49,729 nt of DNA from Rhodopseudomonas sp. AAP120 (GTDB lineage: Bacteria; Pseudomonadota; Alphaproteobacteria; Rhizobiales; Xanthobacteraceae): positions 1 through 49,729 of the forward strand of contig NZ_LJIC01000089.1 of NCBI RefSeq assembly GCF_001295845.1, given 5' to 3'. This document shows positions 1 through 49,729 of this stretch, piece after piece. The position numbers and the translations under genes were made by a program. The notes beneath the pieces are model-generated. The model was not told where the DNA came from. It saw only the letters and a list, made by a program, of their open reading frames with translations, and searched no databases. Every line of letters starts with the position of its first letter. Position 1 is the first letter of the stretch.

Positions 1-432
1 GCCGACGGGCATCGTGGATGTCCGACCCAAGCTTACGCAGTGCCCGCCGCACCGCAGCGGGAGGGTTGTGTGGAGTGGGCACTTTGACACCTTCGCACTA
101 CAAATTGAGTGAATATGTAGCACGAAGATTACAATTTTTCCAGACCCTCAAGGCTGCGGCCCCAGCAGAGCGAGAAGGTTTTATTTTACCGCCATCGCGG
201 CGGCGTCGACCCGGGAGATTCCGAACGTCGGCGATTGCGGCGACAGTGGCTTTCCGCACACACCGCTAACGCCGTGATTCGCTGGCTTGGCCTGTACGAG
301 CGTCCCGCCAATGGAACTTTGTTGGATCCAAGAAATCCAACCCTGTCAAAGGCTTACTTCTGGTGGAAGAGAGTTCCTTTCCGCCATTGGGGATTGCCGC
401 TAGATTCCAGATTTTGCGTTCTTGAGAAACCA
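1..432. other. Leader region upstream of the Argonaute gene, no convincing gene
   Basis: I see no credible gene here. Reading frames can be opened with TTG starts but the translations are Arg/Pro-rich and show no motif. An AT-richer patch around 100-140 contains TTGAGT at 105-110 and TACAAT at 130-135. Their 19-bp spacing is too long for a good promoter, so this is only a weak candidate. The Argonaute frame stays open back to a TTG at 235, but its homology begins after the ATG at 433. Confidence 0.4.
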
Positions 433-2739
433 ATGGTTCACACGACCCGTCGATCCCGAGCGCTCATCACCAACGGCTTTGTCGTTGAAACCCCGGACCT
501 CATCGAACTCGTAGTCCGTGAAATGCCAAGCCCCTCCGAAGTAAAGGCGGAGCGCGAGCGGCTGCAGGGATTCTGGTTTGTACACTGGGCGGGGGGCAAG
601 CTTTACCATTTGCGTCTGCGCGCCGGCGGCCCGAACGTTGACGGCGAGCAACTGTCAGCTTCAGCTGCGCAGTACGGATGGCTCCTGCGCTCGCGCGTCG
701 AAGATGTCATCGGGGTCGCGCTACCGAAGTATAATCCCATCCGGCGGCGGCCTTTCACATTCCTTGCGCAACACACCGAGCTCATCGAACCAGCCGCCGA
801 AAAAGCACGCATCAACCATCCGCTCATCGATCAGTTCACGGTCACTCCGCGCTTCATACTGAACCCAAAGACCTATGAGCCGGTTGACGGGCAATCGAAG
901 CTCGGCATCTTCATCAACGTTGAAATGCAGTTCGATATTTCGGCACCTTTGAATGAGCTTCAGAAGGCCAATATCGATCTCACGGGGCTCCATGTAGTCC
1001 GGCGGCAACACGAGCCGGGCAAGCGCCGTCTCGTCGGCCGTATCGCGCGTGTCGAAGGCAATGTCACTTACCTCTCTGAAAGTACCGACGGCGCGTCGTC
1101 GATAGAGACCGAACAGGTCAAGCTGGAAGGGTCGAAGGAAGGCGTTGCACGCTGCCTGACCACTATCCTCGGGCCGGGCCAGTATCGGTCCTTGATGGTC
1201 GCGCTCGACGACGAGCAGGCCGGTTACCTGTTGGGGCCTGAGTTCGATGAGGTCGTGGCCAAACTCGGAACGCTGCTTTCCCGAACAAAGCTTCCAATCG
1301 CGCTCGGGCAGGAGGCGAAGATCGGTGACCGCATCGTACTCGCCAACAGTGACACGTCGGAGACTGTCTATGTGGCTCCGCCCGTTGATTACGTCTTTGA
1401 CCGGACGGGAGCGCAGAGCAGCGCGTTTGCCTGGCCGGGGCTTACGCAGTTCGGGCCATTCGACCGGACTACCTTCGCGAATAAGTCGCCGCGCCTTCTG
1501 GTCGTATTTCCAGCCTCGACACAGGGGAAGGTGGAGGCGTTCCTGCGCGCGTTCCGCGACGGGCTTGGGGCTAATCACCGCGGCTTCGCTCGGGGTTTCA
1601 GGGACCTGTTCGGGCTCGTGAACCTCGAGTTCGTAATGTGCCCGGTTCAGGTTCAAGTATCGGACAGGGCCGGCTCGGAGGCTGCCTATCGCAGCGCCAT
1701 TGAAAACCGCTTGTCCGCCGTCGAAGATGTGCAGGGCGCGATCGTTGTTCTTTTCGAAGAGCACGCCCACCTGAAGGGACTTCAGAATCCGTATCTGCGA
1801 ACTAAGGCCCTGCTGTTGACGCTCGGGATTCCTGCGCAAGAGGTCCGCATGCCGACCGTCACGCAGATGCCGGGCAACCTGCAATACACGCTTCAGAATT
1901 TTGCGGTCTCCGTTTACGCGAAGCTAAACGGGACCCCATGGACCGTAAACCAGGACAAGGCGATCAGCGACGAACTGGTTGTCGGCATGGGCTTTGCGGA
2001 ATTTTCCGGAAGCCGCTTCGAAGACCGTCAACGATTCGTCGGTATTACGACCGTCTTCAGCGGGGACGGCACCTATCTTCTCGGCAACGTGTCGAAGGAG
2101 TGCAGTTACGCCGACTATCCGAAGATGGTGCGGGAATCCATGCTGTCGGTGCTTCGCGAACTGAAGACGCGGAACAATTGGCGGCCAGGAGACACGGTGC
2201 GGGTGATCTTCCACGCCCATCGGCCGCTCAAGCGCGTGGATGTCGGCAAGATCGTCTTTGCCTGCGTGCGCGAGATTGGCGCAGAACAGGTGCTTCAGAT
2301 GGCATTCGTTGCCGTCTCGCACGATCATCCGTTCATCATCATGGACCGCGCGGAGAAAGGTGAACCGATCAAACGCGACAGCGATATCATGAAGGGCGAG
2401 TTCGCCCCGATGCGCGGCACCATCGCGCGCATAGGCAAGTCGACGCGTCTGCTCGCCACCAACTCGCACAAGCTGATCAAGCGGGCCAATTCACCCCTGC
2501 CTGCACCATTGCTGATCAGCCTGCACCCGGACTCGACCTTCAAGGATATAGACTACATTGCCGAGCAGACGCTGAAGTTCACGAGTCTGTCATGGCGGTC
2601 GACGTTGCCGGCACGCACCCCTGTGACGATCTTTTACTCCGAACGCATCGCCGAACTCCTCGGCCGACTCAAGGATGTGCCGGATTTCTCGACCACGGCG
2701 CTATCGGTGAAGCTGAAATGGAGCCGGTGGTTCCTATGA
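433..2739 (+). CDS. ago: Long-B prokaryotic Argonaute, catalytically inactive PIWI (RsAgo-like)
   Basis: This is a prokaryotic Argonaute of about 768 aa. The family uses a small nucleic-acid guide to find complementary invader DNA; the R. sphaeroides relative uses RNA guides against plasmid DNA. The N-terminal part carries WFVHW and RAGGPNVDGE, the middle carries FDRTGAQSSAFAWPGL and GPFDR, and the MID/PIWI part carries KLNGTPWTV, DELVVGMGFAEFSG, GDGTYLLGNVSKE and VIFHAHRPLKR, ending in KWSRWFL. These match my memory of RsAgo closely. The PIWI tetrad is broken: Gly520 stands where the first catalytic Asp belongs, and His-Ala-His (594-596) replaces the DG motif. It therefore probably binds but does not cut, and needs a partner effector. 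I chose ATG 433 because family similarity starts there, with a GAGAAA ribosome site; the frame is open back to TTG 235. The stop overlaps the next start (ATGA). Confidence 0.95.
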   Translation: MVHTTRRSRALITNGFVVETPDLIELVVREMPSPSEVKAERERLQGFWFVHWAGGKLYHLRLRAGGPNVDGEQLSASAAQYGWLLRSRVEDVIGVALPKYNPIRRRPFTFLAQHTELIEPAAEKARINHPLIDQFTVTPRFILNPKTYEPVDGQSKLGIFINVEMQFDISAPLNELQKANIDLTGLHVVRRQHEPGKRRLVGRIARVEGNVTYLSESTDGASSIETEQVKLEGSKEGVARCLTTILGPGQYRSLMVALDDEQAGYLLGPEFDEVVAKLGTLLSRTKLPIALGQEAKIGDRIVLANSDTSETVYVAPPVDYVFDRTGAQSSAFAWPGLTQFGPFDRTTFANKSPRLLVVFPASTQGKVEAFLRAFRDGLGANHRGFARGFRDLFGLVNLEFVMCPVQVQVSDRAGSEAAYRSAIENRLSAVEDVQGAIVVLFEEHAHLKGLQNPYLRTKALLLTLGIPAQEVRMPTVTQMPGNLQYTLQNFAVSVYAKLNGTPWTVNQDKAISDELVVGMGFAEFSGSRFEDRQRFVGITTVFSGDGTYLLGNVSKECSYADYPKMVRESMLSVLRELKTRNNWRPGDTVRVIFHAHRPLKRVDVGKIVFACVREIGAEQVLQMAFVAVSHDHPFIIMDRAEKGEPIKRDSDIMKGEFAPMRGTIARIGKSTRLLATNSHKLIKRANSPLPAPLLISLHPDSTFKDIDYIAEQTLKFTSLSWRSTLPARTPVTIFYSERIAELLGRLKDVPDFSTTALSVKLKWSRWFL

Positions 2740-3935
2740 ACGGCGTCGTTCTCAGCATCACGGCGGCTGTTCAGGATGAGGCCAACCGCATTTTGCGGGG
2801 CTCCGGTTCCTGGCCGACCGCTGCGGCGGGTCTTGCATCCAAGATATTGCAAAGAGACGCGACGCTTTCGGGTGGACCGTTTGATCGCCCGGTGACAAAC
2901 TCAACTGCAGCGCTGTTGCGCCGAACACCGGAACTGTCGGCATACGGCTATGTCATCGATCTCGCGCCCGCGGAGACGGTCGCGCTCTGGGTAGACGAGA
3001 TCGAGCATCTGCGGGGCAGGGAGATTTATCCCGCAGACCGCAATTCCTTTATCTTCAATCCCGTGGAAATTCTTGGCGTGAGCTTCGGCCTCTGTTCCGA
3101 AAAAGTGCCAACGGAACACCGGGAGTGGCTGGCCGGAATAATCTTGCGTGGATTTTCGCAAGGCCAGTTCAAGACGAACGTGTCACGGTTTGCCGCGCTA
3201 TCTGCACTGCACCTTCTGGATAAAGAAAAGGCCAAAAGCGTCGTCGTACCGGCAGTCGCCATCAGCGGGTTGCCGACGCATGAGGTCATCGTCGCCGCCT
3301 GCATCGATTTCGCCATTGGGCTTCCCGGCGGCGCGGTGGTGGGCGATCTTGAACAAGATCTCCTGAAGCGTCTGCTTTCCGGCGCGGTGAGCATCAACGA
3401 CGAAGCAGAAGCTGCCGCGCTTCTCATTCTGGTCAACCGGGTATCTGACCGCATCAGTCTCAGCTCGCCCGACAATGCCGTGGACCAGATTGTTGCGCTG
3501 TGCCGGCGCTTTCCGCTCTTCGCCGAGCGGTTGCGCAGCCGTCAGCAGCATCGCGCACCGTTTGAGATCAAGGACGAGTACGACGTTCAGGACTTGTTGC
3601 ACGCCATCCTCAAGCTGCATTTCGATGATGTGAGGCCCGAAGAACATACGCCAAGCTATGCGGGGTCGTCCTCGCGGGTTGATTTCCACCTGCCCAAAGA
3701 GCGCGTCGTCGTCGAGGCGAAAATGACGCGCGCGTCTCTCGGGCAAAAGGAAGTCGCAAACCAGCTGATCATCGACGCTAACCGTTATCGGACCGTGCCG
3801 GGCGTGGAGACGCTTATCTGCCTGGTGTACGACCCCGAGAAGCGCTGTCAGAATCCGACGGCTCTTGAGCGTGATGTAGAGGCGAGTGGAGCCCAACTGT
3901 GCGTAAAAGCAGTTGTATGTCCGCAAGGTCTTTAG
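2736..3935 (+). CDS. Argonaute-associated PD-(D/E)XK nuclease
   Basis: A 399-aa protein whose ATG overlaps the Argonaute stop (ATGA), so the two are translationally coupled. The N-terminal 270 residues are probably helical, with no motif I can name. The C-terminal part has a PD-(D/E)XK core: SSRVDFHLPKERVVVEAKM supplies the Asp and the E-x-K, followed by a helix (KEVANQLIIDANRY) and a strand ending LVYDPEKRCQNP. This fits the nucleases encoded beside inactive long-B Argonautes, which degrade DNA after the Argonaute detects an invader. I infer that this is the effector of the Argonaute; similarity of the C-terminal domain to broadly distributed restriction-like modules is also possible. An upstream in-frame start at 2592 lies inside the Argonaute gene and is unlikely. 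Confidence 0.85.
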   Translation: MNGVVLSITAAVQDEANRILRGSGSWPTAAAGLASKILQRDATLSGGPFDRPVTNSTAALLRRTPELSAYGYVIDLAPAETVALWVDEIEHLRGREIYPADRNSFIFNPVEILGVSFGLCSEKVPTEHREWLAGIILRGFSQGQFKTNVSRFAALSALHLLDKEKAKSVVVPAVAISGLPTHEVIVAACIDFAIGLPGGAVVGDLEQDLLKRLLSGAVSINDEAEAAALLILVNRVSDRISLSSPDNAVDQIVALCRRFPLFAERLRSRQQHRAPFEIKDEYDVQDLLHAILKLHFDDVRPEEHTPSYAGSSSRVDFHLPKERVVVEAKMTRASLGQKEVANQLIIDANRYRTVPGVETLICLVYDPEKRCQNPTALERDVEASGAQLCVKAVVCPQGL

Positions 3936-4032
3936 CGGCCAGCGGGTTGAGGAGTCTATCCGAAAACAGTTGGCGCCGCAACTCGCGCGGCGGAGAACGA
4001 GTAAAAGACAGACGTTTCAACGCCGGGGGGCA

Positions 4033-6006
4033 GTGCGTATCCAATCAATCTCGATCTCAGGGTTTCGCTCCTTCGGGCCAACGCCCCAGCGCGTGTCCCT
4101 GGCAGGCGATCTGACGACCATCGTTGGACCGAATGCATCCGGCAAGACGGCGCTGCTTCAGGCGCTCGCCAAAATGTTCGGCGTAACCCGAGCGCAGCGC
4201 ACGCTCCACCGATCCGATTTCCATTTGCCAAAAGACGTAGCGCCTGACGATCGGACGACACGGGACCTGTTCATCGACGTTGTCATCACGCTTCCCGAAC
4301 TGAAAGACGGTTCAGCGACTGCAGAGGCCGTTGCCCCGACGTTTCGGCATCAGCAGCTCGAAGGACCGAAGAAGGTACCTGCTTGCCGCCTGCGGTTGGA
4401 AGCTCGCTGGCAGGACGACGGCACGGCGGAAGGAGAGGTTACGCAAGAACTGTTTTGGGTCGATCATCTCAAAGAGAAGGTCGAGGCGGACGACAAACAC
4501 ACTGTCTCACCAGCCGACCGCGGGCTTATCCAGTTCTACTACACGCCGGCCTCGCGCGACGCGGCCACACAAATCCGCGCCACTACCGGCGCGCTTGCCG
4601 CTCGCCTCATCAAAGCGATCGAGTGGTCGAAAGGCACGCGTAAAGCTGTCGATGACGCGACAAAGAAGCTCTCTGATGCCTTCGGCGGCGAAGCCGCCAT
4701 CGATGCGATAAGCAAAGCGCTCAACGTGCGATGGAAGGAATTGCACGACGAGGAGACGGACACCGATCCAGGCCTCACACTCGTCAGCAAACGGTTCGAA
4801 GAGGTCGTTGCGCATATACAAGTGATGTTTCAGCACGGGCCAGCAAAGATCGAGCGCGGCCTGGATGTGCTGAGCGACGGTCAACAATCACTCTTCTATT
4901 TCGCTCTCGCCGCCGCGGTCTTCGATTTAGAGCGCGATGCTGTGGCCACCAAGATCGAGGGATTCCGCGCGGAAGAGTTGCGCATTCCTGCTTTGAGCAT
5001 CTTCGGCCTCGAGGAGCCGGAGAACCACCTATCACCATACTACCTTTCACGCATCGTCAAGCAGGTCCGCTCCATAGTCGGCGGAAATGCGGCGCAGGCG
5101 CTCATTACAAGCCATTCACCATCGGTGCTCAGCCGTATTGAACCGACAGAGGTCCGCTATTGCCGATGTGATCAAGATACGCGTGCTTCAACTTTGCGCA
5201 CGATCGAGCTTCCCTCCGGCGCGACTGAGGCGGCTAAATTCATCCGGGGAGCGCTCTTAGCGTTTCCGGAACTCTACTTCGCGCGCTTCGTCGTCCTCGT
5301 CGAAGGTGATTCCGAACGCATCGTCATTCCCCGGCTCGCGCAGGCGGAAGGGCTCACGCTCGACCCTTCCTTTGTGGCCATCGTGCCCATCGGCGGCCGC
5401 CATGTTCAGTATTTCTGGAAGTTATTGAACAATTTATCGATTCCCCATGCGACGCTCCTTGATCTCGATCTGGGCCGTAAGGACGGTGGCTACGGGCGGG
5501 TGTCGAACTCGCTAAAGGAGCTCGTCGCTCGCGGAGAAGACCAAGATACGTTGCTGAAGGGAAAGGATTTTGTTGTCGATCCAGATAAGATGAAGGGCTG
5601 GGACTCGTCTGATTGGAGCACGCTGAAAACCTGGGTGAATTTCTTGGAGCCATACGGAGTCTTCTACTCCGCTCCGCTCGATCTCGACATGGAGATGCTC
5701 TCGGCGTTCCCGGACGCGTACAAGGCAATCATCGCCAAAGGGGGCGGCCCCTCACTTACGCCGGACGAGGCGGTGGAAGTGGTGCTCGGCAAGGGCGGAA
5801 ACGGGATCGCAGAGTACAAGGCGGCCGAATTTGCTGGCTACAAAGCCCACATGCCCGCATACCGGTATCACTTTCTGACACGCAGCAAGCCCGCAACGCA
5901 CATCGAAGTTCTGGCACATCTTGACGATAAGGCACTCAAGAAAGGAATGCCGGACGTCTACCGACGGCTCATCAAACACATCGACGAAAACCTGAACCGG
6001 GACTAG
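4033..6006 (+). CDS. OLD-family ATPase/TOPRIM nuclease, GajA-like
   Basis: About 657 aa from the GTG at 4033. The N-terminal ABC-type ATPase starts at once with QSISISGFRSFG, then Walker A GPNASGKT, a signature region VLSDGQQSLFYFALAAA, Walker B ALSIFGLEEPENHLSP and the H-loop TSHSPSVLSRI. A C-terminal TOPRIM domain follows: FVVLVEGDSERIVIPRLAQ gives the Glu and LLDLDLGRKDG gives the DxD. This is the layout of class 2 OLD nucleases such as GajA of Gabija, which nick DNA under nucleotide control with a UvrD-like GajB partner, here the next gene. It is longer than typical GajA (about 580 aa). The frame is open back to ATG 3913, which overlaps the nuclease gene, but the extra 40 residues are Arg-rich and unlike the family, so I prefer GTG 4033. 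Confidence 0.88.
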   Translation: MRIQSISISGFRSFGPTPQRVSLAGDLTTIVGPNASGKTALLQALAKMFGVTRAQRTLHRSDFHLPKDVAPDDRTTRDLFIDVVITLPELKDGSATAEAVAPTFRHQQLEGPKKVPACRLRLEARWQDDGTAEGEVTQELFWVDHLKEKVEADDKHTVSPADRGLIQFYYTPASRDAATQIRATTGALAARLIKAIEWSKGTRKAVDDATKKLSDAFGGEAAIDAISKALNVRWKELHDEETDTDPGLTLVSKRFEEVVAHIQVMFQHGPAKIERGLDVLSDGQQSLFYFALAAAVFDLERDAVATKIEGFRAEELRIPALSIFGLEEPENHLSPYYLSRIVKQVRSIVGGNAAQALITSHSPSVLSRIEPTEVRYCRCDQDTRASTLRTIELPSGATEAAKFIRGALLAFPELYFARFVVLVEGDSERIVIPRLAQAEGLTLDPSFVAIVPIGGRHVQYFWKLLNNLSIPHATLLDLDLGRKDGGYGRVSNSLKELVARGEDQDTLLKGKDFVVDPDKMKGWDSSDWSTLKTWVNFLEPYGVFYSAPLDLDMEMLSAFPDAYKAIIAKGGGPSLTPDEAVEVVLGKGGNGIAEYKAAEFAGYKAHMPAYRYHFLTRSKPATHIEVLAHLDDKALKKGMPDVYRRLIKHIDENLNRD

Positions 6007-6008
6007 TC

Positions 6009-7913
6009 ATGACGCTCGTCAGCCGCCGGGTGCAGCCCGACCAATGGAAGCCGATCGACGTCGATGCGCTCGAACTGAATGCGCTCGACGTTGTTCACTC
6101 AACCGATAATCGGTGCGTTATTGCCGGACCGGGCTCAGGCAAGACAGAACTTTTGGCTCAGCGGGCATCATACTTGCTCCAGTGCGGCATCGCACCACCG
6201 CCGAAGCGAATTCTTGCCATCAGCTATAAGCGCGACGCCGCCTCCAATCTGGCAGCGCGCGTGAAGAGCCGCTGCCATCCCGATCACGCCTATCGCTTCG
6301 ACTCGTTGACCTTTGACGCTTTCGCAAAAAGTCTCATCGACCGGTTCGGACAGGCGCTGCCCGAGCGATGGCGACCGTGCCCCGATTACAAGGTTGTCGT
6401 CGATGCGTATGATCGGACGTTCGACGAGTTCCTGCGCTTTTTGTCGCCGCCGCCAAAGGCGATCGGGAGCCGGGCCGATGTCATGGCGATCCACTCGAAG
6501 GACTTCCAGCGTCGCTGGCTATTCGGGACGCCTCTGCCCGAGGGCGCCCCGACCATCACATCTCCCGGAGAATGGGCTGCCGACCAATTCTGGCAGTCAT
6601 GGCTACACGATCCAGGCGGATCGTCGCTGACTTTCCCGATGCTCAGCCGATTGGCGGGACTGCTGATTTCGAGCAATCCTATGGTCGGTCACGCCTTGCA
6701 GCTGACCTATTCTCATCTCTTCATGGACGAATTTCAGGATACGACCCAATCGCAGTACGACCTCGCGAAGGCGATCTTTCTAGGCTCCGATACCGTGGTC
6801 ACAGCGGTCGGAGATAACAAGCAGCAGATCATGCGGTGGGCCTTGGCGATGGACGACCCGTTCACGCCATTCGAGACCGAATTCAAGGCAAAGCGCACGC
6901 CGCTGCTCAACAACTACCGTTCCTCGCCGGACCTCGTCGCTATTCAGGACGTGCTTGCGAAAGCGCTTGACGCCAAGTCGTCAACGCCGGTGTCGAAGAC
7001 AAAAGGGACGGTGTCTGGCGACAGCTGCGCCGTTTGGGACTTCTCTACACCGGCCGTGGAGGCTGATCGCCTTGCAGAGTTTGTGGGCAAACAGATGGCG
7101 GAGCACAAGCTAACGCCCCGCGACTTCTGCATTCTCATTCGTCAGAAGGCCGGCGACTATATGAAGGTGCTGGAGCCAGCTTTCGCGAAGAAAAAGCTGC
7201 CACTTCGAAACGAGGTCGAACAGGTCGGCGAGGTGACGATGCAGGAACTGCTCGTCGAAGACCTCTCCGAATTCCTCATCGTGCTTCTGCGCCTGTTTAC
7301 CACGGTGCGCGCGGGGCGGCATTGGACGGCTTGCCTCGACATGATGTGTACGCTCAACGGCCTCGCGCTCGATGATGATGCGGGACGAGCTAAGTTGGTC
7401 AAACGGCTTAATGCCTTCGAAGCGGACTTCAGGAAGACCTATCCGGTCCCGGTGACTAGCCAGGCTGACGCAAAGAAGATTGTTCAGTCGCTGATCGCCT
7501 TCATCGGGAGGGCGAACATCCTTGCCGCGTCTCCCGCATATCGTCAGGGAGATTGGTTCGACAAAGTCAGCGATGCAGCGGCACTGCATTTGGAGGCAAG
7601 TTCAAGTTCCGCCGCGAACTGGACCGAAGCTCTCGATGAATACGAAGGCGTGCACACTGTGCCGCTGATGACGATCCACAAGAGCAAAGGCTTGGAGTAT
7701 CACACGGTCATTTTCGTTGGTCTTGATGACCAGGCGTGGTGGAGCTTCGCGAACGACAAGATCGAGGCCACGGCAGGGTTTTTCGTAGCGTTCACCCGAG
7801 CGAAGCAACGTGTGCTGTTTTCATATTGTGCGCAGCGCGGCGACCGCAGTAAGATAGCTGTCCTGTATCAGCTTTTAAGCAAGGCCGGCGTTAAGACAAT
7901 TAAGGTCGCTTAG
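6009..7913 (+). CDS. UvrD/Rep-type superfamily 1 helicase, GajB-like
   Basis: A 634-aa SF1A helicase starting 2 nt after the OLD stop. All the core motifs are visible: Walker A AGPGSGKTELLAQRA, motif II FMDEFQDTTQSQYDL, motif III AVGDNKQQIMRWA, motif IV LLNNYRSSPDLV, motif V MTIHKSKGLEYHTVIFVGL and motif VI FFVAFTRAKQRVLFSY. Together with the OLD protein upstream it forms the gene pair that defines Gabija, where GajB is thought to sense DNA ends or single strands and activate GajA. It is longer than typical GajB (about 500 aa). In this window it is the last gene of the Argonaute-nuclease-OLD-helicase run; the next gene is on the other strand. Confidence 0.9.
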   Translation: MTLVSRRVQPDQWKPIDVDALELNALDVVHSTDNRCVIAGPGSGKTELLAQRASYLLQCGIAPPPKRILAISYKRDAASNLAARVKSRCHPDHAYRFDSLTFDAFAKSLIDRFGQALPERWRPCPDYKVVVDAYDRTFDEFLRFLSPPPKAIGSRADVMAIHSKDFQRRWLFGTPLPEGAPTITSPGEWAADQFWQSWLHDPGGSSLTFPMLSRLAGLLISSNPMVGHALQLTYSHLFMDEFQDTTQSQYDLAKAIFLGSDTVVTAVGDNKQQIMRWALAMDDPFTPFETEFKAKRTPLLNNYRSSPDLVAIQDVLAKALDAKSSTPVSKTKGTVSGDSCAVWDFSTPAVEADRLAEFVGKQMAEHKLTPRDFCILIRQKAGDYMKVLEPAFAKKKLPLRNEVEQVGEVTMQELLVEDLSEFLIVLLRLFTTVRAGRHWTACLDMMCTLNGLALDDDAGRAKLVKRLNAFEADFRKTYPVPVTSQADAKKIVQSLIAFIGRANILAASPAYRQGDWFDKVSDAAALHLEASSSSAANWTEALDEYEGVHTVPLMTIHKSKGLEYHTVIFVGLDDQAWWSFANDKIEATAGFFVAFTRAKQRVLFSYCAQRGDRSKIAVLYQLLSKAGVKTIKVA

Positions 7914-8286
7914 CGATGTGAAGCCGGCACGCGTATTGGGCGACAGGCACATCCGGATCGTCTTGCGCCGTCGCCATCAGATATGACTGAGCGTCATTCG
8001 CGATCGGGGATGATGGGTAAACTACGCTGACATGCAAAAATGCACGCTGAGGGCCATACGTTGTGTTCGCCGGCGAGTGTCAATGCAGATGCGTTATCGA
8101 TGCTGATGGTCTTTTTTTGGTTGCTTTCGCGTGATCGGATTCACCGTCGCACGGCCAGTTTTTTCAGTCGAATCTTAAAGCGCCCGACTTGGTATCGCCA
8201 ACGGGTACCGTGATGTCGCGAGCGCTTCGGCGTTAACCGAAGCGCTCCTGTTGCGCAGATAGTTATTCTAAGAGGTCTACTTTATT
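7914..8286. other. Convergent intergenic region
   Basis: Non-coding by eye, lying between the helicase and the leftward ParB-like gene. It contains a perfect inverted repeat (listed separately) and a T-run near 8110, but no RNA gene or transposon end that I recognise. Confidence 0.4.
8220..8247. repeat. Perfect inverted repeat, possible terminator
   Basis: GAGCGCTTCGG and CCGAAGCGCTC form 11-bp arms around the 6-nt loop cgttaa. It lies 40 nt past the ParB-like stop and about 300 nt past the helicase stop. No T-run follows on either strand, so it is at best a weak or factor-assisted bidirectional terminator, or a protein site. Confidence 0.6.
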
Positions 8287-9450
8287 TTATGCTTCTACGT
8301 CCGAGCTTTCTTTATCGTAGGCACTCATTATGGCCTCGCGGAGGGCCATGGCCCGCGTATCACCGCCCTTTAACCCGACGACATAGGCTCCCCACTCATC
8401 GGCTGATTTTGTTTGAAGGGCTTTCACGAGACGATCAGGATCGAAGTCAGGCTCGGGACGCGACATAATCCGAACGAGCCCGCCGAAAATCGCGCCGCCA
8501 TGGCGCAGCTTCTGCTCTGGGAAAGCCACAGCCATATTCGTGAGTACAGCTGAGGTAATCGCTGGTCCAAATTTTCGGATCGAGGTTGCAATGGCCGCAG
8601 TGAAAGCGATCTCGCCTGAGGCCCAGGCGGCTGATGACGTATTTCGCGCCACCCGCAACCCAGCGTCCACAACGAGCTGCTGAATTTCCAGAGCGTCCTC
8701 ATCTGCTGCGGCAAGAGCTGCGAAATAGTCATCCAGGCGGTTCATGGGTTTCCTCGCTCTGTTGGCGAGTATGAACATCCGCGCCTCCTCTTCGATGCTT
8801 TCGTATCTGAAGACGCAGCAGGGAAGCTGCGGAATATCACTTCTTCTGGAGGCAGCCATCCATCGGTGTTGACCGTCAATAATCGTAAGTGTGTCGTCGG
8901 TACGTCGGGAAACGACCAGGGGGCCACACAGGCGCCAATCGAATTTGGCTGCGATGCTCGCAATCAGCCTCCGCGAGGCTTCGTTGTCAGTAGACCTTTG
9001 GTAAACTTCGTCTACCGAGAGACGGTTCAGGTGAATCCACTCGATGGACGGTTGGGAACCGATGGGAGGCAAATAACGTGGGTGGTGGTCTACTGCCTTG
9101 GAAGCAGTCTTCGTTGTTTTGCTTTTTGTACGACCGCCTGCTCCAAACTGGCGCGCCTTCCCAGGGCCGACATTCGCGATTGGTGGCTCTGTATCTATCT
9201 TGAGCTCATCTACAAAGTCGGAGGCCTCTTCAGTCGGGCGGACCCATACGACACCGTAACGTTCTATGATGACGTTTCCGGGATGGACACGAGCGCGACC
9301 GAGCTCTGTTGTGAGCATAAACGTTCCGTTCGGCTCGATTCCTCCCACCATATGCTGTGGTATCCAGTCCGGTAAGGGAAGTTCTCCATACGTCCAAATC
9401 CTTATGTTTGAATGGTTCTGTGCGGTCGAAAGCTGCTGAGTGTACGTCAT
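8287..9450 (-). CDS. ParB-like DGQHR-motif protein beside the Wadjet operon
   Basis: A 387-aa protein with a ParB N-terminal-like core from about residue 140: LNRLSVDEVYQRS, GPLVVSRRTDDTLTIIDGQHRWMAA, then a helical C-terminal half (ANRARKPMNRLDDYFAAL). The DGQHR-W box resembles the CTP-binding/nuclease-like fold of ParB and sulfiredoxin relatives. No helix-turn-helix is obvious. The N-terminal 120 residues contain a Lys/Thr-rich linker (GGRTKSKTTKTASK). I chose ATG 9450 because GGAGACC lies 4 nt upstream; the frame also opens at 9537. It diverges from jetA across about 400 nt. Its role is unknown; association with the Wadjet system is inferred from position only. Confidence 0.75.
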   Translation of the reverse strand: MTYTQQLSTAQNHSNIRIWTYGELPLPDWIPQHMVGGIEPNGTFMLTTELGRARVHPGNVIIERYGVVWVRPTEEASDFVDELKIDTEPPIANVGPGKARQFGAGGRTKSKTTKTASKAVDHHPRYLPPIGSQPSIEWIHLNRLSVDEVYQRSTDNEASRRLIASIAAKFDWRLCGPLVVSRRTDDTLTIIDGQHRWMAASRRSDIPQLPCCVFRYESIEEEARMFILANRARKPMNRLDDYFAALAAADEDALEIQQLVVDAGLRVARNTSSAAWASGEIAFTAAIATSIRKFGPAITSAVLTNMAVAFPEQKLRHGGAIFGGLVRIMSRPEPDFDPDRLVKALQTKSADEWGAYVVGLKGGDTRAMALREAIMSAYDKESSDVEA

Positions 9451-9849
9451 CGTTGGTCTCCATGGTTGGCCGGTCGCAAATTGCAGACCGGGAGAAGGAC
9501 GATGACCTGGGGGGCGGACTACCTGATGAAGGCCCAAAAGGATAAGTAACCGAATTTGCTAGTGGCCGGAGGAAAGCTATCGCGCCAATGGGCTGAATGC
9601 CCGCCTCCGGAGAAGCGGTGCATTTGCGCCGTTCGAGGGGAACGACCGCCACGGCCCGCGGCGGCTGTCCCGTTGCATTTGTTCTCTAATTGTTCCATAT
9701 TTTGGGTTCCGGGGACAAGCCAGAACGCCTGATTTCGTGCGGGTAGACCCCGCCTCAATCTTAGTGTGTGCTCACTGGGGGAAAAGCGCATTAAAAGTTG
9801 CACTCCGTAATGCCTGCAGGGGCAATCCACAGACAAATCGATTGCGTCC
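9451..9849. other. Divergent promoter region between the ParB-like gene and jetA
   Basis: About 400 nt with no convincing gene. It should hold the promoters of both divergent genes. There is an AT-rich patch near 9672-9710 containing two TGTTC motifs, but I see no clear -35/-10 pair. Confidence 0.4.
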
Positions 9850-11301
9850 ATGTCCGACCAGCGTTTCATGTCCGCCGATGCTGCACCGCGCCTGACCAGC
9901 CATCTGCGCGCGCTGTCTTTGATTGCGCCCCTGCAGCGGGCCGAAGACAACAAGGGAATGCTGCACGTCTCCGCCAAGGCGGCGGAGCGCGTAGACATGC
10001 GCTATCTGGCGCTTGCCGCCATCGAATTGCTGATCGACCGGATGGGCGCCGGCGGCACGGCGGGCCGCGCAGAACTGATTGAATATCTTGCGGATTTGGC
10101 GCGGCTTCAGTCGCGAAATCTCTCTGACTCGGATGCCACCGCGCTGGCAGAGCATGTGTTCGACGGCTTGACCAACGCTCGCGACCGCCGCGCGCGCTTC
10201 AAGGTCCGTTTGTTTGATCCAGATCAGCCTGATGGGTTTTTTTTCGAATTCGCATTGCTGCGGGCTGAGCCGCTCCCGGACGGGACGGTGGGTTACCGGC
10301 TGACCCAGGAAGCGATTGAAATCCATCTCAGCTTGTTGGCGCACGATCCACTGACCGCGACGCAGGTCAGCGAGATCATCGTTGGAGAGTTTCTCAAGCG
10401 GGGCCTCTACGATCATGCGGTGTCCGCAGCCGAACGGACCAGAACCAACAGCATTCGTCTTGCCGAAGCGATCCGGTTGCTTATGGCGGAAGCACGCCGC
10501 GCCATCCTCAAGGTGATGTGGCACGAGGAACTTGGCCCGAAGATGGAGGAGGCGCGCAGTCTGCTGGATGCGTCCATCATGCGCGAGGGCGCCATGCTCG
10601 CCCAACTGAGTGACACGGTGGCTGACGTGACGGACGAGACGGATCGCCGCCACCTCTCGCGTATCCGCACGCTATTGCTCGATGTGCAAACGCGTCACCG
10701 CAAGCTCATCGTCGTGGTGCAGAAGACGGCCGAAGAATATTTGCACCTCCAGGCTGACACCCTCAAGCTGCGGCCCTTGGCGCGATTGCCAGATCTCGAA
10801 AATGAGATTCTCGATCCTTTGTTGCGGGCTCCGGCGAACTTCTTGATTGAGAATACATCCGGTGTCTTTGGCGCGATTTCCGGGACGCTGCCGCCGCTTG
10901 TCCTCGACATCGCAGCCGCGATCGCCGCATTCGAGCCGGACGTTGAAGAGGCGGACGTCTTCGATCCGACCGTTGAATTTGATGATCCCACCGTGGGGCT
11001 GGAATTGCCATTCGACGAGGCAACCATCGCGCGAGCTGAGCAATTTGCACGCGCGACCATTCTCGCAACGGGAGCTATCACTCTCGGTGAGATTTTGTCG
11101 CAGGCGTCGTTGGACCGCCCTGATGATGCGGCCTTTCAACGCTGTCTTTTTCTTATCCTGGAACAGGCAATCGATCCGCGCACGACAGACGTTGCCGGCG
11201 GCGCGTCGATTCTGAGCACGCGTTTCGATGCGGGGTTCGTTGAGGGCACCGATGTGAGATTCTCGCGCGCCACGGGCGGAGGAGTCCATGCTTCCGAATG
11301 A
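9850..11301 (+). CDS. jetA: Wadjet-like JetA (kleisin-like subunit)
   Basis: A 483-aa, largely helical, acidic protein and the first gene of a four-gene SMC operon. By position and size it is the MukF/kleisin-like subunit that bridges the SMC heads. The N-terminal part (residues 10-80) looks like a winged-helix dimerisation region (YLALAAIELLIDRMGAGG). A long helical middle and an acidic linker (EPDVEEADVFDPTVEFDDP, near 375-393) follow. I do not recognise it as the DUF3375 family typical of type I JetA, so the Wadjet type is left open. The ATG at 9850 follows no strong ribosome site. The 3' end overlaps jetB by 14 nt. Confidence 0.8.
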   Translation: MSDQRFMSADAAPRLTSHLRALSLIAPLQRAEDNKGMLHVSAKAAERVDMRYLALAAIELLIDRMGAGGTAGRAELIEYLADLARLQSRNLSDSDATALAEHVFDGLTNARDRRARFKVRLFDPDQPDGFFFEFALLRAEPLPDGTVGYRLTQEAIEIHLSLLAHDPLTATQVSEIIVGEFLKRGLYDHAVSAAERTRTNSIRLAEAIRLLMAEARRAILKVMWHEELGPKMEEARSLLDASIMREGAMLAQLSDTVADVTDETDRRHLSRIRTLLLDVQTRHRKLIVVVQKTAEEYLHLQADTLKLRPLARLPDLENEILDPLLRAPANFLIENTSGVFGAISGTLPPLVLDIAAAIAAFEPDVEEADVFDPTVEFDDPTVGLELPFDEATIARAEQFARATILATGAITLGEILSQASLDRPDDAAFQRCLFLILEQAIDPRTTDVAGGASILSTRFDAGFVEGTDVRFSRATGGGVHASE

Positions 11302-12013
11302 CGTGAAAGACGCCTCGAGGCTTGTCGAGTGGGGCTTGCATCCGCGTGCGCTGCCCGAAGCGCACCCAGAATACCGCGATCTGGTCCGCCGTTGGATGGA
11401 TGACGGAGGCTTCAAAGCCATTGTCGCGTCCGTCGCCGAAGGTCTGAAGCTGCGGGTGGTCGGTGTGAGCGCGCGCACGGGCATTGTGCTGGGCACGGAA
11501 ATGGAATCCGTCTTCGCTTATACGATCTCGCGCTTCCGCCGGAACGTCTCCAATGATGACGCTGCGGTCGTGGCGCTCGTGTTAGTGGCTGCGTGCGCGA
11601 CCTTTTATCCGGCACAAGATGTGCTCGACAGCGATGAGATCATGTCGCCTAGCGCGACGTTATCGGAGATCAGAGATCGTCTGACCAAGCTATGTCAGGC
11701 GTTGGAATCGCAGGATCGCAACGGCGATGCGGCAGCCGCACGCTGGCGCAAGGGCTGGCAATATATCCGGGCATTACCCGAGATCGTCGAGGATGCGCGA
11801 CGGACGGCACGCAGCCACCTGCATGGGCTCGTCGGGCTGGTCCTCAATCATCTGTTTGAAACGGGATTCGTGGCGGTCGATGAGCGTCAAGACGGAAACC
11901 ATCTTTACGTTGCCACGCCGCGTTTTCGGATGATGCTCGCAGAGCATGCCGCTGTGCCGCTTCTCGATCTGGCCCGTGGCGCCAGTGAGGCGAGGGAGAA
12001 TGCTCATGCTTAA
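11288..12013 (+). CDS. jetB: Wadjet-like JetB (KITE-like subunit)
   Basis: A 241-aa protein between the kleisin-like and SMC genes, in the position of the MukE/KITE subunit (the DUF4194 slot in Wadjet). It has a likely winged-helix pair near residues 175-220 (GLVLNHLFETGFVAVDE then LYVATPRFRMML). GGAGGA stands 4 nt before the ATG inside the end of jetA, so translation is coupled. The stop overlaps the jetC start by 8 nt. Confidence 0.8.
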   Translation: MLPNDVKDASRLVEWGLHPRALPEAHPEYRDLVRRWMDDGGFKAIVASVAEGLKLRVVGVSARTGIVLGTEMESVFAYTISRFRRNVSNDDAAVVALVLVAACATFYPAQDVLDSDEIMSPSATLSEIRDRLTKLCQALESQDRNGDAAAARWRKGWQYIRALPEIVEDARRTARSHLHGLVGLVLNHLFETGFVAVDERQDGNHLYVATPRFRMMLAEHAAVPLLDLARGASEARENAHA

Positions 12014-15000
12014 GATCAGTCGCGCATATCTGGACGCCTGCGGTTATGTCGATGGCGTGTTTGAGGAGCTTCTGATCAAGCCGACAGATGCCACCGGTTC
12101 GGCACTGCATCACGTTATTCACGCGCCCAACGGCGTCGGAAAAACCACCATCCTCGCGCTCCTGTTCAGTATTTTTGAGCCGGATCGTCGCAAGTTTCTG
12201 CGCACGGAAATCAACCGCCAACACAGGATCGAGCATTATTTCATGCCGGGACGACTTGGCGTGGTCGCGCTCGAGCTGATCAAACCCGGCGTGAACAACA
12301 AACCGGTGCGTCATGTCATCGGCCAGGTATTTTGGCTCACGCCCGCCTCCAAGGGGGATGACGGAGAACCGGGACACCGGCGGTTCTTCGCTTTACAAGC
12401 CGACGCTGACACCTCATTGGATACGTTGCCTTTCCGCGGGCTGTCGGGTGATACGCCATTGCGCTCGCTCGATGACTTCACGCGTTGGGCGCGCGACATG
12501 CGCAGCAAGCCGACATTCTTCTCCACCGACTCGCTCACTGCGTGGCGCAAGCATTTGACCTCCGAACTCGGGGTGGAGCTGAAAGTCATCGAAGTGCAAC
12601 GTCGCTTCTGTGGCACTGAGGGCGGCATCGGCGCGGCATTCCTCGATTTCAAGTCCGAGCAGCAGTTTCTCGAAAAGATTTTTGCTTTCATGATTCCGGC
12701 GGATGCTGCCGACAGTGTCGTGCAGGCCTTGGAGACCGGACTCGCGAAAATCCGCGGCCTGCCGCAGCGAAAGGACCAGCTCAAGGTTCTCACGCAGCTT
12801 GCAGACGGCTTCACGCCGTTCATTTCCGCCGCCGGGGCTCTGGAAACCGCCGAAGCCGAACGTGCCGACGACTTCAAGCGGCTAGGCCGTCTGTTCTCCC
12901 GCTTCAAGATCGATCAGACCAAGCTGGAAGTGGAATGGGAGATCGTCGGCGGTGAATTGGCTATCAAGGGGCAGGGTGTTGAAGACGCTCGCGCCCGCGA
13001 GCGCAAACTCCAAGGGGAGGTTCTCTTTCTGGAGAGGGCGGCTGCCGACCGGCGATTTAGCGATGCCAAGGCGGCAGTGGAACGGGCAAAAGACAGCTCA
13101 GCAGCTGCAGGTCGTAAACTCCAATCGGCGCGCGCCACCGATATCGGTCGCAAATTATCGTCGGCGCAGGGACAGCGGGAAGCCTTCGAGGCGGAGTTGG
13201 ACCGCATCGATCGGGATCTTGCTCCTGACCGCGCACTCCTTGCGCGCGCCGGAGCGAATCTTCACGCCTTGCTGGATCAGCTGGCTGCCGAAGCCGAGCG
13301 CGATGCCGATATCTACGAACAGCGCTCCCGTGACGCAAATCAGCTGGCTGAAGCGCACGCCGAGGAGGATCGTGCGGCGAGCGGCCGCGCACAGGAGCTG
13401 AAGGCCGAAGTCGAACGCCTCGCCGCGAGGGTGGCGGAGCATGACCGCGAGCGCAAGGAGCTTGAGCGCCAGGGTGCCATTCGCGCGGCAGAAAGTCCTG
13501 CCGCAGCGGTGGCGCGCATCGATAGCGAGTTAAAGGTTCAAGGCGATGCTGTCGCCGATACCGAATTGCAAGACGAGCAGCGAGAAAAGGAAGCGCGCGA
13601 TCTCGAAGGCGTCCGCACTGCGGCGCTTGCGGACTCGCGCCGTTGTGCAGAGGAGGCTGTGCGTCTCGCAAAGCTCGGCGAGGCCGGCCGGAGCTTGGAG
13701 CAGGCCATTCTTGGCAGCGCGGCGCTTGCCGCAATATTGGCTGGCGAATCCAAAGACCCGTATCGACCGGATTTGCCGGAGCGTGCGCGCGCCGCGCGGG
13801 CGTTATCCGAAGAAATGCACCGCAAGCTTGCGACCGAGCGCGAGGCGATCGCAGGCGAGCTTAGTTTTCTCGACGCCGAAGGGGTATCGTCCGTGCCGGC
13901 CGATGTCGCTCTGGTGGCCCGAGCTCTTAAGGAGGCCGGTATTTCCGATGCGCAGCCGGCAGAACACTATCTGGCGCAGTTCAAGCCGGATGCCGATGAA
14001 GCATTGGCGCTGTTACGCGATGATCCGGCATGCTTTGGCGGCGTGTTCGTTGCGCGCCTTGACCGCAAGCGCCTGTCGACGCTGGCAAGTGATAGCCGTC
14101 TGAAGCTCAAGGGCCCGGTGGTCGTCTCAGAGGCGACGCTGCAGACCACGGCCACGTCTGCCACGGAAACGGGAATCGTCTTTGGTCCCTTCAGCGCCGC
14201 GCGCGTTAACAAACAGGCGGCTGCAGAAGAAAAGTCTCGGCTTGCAGATGCTTTGTCAGCCAAGGAAGCGGAGCTTGTGTCCTGTGTGGCACAGATCGAG
14301 GCGATTGGCACGCTCGTCGATCAGCTCCGCGAGCTTCACAAGAACTACCGCGATGACCGCCCTGACGACATATTGCGCCGCTGCGAGCAGTTTAAGTCCG
14401 ATAAGGAGCGTGCGGATCAGCAGGTCAAGGATGCCATCGCCCGGCAAAAGGCGATTGCGCAGGAGCGTGCGCAATTCCGCGACCGTCTGCATGAGCTTGC
14501 CGATGTAATCAGCCGGCTGAAAATGGCGAAACAGGCTGTCGATCAGTTCAAACGCCGGTATGTCGATATCTCCGAAATGTCTGCGCGCATTCCGGTGGCA
14601 ACTGCTGAACAGCAGCAAGAACAGGATGCCGCGCTGAAATCTCGCGCCGCTGCCGTGAAAGCGCGTGCGGCGGCGACCGACTACGGGGGGCGTGCGGTAG
14701 CGCTTCGCGCCGATGCAAACGCACGACGATCCGACAAGGCACACTACCCGGAAACGGACGGTGCGGCCGCCGATCGAATGGGCACGTTTGACGATTTGCG
14801 CAGCCAATACAAAACGGCTGAACATGCCCTCGCCAGCAAGCGGGACGCGCAACAGGCGACGGTTTCGCTCCAGCTCTCGGCAGTGAAAGAGAGCATTTTC
14901 AAACTTGAACAGGAATACGCGCAGGCCAGCCAAGGATTGGAGCCCGCTGATCTTGAGCCGTTTAGCGCCGTTGCCGATCTTGCGCGTGCGATCAAGGAAG

Positions 15001-16352
15001 CGGATCAGAATGAGCAGGAATGCCGTGCGGCTGTCGTCCAGGTAGACGCGGCGCTAACGTCGGCGCAATCGGCGCTTGGTCCTGTCAGCGGGAAGATCGA
15101 GCGTGCTGAAAAGAAAAGCGGTCTGAAACCCATTCCGGTTCCGGAATTCGCGCAAGCGCCAGCCGAAACGTGCGCCAATGAAGCTGCTCTGCGTGAGCAA
15201 CAGGGAGAGGCGCTCGAAATCGAAATTCGCAACATGGAACGCGAGCATTCGGGTTTGCGCACGCGCCATGCTGACATCAAGGGCAAGCTGAGCGGCATCC
15301 AGGCGCTCGCCAAACGGGCTGAGGGACACCTCCCTGAAGCGAGCCGGGAAGAATTGCCAGACCTAAGCCTGAATCATGATGAGCTCGAGCCTGCGCTCGA
15401 TCAGGTTATCAGCCGGATCGGGGAGGCCCGTGCCACAATCAGCCGGCTGGACGACGAGGCCGAAGCATGTTTCGAGCAAATTCGCCAACTGATCGAAGGC
15501 GAAAGCTTCCGCCGCCTTGAACCTCAAGTGGCCGATCACCTGCGCCGTTACTCGCACCGTTCGGCCGGAACGGAGCGCGAGACGCTTCAAGCGCGTATTA
15601 TCGAGCGCATCGGAATTGTCCGCAGCGAAATAGAAAACCAGATGCGGGATCAAAATGCGTGTCTGGAACAGCTTCGGCTCCATGTCATCCACGCCGATGA
15701 TCTCCTGCTGCGCGCCGCTCGCTGTTCGAAGATTCCCGACCACATTGCCTTCTACGGCGGCGAGCGCATTTTGAAGATCAAGCGGCGCCTGCGTGACGTG
15801 CCAGTCGAAATGGTACGCAACCAGCTCTCGATCTGGTTGGACGAGCAGGTACAGACCGGACGTGTTCCCTCAGATGGTGCCGTTCTGGCTGCCGAATTGC
15901 TGAACCGTGTACACGCTGGTCGCGCGCTTGAGATCGAAATCCTCAAGCCCAAGCGGGATGCAATCCAGCCGTATATGCGCGTGGACCGTATGGGCCTGTC
16001 GGGCGGTGAGGGCGTAACCGTTGCGATGATGCTCTATACCGTGATCCAGAAGCTGGCGATGGATGAGCGTACAGACGGAAAGAACGCAGCCTCGGGCGGT
16101 TTCTTGATGCTCGACAATACGTACGGCATGTCCAACATGATGGAGCACATTGTTCTGCAGAAAACGATGGCGGACCTGTTGGACATTCAGCTATTCGTGA
16201 CGACGTGCAGCGAGGACAAGCACGTCCTCAACATGTTTCCCGCGATTACGCGCTTGGTGCAGGGCGAGCGCGTCCTGTTGGATGGGCAGCCGAAATACAT
16301 CCGCGTGCGCTCCGGCGACTATCTGCTGAAGGGGGGCGAACGTGCCGCCTGA
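12006..16352 (+). CDS. jetC: Wadjet-like JetC (SMC/MukB-like ATPase)
   Basis: A 1448-aa SMC-type ATPase, the DNA loop-extruding motor of Wadjet. The head begins at once: HVIHAPNGVGKTTILALLF (Walker A, near residue 40). More than 900 residues of coiled coil follow, rich in Ala, Glu, Arg and Gln. The C-terminal head half has the signature GLSGGEGVTVAMMLYTVIQK and a Walker B-like FLMLDNTYG, then LDIQLFVTTCSEDKHVL. Asn follows the Walker B Asp where a catalytic Glu is usual, a MukB-like LDN feature. AGGGAG lies 8 nt before ATG 12006; another in-frame ATG at 12000 is less well spaced. It overlaps jetB by 8 nt and jetD by 11 nt. Wadjet complexes extrude and cleave circular plasmids. Confidence 0.9.
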   Translation: MLKISRAYLDACGYVDGVFEELLIKPTDATGSALHHVIHAPNGVGKTTILALLFSIFEPDRRKFLRTEINRQHRIEHYFMPGRLGVVALELIKPGVNNKPVRHVIGQVFWLTPASKGDDGEPGHRRFFALQADADTSLDTLPFRGLSGDTPLRSLDDFTRWARDMRSKPTFFSTDSLTAWRKHLTSELGVELKVIEVQRRFCGTEGGIGAAFLDFKSEQQFLEKIFAFMIPADAADSVVQALETGLAKIRGLPQRKDQLKVLTQLADGFTPFISAAGALETAEAERADDFKRLGRLFSRFKIDQTKLEVEWEIVGGELAIKGQGVEDARARERKLQGEVLFLERAAADRRFSDAKAAVERAKDSSAAAGRKLQSARATDIGRKLSSAQGQREAFEAELDRIDRDLAPDRALLARAGANLHALLDQLAAEAERDADIYEQRSRDANQLAEAHAEEDRAASGRAQELKAEVERLAARVAEHDRERKELERQGAIRAAESPAAAVARIDSELKVQGDAVADTELQDEQREKEARDLEGVRTAALADSRRCAEEAVRLAKLGEAGRSLEQAILGSAALAAILAGESKDPYRPDLPERARAARALSEEMHRKLATEREAIAGELSFLDAEGVSSVPADVALVARALKEAGISDAQPAEHYLAQFKPDADEALALLRDDPACFGGVFVARLDRKRLSTLASDSRLKLKGPVVVSEATLQTTATSATETGIVFGPFSAARVNKQAAAEEKSRLADALSAKEAELVSCVAQIEAIGTLVDQLRELHKNYRDDRPDDILRRCEQFKSDKERADQQVKDAIARQKAIAQERAQFRDRLHELADVISRLKMAKQAVDQFKRRYVDISEMSARIPVATAEQQQEQDAALKSRAAAVKARAAATDYGGRAVALRADANARRSDKAHYPETDGAAADRMGTFDDLRSQYKTAEHALASKRDAQQATVSLQLSAVKESIFKLEQEYAQASQGLEPADLEPFSAVADLARAIKEADQNEQECRAAVVQVDAALTSAQSALGPVSGKIERAEKKSGLKPIPVPEFAQAPAETCANEAALREQQGEALEIEIRNMEREHSGLRTRHADIKGKLSGIQALAKRAEGHLPEASREELPDLSLNHDELEPALDQVISRIGEARATISRLDDEAEACFEQIRQLIEGESFRRLEPQVADHLRRYSHRSAGTERETLQARIIERIGIVRSEIENQMRDQNACLEQLRLHVIHADDLLLRAARCSKIPDHIAFYGGERILKIKRRLRDVPVEMVRNQLSIWLDEQVQTGRVPSDGAVLAAELLNRVHAGRALEIEILKPKRDAIQPYMRVDRMGLSGGEGVTVAMMLYTVIQKLAMDERTDGKNAASGGFLMLDNTYGMSNMMEHIVLQKTMADLLDIQLFVTTCSEDKHVLNMFPAITRLVQGERVLLDGQPKYIRVRSGDYLLKGGERAA

Positions 16353-17382
16353 GGCAGCGCGCCGCCTTGTGCGCGCTCTCAAGAAAACGGGACGAAGGCG
16401 TATCCCGCTAGACATGCTCCGCCGGGAATTCGCCGCGGCATGCCCCGAACTTGCGGAGCAACCGGATCGGCGCACCCGCTTGGCTGAGGCGCTACTCAAT
16501 GCTGCGGACACGGGTGAGATACTTCTTCCCAAGCAAAGACGAAGCTGGGACCGCGCCGGCGGTGCGGCCCTGCCGGGATTTGTTATGCTTGTCGGTCAAC
16601 GACAACCCCGACCACCCGTCATTATTGCCGGCTATGCTTGGCATCCATTGCTTAGTTTTGCAGCAGGAGAGCGCAACCGGTTGCGGCTAGAATCGGCTAA
16701 GCGCATCAACGAATGGCTCAAAAGTGATCCCGATTTGAGCCTCATCGTGCCGATCAAGGAACGTTCGTTAGAGATTTTCGGCGACGAAAAGCGGCTCGAT
16801 CAACTACGCGGCGGTACAACCAATCTTTTCGGGCAAGTCAGTCTCAGTTCACTCGGTTGCCGTCTATGCCCCATTCCTTTGCCATTCGAGGCGGGACCCG
16901 CAGCTGCACGCGGCCAGCCGATCCTCATTGTTGAGAACAACGACACATGGGCCTCGTTTTCCGCCTGGAACCGCGGTGTGGGACGCTACGCCGCCGTTGC
17001 CTATGCCGGCGGCGGTCACGGCAAGAGTCTGGCCTACGATGAAATGTTTATCGACGAATTGATCAGTCGGTTCCAGTCCGAAGGACTTTTCTACTTTGGC
17101 GATCTCGACCCCGCGGGGCTGCGCATTGCGAGCCGGGCAGCGGAGCGCCGTGCGCTTCGGGGCAGCCTGGCGCTTCAACCTGCTGCGGCGCTCTACGCTT
17201 GGCTTCTCGACCGCGGTACGCGAACAAGTCTACAGCGCACTGAAAAGGCAACAGTAGCCGACCTCGTTTGGCTTCCGGAATACTTGCGCGATCCCGTCGA
17301 AGCTCTCTTCGCCAAAGGACACCGTATTCCTCAAGAATCCCTGGGTACGCGCGCGCTCGCAGTCGGCGACATTCATTTTTGA
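16342..17382 (+). CDS. jetD: Wadjet-like JetD (TOPRIM nuclease)
   Basis: A 346-aa protein starting at a GTG inside the end of jetC, preceded by a G-rich ribosome site. The N-terminal part is Arg-rich and helical and may be a DNA-binding arm. The C-terminal TOPRIM domain shows ILIVENNDTWASF (catalytic Glu) and FYFGDLDPAGLRIA (DxD), the pattern of DUF2220-type JetD. In Wadjet this subunit makes the cut once the SMC motor has extruded the plasmid. The catalytic residues appear intact, and so does the whole jetABCD operon. Confidence 0.88.
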   Translation: MPPEAARRLVRALKKTGRRRIPLDMLRREFAAACPELAEQPDRRTRLAEALLNAADTGEILLPKQRRSWDRAGGAALPGFVMLVGQRQPRPPVIIAGYAWHPLLSFAAGERNRLRLESAKRINEWLKSDPDLSLIVPIKERSLEIFGDEKRLDQLRGGTTNLFGQVSLSSLGCRLCPIPLPFEAGPAAARGQPILIVENNDTWASFSAWNRGVGRYAAVAYAGGGHGKSLAYDEMFIDELISRFQSEGLFYFGDLDPAGLRIASRAAERRALRGSLALQPAAALYAWLLDRGTRTSLQRTEKATVADLVWLPEYLRDPVEALFAKGHRIPQESLGTRALAVGDIHF

Positions 17383-17388
17383 CCGGCA

Positions 17389-17634
17389 ATGATCGTGCGG
17401 CAGATCGAGCGGTCCGCCACAATCAGCCGGCTGGCGCACGCCGTCAAACTCGACATGGTCGAAGCCAGCTGGCGACCGGACAGCTATCTCGGCCGTGTCA
17501 CCAAAAGCCGGATCCTCGAGGCGGTGCGCGAAGCGAAGGGAGACTCAAACCATGCGCCCAATCATCCAGCTTATCCGGGAAATCTGCTTTTTCTGGTCGA
17601 CGCTAGTTGCCTTTCGCATATTGTTGCGTCCTGA
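17389..17634 (+). pseudogene. C-terminal remnant of an ICE/plasmid-type ParB
   Basis: An 81-codon frame directly after jetD. Residues 1-50 (ISRLAHAVKLDMVEASW, then YLGRVTKSRILEAVREAKGD) look like the C-terminal region of the ParB proteins carried by integrative elements and plasmids of Rhizobiales. In full proteins several hundred residues precede this and further residues follow; here both are missing and the tail (NLLFLVDASCLSHIVAS) looks unrelated. No ribosome site is seen. I read it as a scar of a former mobile element next to the Wadjet operon. Confidence 0.65.
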
Positions 17635-17658
17635 GTCCCGAAGGGGAGGAAGAATAAA

Positions 17659-18330
17659 TTGTCCATCGTACGGTATGTAGTTGAGCGGTCGCCGGACCAA
17701 GTCCGGCTCGCTTTCAAGAGCGTCCTCGAAATTTGCAAAGCGAAGAATATCGCCAGTGTGACGTTGGTCGTGCCGCAGAAGGGAGGCTTCGATCGAACGA
17801 TTGTGGCCGAGTTCCTGGGAACAAACGCCGTGAACGCACTGGTAAAGGGGCAAGCCGTTCTGATTGACCAAGGCATCCAGATGAAACTGGAAAGTGCTCA
17901 GACCTTCCGGGGAAGCTCGTCCGAAGGGCTTCTAATTGGCGCACACATCTCAGATAAAGACATGAACAAGCTCGACGATTCAATCGGAGCGCAAGCGATT
18001 GTCTATCTTCCGTGGAACGACACGGAGGGCAAGGAGTGGCAAGCAACGTGGGAAGCTCAGATAGTAGGAACGACCGCTGGAGCAGCGCCGGTCAGTAGTT
18101 TGTCCAGCCCCGTGGAGGAAGCGCTGCAGCGATTGACCCAAGCCATCAACTTGAGCACCGGACTCAATCATCCCTCAGACAAGAAACATGCAGAGCGCAC
18201 AATCGCGCGGCTTCGTCAGGAAGGCCACTCATTCGACCCTGTTGAAATTCGCCGGTGGGCTCAGCGGAACGGCTGGACGTCCAGCGCGGCTGCCGACCTG
18301 GAAGCGGTGGCTCGCAAATCGACCAGATAG
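17659..18330 (+). CDS. Uncharacterised 223-aa protein
   Basis: I do not recognise this gene. It starts at a TTG with a strong ribosome site (GGGGAGGAAG, 6 nt upstream). The first 150 residues alternate strands and helices (VTLVVPQKGGFDRTIVAEFLG, then AIVYLPWNDTEGKEWQATW) in a small alpha/beta fold. A short linker and a helical C-terminal region rich in basic residues (AERTIARLRQEGHSFDP then IRRWAQRNGW) follow and may bind nucleic acid. It has no membrane segment or signal peptide. It lies between the ParB scar and a PIN/DUF4365 pair, so a defence or mobile-element role is possible but only inferred. Confidence 0.65.
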   Translation: MSIVRYVVERSPDQVRLAFKSVLEICKAKNIASVTLVVPQKGGFDRTIVAEFLGTNAVNALVKGQAVLIDQGIQMKLESAQTFRGSSSEGLLIGAHISDKDMNKLDDSIGAQAIVYLPWNDTEGKEWQATWEAQIVGTTAGAAPVSSLSSPVEEALQRLTQAINLSTGLNHPSDKKHAERTIARLRQEGHSFDPVEIRRWAQRNGWTSSAAADLEAVARKSTR

Positions 18331-18648
18331 TGCGCGGAATGACTGCACATATCGGACGTCAGGCTCCACGTGACGTTGATGTTGACGGTCTTTTTTGCCC
18401 GGTCTACGGAATGGCGTTCACGCTATCGCGCGTCGGTTCTTGTGTTCGACGCGTCGATAAATCTCTCGATCGTTGCCGATAGATTCGGAAACGACGTTCA
18501 ACGCAAGATCGTGATTTTCTGCTGGAAAATCAGTAGCAAAAATTTTTGACGGATCGCCTATCGGATTCAGTAATCCCGGCAGGAAAAATTATGTCGAAAA
18601 ATCAACGCGCTACCCTGACAAAGAATAATCGAGTGGGAGTGATTTGAT
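18331..18648. other. Intergenic region upstream of the PIN gene
   Basis: No gene seen. The right half is AT-rich and holds a plausible promoter (listed separately). The drop in GC begins here and continues to about 20.3 kb. Confidence 0.4.
18546..18574 (+). promoter_or_regulatory. Candidate sigma-70 promoter for the PIN gene
   Basis: TTGACG at 18546-18551 and AGTAAT at 18569-18574 are separated by 17 bp in an AT-rich stretch. They lie about 75 nt before the GTG start of the PIN-domain gene. Confidence 0.35.
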
Positions 18649-19259
18649 GTGGCTGCCATACAGGAAAGGTATGTGCTTTACCGAACGCCGGAGGAGCACA
18701 GCGAGGATTGCGGACGCTTTCCCTTCGAGCAAATCCCGAAAAGAGTGTTCTTGGATACAAACGTAATAAATGTACTTGTGAAGTATTGTGAGGCTATTTT
18801 CGATCACGCACCGATCCCGCGAGAAATAGACGCTACGTTGGCAGAAGACATTGAGGCGCTTGTGCACGTGTTTTATGTCGGCGCGCGGGCAGACTGGGAC
18901 ATTGTAGGATCGCAGAAGACGCTCGATGAATTGTCGTGCACGAAAGACAACTCCCTGCGAGGCAATTTCTCGATTACGCAATTGGAATTGTAAACCAGAA
19001 CCTCGATGACGATGATCGCAGATATTCCAACGAACTCGGACGCAAGCTGATCGAAGCACCTTTTGTCGCTGCTCTACCAGATGCGGCCGACCGCGAGTTA
19101 ATTGGGAATGCAATTGGACTCGGTTGCGACGCTTTCTGTAGTTGCGACAGAGCGACAATCGTGAAGAAGCGAGATCGGTTGCGGCAAATACCTTTGCGGA
19201 TATTGACGCCAGCAGAGTGGTGGGCGCGCATAAAGCCTTGGGCGGCTCTATGGCGCTAG
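18649..19259 (+). pseudogene. PIN-domain ribonuclease-like gene, frameshifted
   Basis: Two adjacent frames together make one PIN-like protein of about 200 aa. The first (GTG 18649, after GGGAG) has RVFLDTNVINVLVKY, the first acidic residue of a PIN fold. It then runs to a stop at 18991-18993 with unrelated sequence near its end. The second frame, entered at about 18955-18972, continues RQFLDYAIGIVNQNLDDDDRRY, then DAADRELIGNAIGLGCDAFCSCDRATIVKK and RILTPAEWW, typical of the C-terminal half of PIN proteins. The break needs a one-base shift backwards. It may be a mutation, a sequencing error or programmed -1 frameshifting; no clear slippery heptamer is visible. It lies upstream of the DUF4365-type gene in lower-GC DNA. 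Confidence 0.75.
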
Positions 19260-19316
19260 TCCGCGTTAAGTCGCAAAAGGGGTGGGTATACTTATGAGAT
19301 TGGTTCGGCATGTCCA

Positions 19317-20303
19317 ATGAGAACTCGCGGAAACCTCATTACTGAGCGATCTGGGGTGAACTATGTGCGCGACGTCGTGGAGAAAGCGGGCTGCCTGTTA
19401 AAGGAAATCAATCTGCAACATGATTTTGGGCATGACGCCACGATGATGTTGGTTGTGGATGGTGAAGTTCGCCCACGTGAAGTCGCGGTTCAAATCAAGT
19501 CTGGTGTTAGCTATATTTCTCGTACGACCTGCAGATTACCCGCGACGGCTTCGCACATCCATTTCTGGGCTGAACATGACCTTGTAACTCTAGGTGTGGT
19601 CTATGATCCTGCGGAAAATTTAGCTTGGTGGATAGATTTGCAAACTGCTGCGCGGCAATTTCGAGTGGCCAATACCAAGGTTGGAGCCACATTCAATTTT
19701 GAAAAGAGACTTTGGAATCGGTTTGACCAATCAGATTTTTCATCAATTTTGGTTCCGACTCTTCTCGGCGAAGCGCCGAACGTTTCTCTCGAACGATTGT
19801 CCACGTGGGTCATGGACGCGGACATTGAGACGCACGATCTTGGTGTTCGTACGATTCGATCGCGCTACTATCGCGAGGCGGCGGCATGGGATTGTTTGAT
19901 CAAGGCGTTTAAGTCGAGGCCAGCCAATCAACTGACACTCAACCTCCCCATTGCACTAGCAAAGCTGCTAGGGCATGACGATATAGGTTATTATTCCAAC
20001 GAGATTCCCAACGATATTCGTGCTTCAGCGATTGCGGAGGTTCTGACTTTCGACGTTGACGAAATCGCCAAGCTAATTTCGATGTTGCCGGACGATGAGG
20101 ACTTCCAGCGGCCGAGCGTCAGTTACAGTTTAATGCCGCTCTTCGGTCAGAGTTCAGAGAGTGCGCGAGTTCTTTCCGCTATTCGCGACAGCGACAAGTT
20201 TGCACCCTCAGTACGCCAAGTTGCAAGGGGGCTGTTCGAGTGGTGCCAGCGTGATCCAATTCGGTGGCGCTTCTGGCGTCGAGATTCGGGCAAAATTCTT
20301 TGA
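19317..20303 (+). CDS. DUF4365-type PD-(D/E)XK nuclease-fold protein
   Basis: A 328-aa protein whose first 130 residues match the DUF4365 pattern. It has ERSGVNYVRDVVEKAGCLL, DFGHDATMML, VAVQIKSG (the Q-x-K strand) and WAEHDLVTLGVVYDP with AWWIDLQ. That domain is a restriction-like nuclease fold often found in defence islands, with D43/Q60/K62-type residues present here. The C-terminal 150 residues are helical and resemble a repeat or sensor region I cannot name. ATG 19317 follows the PIN gene by 57 nt, so the two may have been one unit. Codon use is clearly more AT-rich than in the rest of the window, which suggests recent transfer. Confidence 0.75.
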   Translation: MRTRGNLITERSGVNYVRDVVEKAGCLLKEINLQHDFGHDATMMLVVDGEVRPREVAVQIKSGVSYISRTTCRLPATASHIHFWAEHDLVTLGVVYDPAENLAWWIDLQTAARQFRVANTKVGATFNFEKRLWNRFDQSDFSSILVPTLLGEAPNVSLERLSTWVMDADIETHDLGVRTIRSRYYREAAAWDCLIKAFKSRPANQLTLNLPIALAKLLGHDDIGYYSNEIPNDIRASAIAEVLTFDVDEIAKLISMLPDDEDFQRPSVSYSLMPLFGQSSESARVLSAIRDSDKFAPSVRQVARGLFEWCQRDPIRWRFWRRDSGKIL

Positions 20304-20675
20304 AGAGGCTGAGGTGCGCGTAGCGTAAGGTAGTTGTGATTCATTGAATGTCGATGCGATTGGGTAGTAACGGCTTTGTGCACCTTTTGCTTCTCCGATT
20401 CGCATGAAGCCGACGCGCGCATTCTCTCAAACGTGTTGCTGCTGGCGCGCTCTCCACGCAGCGGTGCTGCATTGCACCGTAAAGGCAGCCGGCTTCAAGG
20501 CCGCGACCCCGCCCATCTGAAGTCACCAGAAAGTTAATGTCGCGCAGGCGGGTTGCGGTCCCGTGCGCGGCCTGTCGCCCGTATAACCGGCAGCGACACA
20601 GCTCTTCCTTAGTGTCCCGCCCTTCATTTCCCCGGCGACTGGGTTATGCGAAGCCCCTTGTGAGGCGATGGACTG
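20304..20675. other. Intergenic region before the broken RlpA copy
   Basis: No gene seen. From about 20625 onward the DNA resembles the region upstream of the intact RlpA-nuclease gene (about 23190-23239), so the duplication began before the start codon. Confidence 0.45.
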
Positions 20676-21062
20676 ATGCGGAGCATTTCGAAGAGGGCGG
20701 CTGGCGGCGTGGTCGCGATACTGGTCGCGCTCGCGACTTAGAGTGCCGATGCGGGCGGTTGGGACGCCGTGGACAGGTTCGTGCATCGGACCGGCAATTG
20801 CGGGCCAGGCAAGGAGGTTCTCGCCTCGCTGTACGCGATCGGAACGCGGACCAGCGGCGGGGAGCCGATGCGCCGCGACAGCCTCGCGGCGGCGTCTCTC
20901 GACTACCCGCTCGGGACGAGCGTCACGGTCGTCAATCCGGTGAACGGCCGCACCTGCCAGATCCGCATCAACGATCGCGGACCGTACGGCAAGTCGCGCG
21001 ACACGGGCGTCAGGATCGACTTCGCGCCCGGCGCGGCGAAGTGCCTGGGCATGCGGGGAACA
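20676..21062 (+). pseudogene. Truncated RlpA-like copy with a nonsense codon
   Basis: A partial second copy of the gene at 23240. It starts with MRSISK and a signal-peptide-like stretch, but codon 22 is TAG (20739-20741). In frame after that come FVHRTGNCGPGKEVLASLY and the double-psi beta-barrel motif IRINDRGPYGKSRDTGV. Similarity stops at LGMRGT (21062), where the end of the leftward araC-type gene begins. The nuclease half is absent. A GTG at 20769 could restart translation of the barrel domain, but without a signal peptide. Nonsense codon and lost 3' half together indicate a pseudogene. Confidence 0.8.
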
Positions 21063-21065
21063 TTG

Positions 21066-22001
21066 CTAGATGAACTCACCCAGGTGCTGGCGCATCCATT
21101 GGGCTTCCTGCGACGCCGTGCGCTTGAAATGTCGTTTGAAGTCTCGGCTGAACTGAGCCGGACTTGCGTAGCCGACGCTGGCGGCGATGTCGGCGATCGA
21201 CCGGTCCTGGCGTGCAATCATGAGCCGCGCCTCGTGGAGCCGCATCGACTTTACGTATTGGATCGGGCTGCTTCCCGTCAGCGCCTTGAAGTGCACATGG
21301 TAGGACGGGATGCTCATGCCCGCTTCATTCGCCAGCGCCGCAACGGTGATGTTGGACCCATAACTCTCGCGTAGCCGGACAAGGCTCCGAACGATTCGGC
21401 CGGATGAGCCCTGCTGGCGCAAAGCCGCAATCATCGCCGCGCCCTGCGGGCCGACCAGGACGCGGTAGTGCAACTCGCGCAGAAGGCCCGCGCCGAGAAC
21501 GTCGGCTTCGAGTGGATCGCTGAGCGCGCGCAACAGACGCCGCACGACATCCGAGATCTCGGGCGTCATTCTGCTGGATGTCAGGCTTCGCACCCTGGCC
21601 GCATCGGCCCCCTCCTGCCGCCCCGCGAGCATCGCGGCGAGTTCGGCAGCCAACGTCATGTCGAAATCGACATAGACCGCGATCAAGGGATGCGCGCGGC
21701 TGGCGTCGGATTCCATGCGGAACGGCACCGGCACGGACACCGCCAGATAGTGCCGTGCATCGTACCGGTAGACCTCGCCGTCCAGCAGCCCCTGCTTGCG
21801 GCCCTGCAACACGAACACCACACCCGGCTTGTAGAGCACAGGCACGTCGCGAAGCACGGCCTCGCTTTTCAGAATCCTGACATTTCGGAGCCGGGTCGGA
21901 TTGTATCCCTGGCTCGGCGCAAGGGGAGCGGCGAGCTCCGCCAACGACCGGTCGTCGAGGCGGTCGTCGACGGAGATCATAGGAATAGGCAATTCTTTCA
22001 C
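21066..22001 (-). CDS. AraC-family transcriptional regulator
   Basis: A 311-aa regulator. The N-terminal cupin-like half (AraC_N type) includes ILKSEAVLRDVPVLYKPGVVFVLQG. The C-terminal 100 residues contain two helix-turn-helix units: ITVAALANEAGMSIPSYHVHF and SIADIAASVGYASPAQFSRDF, followed by KRHF. It starts at GTG 22001; the ATG at 21980 is an alternative. It diverges from the SDR gene across about 70 nt, and regulators of this kind usually control the adjacent oxidoreductase. Its stop codon sits 4 nt from the end of the truncated RlpA copy, so its 3' end is at the rearrangement junction. Confidence 0.9.
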   Translation of the reverse strand: MKELPIPMISVDDRLDDRSLAELAAPLAPSQGYNPTRLRNVRILKSEAVLRDVPVLYKPGVVFVLQGRKQGLLDGEVYRYDARHYLAVSVPVPFRMESDASRAHPLIAVYVDFDMTLAAELAAMLAGRQEGADAARVRSLTSSRMTPEISDVVRRLLRALSDPLEADVLGAGLLRELHYRVLVGPQGAAMIAALRQQGSSGRIVRSLVRLRESYGSNITVAALANEAGMSIPSYHVHFKALTGSSPIQYVKSMRLHEARLMIARQDRSIADIAASVGYASPAQFSRDFKRHFKRTASQEAQWMRQHLGEFI

Positions 22002-22072
22002 AGAAATCCCGATCGATTTCGAGCCGCGTAATATTATTGGTCATGGGCATGAAGCCAACAAGAGAGGCGCGC

Positions 22073-22898
22073 ATGCCCCAGAAGACATTTTTCATCACCG
22101 GCGCCAATTCCGGCTTCGGCCTGGCGATCGCGACGGCGGCGAGCCGTCAGGGCCACCGGGTCGTCGGCACCGTCCGATCGGACGACGCCAAAGCCGTCCT
22201 GAACGAGCACGTGCCGGACGTGCGATCCGCTGCTCGACGTCACGGAGTTCGACCAGATCGAAGACGTCGTGCGCGAGGTCGAAGACGACCACGGGCCCGT
22301 CGATGTGTTGATCAACAACGCGGGCTATGGGCATGAAGGCGTTCTGGAAGAGTCGCCGCTTGAGGACATGCGGCGGCAGTTCGACGTGAACGTTGTCGGC
22401 GCCGTCGCTGTCGCCAAGGCCTTTCTGCCGCGGTTTCGCGAAAGGCGCCGCGGGTTCATCGTGAACGTCACGTCCATGGGCGGCATGATCACCATGCCGG
22501 GCATCGCTTATTACTGCGGGAGCAAGTTCGCACTTCAGGGAATATCGGGCGTGATGCGCGCCGAGATGGCGCCGTTCGGTGTGCATGTGACGACACTTTG
22601 TCCGGGCTCTTTCCGAACCGATTGGGCGGGGCGCTCGATGGTCCGAACGGAGCGTTCGATCGCGGACTACGATGCTCTGTTCGACCCGATCCGAGCGGCG
22701 CGGAAAGCCAAGAGCGGCCATCAACTCGGTGATCCTGAAAAGCTTGCAGCCGCGGTGCTGACGTTGATCGATTCCGACAATCCGCCGCCGCAGCTTCTGC
22801 TCGGAAGCGATGCCGTTGAATTGGTGTCGCGACGGATCGAAGCACTGAAAAAGGAAATCGAAGCGTGGAAAGCGATCAGCCTTTCAACAGACGGCTGA
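22073..22898 (+). pseudogene. Short-chain dehydrogenase/reductase, frameshifted
   Basis: An SDR oxidoreductase of about 275 aa split over two frames. The first, from ATG 22073 with AGAGAGG upstream, has the NAD(P) motif FFITGANSGFG. The second has DVLINNAGYG, the catalytic Ser in NVTSMGG, the YxxxK motif YYCGSK and PGSFRTDW. The frame changes at about 22212-22224, where one extra base (or two missing) separates HVPDV from DPLLDVTEFDQIEDVV. Apart from this the protein is full length with all catalytic residues, so a recent mutation or sequencing error is likely. It is divergent from, and probably controlled by, the AraC regulator. Confidence 0.85.
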
Positions 22899-23239
22899 GT
22901 GATTGTCTGCTTATTTCAGAAACCGCATCATAAGCCATCGGAGCAGCTCGCTCAGTCGGTCGGGCTGCTGTGAAGTCGCCGTCGTCCCCTGACGAATGGT
23001 GCTGTTCGACATCGCCAACGCCGACCCACCGGTGGTGCGAGCTCGCGCCGCAGACACTCTGTGCAATCCCACCACCACATTGCGGCCACTCCGGGGCGAT
23101 CGACCCCCGAATCTCGATTGATCGTCCACTCCGCTGTGAAACTGCCGGCATCCGAACGGCGCCGACCTGCCGTCAGCACGCGCCACTTCATTTCCGCAAA
23201 GACTGTGTTAAGCGAAGCGTTTTGCAAGGCGAAGGTCTG
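22899..23239. other. Intergenic region upstream of the RlpA-nuclease gene
   Basis: No gene seen. The last 50 nt (from about 23190) align with the region before the broken copy at 20625-20675. The rightward frame of the RlpA gene is open back to 22970, but signal-peptide logic and the match to the first copy both favour the ATG at 23240. Confidence 0.45.
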
Positions 23240-24304
23240 ATGCGGAGTATCTCGAAGGGAGCGATTTGCAGCGCGGTCGCGATGGTGGTCGTGCTCGCAA
23301 GCAATGCTGCCAACGCGGGTGGCTGGGACACCGTGCACAGGTTCGTGCATCGGACCGGCAATTGCGGTTCCGGCAAAGAGGTACTCGCCTCGCTGTACAC
23401 GATCGGAACGCGGACCAGCAGTGGCGAACCGATGAGGCACGACAGCCTCACGGCTGCGTCTCACGAATATCCACTGGGGACCAGTGTCACGGTCACCAAT
23501 CCCACGAACGGACGCACCTGTAATATTCGGATCAACGATCGCGGACCGTATGGAAAATCGCGCGATACCGGTGTCAAGATCGACTTCACACTCGGCGCGG
23601 CCCGCTGCTTGGGCATGCGGGGAACGCAGTACGTCTGCCTGCCCGGTGACGACGCTATCGAAGTCGCGGGTGTCCCGCAGATTGTCGACGGCGGCACGAT
23701 CGAGATCAAAGGCACAAAGATCCGGTTGCAGGGCATTGACGTGCCGGAGAACGATCAGGTGTGCGTCGACGAAAAGGGCACGGGGTGGACGTGCGGCCTT
23801 GCGGCGCGCGACGAACTGATCAAGCGGTTCGGCGATAAATCATGGACCTGTCAGGTGGCCGGCCGCGACAAATTTGGCAGGTCGCTCGGGAGTTGTGCAG
23901 TCGGCACGGAGAGTGTCGAAGAGTGGATCGTGCGCTCCGGGTGGGCCTTATCGCTGGCGGGGTCGCGCGCCTATGAAGCGTCGGAGGCGACCGCCCGCGA
24001 GGCACAGGCCGGCCTCTGGTCGGGCGCGTTCATCCCGCCTTCGGCCTGGCGCAATCGAAACCGTCAGACCAAGATTGTCGGAGCGGACAGGGCGCCGGGC
24101 TCGGCGACAGAGATCCTGCTCGGCACCGCGGCCACCGCCGACCCGCCATCCCCGGAATGCACCATCAAGGGTAGTTTCAGCCGGGGTGGCCAGTGCACCT
24201 ACCAGCGACCGGGGGGCCGCTCTTACGCCAAGCTCAAGATGGGGCCGGGCCAGCGCTGGTTCTGCAGCATTCAGGAAGCCGAGGCGGTGGGCTGCCGGCC
24301 TTAG
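23240..24304 (+). CDS. Secreted RlpA-like barrel fused to a thermonuclease domain
   Basis: A 354-aa exported protein. A signal peptide (residues 1-27, MRSISKGAICSAVAMVVVL ending ANA) leads to an RlpA-like double-psi beta-barrel at about 30-130 (GTSVTVTNPTNGRTCNIRI, NDRGPYGKSRDTG). A staphylococcal-nuclease-like domain follows at about 145-270 (IRLQGIDVPEN, GRDKFGRSLGSC, EATAREAQAGLW), with the Arg, Asp and Glu positions of that fold present. A Cys-containing tail (CTIKGSFSRGGQCTY, then WFCSIQEAEAVGC) ends the protein. RlpA barrels bind or cut peptidoglycan glycans, so a periplasmic nuclease tethered near the wall is plausible. Its stop overlaps that of the convergent next gene. Confidence 0.85.
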   Translation: MRSISKGAICSAVAMVVVLASNAANAGGWDTVHRFVHRTGNCGSGKEVLASLYTIGTRTSSGEPMRHDSLTAASHEYPLGTSVTVTNPTNGRTCNIRINDRGPYGKSRDTGVKIDFTLGAARCLGMRGTQYVCLPGDDAIEVAGVPQIVDGGTIEIKGTKIRLQGIDVPENDQVCVDEKGTGWTCGLAARDELIKRFGDKSWTCQVAGRDKFGRSLGSCAVGTESVEEWIVRSGWALSLAGSRAYEASEATAREAQAGLWSGAFIPPSAWRNRNRQTKIVGADRAPGSATEILLGTAATADPPSPECTIKGSFSRGGQCTYQRPGGRSYAKLKMGPGQRWFCSIQEAEAVGCRP

Positions 24305-24843
24305 TGATCGCGCTCCGCAAGGGCAGACAGCACGAAATCAGCGCGGGCCACGCTGCTTGTCTTTGGCAGGAGCACGACGTCGTAGCTCAGCGCCGGATAG
24401 GTCGTGGCGAGCCGTTGATACTCCGCAACGGCCGGCTCGAAGCCGTGCCGGCGATCCGTATCGGTGACGTAGATCTCCGCCCAGGGCGGCACCATGAACA
24501 TTTGCCGGTGATAGCGGTGCGCCGTGCACAGCGGATGCAGGACCTGCTCGCCGGTCAGTTCCTGAAGCGCCGAAGCCGCATCGACGAGGCCGCGATCGAA
24601 GAACGTCCAGCCGGCGCTGCCTGCGGCTGCCGCATGATCCGCGATCGCCATGGCGATCGCCCGTCGCAGAAACGCGGCGAGATCGCGCCACGGCAGCGCG
24701 TTGCCGCGATTCGCCGTTTCCTCGGCGATGATGCGTCGGCCGGGCTCTTCAACCACGCGATGTCCTCTGGCTTTCAGTTCGGCGAGCAGGCTGGATTTTC
24801 CTCCGCCGGAGCAGCCGGAGATCACCACGAGACCTTCGTTCAA
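24301..24843 (-). CDS. Small P-loop ATPase/kinase-like protein (AAA_28 type)
   Basis: A 180-aa P-loop protein with Walker A VVISGCSGGGKSSLLAEL at the N-terminus, EEPGRRIIAEE, TFFDRGLVDAA (Walker B-like) and PPWAEIYVTDTDRRHGFE. This pattern fits the AAA_28 group of NadR/kinase-like nucleotide-binding proteins; the substrate is unknown. It starts at TTG 24843, supported by AGGGAGAG about 5 nt upstream. It is convergent with the RlpA-nuclease gene and shares stop-codon bases (TTAG). Confidence 0.8.
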   Translation of the reverse strand: MNEGLVVISGCSGGGKSSLLAELKARGHRVVEEPGRRIIAEETANRGNALPWRDLAAFLRRAIAMAIADHAAAAGSAGWTFFDRGLVDAASALQELTGEQVLHPLCTAHRYHRQMFMVPPWAEIYVTDTDRRHGFEPAVAEYQRLATTYPALSYDVVLLPKTSSVARADFVLSALAERDH

Positions 24844-25062
24844 ACGTTCTCTCCCTGATTGATAGCGCAGCGCTTACCGGGCTTTCCGCGATCGTCGCGG
24901 CGCGGCAAAGATCGACCGGCACCCGGCAAGAGTTTCCTGCTTGCTGCCGGATGTGATGCGCGCGACGTGTAACTTGCCTTGGAAACAAAGAGAAACATCG
25001 CGGTTCCCGATGGCACGGTGGTTGCTTCGAGTCTCGTCGAACGGTCGGATCGAAGGCGCGCC

Positions 25063-25500
25063 ATGAGCATTTCCGGAATCGGGTCGTATGCGGCCCAGAT
25101 GATCAACCCCTGGACCAGCAGCGCCAAGGTTGCGACGGCCTCGGCGTCTGGCGATACGTCAGCAGCGCGTCAACCCAACAGCGGCGGCGTGCAGAAGACC
25201 GACTTCACCCAGATGACGCGTCAGCAGCTGTTCGACTGGATCAACAGCAAGATCTCCAGTGGCGAGATGACGTTCGACGAAAGCTCCACCTTCGTCAGCA
25301 TGACCGTGAGCTTTCGGCCCGACGGTACGTCCCCCGGACTCGACGATACGCAGAAGGTCGATTTCATGCAGTCGGTCCGCAATGGCATGGCGCGGGCACA
25401 GAATACGAACGACTCCGATCGGTTCACCCGCCTGCAAACAGCGCTCAACACGATGCAGCGCTATCAGGGCGAAGTCCGTGGCGTGAACATCACCGCCTGA
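25063..25500 (+). CDS. Conserved-type hypothetical protein, 145 aa
   Basis: A soluble 145-aa protein with no motif I recognise. It has a Ser/Ala-rich N-terminus (MSISGIGSYAAQMINPWTSS) and a helical core from residue 45 (DFTQMTRQQLFDWINSKIS) with hydrophilic, Met/Gln-rich helices to the end. The style resembles small proteins common in Bradyrhizobium relatives. It is a single gene with a weak ribosome site; no function is assigned. Confidence 0.6.
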   Translation: MSISGIGSYAAQMINPWTSSAKVATASASGDTSAARQPNSGGVQKTDFTQMTRQQLFDWINSKISSGEMTFDESSTFVSMTVSFRPDGTSPGLDDTQKVDFMQSVRNGMARAQNTNDSDRFTRLQTALNTMQRYQGEVRGVNITA

Positions 25501-25610
25501 TCGCTTTCATCTGCGGGTCGCCGAGTTGAGCGAAATGCGTTCGCGGCCGCGCGCTTTGGAGCATGATGGCGAACAACAAGCGTCGATCATCGGCGATGTG
25601 CAACTGTGCC

Positions 25611-26606
25611 TCACCTCGGAGAGACAGACTTCCGACGTGACGACCCATACCGCTCCGCCATCGCCCGTGTCATCTCTGCGATCGTCTCTCGTAGCTCCGC
25701 CGGCTCCAGTACCTCGGCCTCCGGTCCCAGCCGCAGCAACTCGGCGGCCGCATGCCAGACCGTTGTGCCGACCGGAATTCTCGCCACGCGCCAGCCATCA
25801 GCATCGGCCACGTCGTCGAATTGGGTTCGTGCCTTGACGTAAGGCTGGCTCAGCGCATTCAGCAGCTTGACGCCGAGCGGGGACAGCCGGGCGGTGGCGA
25901 CGTTTGGATGCAGTTCGGCTTCCATGCGCAGCGTCGCGCTTTGCCAGTAGCCGGCGAGATCAAAATCGGCCGGGCGTGGAAAGCGGTCGTCGAGCGGCGT
26001 GCAGTCGAGCACGCGGGCGATGCGATAGGTTCGAACGTTGCCATCAAACTGTCCGGCCAGATACCAGCTGCCGCCTTTCAGCACCAGTCCGAGCGGCGCG
26101 ATGCGGCGCTGCTTCTGCGCGCGCCAGCTCTGGTAGCGGATGTCGACCCAGGTGCCGCGCAGCACGGCGCCGGCGATGGCCCGCAGGTGCGCGGGCTCGT
26201 CGGCTTCGTTGAACCAGCCCGGCGCATCGAGGTGGAAGCGCTCCTGCATGCGGCCGGCATCTTCGCGCACATTCGCCGGCAGCGCGGCCATCAGCTTGTT
26301 CTGGCCGGCGATCATCGCGGCATCGAGCCCGAGCGCCGCGGCGGGGCCGGGCAGGCCGGCGAGGAACAGCGCGCCCGCCTCACTCTGCGACAGGCCGTTC
26401 AACCGCACCCGATAGCCGTCGAGCAGCCGATAGCCGCCGTCGGCGCCGCGGTCGGCATAGACCGGCACGCCGGACGCGGCGAGGGCGTCGATGTCGCGAT
26501 AGATCGTGCGCACCGACACCTCGCAGGCCTCGGCCAGTTCAGGCGCGGTGGCCCGGCCTTTGGCCTGCAGGGTGGTGAGGATCGACAGCATCCGGCTCGC
26601 GCGCAT
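25611..26606 (-). CDS. WYL-domain transcriptional regulator (YafY/DeoR-like)
   Basis: A 331-aa regulator. The N-terminal helix-turn-helix (ATAPELAEACEVSVRTIYRD) is followed by a wing (GGYRLLDGYR), then a WYL-type sensor domain (IAPLGLVLKGGSWYLAGQ, then VRTYRIARVL) and a C-terminal extension. WYL domains bind small ligands or nucleic acid. It is divergent from the glutathione S-transferase gene, and a perfect palindrome lies just before both starts, so it probably represses or activates that gene and itself. Confidence 0.9.
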   Translation of the reverse strand: MRASRMLSILTTLQAKGRATAPELAEACEVSVRTIYRDIDALAASGVPVYADRGADGGYRLLDGYRVRLNGLSQSEAGALFLAGLPGPAAALGLDAAMIAGQNKLMAALPANVREDAGRMQERFHLDAPGWFNEADEPAHLRAIAGAVLRGTWVDIRYQSWRAQKQRRIAPLGLVLKGGSWYLAGQFDGNVRTYRIARVLDCTPLDDRFPRPADFDLAGYWQSATLRMEAELHPNVATARLSPLGVKLLNALSQPYVKARTQFDDVADADGWRVARIPVGTTVWHAAAELLRLGPEAEVLEPAELRETIAEMTRAMAERYGSSRRKSVSPR

Positions 26607-26618
26607 GATTCATTGAAC

Positions 26619-26645
26619 CATACCTGACACAAGATGTCAGGTATG
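26619..26645. promoter_or_regulatory. Palindromic operator between WYL regulator and GST
   Basis: CATACCTGACA and TGTCAGGTATG form perfect 11-bp arms around the spacer caaga. It is 12 nt from the regulator start and 7 nt from the GST start. The short distance implies that a bound protein would cover both translation-start regions or the promoters. It is the obvious site for the WYL regulator. Confidence 0.8.
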
Positions 26646-26652
26646 GGCAGAT

Positions 26653-27333
26653 ATGAAGGTCGCTCGCAGCTGGCCGATGGAGAGCGCCGTGACCGATCCG
26701 AACCGACTGACCCTGTTCTATTCGCCGCAAGCCCGGGCGACCGGCACGCGCGTGCTGCTCGAGGAGCTCGGCGCGCCCTACGACCTGCATGTGCTGAACA
26801 TGAAGGCCGGCGAGCAGCGTCAGCCCGGCTATCTCGCGGTCAATCCGCTCGGCAAGGTGCCGGCGATCCGCCGCGGCGACGCGCTGGTCACCGAACAGGT
26901 CGCGATCACGATCTATCTCGCCGACCTGTTTCCGCAGGCGGGCCTCGCGCCGGCGCTGGACGATCCGCTGCGCGGACCGTATCTGCGCTGGATCGCGTAT
27001 TACGGCTCATCGTTCGAGCCGGCGGTGGTCGACAAGTTCATGCAGCGCGAGCCGGCGCCGGTGGCGATGTCGCCCTATGCGGACTACGACACCATGCTCC
27101 GAGCACTCGAAGCGCAACTCGCAAACGGGCCGTATCTGCTCGGCGAGCGCTTCACAGCCGCGGACGTGCTGTGGGGCATGGCCCTGAGTTGGACGATGAG
27201 CTTCGGGCTGGTGCCGAAGACCGAAATGTTCGTGGGCTACGCCGATCGTGTGACCGCGCGGCCCGCATTCCAGCGCGTCAACGCGGCGGATGTGGAGATG
27301 GCGGCACAGCACGCCGCCGCGGCTGGTCACTAA
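26653..27333 (+). CDS. Glutathione S-transferase family protein
   Basis: A 226-aa GST. The thioredoxin-like N-terminal domain has LTLFYSPQARATGTRVLLEEL and the cis-Pro strand NPLGKVPAI, followed by VTEQVAITIYLADLFP. The helical C-terminal domain includes GPYLLGERFTAADVLWGMAL, with the N-capping box. The family conjugates glutathione to electrophiles or acts in redox detoxification; the substrate is unknown. The start is either ATG 26653, only 7 nt after the operator, or the GTG at 26689, which has GGAGAG upstream. It is probably controlled by the divergent WYL regulator. Confidence 0.88.
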   Translation: MKVARSWPMESAVTDPNRLTLFYSPQARATGTRVLLEELGAPYDLHVLNMKAGEQRQPGYLAVNPLGKVPAIRRGDALVTEQVAITIYLADLFPQAGLAPALDDPLRGPYLRWIAYYGSSFEPAVVDKFMQREPAPVAMSPYADYDTMLRALEAQLANGPYLLGERFTAADVLWGMALSWTMSFGLVPKTEMFVGYADRVTARPAFQRVNAADVEMAAQHAAAAGH

Positions 27334-27377
27334 CCGGCTTCGCCGTTGCAGCGCAGCGTTGGCGGGGCGTGTTATGC

Positions 27378-27515
27378 CGGCAGGCTGATGGCCGAGCCTA
27401 TGTCAGCGACGGCATGGTGCCGGAGCGCGGCGACGTCCAGCGCCTGACCAGAATGCTGGGCCGCCCGCTGCATTCCTATCGGGAGTTCGTGACCGCGCTG
27501 GCCGGAAAGGCCTGA
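27378..27515 (+). pseudogene. Possible 3' remnant of an NmrA-like oxidoreductase gene
   Basis: A short open stretch ending with GRAYVSDGMVPERGDVQRL, then LGRPLHSYREFVTALAG. It looks like the extreme C-terminus of an NmrA/SDR-type protein (the GRPxxSY-F pattern), with no start or nucleotide-binding domain. It is open in the same frame over the GST gene but unrelated to it. Low certainty. Confidence 0.3.
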
Positions 27516-27605
27516 CCGCGCGTCACTCGCCATTCAGCGAACGCAGCGGCATCGGACGGAGAAACCGGATGCCGCTGCGTTGCTGGAGGTTCGTAGATCT
27601 CAGCG

Positions 27606-28634
27606 CTACGACTCGAAGTCGATGACGATGCGGCCCTGAATCTCGCCCTGGTGCATCCGCGCGAAGATCTGGTTGATGTTCTCCAGCCTGTCGGTCGCGA
27701 TGGTCGCCTTCACCTTGCCGTCGCCGGCGAAATCGAGTGCTTCCTGCAGGTCCAGCCGGGTGCCGACGATCGAGCCGCGAACCGTGATGCCGTTCAGCAC
27801 GGTGTCGAAGATCGAGAGCGGGAAATCACCCGGCGGAAGGCCGTTCAGCGACACCGTTCCGCCGCGGTCGACCATCGCCAGGGCCTGTTCGAAGGCCTTC
27901 GGCGAAACCGCGGTGACAAGGACGCCTTGAGCGCCGCCGACGGCTTTCTTCACGAAGGCCGCGGGATCCTCGTGCCGGGCGTTCACCCCCAAGGTGGCGC
28001 CGAGCCGGCGTGCGAGGTCGAGCTTGGCGTCGTCGATATCGACCGCGATGACGTTCAGTCCCATCACCTTGGCGTACTGCACCGCCAGGTGCCCGAGGCC
28101 GCCGATGCCGGAGACCACCACCCAGTCGCCGGGCTTGGTATCTGTGACTTTCAGGCCCTTGTAGACGGTGACGCCGGCACACAGGATCGGCGCGATATCG
28201 ACGAAGGAAACGTGGTCCGGCAGATGGCCGACGTAGTTCGGATCGGCGACGACGTATTCGGCGAAGCTTCCGTTCACCGAATAGCCCGTGTTCTGCTGCT
28301 CCTCGCACAGCGTCTCCCAGCCGCCGAGACAGTGCTTGCAATGGCCGCAGGCGGTGTAGAGCCAGGGCACGCCGACCCGGTCGCCTTCCTTGACGTGCTT
28401 GACGTTCGCGCCGACCGCCGCGACATAGCCGACGCCCTCATGTCCGGGAATGAAGGGCGGCTTCGGCTTGACCGGCCAGTCGCCGTCGGCGGCGTGCAGA
28501 TCGGTGTGGCACACGCCGGTCGCGGCAATCTTGACGAGGATCTGGCCGGCGCCGGGCGTCGGTACGGTTACTTCTTCGATCACCAGTGGCTTGCCGAATT
28601 CGCGGACCACCGCGGCTTTCATCGTTTTGACCAT
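27606..28634 (-). CDS. adhP: Zinc-dependent alcohol dehydrogenase (AdhP type)
   Basis: A 342-aa medium-chain dehydrogenase that oxidises or reduces primary alcohols/aldehydes with NAD. The catalytic zinc site shows [14 protein letters not shown] and PGHEGVG; the structural zinc loop is [15 protein letters not shown]. The Rossmann motif is [17 protein letters not shown]. The length matches AdhP. The ATG at 28634 follows AGGGGACC. It lies 105 nt after the aldehyde dehydrogenase on the same strand, and the pair could carry an alcohol through an aldehyde to an acid. Confidence 0.92.
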
Positions 28635-28739
28635 GTCGGTCCCCTAGAGTTTGCAGAGGTGATACGCGGCGCCTCTAGCAATGCGCCGCGCGAAACATCG
28701 CGTCGCCGCCGGACCGCGAGGCCGGCGGTCGTGGTGCGG

Positions 28740-30131
28740 CTAGAACCTGGCGTCGATATCGACGACGTCGATCAGCTTGTGGTTCACGAATTCCTTGAGG
28801 CCGAGACCGAGCAGTTCACGGCCGTAGCCGGAGCGGCGGATGCCGCCGAACGGCAGGTCCGCTTCCACCTTGGTCGGATGATTGACGAACACCATCCCGG
28901 TCGAGACTCGCCGTGCGACTTCGACGCCGTGCTTCGGATTTGAGGTGAACACCGAGCCGCCCAGTCCGTACGGCGAGTCGTTGGCGATGCGCACCGCATC
29001 GTTCTCGTCGGCGGCGCGAAACAGCATCGACACCGGGCCGAAGAACTCCCAATAGCGCGCCGGATTGTCTTCGCCGAGGTCGGTCAGAATCGTCGGCTGG
29101 ACGAAGGCGCCCTGATTGGGCACGGTCGGCCCGACTTCCTCGGCCTTCGCGCCATGCGCGACAGCCTGACGAATACGGTCCTTGATCTCGTCGGCTGCGC
29201 CCTGCGACGACAGCGGCGCCAGCGTCGTCGCCGCATCGAACGGATCGCCGGCTCGCAGTTCGGCCACGCCCTTGCGATAGCGCGCCAGGAACTCGTCATA
29301 GATCTCATCGACGATAATCATGCGCTTGGACGACACGCACACCTGACCGCCATTCCAGTGCCGGCCGAACACCGCCCATTTGACCGTCTTGTCGAGATCG
29401 GCATCGGCCAGCACGATGAAGGCGTCGGCGCCGCCGAGTTCCATGGTCGACTTCTTGAGCGCCTTGCCGGCCTGGCTCGCAATGATCGCACCGGCGTCTT
29501 CCGATCCGGTGAGGGCGACGCCGTGCACCCGCGGGTCGTTGATGATCGTCTCGACCTGTGAACGCGTCGCGTAGAGGTTGACGAACGCGCCGTGCGGGAG
29601 CCCGGCCTCGCGCATCAGCCGCTCGAATGCCGCCGCGCTCTGCGGAACGTTGGAGGCGTGCTTCAGCAGCATCGTGTTGCCGGCCGACAGCTGCGGCGCG
29701 ATGATGCGCGCGATCTGATAGTAAGGAAAATTCCAGGGTTCGATGGCGAGCAGCACGCCGAGCGGCTCGCAGACGATCACGGCCTCGCCCTCGGCCGGAT
29801 CGGCGACCGGCAAATGCTCGGGCTGCAGCAGGCGTTCGGCGTTGTGAACGTAGTACTCGAAGATCCTGGCGGAAAGCTCGACCTCGGCCTTGGCTTCGAC
29901 GAACAGCTTGCCCATCTCCAGCGTCAGCAACTTGGCGTAGTCGTCGGCGTTCCGTCGCAACAGGTCGGCGGCCTTCTGCAGAACGGCTCCCCGCGCTTCG
30001 AACGACACGTCGCGCCAGGTGAGGAAGGCATTGTGCGCGGCGTCGATCGCCTCCGCGACCTCCTGATCGGTGGCGTTTGGAAAGGTCTTCAGGGTCTCGC
30101 CCGTGTAGGGAAATGTCGTGGCGTAGGTCAT
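28740..30131 (-). CDS. Succinate-semialdehyde-type aldehyde dehydrogenase
   Basis: A 463-aa NAD(P)-dependent aldehyde dehydrogenase. It has EPWNFPYYQIARIIAPQL, the catalytic Glu in TMELGGADAFIVLADADLD, the nucleophile Cys in NGGQVCVSSKRMI, and EFFGPVSMLFRA. The shorter form and FPYTGETLKTFPNATDQ at the N-terminus are typical of the Sad/GabD-like succinate-semialdehyde group. The ATG at 30131 has AGGAG 6 nt upstream. It is the first gene of a likely two-gene unit with adhP, with a candidate FNR-type box about 180 nt upstream. Confidence 0.9.
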   Translation of the reverse strand: MTYATTFPYTGETLKTFPNATDQEVAEAIDAAHNAFLTWRDVSFEARGAVLQKAADLLRRNADDYAKLLTLEMGKLFVEAKAEVELSARIFEYYVHNAERLLQPEHLPVADPAEGEAVIVCEPLGVLLAIEPWNFPYYQIARIIAPQLSAGNTMLLKHASNVPQSAAAFERLMREAGLPHGAFVNLYATRSQVETIINDPRVHGVALTGSEDAGAIIASQAGKALKKSTMELGGADAFIVLADADLDKTVKWAVFGRHWNGGQVCVSSKRMIIVDEIYDEFLARYRKGVAELRAGDPFDAATTLAPLSSQGAADEIKDRIRQAVAHGAKAEEVGPTVPNQGAFVQPTILTDLGEDNPARYWEFFGPVSMLFRAADENDAVRIANDSPYGLGGSVFTSNPKHGVEVARRVSTGMVFVNHPTKVEADLPFGGIRRSGYGRELLGLGLKEFVNHKLIDVVDIDARF

Positions 30132-30825
30132 TCTCGGCTCCTGTCGGCGGACAACAAGTGATCAGGACGTTGCTTCACTCGCCTGGTGCGTCGCGTCGCC
30201 CTTCGCCTCTTCGGGGCGGAGGTCAGCGGAGGCACACGGTTGCGGCGATCGAGTTAGTTATTCGGCGAGTGCGATCGCGAGTAACATGTCCGTCTCGGAA
30301 GCTGCGCGATGTTGACTTGCGTCAAGGTCGTGCAGGTCGCCGCTTCTTTTGAGTTTCTGATTGTTGTCGAGTGGCGCGATCGCCTTGAATGCACTCGGAT
30401 GAGTTGAGTTGCTACATCATCGATGAGTAATCGTTGATGTTTGATACCCTTGTGCCTCATTTCGCGAGAAGCGATGACCCGACTCGGTCACCTACGTGTG
30501 GCTCGCGCGCCACGATGCGCGCGTGCTGCGGCGCTTCGATAAGTACAAATTCGATACCAGCACGGATCTGTGCAACCGCCGGAGGGGAAGAGTGACGATG
30601 AAGATGTCGGCGCTGTGACGGAGTGGGCCGCGCGACTCCCGGACACGATCGCGTGAGAGGCACCGGACGACGGCGCCGCGGCCTGTCGTCCGGCTGCTGC
30701 GGCGGCCGGCTTCACGCGAGAATCGATCTGATCACGAGACGGCTGATCGATCGATCTGGGTTTGCGGCTCCAACCGAAGAACCGCGCGGCCGAGCGGGCT
30801 TCGATGTCGTCTCGCTGGGCCGCTG
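30132..30825. other. Long intergenic region between cobA and the aldehyde dehydrogenase
   Basis: About 690 nt with no convincing gene; short frames in it lack motifs. It holds an FNR-type palindrome (listed) and a 10-bp palindrome TCATCGATGA near 30417. The part near 30480-30830 has coding-like GC but stops in the plausible frames and no ribosome sites. I see no terminator for the cob operon with a clear T-run, because cobA ends at the right edge of this region. Confidence 0.4.
30312..30325 (-). promoter_or_regulatory. FNR/FixK-type box upstream of the aldehyde dehydrogenase
   Basis: TTGACTTGCGTCAA matches the TTGA-N6-TCAA consensus of FNR, FixK and AadR regulators and is symmetric over 10 of its 14 bases. 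It is about 180 nt upstream of the aldehyde dehydrogenase start. Regulation by low oxygen is inferred, not seen. Confidence 0.5.
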
Positions 30826-31578
30826 TCAGGACGCCGCCAGAGCAAATCCATAGAGGATCATGCAGGCTCCCTGCGGACGATCCGTCGTGAGTTGCGCGGC
30901 GATCTCGACGATCGTGCCGTGGAGCATACGCGTCTCCGGCGAGCCGAGGCTCTCGACGATTGCGGCCGGGGTCGCCGGATCGAGGCCATGCGCGAGCAGG
31001 CGCTGCACCAGCGCCGGGAAGGTCGCCTTGCCCATATAGATGCAGGTGGTCGCGGCCGGATCGGCCAGCGCGGCGATGTCGAGATCGCCTGGCAGTCGGC
31101 CATCGACATCGTGGCCAGTGACCAGCTGCACGCGGCGCGCGACGCCGCGTTTTGTCAGCGACGCGCCGAGTGCAGCCGCGGCCGCCATCGCGGTGGTGAT
31201 GCCGGGCACGATCTCGACCGCGATGCCGGCCTCGCGCAGCGCGCGAAGCTCTTCGTCCGATCGCGCGAACACGGTCGGATCGCCGGCCTTGAGCCGTACG
31301 ACGCGCTTGCCGCTGCGTGCATAGGCGACGAGCAGCCGGCTGACTTCGTCCTGCTTTGGCGACGGATGGCCGGCGCGCTTGCCGACGGCGACGAGTTCGG
31401 CATTGGGGCCGACGAACGACATGAAGTCCTCGCCGGCGAGATCGTCATACAGCACGACGTCGGCCACCTGCAGCCGCTGGATCGCCCGCAGCGTCAGCAG
31501 GTCGGCATCGCCGGGGCCGGCGCCGACCAGCGCGACGCTGCCGGGCGGGAAGGAGGAAGTTGGAGCGGCCGGGATCAT
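30826..31578 (-). CDS. cobA: Uroporphyrinogen-III C-methyltransferase
   Basis: A 250-aa SAM-dependent methyltransferase that makes precorrin-2 from uroporphyrinogen III, the entry to the corrin branch. Family motifs: VALVGAGPGDADLLTLRAI, VLYDDL, VVRLKAGDPTVFARSDEE and GITTAMAAAAALG. There is no CysG-type oxidase/ferrochelatase fusion. ATG 31578 overlaps the cobB stop (ATGA) and has AGGAG 8 nt upstream. It is the last gene of the leftward cob operon. Confidence 0.95.
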   Translation of the reverse strand: MIPAAPTSSFPPGSVALVGAGPGDADLLTLRAIQRLQVADVVLYDDLAGEDFMSFVGPNAELVAVGKRAGHPSPKQDEVSRLLVAYARSGKRVVRLKAGDPTVFARSDEELRALREAGIAVEIVPGITTAMAAAAALGASLTKRGVARRVQLVTGHDVDGRLPGDLDIAALADPAATTCIYMGKATFPALVQRLLAHGLDPATPAAIVESLGSPETRMLHGTIVEIAAQLTTDRPQGACMILYGFALAAS

Positions 31579-32903
31579 GCGGCAGGCTCCTGTGAACTGT
31601 CGATCATATGGAAGAAGGTGCCGGTGACGTGGCCGCGGCGGCTGCCGGTCTCCGCCGTCGCTACCCCGGAGGCATCGTGGATGTCGGCCAGCGGCTCGTC
31701 GGATACCGAGAGCACGCGCGCGTAGTGATACTCGTGGCCGCGTAGCACTGTGCCGGCGGGATGGCCGGCGGCAGGCGCATGCAATGTGGCGACGCGATAG
31801 CCGAGATGCAGCTTGCGCTGGGCGAAGTCGGTTTCCAGCCCGAGCAGTCCGGTCATGGCGTGGCGTGCGCCGTCGGCGTCGATCAGTCCGGCACCGAGCG
31901 TCATGTAGCCGCCGCACTCGCCATGGACCGGGCGCGTTTCGGCGAAGGCGCGTAGTCCAGAGATGAATCGCGACGACGCGGCGAGCCGGCCGGCGTGTAG
32001 TTCGGGGTAGCCGCCCGGGAGCCACGCCGCGTCACAACTGTCGTCGGGCGTTTCGTCGGCGAGCGGCGAGAACGGCACGATCTCGGCGCCGGCGGCGCGC
32101 CAGCCCGCGAGGAGGTGCGGATAGATAAACGAGAACGCATCGTCGCTGGCGAGCGCGATGCGCTGGCCGGGCGGGGCGAAGGCCGGCGTCGCCGGCGTGT
32201 CGAACCGGGACGGCTGCGCCAGTTGCTTGAGCGCGGCAAGGTCGATGCCTTGCTCGGCGAGCGTCGCCAGCGCGTCGAGCCGTTCAGTGAGTTGCGCGTG
32301 CTCGCGCGCTTGCACCAGCCCGAGGTGACGGTTCTTGATCGACTGGCTGGCGTGGCGCACCAACGTGCCGAGCACGGGGATTGGATGCGCCGCGAAGCCG
32401 GCTCGCACCAGCGCTTCGTGCCGCGCGCTGGCGACGTTGTTGAGGATGACGCCGGCGACGGTGACGTCGGCTCGATAGCGCGCGAAGCCGAGCGCGACCG
32501 CGGCGGCGGATTGCGACTGCCCGGCGACGTCGATCACCAGCACCACCGGCCAGCCGGTTGCGGCGGCGATATCGGCGGTGGCGCCGTGGCCCCACGCGCC
32601 GGCATGGCTGCCGCCGTCGAACAAACCCATCACGCCTTCGGCGATGCTGAGATCAGCGCCGACCGCGGCCTCCAGCAGCGCGGCGACGCGGCCGCGGTTG
32701 AACGCCCAGGAGTCGAGATTGTAGCAGGGCCGACCGGCCGCCGCCGCGTGGAATGCCGGGTCGATATAGTCTGGCCCGCATTTGTACGGCTGCACGACAC
32801 GGCCGCGCCGGCGCAGCGCCGCGATCATTGCCAGCGTCACGGTGGTCTTGCCGCTGTTCGTCGATGGGGCGGCGACGATGAGTCCGCGGGGGTGATTAGT
32901 CAC
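31575..32903 (-). CDS. cobB: Cobyrinate a,c-diamide synthase
   Basis: A 442-aa glutamine-dependent amidotransferase; in the aerobic pathway CobB amidates hydrogenobyrinate at the a and c side chains. The N-terminal P-loop domain has [19 protein letters not shown] and the signature [13 protein letters not shown], then [12 protein letters not shown]. The C-terminal class I glutaminase-like domain has [13 protein letters not shown] with the nucleophile Cys. The GTG at 32903 overlaps cobM by 8 nt; an upstream start at 32954 would sit inside cobM. Confidence 0.95.
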
Positions 32904-33675
32904 GCGTGCGCTCGTCCTGCGCGGAGCGCCGGTAGCGCCGGTCGTAGCCCGCATCGTACAACGCGCTGTCGCGAAAATCCGTTGCGGCCAGCGATGGCCC
33001 GACCAGGATCAGCGCGGTGCGATCGATCCCCGCTGCGGCGACCTGCGCGGCGATCGTCGTCAGCGTACCGCGGATGATCTGCTCCTCCGGCCAGCTCGCG
33101 CGCACCACCACCGCGACCGCGCAGTCGTCGCCGTAATGCGGCCGTAGCGTCGCGACGACTTTGTCCAGCACATGCACCGATAGATGGATCGCAAGCGTCG
33201 CGCCGGTCGCCGCATAGGCGTCCAGCGTTTCGCGCGGCGGCATCGCGGAGGCGCGGCCCGAGGTGCGCGTCAGCACCACGGTCTGCGCGACTTCGGGCAG
33301 CGTGAGCTCGCGGCCGAGTGCCGCGGCTGCTGCCGCGAAGGACGGCACGCCGGGCGTCACCGTGTAGGCGATGCCGTGCGCTTCGAGCCGGCGGATCTGT
33401 TCGCCCATCGCGCTCCACACCGACAGGTCGCCGGAGTGCAGCCGCGCGACGTCGTGGCCGGCCGCGTCGGCGGAGACGAACTCCGCCGTAATGGCATCGA
33501 GATCGAGCGGTGCGGTGTCGACGATGCGGGCATTCGGCGGGCATTGCGCGATAATCTCGCGCGGCACCAGCGACCCGGCATAAAGGCAGACCGGGCAGCG
33601 CCGCACCAGATCTTGCCCGCGCACGGTGATCAGGTCGGGCGCGCCGGGGCCGGCGCCGATGAAGTGGACGGTCAT
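32896..33675 (-). CDS. cobM: Precorrin-4 C11-methyltransferase
   Basis: A 259-aa SAM-dependent methyltransferase. It has [45 protein letters not shown] and [20 protein letters not shown] with [14 protein letters not shown], all typical of CobM/CbiF. It methylates C11 of precorrin-4. The ATG overlaps the cobE stop as ATGA, and the stop overlaps the cobB start. Confidence 0.95.
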
Positions 33676-34064
33676 CGATTGGTGTCCTCGATCGCGACCG
33701 CGGCGGTGGCCTGGCGGTCGCGCGACAGCATGCGAGATACGATAAGGCGTGCGTTCGGCCCGGCGGCTGCCAGCGCAGCAGCTTCGCAGACGCTGCCGAC
33801 GCCGCGGGCGCGTGCGACGCGCGCCGAATGCGTGGTGATCCGCGCCGAGGCCTGCCGCAGCGATGGCTCGTCGATGGCGAGGCAGGGCAGGGCAGCCGCT
33901 TTGGCTGCAGCGATCAGCGGCGGATAGATGCTCTTGTCGGCCGGCGTTGCCAGCAGCGTCGGCCAAGCCGGCGCCGCAGCGTTGCGCGCGGCGTCGATCA
34001 CTTCGGCGATCGACGCCTGCGGCGCCGCCGCGCGAAACCCGAGGCCGATCACCACGCGCGTCAT
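33672..34064 (-). CDS. cobE: CobE/CbiG C-terminal-like protein
   Basis: A 130-aa protein of the CobE family, equivalent to the C-terminal domain of CbiG. It has [20 protein letters not shown] at the start and [19 protein letters not shown], followed by [20 protein letters not shown], with the SVCE-AAL pattern of the family. CobE has no firmly assigned enzymatic role in the aerobic pathway. Both ends overlap neighbouring cob genes as ATGA. Confidence 0.9.
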
Positions 34065-35284
34065 TTGCGGACGCTCCATTGCACCACCGGCATTGCGGCG
34101 CGCCATGCGGTGAGACCCCCGACCGGCGCCGCGCGTTCGACGCCGAGCCGCAGCAACTCGCCGCCGTGGCGCGCGTGCCAGGCGATCAGCAGCGCTTCGC
34201 TCTCCAGCGTCACCGAGTTGACGACCAGCCGACTACCTTGGGGCAACGCTTGCCAGGCTGCCTCGAGCACTCCGGGCCGGCCAGCGCCGCCGCCGACGAA
34301 CACCGCGTCCGGCGTCGGCAAGTCAGCCAACGCCTCCGGAGCCTGGCCGAGCCGCAGATCGAACTGCGGCACGCCGAGCGCCTCGGCATTGGCGCGCGCG
34401 TTCGCCAGCCGATCGGCGCGCGCCTCGATGCCGATCGCCCGATTACTTCGCGCCGCCAGCAGCCATTCGATGCCGATCGAACCCGAGCCGGCGCCGATGT
34501 CCCACAAGAGCTCGCCGCCGGTCGGCGCCAGGCTCGACAGCGTCACCGCACGGATCTCGCGCTTGGTGAGTTGGCCGTCGCTTTGGAACAGCGCATCGCG
34601 CAGACCCGCCGTGACGGGAATGATCGCGGCGTTCGGCTCGGCTGCGACCGCAATGCCGAGCGCGACCGGCGCGCTGATATCGGTGAAGGCGAGGGCGGAG
34701 GCGATCGACTGCCGAACGCGCTCGCGCGGTCCGCCGAGCGCCTCGAGCACGGTGAGCTGTGAGCCGCCGAATTTCGACGTCGTTAGATAGGCCGCTATCT
34801 GTGCGACCGCGGAGCCGTCGCGCACCAGCACGATCAGCTGCGCCCTCGGCCGCAGATAGGATCGCATCGCTGCGATCGGCTGCGCGTGCAGGCCGAGTGT
34901 GATCGTGTGTTCCAGCCGCCATCCGAGCCGCGCCGCGGCCCAGGAGAATGTCGACGGGGCCGGGAGCGCGGTCCATTCGTCTGGCGCGAGATGACCGGCG
35001 AGCACCGCGCCGGCGCCGTACCAGAACGGATCTCCCGAGCACAGCACCACGACGCGGCGCCCGCGTTCCGCCAGCACGTCCGGCAGCGAGTCCGCGAACG
35101 GCACGCGCCAGGGCAACGCCGGCTTGCCGAGCGCACTGACCATCGCCAGATGGCGGTCGCCGCCGATCACCAGCTCGGCCCGCGTCAGCAGCGCGCGCGC
35201 TTGCTCGGAGAGGCCATCAACTCCGTCCTCGCCGATTCCGACGATGGACAGCCACGGCGTGGTCGTGTCATCGCTGAGGGCCAT
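34061..35284 (-). CDS. cobL: Precorrin-6Y C5,C15-methyltransferase (decarboxylating)
   Basis: A 407-aa CbiE-CbiT fusion. The N-terminal CbiE-type methyltransferase has [34 protein letters not shown] and [13 protein letters not shown]. The C-terminal CbiT-type domain has the SAM motif [18 protein letters not shown] and [16 protein letters not shown]. It makes precorrin-8X by two methylations and a decarboxylation. Its ATG (35282-35284, read leftward) shares bases with the ATG of the rightward cobK. Confidence 0.95.
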
Positions 35285-36065
35285 GACACCTCGCTCCGAC
35301 CAGTCTTTGCGTCTCTTGATCCTCGGCGGCACCGCCGATGCGAACCGTCTTGCCGCGGCCGTGGCGGCCGAGTCGCGGATCGCCGCGGTGCTGTCGTTCG
35401 CCGGGCGTACCGAAACGCCGAAGCTGCCGCCGATCCCGTCGCGCATCGGCGGCTTTGGCGGCGTCGCAGGCCTGATGGATTACTTGCGCGCGGAGCGCAT
35501 CGACCGCGTCGTCGATGCGACGCATCCGTTCGCGGCGCAGATAAGCCGTAATGCGGTAGAAGCCTGCGCTGGCGTCGGCATCCCGCTGCTCGCGCTCGAA
35601 CGCGCGCCCTGGCAGGCACAAAGCGGCGATCGCTGGATCGAGGCCGATGATTTGCCGGCGGCGGCGGTCGCGCTCGGCGCGGCGCCGCGGCGTGTCTTTC
35701 TCGGTATCGGACGGCAGAACCTCGATCTGTTCGCCAATCATCCGCAGCACGCCTATCTGGTGCGGCTGGTCGATCCGCCGCGCGGGCCGCTGCCACTGGC
35801 AAACGTCGAGGTCGTCGTCGCACGCGGGCCGTTCGACCGAGCCAGCGATCGCGCTCTGCTCGAAGCACACCGCATCGAGATCGTCGTCGCCAAGAATGCC
35901 GGCGGCGACGCCGCGGTGGCGAAGATCGAGGCCGCGCGCGATCTCGGGCTGCCGGTGGTGATGGTGCGCCGTCCCGCGATCCCGGCGCGCCGCACGGTCG
36001 CGAGCGTTGCCGACGTGATGGATTGGCTGGCTCACGACAGCACCCCGACCGAGCGCGGCGTGTAG
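35283..36065 (+). CDS. cobK: Precorrin-6A reductase
   Basis: A 260-aa NADPH-dependent reductase converting precorrin-6A to dihydro-precorrin-6. It has LRLLILGGTADANRLAAAV, the signature VDATHPFAAQISRNA, FLGIGRQNLDLF and IEIVVAKNAGGDAAVAKIEAA. It is the only rightward gene in the operon: its start codon overlaps that of cobL in the tetranucleotide CATG, and its last 34 nt overlap the end of cobJ. Its promoter must therefore lie within cobL or it must be read from further left. A longer frame opens at 35124 but lies inside cobL. Confidence 0.95.
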   Translation: MTPRSDQSLRLLILGGTADANRLAAAVAAESRIAAVLSFAGRTETPKLPPIPSRIGGFGGVAGLMDYLRAERIDRVVDATHPFAAQISRNAVEACAGVGIPLLALERAPWQAQSGDRWIEADDLPAAAVALGAAPRRVFLGIGRQNLDLFANHPQHAYLVRLVDPPRGPLPLANVEVVVARGPFDRASDRALLEAHRIEIVVAKNAGGDAAVAKIEAARDLGLPVVMVRRPAIPARRTVASVADVMDWLAHDSTPTERGV

Positions 36066-36793
36066 ACGAAGCGCGTGCCGTCGCCGCGGTCGATGATGCG
36101 GGTTTGCGATGAGCCGATGAGCACCACGGTGCGCATATTGGCGCGCTCCGGCTGCGCCTCGCCGAGCGGCACGACGTCGATCCGCTGCTGCGGCGCGCTG
36201 ACCGCGGTGGCAAAGATCACCGGGACAGACGCAGGGTGAATACCCCGCAGCAGAGTGAAGGCCGCTTCAAGCTGCCACTGCCGCGCTTTCGAGATCGGGT
36301 TGTACAGCGCGATGACGAAGTCGGCCTCGGCCGCGGCGCGCAGCCGCTTCTCGACGGTCTCCCAGGGCCTGAGATTGTCCGACAAATTGATGGCGCAGAA
36401 GTCGTGGCCGAGCGGCGCACCGATCCGCGCCGCGGCGGCGAACATCGCGCTGACGCCGGGGAGCACGCGGATGTCGAGATCGCGCCATGCCGGCTCGCCG
36501 GCCTCGACCGCCTCGAACAACGCCGCCGCCATCGCGAACACGCCGGGATCGCCTGAGGAGACGATGACGACGCGGCGGCCCTCTGCGGCGAGCTTGAGGG
36601 CGAACGCAGCGCGGTCGATCTCCTCGCGATTGTCCGACGCATGGCGGCGCACGTCCGGTGCCGCGTCGACGCGCGCCACATAGGGCGCGTAGCCGACCAG
36701 GTCGGTCGCCGCGGCGAGCGCGGCGGTGACTTCCGGCGTGATCAGCTCCGGTGCGCCAGGGCCGAGGCCGACGACGATCAGCGAACCGCTCAT
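36032..36793 (-). CDS. cobJ: Precorrin-3B C17-methyltransferase
   Basis: A 253-aa SAM-dependent methyltransferase that drives ring contraction at C20 and methylates C17. It has LIVVGLGPGAPELITPEV, LVGYAPYV, VVIVSSGDPGVFAMAAALFE, VLPGVSAMFAAAARIGAPLG and VIALYNPISKARQWQL, typical of CobJ/CbiH. The ATG overlaps the cobI stop (ATGA). The next leftward gene, cobL, starts about 750 nt away; cobK fills the gap on the other strand. Confidence 0.95.
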   Translation of the reverse strand: MSGSLIVVGLGPGAPELITPEVTAALAAATDLVGYAPYVARVDAAPDVRRHASDNREEIDRAAFALKLAAEGRRVVIVSSGDPGVFAMAAALFEAVEAGEPAWRDLDIRVLPGVSAMFAAAARIGAPLGHDFCAINLSDNLRPWETVEKRLRAAAEADFVIALYNPISKARQWQLEAAFTLLRGIHPASVPVIFATAVSAPQQRIDVVPLGEAQPERANMRTVVLIGSSQTRIIDRGDGTRFVYTPRSVGVLS

Positions 36794-37518
36794 GGCCGTC
36801 GCCCCTGGCCGTGAACGAGGATCATCGAGAAATACGGCGCGTCGTCGGTCGGCTTGTCGGCGAGGCGCAGCACGGTTTCTCCGGCCATCGCGCCGCGCTC
36901 GACATAGATCGCGCGGTGGAGCAGGCCGACGTCCTGCAGGATGCGCCGCACCTTCGGCAAGTTGCGGCCGAGCTTCATGATCACCACGGCGTCGCCGGTG
37001 CGCACCACCTCGGCGAGCCGGTCGGCGCGCAGCGTCGCCGGCACCACGCACAGCACGTCGTCGCCGTAAGTAATCGGCGTGCCGCTGGCGGTCCAGCATG
37101 CCGCCATGCCGGAAATGCCCGGCACCACCACGACCGGCACCGCGCCGACCAGCCGGTCGTAGAGGTGCATGAAAGAGCCGTAGAGAAACGGATCGCCTTC
37201 GCACAACACGACGACATCTCGGCCATCCGCGACATGCGCCGACAGCCGCGCGACGCATTCCTCGTAGAAGCTGCGCAGTGTCGCCGCATAGGCGGGATCG
37301 TCGAGCGGAATCTCGGTCGTGACCGGATAGTCGAGCGGCTCTTCGATGACGTCGCTTGCGAGCAGGCCGTTGACGATGGTGCGCGCGTGGCCGGCGCGGC
37401 CGGCCTTGCGGAAGTACGCGACGACCTTGGCGGCGCCGACCAGCCGCGCGGCGCGCACACTCATCAGGTCCGGATCGCCGGGGCCGACGCCCACGCCGTA
37501 GACGGTCGGCTTGCTCAT
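36790..37518 (-). CDS. cobI: Precorrin-2 C20-methyltransferase
   Basis: A 242-aa SAM-dependent methyltransferase making precorrin-3A. It has YGVGVGPGDPDLMSVRAARL, VVLCEGDPFLYGSFMHLYDRL and VVVVPGISGMAACWTASGTP, then VVIMKLGRNLPKVRRIL, all CobI/CbiL hallmarks. It is coupled to cobH upstream and cobJ downstream by ATGA overlaps. Confidence 0.95.
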   Translation of the reverse strand: MSKPTVYGVGVGPGDPDLMSVRAARLVGAAKVVAYFRKAGRAGHARTIVNGLLASDVIEEPLDYPVTTEIPLDDPAYAATLRSFYEECVARLSAHVADGRDVVVLCEGDPFLYGSFMHLYDRLVGAVPVVVVPGISGMAACWTASGTPITYGDDVLCVVPATLRADRLAEVVRTGDAVVIMKLGRNLPKVRRILQDVGLLHRAIYVERGAMAGETVLRLADKPTDDAPYFSMILVHGQGRRP

Positions 37519-38144
37519 TCGCGTTCGCTCGCCAATGCGTTGATCGCCGCTGCCGCCATCGCGCTGCCGCCGCGGCGGCCGCGCACCACGACGCACGGCG
37601 CGGGCGCTGCTTCCAGCAGCGCTTCCTTGGATTCCGCGGCACCGACGAAGCCGACCGGAATGCCGATGATCGCGGCGGGCTTCGGCACGCCGGGCTCGGC
37701 AAGCATTTCGAGCAGGCGGAACAGCGCGGTCGGCGCATTGCCGATTGCCACCACGGCGCCGTCCAGCCGCTCGCGCCATAGTTCGAGTGCCGCAGCCGAG
37801 CGTGTGGTGCTCATCTGTTCGGCGAGCGCCGCAACGCGCGGGTCGCTCAGCGTGCAGATCACCTCGTTGTCGGCGGGCAAGCGTTTGCGGGTCACGCCAT
37901 TCGCGACCATCTGCGCATCGCACAGGATCGGCGCGCCGGCCCGCAACGCGGCGCGGCCGGCTGCGACGAAGTCACCGCTGAATACAATATCGTCCGCGAC
38001 ATCGACCATGCCGCTGGCATGAATGATCCGCACCGCGACGATCTCGGCATCGGGCGCGAAGCGTTGCAGTTTGGCCTCGGCGCGGATGATGGCGAAGGAC
38101 TGGCGATAGATCGCGTCGCCGTTCGCCTCGTAGACGTAGTTCAT
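37515..38144 (-). CDS. cobH: Precorrin-8X methylmutase
   Basis: A 209-aa isomerase that moves a methyl group from C11 to C12, giving hydrogenobyrinate. It has SFAIIRAEAKLQRF, VRIIHASGMVDVADDIVFS with the catalytic His, PILCDAQMVANGV and IGIPVGFVGAAESKEALL. The length is that of the family. The ATG overlaps the stop of the CobN-like fragment as ATGA. Confidence 0.95.
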   Translation of the reverse strand: MNYVYEANGDAIYRQSFAIIRAEAKLQRFAPDAEIVAVRIIHASGMVDVADDIVFSGDFVAAGRAALRAGAPILCDAQMVANGVTRKRLPADNEVICTLSDPRVAALAEQMSTTRSAAALELWRERLDGAVVAIGNAPTALFRLLEMLAEPGVPKPAAIIGIPVGFVGAAESKEALLEAAPAPCVVVRGRRGGSAMAAAAINALASERE

Positions 38145-38689
38145 CGCGCTTCTCCGCGGATCGGTTCGGGGACCGCGGCCGCAGGCTCGTCGAGCCACGG
38201 CTCGATCGACAGGCCAGCGGACAGCGACAATTGGGTGAGCACCGCGCGGGCCGAGCGTGCATCCGGACGCCGGCAGAGCGCGGCGAGCCGGCGCAGCGTG
38301 GTGCGCGGCATGTTGGACAAGGCGGCGAGCGCCGGGTCGGCCTGGTCCGCAATGCCGACGACCGCCAGGGCGATGTTCCGCGACCGGGCCAGCTCCGCCA
38401 TCGCGGTGATGTCGCTTCGCCGGTCGTCGATGTCCGGCGGCAGATGGATCAGGAGACCGCGAGCACCGGCTATCGCGGTGTTGAGCTGCTCGATTTGATT
38501 GGGCGTGAGCCGCCGCAGGTTTGCCATATGCAAGGCGGGCAGGTCGCGGCCGGCACCGTGCCACGCCTGCGCGTAGCGGGCGAGCTCGGAATCGGACCCG
38601 GCGATCACCACGAGATCGGCAGGGCGCGCGGTCGCGCGCGACGGATCGCATCCGTCGCGCCCGTCCGAGCTGACAATCGAGAGCGGCAT
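38141..38689 (-). CDS. CobN N-terminal-like fragment, first gene after the riboswitch
   Basis: A 182-aa protein that resembles only the first 170 residues of the large cobaltochelatase subunit CobN (normally about 1,200 aa or more). It has ADLVVIAGSDSELARYAQAW, LPALHMANLRRLTP, MAELARSRNIALAVVGIADQ, DPALAALSNMP and a terminal SLSAGLSIEPW. The chelatase core is absent. The frame is clean, the stop overlaps cobH as ATGA, and it is the first gene behind the cobalamin riboswitch. It may be a decayed cobN stump kept as a translational lead-in, or a small protein with its own role. The start region is not certain; the ribosome site is weak. Confidence 0.6.
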   Translation of the reverse strand: MPLSIVSSDGRDGCDPSRATARPADLVVIAGSDSELARYAQAWHGAGRDLPALHMANLRRLTPNQIEQLNTAIAGARGLLIHLPPDIDDRRSDITAMAELARSRNIALAVVGIADQADPALAALSNMPRTTLRRLAALCRRPDARSARAVLTQLSLSAGLSIEPWLDEPAAAVPEPIRGEAR

Positions 38690-38811
38690 CGCGCCGTGTC
38701 CGTCGGTTGATCATCGCCCCTGGGGACGATGCGAAACCGGCGAACGGACCTGCACTCCGAACGGCCGAACTTCACCCCGGAACACCCCGCCCGGAATGGC
38801 GTCAATCAGCA

Positions 38812-38990
38812 GGCGACGGCAGGTCTCCTGGCTCACGGGTCGTCGCCAGCGCAGCCTTCCCGGAACAATCCAGTGGCATGTTGCGATGACTCGCCGCTCA
38901 CAGTTGCGGGGGCAGCTTCGGCACGTCGCATCCGATCAGGATGCCGGCTTCCGATATTCCCTCTTCGTCCCGTCCGAAGACAGGAACCGT
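38812..38990 (-). ncRNA. Cobalamin (B12) riboswitch
   Basis: Read leftward, the conserved elements appear in order: GAGGGAAT, then GCCCCCGCAACTGTGAGC (the B12-box region), GCGAG, ATGCCACTGG, CGGGAAGGC, CGACGACCC and finally GCCAGGAGACCTGCCG. This is the standard adenosylcobalamin-type aptamer. A GC-rich hairpin (CATCG-t-CCCC / GGGGCGATG, near 38710-38731) lies between it and the first gene and could be the expression platform. It should turn the cob operon down when B12 is abundant. Confidence 0.93.
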
Positions 38991-39064
38991 CGGCGGAGCG
39001 ATGTTTGATCGGAAAACAGCGGGGTGTCAATCGAACTCACCGGCCAGCTGGCCGGCGGCTCGGC

Positions 39065-39097
39065 ACTATAATTTGGCTCGGTCTTGAGATGGATCAA
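39065..39097 (-). promoter_or_regulatory. FNR-type box and -10-like element upstream of the cob riboswitch
   Basis: TTGAGATGGATCAA at 39084-39097 fits TTGA-N6-TCAA, and CTTGA...TCAAG extends the symmetry. Leftward, TATAGT at 39065-39070 is a -10 candidate 13 nt from the box. In a class II FNR promoter that gap would be about 22 nt, so either another -10 is used or the box has a different role. It lies between the CobZ-like genes and the riboswitch leader. Confidence 0.5.
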
Positions 39098-39125
39098 GAC
39101 GGTCCGCCGCAGACGGGCCGGCAAG

Positions 39126-40250
39126 TCAGTCGCCGCGTTTGCGAGCCAGCGGTTTCGCTTCTTCAGCTTCGGCCGCGGCGCGCAGCAGCGCGGCCGCCCG
39201 GAACGGCGCGTGGATCGCCTTGGTGAAGGGCAACGCCAGGAAGAAGCCGAACACCAACCCGAGATGCAGGATCAGCAACAGGCCCATCGCCGCCGTCTCA
39301 CGCAGCGCCAAGACGGCCAGACCGCTCAGCGTGACCAGCGCCAGCAGGATCAGGAAAGCGAGGTTGAGCTGCACCTCGTGTGGGTCCGACGGCTGCTGGT
39401 CGGCGCGGCGCTCGATCGTCAGCAGGCCGCCGATGCCGGCCAGCATGGCGACGCCGCCGACGCCGCCGAGCAAGACCGGCAGGCTCGTCAGCGGGTAGGG
39501 CGCGAGCCAGCCGAAGGCGTGATGATAGATCGCGGCGGTGAGGGTTGAGAGAACGGTGCCGAGGAAGCCGGCCACCATGACGTGGTGTGCGATCCGGCGT
39601 TGATGCGAGGGGCGCTCGTCGACGTCGTTGCAGCCCGGTCCGCCGCCGCCGAGATGGCGCAGCGTGATGATATCGCGCAGCGCCGGACGCAAAGCGCGCA
39701 GGAGTGCGCCCGCCGGCAGCGGCGGTGCGATCGCGCGCCAGTAGCGCAGCGTCGCCAGCGCGATGCACAGCACCGCCCACAGCAGCGACGCGCCAGCGGC
39801 CCCGGCCATCAGCGGCCATGGCAGCACGCGATAGAACGCGCCCGCGCTCCGATCGCTGCCGAGCAATACAGCGGGCGAGGCCGATAGCAAAACGGCGGCC
39901 AGCGTGAACAGCAGGGCGACGCCGACGACGAGCGCAATGCTCAGCATCGGCCGGCGGAAGGCGCGGCCCAGCGCAGTCGGCCATAGATACTCTGCGTAGG
40001 ATCGCTGTCGCACCGCCGCCAGCATCGCCGGCAGATTGATGGCGAAAGGATGCGGCGGCGTGTACTGGCAGGCGCTCCAGCAGCCCCGGCAGTTGTGGCA
40101 GAGGTTGGACAGATAGTTGATATCCGTCAGCTCGAAGCGATGCTGATTGTCGATCGCCGGGAACACCGGACACAGGCCGTCGCAATACATGCAGGCCGTG
40201 CAGATCCGCAGCTGGCGCTCGGCTTCCGCGGTGAGATCAGCGGACGACAT
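39126..40250 (-). CDS. CobZ/TcuB-like iron-sulfur membrane protein
   Basis: A 374-aa membrane protein. The N-terminal region has two 4Fe-4S-type motifs: RICTACMYCDGLCPVFPA and LCHNCRGCWSACQYTPPHPF. At least six hydrophobic segments follow (for example IALVVGVALLFTLAAVLL and AGFLGTVLSTLTAAIYHH), with several His residues that could hold heme. It matches the TcuB/CitB family, which passes electrons to a flavoprotein such as TcuA. In R. capsulatus the equivalent is fused into CobZ, which makes precorrin-3B in place of CobG. It overlaps the flavoprotein gene by 14 nt. Confidence 0.85.
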   Translation of the reverse strand: MSSADLTAEAERQLRICTACMYCDGLCPVFPAIDNQHRFELTDINYLSNLCHNCRGCWSACQYTPPHPFAINLPAMLAAVRQRSYAEYLWPTALGRAFRRPMLSIALVVGVALLFTLAAVLLSASPAVLLGSDRSAGAFYRVLPWPLMAGAAGASLLWAVLCIALATLRYWRAIAPPLPAGALLRALRPALRDIITLRHLGGGGPGCNDVDERPSHQRRIAHHVMVAGFLGTVLSTLTAAIYHHAFGWLAPYPLTSLPVLLGGVGGVAMLAGIGGLLTIERRADQQPSDPHEVQLNLAFLILLALVTLSGLAVLALRETAAMGLLLILHLGLVFGFFLALPFTKAIHAPFRAAALLRAAAEAEEAKPLARKRGD

Positions 40251-41559
40251 GGCGCGCCGCCTCCTCGCCGGCGAGACGGCCGAACACGGCCGCCAGCGTG
40301 AGACCGAGGCCGGCGAGATAACCGCGGCGCAGCACATTGGCGGCCATGATCATGCCGGCGGCGAACAGCGTGTCATTGGTGCGACCATCGGTCCACACAA
40401 CGCGCAGCCGATCGTCCACCGCGACGCCGTGATGCACGAAGGTAATGCCGGCGCGCATCGGATAGGCGGCGAACGGCGCGCATTTCAGCGGACGCGCGCC
40501 AGTGGGCGGCGTTGCGTTGAACGAGGCTACGGCCGTTTCGAGCGCCGCCGATTCCAAGCCAAGCGTTGCGGCGAGGGCGGAGACCGAAGCCGCTTCGATT
40601 GGCGCAAATGCCTGAGGCGCGGCGCGTTGCAGCCCGTCGGCGTCGAGGATGAGGTAGGCGGTCTGTCGTTCGCACGCCGCGATCCGCGGACCCCAGCGGG
40701 CATAGTGCGTCGGCTCCTGGCCAGCGCCGACGGCATCGATCCGTGCGCCGGAGGCGTCCACCACCATGCCGTAGGGGATCGCGGTGATGCGGGTGACGAT
40801 GCCGCCGTCGAACCGCGGACCGCGCGCGTCGACCGCCACCATGTGGCACGCGGTGGGATCGCCGACGGCGCTCGCGCCCATCGCGAACAACTGCTCCAGC
40901 AAACGGCCGTCGGCGTAGGGCGTGCCGCGGATCATGAGGCCGTCCCCCGCCGCGCCATGATGCCTGTGCAGCCATGCCGGATCGGCACCGGGACTGCCGG
41001 CGCAGATGATCACGGTGCGGGCTTTGATCGCAGAGGTTTCGTCATCGGGTGCGCCGATTTCGACAGTCCAGCCGCTTGTGCATTCGCGGAGCGCGGAGAC
41101 ATTGGCGTCGTTGCTGACCGCGATCCCCAGCGCGGCTGCGGTTCGATACAGGGCGTTGATCATCGCTTTGCCGCCGCCGAGCGGAAACACGGTGCGGCGC
41201 GAATAGGGAACGACGCCGAGCGACGGCGGCTGCATGGCCACGCCGTTCGCCATCAGCCACGGCACCAGCGTTTCCGAGCCGGCGACCAGGCGCTCGGCCA
41301 ACGTAGGGTCGCTGCCGCCGCCGGTGACGCCGTCGAGTTCGGCGAGAAATTCGGCGGCTTGATAGCTATCGGGCGCGAACTGCGTCGGCTCTGAATGCAC
41401 CACGCGAAAATTCCGGGCGTGGCGCGCGTTGCCGCCGCGCAGAGCGGCAGGCGAATTATCCAGCAGGTGCACTGACGCCCCGAGGTGCCTTGCTGCGATC
41501 GCCGCACACAGCCCGGCGATGCCGCCCCCGACGACTACGATCTGGTTCTCAGAAATCAC
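40237..41559 (-). CDS. CobZ/TcuA-like FAD flavoprotein (probable precorrin-3B synthase)
   Basis: A 440-aa FAD protein of the fumarate reductase/tricarballylate dehydrogenase group. It has IVVVGGGIAGLCAAIAARHL (dinucleotide motif), VFPLGGGKAMINALYRTAA, ARTVIICAGSPGADPAWL and FAAGMIMAANVLRRGYLAGLGL. Next to a complete set of early cob methyltransferases and with no cobG seen, it most likely performs the CobZ step, oxidising precorrin-3A to precorrin-3B. A tricarballylate dehydrogenase role (TcuA) is the alternative, but no tcu transporter or regulator is nearby. It is co-transcribed with its iron-sulfur partner. Confidence 0.82.
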   Translation of the reverse strand: MISENQIVVVGGGIAGLCAAIAARHLGASVHLLDNSPAALRGGNARHARNFRVVHSEPTQFAPDSYQAAEFLAELDGVTGGGSDPTLAERLVAGSETLVPWLMANGVAMQPPSLGVVPYSRRTVFPLGGGKAMINALYRTAAALGIAVSNDANVSALRECTSGWTVEIGAPDDETSAIKARTVIICAGSPGADPAWLHRHHGAAGDGLMIRGTPYADGRLLEQLFAMGASAVGDPTACHMVAVDARGPRFDGGIVTRITAIPYGMVVDASGARIDAVGAGQEPTHYARWGPRIAACERQTAYLILDADGLQRAAPQAFAPIEAASVSALAATLGLESAALETAVASFNATPPTGARPLKCAPFAAYPMRAGITFVHHGVAVDDRLRVVWTDGRTNDTLFAAGMIMAANVLRRGYLAGLGLTLAAVFGRLAGEEAARHVVR

Positions 41560-42099
41560 CGCGCCTTCAGATGCCCCATTGAGCTACGCATCGCTGGCGG
41601 GCCGCCGGACAAGGTTCCGCGGCAAACTGATGCTGAATGTCGTCTTAGGGCGCGCTTTCGCCGACTTGTCAATCCGTGAAGGTAATCAGATCTTTCGTCC
41701 GAAGGTGGATCGCGGGGCCGGCAGTCCGCTTTCCTGCGAGCTTTGAAGAATGGCGACCGCCGCGAAATTGCTGCCGCTCGACAGCTGTCGATCTGCAATT
41801 TCGTTGAGATCGGTGGCCGCCGGTGAACCCGACTCCGTGCCGCTATAGAAATCTACGTTGCTGGTATCAACGTATGCCGCCTGAAGTTGGGGGGGCGAGA
41901 AATGGTACGTCTGTGTGGTGGGCCAGGGTAGTTTTGAATTAGTCAATCACTAAGCTGATTATTATTTGCGCAGATGATAGTTATTTGAGTTTGAGGTGCT
42001 CAGGGCGCGACACTAGCGTTCGATTACTTCATCACGAACAGGTGGCGAAGCAGCCATGCCTATGCCAGCCGTCGTATTTTCTGCGAGCACCAGAGACCC
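41560..42099. other. Divergent intergenic region between the CobZ-like genes and flavodoxin
   Basis: About 540 nt. No second cobalamin riboswitch is visible. A leftward TTG-start frame at 41946-41686 (86 codons) has no ribosome site or known motif and I do not call it. The part near 41940-42000 is AT-rich and could hold the flavodoxin promoter. Confidence 0.4.
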
Positions 42100-42582
42100 A
42101 TGAGCGTCAATGTTATTTTCGGTTCCGATGCCGGAGCCACCAAGGCGGTCGCGAGCCGCATCGCAAAACACACCAATGGCCGTGCCATCGACATCAAGGC
42201 GGCGAGTGCTGCAGATTTCGAAAATTGTTCGCTGCTGATCCTCGGGACGCCGACCTACGGCGCCGGCGATCTGCAGGCGGATTGGGAAGCGCATCTCGAT
42301 AAGCTCACCGGGGCCCGGCTGAGCGGGAAGAAGGTGGCGCTGTTCGGCACCGGCGATCAGGTGAGCTATCCCGATTGTTTTGTCGATGCGATGGGCGTGC
42401 TTTACGATTTGGTCGTCGAGCAAGGAGCCACGGTCGTCGGCTTCACCCCAACGTCCGGCTACGATCACACGGGGTCGAAGGCGGAGCGCGATGGCCAGTT
42501 CGTCGGCTTGCCGCTGGATCAGGACAATCAGTCATCAAAAACCGAAAAGAGGATCACGGCATGGGTCAGCGGGCTGATCTGA
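42100..42582 (+). CDS. Flavodoxin
   Basis: A 160-aa flavodoxin: NVIFGSDAGATKAVASRIAK is the FMN phosphate loop, LILGTPTYGAGDLQADWE the second FMN loop, VALFGTGDQVSYPDCFVDAM the third, followed by a long-chain insertion (GFTPTSGYDHTGSKA). It is a small FMN electron carrier that replaces ferredoxin under iron limitation or feeds nitrogenase and other reductases. The next gene starts inside its 3' end. The electron partner is unknown; the neighbouring CobZ-like oxidoreductase is one possibility. Confidence 0.93.
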   Translation: MSVNVIFGSDAGATKAVASRIAKHTNGRAIDIKAASAADFENCSLLILGTPTYGAGDLQADWEAHLDKLTGARLSGKKVALFGTGDQVSYPDCFVDAMGVLYDLVVEQGATVVGFTPTSGYDHTGSKAERDGQFVGLPLDQDNQSSKTEKRITAWVSGLI

Positions 42583-42992
42583 GCAGCCCTGAGCTGCAGA
42601 TCTTCAATCACCATCTCTACGAGCTTTCGAAAGGGATGCGCCCGCTCGCGTTGATGACGATGACCCTCGAGGCGGCGTCGCCAGTGATTGCCCGCCTGCA
42701 GAGCCGCGGCATCGCCCACCATATCCATGAGGCATGCCCGGACCGCGTCAATGTCGTGTTCGGAAGCCCATTGGCGGTCCAGGCGGTGAGCAGCTTCATG
42801 GTTGGACCATTATGCGGCTTGTCCGCCGAGCATGATTTTATGCTCGGCGTTCTGCTCGGCTATGATCGGGAGATGCAGTGCGTGCGATTTCTCGAGCGGC
42901 GAGGGGACGTGGTTCAGCCGGAACCGGTTTCCCTGCCGCCGCTCGCGCAGACGTTCACCGTGGTCGAGGAGCCGAGGAGACTAGCGCTCTGA
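42561..42992 (+). CDS. DUF2023-type protein paired with flavodoxin
   Basis: A 143-aa soluble protein, with ATG 42561 overlapping flavodoxin by 22 nt and AGAGGA upstream. It has FNHHLYELSKGMRPLALMT, RLQSRGIAHHIHE, NVVFGSPLAVQAV and AEHDFMLGVLLGYDREMQC. I recognise this as DUF2023, a family that often accompanies flavodoxin genes in anaerobes and phototrophs. Its role is unknown; tight coupling suggests it helps flavodoxin fold, bind FMN or dock with a partner. Confidence 0.75.
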   Translation: MGQRADLSSPELQIFNHHLYELSKGMRPLALMTMTLEAASPVIARLQSRGIAHHIHEACPDRVNVVFGSPLAVQAVSSFMVGPLCGLSAEHDFMLGVLLGYDREMQCVRFLERRGDVVQPEPVSLPPLAQTFTVVEEPRRLAL

Positions 42993-43111
42993 GGTGGTGG
43001 GGTTGCGGCCGCCGCTGTTCAAACCGCGCCGCACCTCCGACTCTGCCGCCAGATACAATCGATACCAGGCTTCCATTGGGCGAGTGGCGTCCGGCTCTGC
43101 GGCGGCAGCTA

Positions 43112-44590
43112 TCAGCCCCAGCTCTGCAGCTTGCGCAGTTGAGGTGTCTTCTTGTGCTGATGGACGGCCATGCGGCCCAGCAAGTTGTCGAGTTCGGTGA
43201 TCGCCTTGAACAGGTAGGGCCCCTTGTTGAGCATCACGCATTCGGCGCGCGCCGCCATCGCCGCGTCGGTCATCTCGCCGCGTGAGGGCGTGCCTTTCTT
43301 GACCAGTTGCTCCAGCACCTGCGTGGCCCAGATCACCGGGACGTGCGCGGCTTCGCCGATCCACAGGATCTCCTCCTGCATTTCGGCCAGACGGGCGAAG
43401 CCGATTTCCACGGCGAGATCGCCGCGGGCGATCATCACTGCGGTCGGCTGCCGGCCGGCCGCCTGCACCAGAATGTCCGGCAGATTGGCGACCGCTTCGG
43501 GCGTTTCGATCTTCAGCACCAGCGACAGCCGCCGCCAGTCCTCCGGGCGGCGCTCGGCAAGGGCGGCCTGCAGCGTCTCCACGTCGGCGACGGACTGCAC
43601 GAAGGAAAACTCGATGCCGTCGGCATGTTCGGCGACGAAGTCGAGATCGTCGCGGTCTTTCGCGGTAAGCGCCGGAATGTCGAGCAGCGTGTCCGGGAAG
43701 TTGAGGCCTTTCTCCGGCTTCAGCCGCAGACCTTTGTCGGACGTCGAGGTGACCCGGCCGACTAGGCCCCAAGAGGTCTTGCGTTCGATCCGGATGCAGA
43801 GCTTGCCGTCGTCGACGAATACCCGCGCGCCGACCGCGCTGTTGATCAACGGATCGCTCAGCGTGCATTCGATCGCGAAATGATCCTCGGCGAGATCGAT
43901 GCGGTGAAACGCGCCCTCGGCCACGATCGCGATCAGGTCGCCGGTCAGGATGCGCTCGCGGCCCTCTGGAGCACGTGCGGCACCGGTGCGGATCTTCGGG
44001 CCGGCGATGTCCATCAGGATCTTCATCCGGTGGCCGGTGGTCTCCTCGGCGACGTGCAGATGATTGATCATGCGCTGCCATGCGGCCGCGTCGTCATGCG
44101 CACAATTGATCCGCACCGCCTCGACCTTGCGCTCGGCGAGCCGGAGCATGAACGACGGGTCATCCGCGGCCTCGCTTGGGCAGGTGACCAGCAGGGCGGT
44201 CGCGCGGCCGCTCGACGCAGCCCCGAACATCTCCTCGCTGCGCTGCGCGAGCTCGTGTTCGCCGGCAAAGAACTGGTGGAGGGACGGCCGAACGGATCGT
44301 GGTTCGCCGCAAAGCTCGGCGAGCGTCGCTCGGACCGCCAGCAATGTCGGCATCACCCGACTTTCCAGACGGCCCAGTGAGGACAGCCCGAGCGCCGCAA
44401 GCGCCCGCTGCAGCGGCCGCAGATCGTGGCGGCGCAGCGCCAGATAATGCGCCAGATTGGCAGCACTCGGGGCGAAGCCCTTTCGCTCGATCTTGTCGGC
44501 CCAGGCCTCGACGCGCGGGCGGCTGTCGGCCTCGATATCGGCGATCAGCCGGTCGAGTTTCTGCTTCAGGCGCTCGATTTCGGTCGACAT
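43112..44590 (-). CDS. Pyruvate kinase-like protein without C-terminal domain
   Basis: A 492-aa pyruvate kinase homologue. The barrel motifs are present: KILMDIAGPKIRTGAA, GIEFSFVQSVADVE, SLVLKIETPEAVANLPDIL with the Lys-Glu pair, MIARGDLAVEIGFARLAEMQ and PVIWATQVLEQLVKKGTPSRGEMTDAA. About 125 extra helical residues precede the barrel, and the protein stops soon after, so the usual allosteric C-terminal domain is missing. Classical pyruvate kinase makes pyruvate and ATP from phosphoenolpyruvate; whether this form does so is uncertain. Confidence 0.8.
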   Translation of the reverse strand: MSTEIERLKQKLDRLIADIEADSRPRVEAWADKIERKGFAPSAANLAHYLALRRHDLRPLQRALAALGLSSLGRLESRVMPTLLAVRATLAELCGEPRSVRPSLHQFFAGEHELAQRSEEMFGAASSGRATALLVTCPSEAADDPSFMLRLAERKVEAVRINCAHDDAAAWQRMINHLHVAEETTGHRMKILMDIAGPKIRTGAARAPEGRERILTGDLIAIVAEGAFHRIDLAEDHFAIECTLSDPLINSAVGARVFVDDGKLCIRIERKTSWGLVGRVTSTSDKGLRLKPEKGLNFPDTLLDIPALTAKDRDDLDFVAEHADGIEFSFVQSVADVETLQAALAERRPEDWRRLSLVLKIETPEAVANLPDILVQAAGRQPTAVMIARGDLAVEIGFARLAEMQEEILWIGEAAHVPVIWATQVLEQLVKKGTPSRGEMTDAAMAARAECVMLNKGPYLFKAITELDNLLGRMAVHQHKKTPQLRKLQSWG

Positions 44591-44810
44591 GGCGTGGCTC
44601 GCTTGATCAGGCGCGGCCGGAACGGACCGCGTCAGCCCGCTCTAGGAGCCGTCGATGTAACTCCTGTGACAGCGAGAGCGCTCCGCTCTGCGACCTTATG
44701 CTCATCCCGGCATGGTCGCGGCGCCGGGCTCCAGCGATTCGGTCGCAGCGCTTGACGGAGCGGGGGCGCTCGGCCTGAATATGCCGTTGCTGCGAACCTG
44801 AGGTTTCCGC

Positions 44811-45158
44811 TTGTCCGTCACCATCTTCGGCATCAAGAACTGCGACACCATGAAGAAGGCCCGGGCCTGGCTCGACGGCCATGGCGTCGCCTACGACTTC
44901 CACGACTACAAGGCTGCGGGCATCGACCACGCGCACCTCGCGCGCTGGGCCAAGCAGGCGGGCTGGGAGACGCTGCTCAACCGCGCCGGCACCACCTTCC
45001 GCAAGCTGCCCGATGCCGACAAGGAAGGGCTGACCGAATTCAAGGCGATCGCACTGATGCTGGCGCAGCCGTCGATGATCAAACGGCCGGTGCTGGAACA
45101 TGGCAAGACGCTGCTGGTCGGGTTTCGGCCGGAGGCTTATGAAGAGGCGTTCTCCTGA
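44811..45158 (+). CDS. ArsC/Spx-like (YffB-type) thioredoxin-fold protein
   Basis: A 115-aa protein with VTIFGIKNCDTMKKARAWL, FHDYKAAGIDHAHL, LLNRAGTTFRKLPDADKE and MIKRPVLEHGKTLLVGF. This is the YffB subgroup of arsenate reductase-like proteins, with one N-terminal Cys; glutathione-linked reductase activity has been suggested for relatives. The start is TTG 44811 after GAGG. It stands alone, with no ars genes nearby. Confidence 0.85.
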   Translation: MSVTIFGIKNCDTMKKARAWLDGHGVAYDFHDYKAAGIDHAHLARWAKQAGWETLLNRAGTTFRKLPDADKEGLTEFKAIALMLAQPSMIKRPVLEHGKTLLVGFRPEAYEEAFS

Positions 45159-45357
45159 CGGACCGGGCTTGTTGTCCACACGGATCGCTCACTAACGCTG
45201 GCCTGCATTGCATCTTGCGCACGGCTGGCGAATAGCGGCATAGTCCGGCCCAGAAAGACGGGTCGGACCGCCTGCCAGGGCGCGCGACACCGGACAGCAA
45301 CAAGAATTCGGCCGCGGATGTGCCTCCGCCGCGGGACCGGGCAGGGGGAAGCTCTCA

Positions 45358-46105
45358 TTGGCCGATGACATCATTCTCGAAACGCACGGGCTGACGAAGG
45401 AGTTCGCGGGCTTCTTTGCGGTTCGCGACGTCAATCTGCGCGTGCGCCGCGGACATATCCATGCGCTCATCGGCCCGAACGGCGCCGGCAAGACCACCTG
45501 TTTCAATTTGCTCACGAAGTTCCTGCATCCGTCGGCAGGCAAGATTCTCTACAAAGGCCAGGACATCACCGCGACGGCACCGGCCGATGTGGCGCGTCTC
45601 GGTCTGGTGCGGTCGTTCCAGATCTCGGCGGTGTTCCCGCATCTGACGGCGCTGGAAAACGTGCGCGTCGCGCTGCAGCGCCAGCACGGTCATTCGTTCG
45701 ATTTCTGGCGCTCCAAGAGCGTGCTCGACCGCTACAACCAGCGGGCGCGTGAATTGCTCGACGATGTCGGGCTCAGCGAATTCGCCGAGATTCCGGCGGT
45801 CGAAATGCCGTACGGCCGCAAGCGCGCGCTGGAGATCGCCACCACGCTGGCGCTCGATCCGGAGATGATGCTGCTCGACGAGCCGATGGCCGGCATGGGG
45901 CACGAGGACATCGACAAGATCGCCGCGCTGATCAAGCGGATCTCGGCGAAGTACACCATCCTGATGGTCGAACATAATCTCAGCGTCGTCGCCAATCTGT
46001 CCGACGTCATCACCGTGCTGACGCGCGGCCAGGTGCTGGCCGAAGGGAACTACAAGGACCTGACCCAGGATGCTCGGGTGAAGGAAGCCTATCTCGGAGC
46101 GGGTC

Positions 46106-46113
<8 letters not shown>
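45358..46113 (+). CDS. livG: Branched-chain amino acid-type ABC transporter ATPase (LivG)
   Basis: A 251-aa ATPase: Walker A ALIGPNGAGKTTCFNLL, the LivG-type QISAVFPHLTALENVRVAL, signature MPYGRKRALEIA, Walker B MMLLDEPMAGM and the H-loop LMVEHNLSVVANL. It starts at TTG 45358 behind a GGGGGAAG ribosome site. It is the first of four genes. In this family it pairs with LivF to energise import of leucine-like amino acids, amides or aromatic acids; the substrate here is unknown because no binding-protein gene is present. Confidence 0.92.
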
Positions 46114-46852
<739 letters not shown>

Positions 46853-46891
46853 CGCCGCTGACGTGACTTCTCGCTGAGAGCTGGAAACCCT

Positions 46892-47767
46892 ATGTCGATC
46901 AATATCCAGGCCTTGTTGGCGCAGCTTCTGGTCGGGCTGATCAACGGCTCGTTCTATGCGCTGCTGAGTCTCGGCCTTGCCGTGATCTTCGGCATGCTGA
47001 ACATCATCAACTTCGCCCACGGCGCGCTGTATATGATGGGCGCGTTCTGCGCCTATTTCCTGCTGAACCTGTTCGGCATCGGCTATTGGTGGGCGTTGAT
47101 CCTGGCGCCGCTGATCGTCGGCGCGTTCGGCATGCTGATGGAGCGGACGCTGCTGCAATGGCTGTCCGGGCTCGATCATTTGTACGGATTGCTACTGACC
47201 TTCGGTGTCGCGCTGATCATTCAGGGGCTGTTCCAGAACTATTTCGGCTCGTCCGGTCTGCCTTACGCGATCCCCGAGGAATTGCGCGGCGGCATGAATC
47301 TCGGCTTCATGTTCCTGCCGATCTATCGCGGCTGGGTCGTGGTGTTCTCACTCGTGGTCTGCCTGCTCACCTGGTACCTGATCGAGCGGACGCAACTCGG
47401 CGCCTATCTGCGCGCCGCGACTGAAAATCCGACGCTGGTGCGTGCCTTCGGCATCAACGTGCCGCGGATGATCACGCTGACCTACGGGCTCGGGGTCGGG
47501 CTCGCGGCGCTCGCGGGCGTGCTGTCGGCGCCGATCAATCAGGTCCGGCCGCTGATGGGCGCCGACCTGATCATCGTGGTGTTCGCCGTGGTGGTGATCG
47601 GCGGCATGGGGTCGATCATGGGCTCGATCATCACCGGCTTCGCACTCGGCGTGATCGAAGGCCTGACCAAGTATTTCTACCCCGAGGCGTCCAACACCGT
47701 GGTGTTCGTGCTGATGGTGCTGGTGCTGCTGGTGAAACCCTCGGGGCTGACGGGACGGGCAACCTGA
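46892..47767 (+). CDS. livH: Branched-chain amino acid-type ABC permease (LivH)
   Basis: A 291-aa inner-membrane permease with about eight hydrophobic segments. Family motifs: LLVGLINGSFYALLSLGLAV, MLNIINFAHGALYMMGAF, RAATENPTLVRAFGIN and VVIGGMGSIMGSIITGFALG, the EAA-like loop. It starts 39 nt after livF and ends 1 nt before livM. Confidence 0.93.
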   Translation: MSINIQALLAQLLVGLINGSFYALLSLGLAVIFGMLNIINFAHGALYMMGAFCAYFLLNLFGIGYWWALILAPLIVGAFGMLMERTLLQWLSGLDHLYGLLLTFGVALIIQGLFQNYFGSSGLPYAIPEELRGGMNLGFMFLPIYRGWVVVFSLVVCLLTWYLIERTQLGAYLRAATENPTLVRAFGINVPRMITLTYGLGVGLAALAGVLSAPINQVRPLMGADLIIVVFAVVVIGGMGSIMGSIITGFALGVIEGLTKYFYPEASNTVVFVLMVLVLLVKPSGLTGRAT

Positions 47768-47768
47768 C

Positions 47769-48740
47769 ATGACGACGATGACACAGACTTCCGTTCCCGC
47801 CACCACCCGCCGCCCGGTGCGCGACGAGATGATCGCCTTCGGGCTGATGACGGCCGTGCTGGTGATCGTGCCGTTCACCGGGGTGTATCCATTCTTCGTG
47901 ATGCAGGGGCTGTGCTTCGCGCTGCTGGCCTGCGCCTTCAACCTGCTGATCGGCTATGGCGGCCTGCTGTCGTTCGGCCACGCGATGTTTCTCGGCACCG
48001 CGGGCTATGTCAGCGCCCATGCGCTCAAGGTGTGGGACCTGTCGCCGGAACTGGCGATCGTGGTCGGCACCGCAGCGGCGTTCGGGTTGTCGGTCATCAC
48101 AGGCCTAATCGCGATCCGCCGACAGGGCATCTATTTCGCGATGATCACGCTGGCGCTGTCGCAGTTGCTCTACTTCATCTATCTGCAGGCGCCGTTCACG
48201 CACGGCGAAGACGGCATCCAGGGCATCCCGCAAGGCAAGATGTTCAAGGTCATCGACCTGCAGAACGCCACCACGCTGTATTTCGTGATCCTGGCGGGCT
48301 TCCTGCTCGGGTTCCTGATCATCTACCGGGCCATCAACTCGCCGTTCGGTGAGGTGCTCAAGGCGATCCGCGAGAACGAGCCGCGCGCGATCTCGCTCGG
48401 CTACAAGACCGACCAGTACAAGCTGCTGGCCTTCATCCTGTCCGGCACGCTGGCCGGCTTTGCCGGCGCGCTGAAAGTGTTCGTGGCGCAGAACGCCTCG
48501 CTGACCGACGTGCACTGGTCGATGTCGGGTGAAATCGTGCTGATGACGCTGGTCGGCGGGCTCGGCACCATTTTCGGACCCGTGGTCGGCGCTTTCGTAA
48601 TCATCGCCATGCAGCAATATCTCGCCGGCTTCGGGCAGTGGGTGACGGTGATCCAGGGCGTGATCTTCGTCGCCTGTGTGCTGACCTTCCGCCGCGGCAT
48701 CGTCGGCGAGATCGGCCACTACTTCAAACGGTCGCTGTAA
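47769..48740 (+). CDS. livM: Branched-chain amino acid-type ABC permease (LivM)
   Basis: A 323-aa inner-membrane permease with about nine hydrophobic segments. It has ACAFNLLIGYGGLLSFGHAM, TGLIAIRRQGIYFAMITLAL, AIRENEPRAISLGYKTDQYK and LVGGLGTIFGPVVGAFVII, the LivM hallmarks. It is the last gene of the transporter operon and is followed by a strong hairpin terminator. Confidence 0.93.
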   Translation: MTTMTQTSVPATTRRPVRDEMIAFGLMTAVLVIVPFTGVYPFFVMQGLCFALLACAFNLLIGYGGLLSFGHAMFLGTAGYVSAHALKVWDLSPELAIVVGTAAAFGLSVITGLIAIRRQGIYFAMITLALSQLLYFIYLQAPFTHGEDGIQGIPQGKMFKVIDLQNATTLYFVILAGFLLGFLIIYRAINSPFGEVLKAIRENEPRAISLGYKTDQYKLLAFILSGTLAGFAGALKVFVAQNASLTDVHWSMSGEIVLMTLVGGLGTIFGPVVGAFVIIAMQQYLAGFGQWVTVIQGVIFVACVLTFRRGIVGEIGHYFKRSL

Positions 48741-48789
48741 AGTCGGCTTGGGTCGATCCGGCGGCTAGTCGGCCAACAGGCAAAAAGAC

Positions 48790-48826
48790 AAAGCCGCCGC
48801 GCAATGGCCTTGCGCGGCGGCTTTTT
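48790..48826 (+). terminator. Intrinsic terminator after livM
   Basis: AAAGCCGCCGCGCAA and TTGCGCGGCGGCTTT form perfect 15-bp arms around a 5-nt loop (tggcc), followed by a T-run. An A-run precedes it, so it can also stop transcription of the convergent gene on the other strand. Confidence 0.92.
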
Positions 48827-48850
48827 GTTGGTCGTGCCCGGCGGTGTGCC

Positions 48851-49729
48851 CTAAGCCTTCGGGGAGGGCCCGTAGACCACTGGCTCGAGCGGAAGCTCTG
48901 CCGCGGTGGCGTGCTGGACCGCAGCGGGGGCTTCGCGCCGCGCGCGCTGCGGTCTCTTCCGGGGCTTGGTAAGCTCGACGGCCTCGCTCATCAGCTTCTC
49001 GACGTCGGCGGTGTAATTCGGGGACGAACTGCCCGCAGTGTCGGGGAGACTGACCTCAGCAGGAGACACAGGCGGCTCCCGCCGCTCGGCGGCAGTCAAT
49101 GGTTGCTCTATTGAAGTCTCGGAAGCGACGACTTTGCCGGAGATCTGCTCCGGCTTCTGCTCGGGCTCGGGCAGCTGCGGCTCGGCAACAGCCGGGCTGA
49201 CAGGAGTTCCCGAAGGCACGATCGCCTGATCGTTCGCCGCCGGCCTTACGGTCTGGCTCGGTACGTGGGCCGTGTCGGCCGAGTCCAGCTCGACGGTCGG
49301 GACTGACGCCGCCTCGGATCGAACGGCGTTCGACGAAGCCGCGCGGCGGGGGGGCATCGGCGGCAGATCGGCCGGGGGCTCTGTGACCGTCAACGCTTCT
49401 CGGACGAGTTCGTTGACCTCAGCATCGGCCATGGCCGCCGGGGATTGAGCCATCATATCCGGCGCAACCTGTTCGACGGCAGGCCGAGCCGCCGGCGCGC
49501 TGTTCCGTGCGATGACGTCTTCGCGTGTCTCCGCATCGTGCAGCATCGCCGCGCGACGGGGCGCGCTGCGTCGCGGCCGGATCAGGGTGCGGACGTCGAG
49601 ATCGTTGGGGACGTAGTCGGGTTGGTCGTGATCGGGCTGGGCATCGTCGACCGCGTAGCCGCGCGCGGCCAACGGCGCGGCGCGGCCGCGAGCCGGTTCA
49701 TAGCGCGGCGAAGCCTCGCCATCGGCGGG
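48851..49729 (-). CDS. 3' part of a Pro/Ala-rich low-complexity protein (runs off the window)
   Basis: The frame is open to the right edge, so the start lies outside. About 290 visible residues are rich in Pro, Ala, Glu and Val, with no predicted fold. Short patches recur, such as DVRTLIRPRRSAPRRAAM, EVNELVREALTV and DVEKLMSEAVEL, the last two being similar amphipathic segments. A basic stretch (KPRKRPQRARREA) lies near the C-terminus. I do not recognise the family. It is convergent with livM and shares its terminator. Confidence 0.5.
   Translation of the reverse strand, partial: PADGEASPRYEPARGRAAPLAARGYAVDDAQPDHDQPDYVPNDLDVRTLIRPRRSAPRRAAMLHDAETREDVIARNSAPAARPAVEQVAPDMMAQSPAAMADAEVNELVREALTVTEPPADLPPMPPRRAASSNAVRSEAASVPTVELDSADTAHVPSQTVRPAANDQAIVPSGTPVSPAVAEPQLPEPEQKPEQISGKVVASETSIEQPLTAAERREPPVSPAEVSLPDTAGSSSPNYTADVEKLMSEAVELTKPRKRPQRARREAPAAVQHATAAELPLEPVVYGPSPKA

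Follow-up and report, generated by a model that had tools for sequence, protein, structure and literature searches.

Four genes on one strand, an Argonaute and a nuclease followed at once by an OLD nuclease and a UvrD-like helicase, raise the question whether a single defence machine or two neighbouring ones are encoded here. An earlier note on this DNA had put forward a fused four-gene system. The window, i.e., the whole stretch of DNA analysed, comprises 49,729 bases and is the entire contig of the assembly. The run very probably consists of two known defence systems lying as neighbours in one island, a BPAN unit just upstream of a complete Gabija unit, with Wadjet following.

Gene layout and neighbouring genes

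The four genes were found on the same strand between positions 433 and 7913.

433-2739, + strand, Argonaute ORF, 768 aa
2736-3935, + strand, nuclease ORF, 399 aa
4033-6006, + strand, OLD/GajA ORF, GTG start, 657 aa
6009-7913, + strand, UvrD/GajB ORF, 634 aa

The Argonaute and nuclease ORFs overlap at ATGA (2736-2739), the spacer from the nuclease to gajA is 97 nt, and 2 nt separate the gajA stop codon TAG from the gajB ATG. These junctions agree with the earlier note, and the families it had named, a long-B RsAgo-like Argonaute with its nuclease and an OLD plus UvrD pair, were borne out by PADLOC, Pfam, NCBIfam and structure matches. Further downstream the contig carries the following genes.

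8287-9537, - strand, DUF6551-domain protein between Gabija and Wadjet
9850-17382, + strand, Wadjet operon JetA-JetB-JetC-JetD (PADLOC), third defence system of the contig
9850-11301, JetA3 of this operon (PADLOC)
11288-12013, JetB3 (PADLOC, weak, E=2.6e-7)
11946-16352, JetC3 (PADLOC)
16342-17382, JetD3 (PADLOC)

The protein encoded at 8287-9537 matched DUF6551 with 34.8 bits (cut-off 26.8) and DGQHR with 28.7 bits, below the cut-off of 58.85; the gene is a neighbour and part of neither Gabija nor Wadjet. According to PADLOC, BPAN, Gabija and Wadjet all lie inside 17.4 kb. A DUF4365-domain protein, perhaps another island gene, is encoded shortly after Wadjet at 19317-20303, and a Cobalamin riboswitch (RF00174, 118 bits) was found on the - strand at 38801-39006, far from the four-gene run.

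The Argonaute and its nuclease

The Argonaute scored 1417.8 bits against NCBIfam NF052569 (protein argonaute; cut-off 700) and 721 bits against PADLOC pAgo_II. Structures 6d8a, 6d95 and 5awh, which we take to be RsAgo (the 6d8a entry itself is labelled uncharacterized protein), gave 1094.6-1096.5 bits, with 1096.5 for 6d8a, and the match to RsAgo runs end to end. The protein is classified on these matches as an RsAgo-type long-B Argonaute. The guide 5'-phosphate pocket of RsAgo is made up of Y463, K467, Q478 and K506, as given in the 2018 Argonaute survey (PMC6299218). In the structure alignment these residues fall on Y454, K458, Q469 and K497 of the window Argonaute, so that all four are kept; they were placed with a 14-residue offset counted by hand, and the letters were verified in the sequence. 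Since the same survey describes the DEDX catalytic tetrad as absent from every long-B pAgo considered there (PMC6299218), and since the match to RsAgo is end to end, the PIWI domain of the window protein is expected to lack the tetrad as well.

The second gene product matched PADLOC Aga_Helical-REase (E=8.8e-60) and Pfam DpnII-MboI (E=3.6e-46). It carries D...EAK, with E327-A-K, which we read as the PD-(D/E)XK motif. The protein can be assigned to the Argonaute-associated PD-(D/E)XK nucleases (helical-REase), and is bAgaN-like. The features of a BPAN unit, a long-B Argonaute and a PD-(D/E)XK nuclease gene directly downstream with an ATGA overlap, are present in the sequence. For the E. coli BPAN it is reported that the partner nuclease is activated once invader DNA has been recognised by means of a guide RNA, whereby the cell is killed or the plasmid is depleted; in the same source the gene downstream of RsAgo is said to encode a predicted nuclease (PMC10620215). 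The window pair, too, is predicted to recognise DNA through a guide RNA and thereby to set off collateral DNA degradation.

The Gabija pair

GajA matched the PADLOC GajA model PDLC00090 with E=3.3e-241 over residues 2-655 (model 659 positions), and GajB matched PDLC00103 with E=1.8e-221 over residues 6-632 (model 612 positions). A Pfam OLD-like_TOPRIM match and the motifs GPNASGKT at 32, EGD at 424 and DLD at 477 were recorded in GajA; UvrD-helicase and UvrD_C matches were recorded in GajB, together with DEFQD at 240, VGDNKQ at 267, TIHKSKGLE at 555 and AFTRAK at 594. With the GajA domains and motifs present and a UvrD-like gajB directly after gajA, the third and fourth genes are, as judged from their sequences, a full Gabija pair of an OLD ATPase/TOPRIM nuclease and a UvrD-like SF1 helicase. 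The earlier note had regarded the OLD and helicase proteins as longer than standard, possibly by adaptation. The PADLOC models speak against this, and so do the nearer Argonaute-free relatives that were measured, in which GajA has 655-660 aa (L040, L042, L043, L044, L046) and GajB 630-634 aa (L040, L043, L044, L046). The lengths of the window proteins are normal for their subfamily. GajA and GajB are described as forming a 4:4 complex (PMC10822852; PMC10781630), and a preprint proposes linear DNA that is free of RecBCD as the target of Gabija (PMC12407980).

Start and leader of gajA

A gajA start at 3913 (TTG), by which the two halves of the run would overlap as the earlier note had considered, is less likely, since five related loci (L003, L033, L040, L041, L042) have a GTG at the position equivalent to 4033. 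Upstream of this GTG lies one further feature.

3970-3998, + strand, promoter-like gajA element, TTGGCG - 17 nt - GAGAAC, putative promoter

In L003, L033, L040 and L041 the start of gajA aligns together with some 75 nt of the leader, with TTGACG and, 17 nt on, GA(C/A)AA. The -35-like hexamer is TTGGCG in the window (3970-3975) and TTGACG at the equivalent place in the relatives. L040 and L041 share this aligned leader though no similar Argonaute is nearby. Local-alignment scores of 85-nt leaders were compared with those of 500 shuffles. The window leader scored 25 with L003 (reached by 0 of 500 shuffles), a moderate 13 with L041 (11 of 500) and 9 with L040, which is not above chance (123 of 500). 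Among the relatives the scores were 27 for L003-L040 and 17 for L040-L041 (0 of 500 each), and 14 for L003-L041 (2 of 500). The leaders of six more distant loci were unlike each other beyond a few weak pairs. A consensus promoter scan gave no promoter at the gajA leader and was uninformative, as its sites were no more numerous than in shuffles.

As Argonaute-free loci have this start and leader in common with Argonaute-linked ones, gajA probably has a promoter of its own, with a -35-like box that has changed in the window. Given TTGGCG here and TTGACG in the relatives, this promoter may be weaker than theirs. The scan listed no + strand terminator-like site in the 97-nt gap; the nearest one upstream lies at 3659-3676, inside the nuclease gene, and positions 1-10000 hold nine such sites against a shuffle mean of 10.4. 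Transcription of the Argonaute operon may therefore run on into gajA.

Gabija beside close relatives of the Argonaute

Argonaute relatives were searched in overlapping samples of the family (198 genomes), the order (397), the class (385), the own genus (16) and further genera (265 and 43 genomes); in the family, order, class and 265-genome samples, first-look candidates were scored up to a set number per genome. A further contig scan gave four loci. Four weak matches (E 1.8e-5 to 2.1e-4; L009-L012) were left out, and the R. sphaeroides RsAgo locus itself was not among the survey matches. Close Argonaute-nuclease pairs (67-100% identity) were found in at least five distinct lineages, and intact gajAB stood beside the pair in one of the five, the window only.

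In the Pseudolabrys-type locus (L002/L003/L033/L047) the Argonaute is 89-90% identical. The Argonaute pair is open end to end; beyond a spacer of 267 nt, in the same order and on the same strand, come codons 1-290 of the same gajA, where the homology ends. A search for gajB in the two Pseudolabrys-type assemblies, 99% and 82% complete, found none. L002/L033 and L003/L047 are near-identical (99.5% over 12.5 kb); they represent two genomes of one genus and were counted as one lineage. Beyond codon 290, at 14638-17543 of L003, an inverted CBASS-like remnant with a transposase piece was observed; the set comprises an exonuclease effector, a HORMA protein and a cyclase without its N-terminal part.

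The Bradyrhizobium loci (L004 and L058, counted as one lineage) have an Argonaute of 85% identity and, 1.3 kb downstream, a Gabija-like pair that belongs to a different subfamily (PADLOC GajA E=4.8e-72, GajB E=1.6e-44). A 165-codon opposite-strand ORF lies between the two pairs, and Pfam listed no TOPRIM domain in this GajA. Two genomes of the same genus, in a search with first-look candidates likewise scored up to a set number per genome, carry relatives of it (91-93%), and a window-like Argonaute is present in two of the 265 genomes of that genus. Neither L056 (Argonaute 75%) nor L067 (Argonaute 67%, in a genome of the same genus as the Pseudolabrys-type genomes) has Gabija in the 8 kb downstream; in L056 the opposite-strand gene beyond the nuclease is presumably lepA, from its first residues.

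The more distant RsAgo-like loci (26-35% identity) had Gabija in one of 13 fetched stretches (L005, L034-L039, L059-L064, with L037 at 3.2 kb and L005 at 7.5 kb being short contigs), namely L034, where it lies 9 kb away. Six of the ten plasmid records with an Argonaute match were examined with home-made profiles, up to 8 kb on each side, and held no Gabija; a GajA match was recorded in 55 plasmid records. Pattern-matching stretches were found in viral contigs, and none of them encodes an Argonaute or GajA relative.

Argonaute beside relatives of GajA

A GajA match at E <= 1e-30 was obtained in 15 of 391 family genomes, with first-look candidates again scored up to a set number in each. In 11 of the 15 the fetched stretch holds no similar Argonaute, as judged by tblastn with the window's Argonaute (E <= 1e-4), a measure by which an unlike Argonaute would be missed; among the 11, the sequence upstream of gajA is limited to 448 bases in L042, and L051 has a partial GajA match (residues 3-238). 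The other four are the window, two Pseudolabrys-type fragments and L034, whose Argonaute is 9 kb off. Upstream neighbours of Argonaute-free gajA mostly vary by locus. L045, L046 and L051, none of which has a similar Argonaute, share a same-strand gene for a 423-425 aa protein 842-860 nt upstream of gajA (L045:11410-12681, L046:6936-8207, L051:7110-8387). Its first residues are similar by eye and L045 and L046 are close kin; the protein may regularly accompany this group of Gabija loci.

History of the linkage

The Pseudolabrys-type lineage is about 24% diverged in DNA from the window. Identity between the window and L003 is 76% for the Argonaute-nuclease block and 77% for the gajA part, a similarity in divergence that would agree with a shared origin of the linked block. 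Over the first 290 gajA codons, the window is 91.7% identical to the Argonaute-free L040 and 89.3% to the Argonaute-linked L003. The tree of these codons places the window, L003, L040 and L041 in one unresolved fork. A single clade of Argonaute-linked gajA has no tree support and was not rejected by the AU test (p-AU 0.117).

One system or two neighbours

A functional four-gene system, in which the GajA/GajB nuclease-helicase is likewise fed by the guide-directed recognition of the Argonaute, would be in keeping with the tight same-strand packing, with the order common to the Pseudolabrys-type lineage and with another Gabija downstream in Bradyrhizobium. Yet all four genes are intact in only one of the five close lineages found, 11 of the 15 genomes with this GajA subfamily show no similar Argonaute close to it, the gajA leader is common to Argonaute-free loci and the protein lengths are not unusual, and we regard such a system as hardly credible. 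The fused system of the earlier note is not supported, because in relatives either pair is met without its counterpart, and no gajB was found in the Pseudolabrys-type assemblies. The note had suggested a search for co-occurrence: the order recurs beyond this genome, with a gajA fragment in the Pseudolabrys-type locus, but the four intact genes do so in no other of the five lineages. The adjacency is not unique to the window genome, since the order recurs there and Gabija is also found downstream in Bradyrhizobium. Against pure accident stand the recurrence in a lineage about 24% diverged and the other Gabija downstream in a third. It might be that RsAgo-type BPAN units of this bacterial family (Xanthobacteraceae) repeatedly recruit a downstream Gabija because the two cooperate, either with nuclease-made DNA ends as substrates of GajA/GajB or with Gabija as a back-up when the Argonaute is evaded; the recruited subfamily would be one in the window and the Pseudolabrys-type locus and another in Bradyrhizobium. 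We consider this very improbable.

Two further readings fit the neighbouring of two systems and concern how it came about and how it is expressed. The four-gene block may be ancestral to the window and the Pseudolabrys-type lineage, the latter having lost most of gabija. The near-equal identities of the two blocks and the clade that the AU test did not reject speak for such an old linkage, but the gajA tree does not join the window with L003, its fork includes the Argonaute-free L040 and L041, and the window gajA is slightly closer to L040; we give the old linkage somewhat less than an even chance. The four genes could also share an operon without mechanistic coupling, with gajAB co-regulated and expressed mainly by read-through from the Argonaute promoter. 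The gap without a listed + strand terminator-like site and the deviating TTGGCG agree with this, whereas the conservation of the leader across Argonaute-linked and Argonaute-free loci and the 267-nt spacer of the Pseudolabrys-type locus do not; we regard it as rather unlikely.

For two neighbouring systems, the proposed working follows from the families. The Argonaute would load 5'-phosphorylated RNA guides, recognise matching invader DNA without cutting it and switch on its partner nuclease, by which DNA would be degraded and plasmid-bearing cells removed. GajA and GajB would separately form a nuclease-helicase complex attacking unprotected phage DNA, and the two units would act in parallel. 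Parallel action is favoured and a shared transcript is possible; mechanistic coupling of BPAN and Gabija finds no direct support.

In the open-licence literature, no report of an Argonaute-Gabija pairing was found among titles and abstract beginnings. Neither the BPAN paper (PMC10620215) nor the 2018 Argonaute survey (PMC6299218) uses the word Gabija in its main text, and the latter notes UvrD-helicase proteins among the operon neighbours of Argonautes. The present result guards against wrongly claiming a machine in which Argonaute and Gabija are fused, and it provides a naturally occurring example of two nuclease systems with 97 nt between them. Should cooperation be true, guide-directed sensing would be linked to an end-directed nuclease-helicase.

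Comparison with known systems

With RsAgo and its nuclease, and with EcBPAN, the window shares the two-gene operon arrangement in which the gene of an RsAgo-type Argonaute precedes that of a PD-(D/E)XK nuclease, as described in PMC10620215, and the window pair itself shows nothing distinctive. With Gabija it shares the OLD ATPase/TOPRIM nuclease and UvrD-like helicase as a two-gene unit with near end-to-end PADLOC matches; it differs in belonging to a subfamily with longer proteins, whose similarity to the GajA and GajB chains of known structure is only weak (E from about 5e-6 and 1e-4, respectively). As in a defence island of stand-alone systems, BPAN, Gabija and Wadjet lie within 17.4 kb, but the 97-nt spacing between BPAN and Gabija is, in our judgement, short for independent systems.
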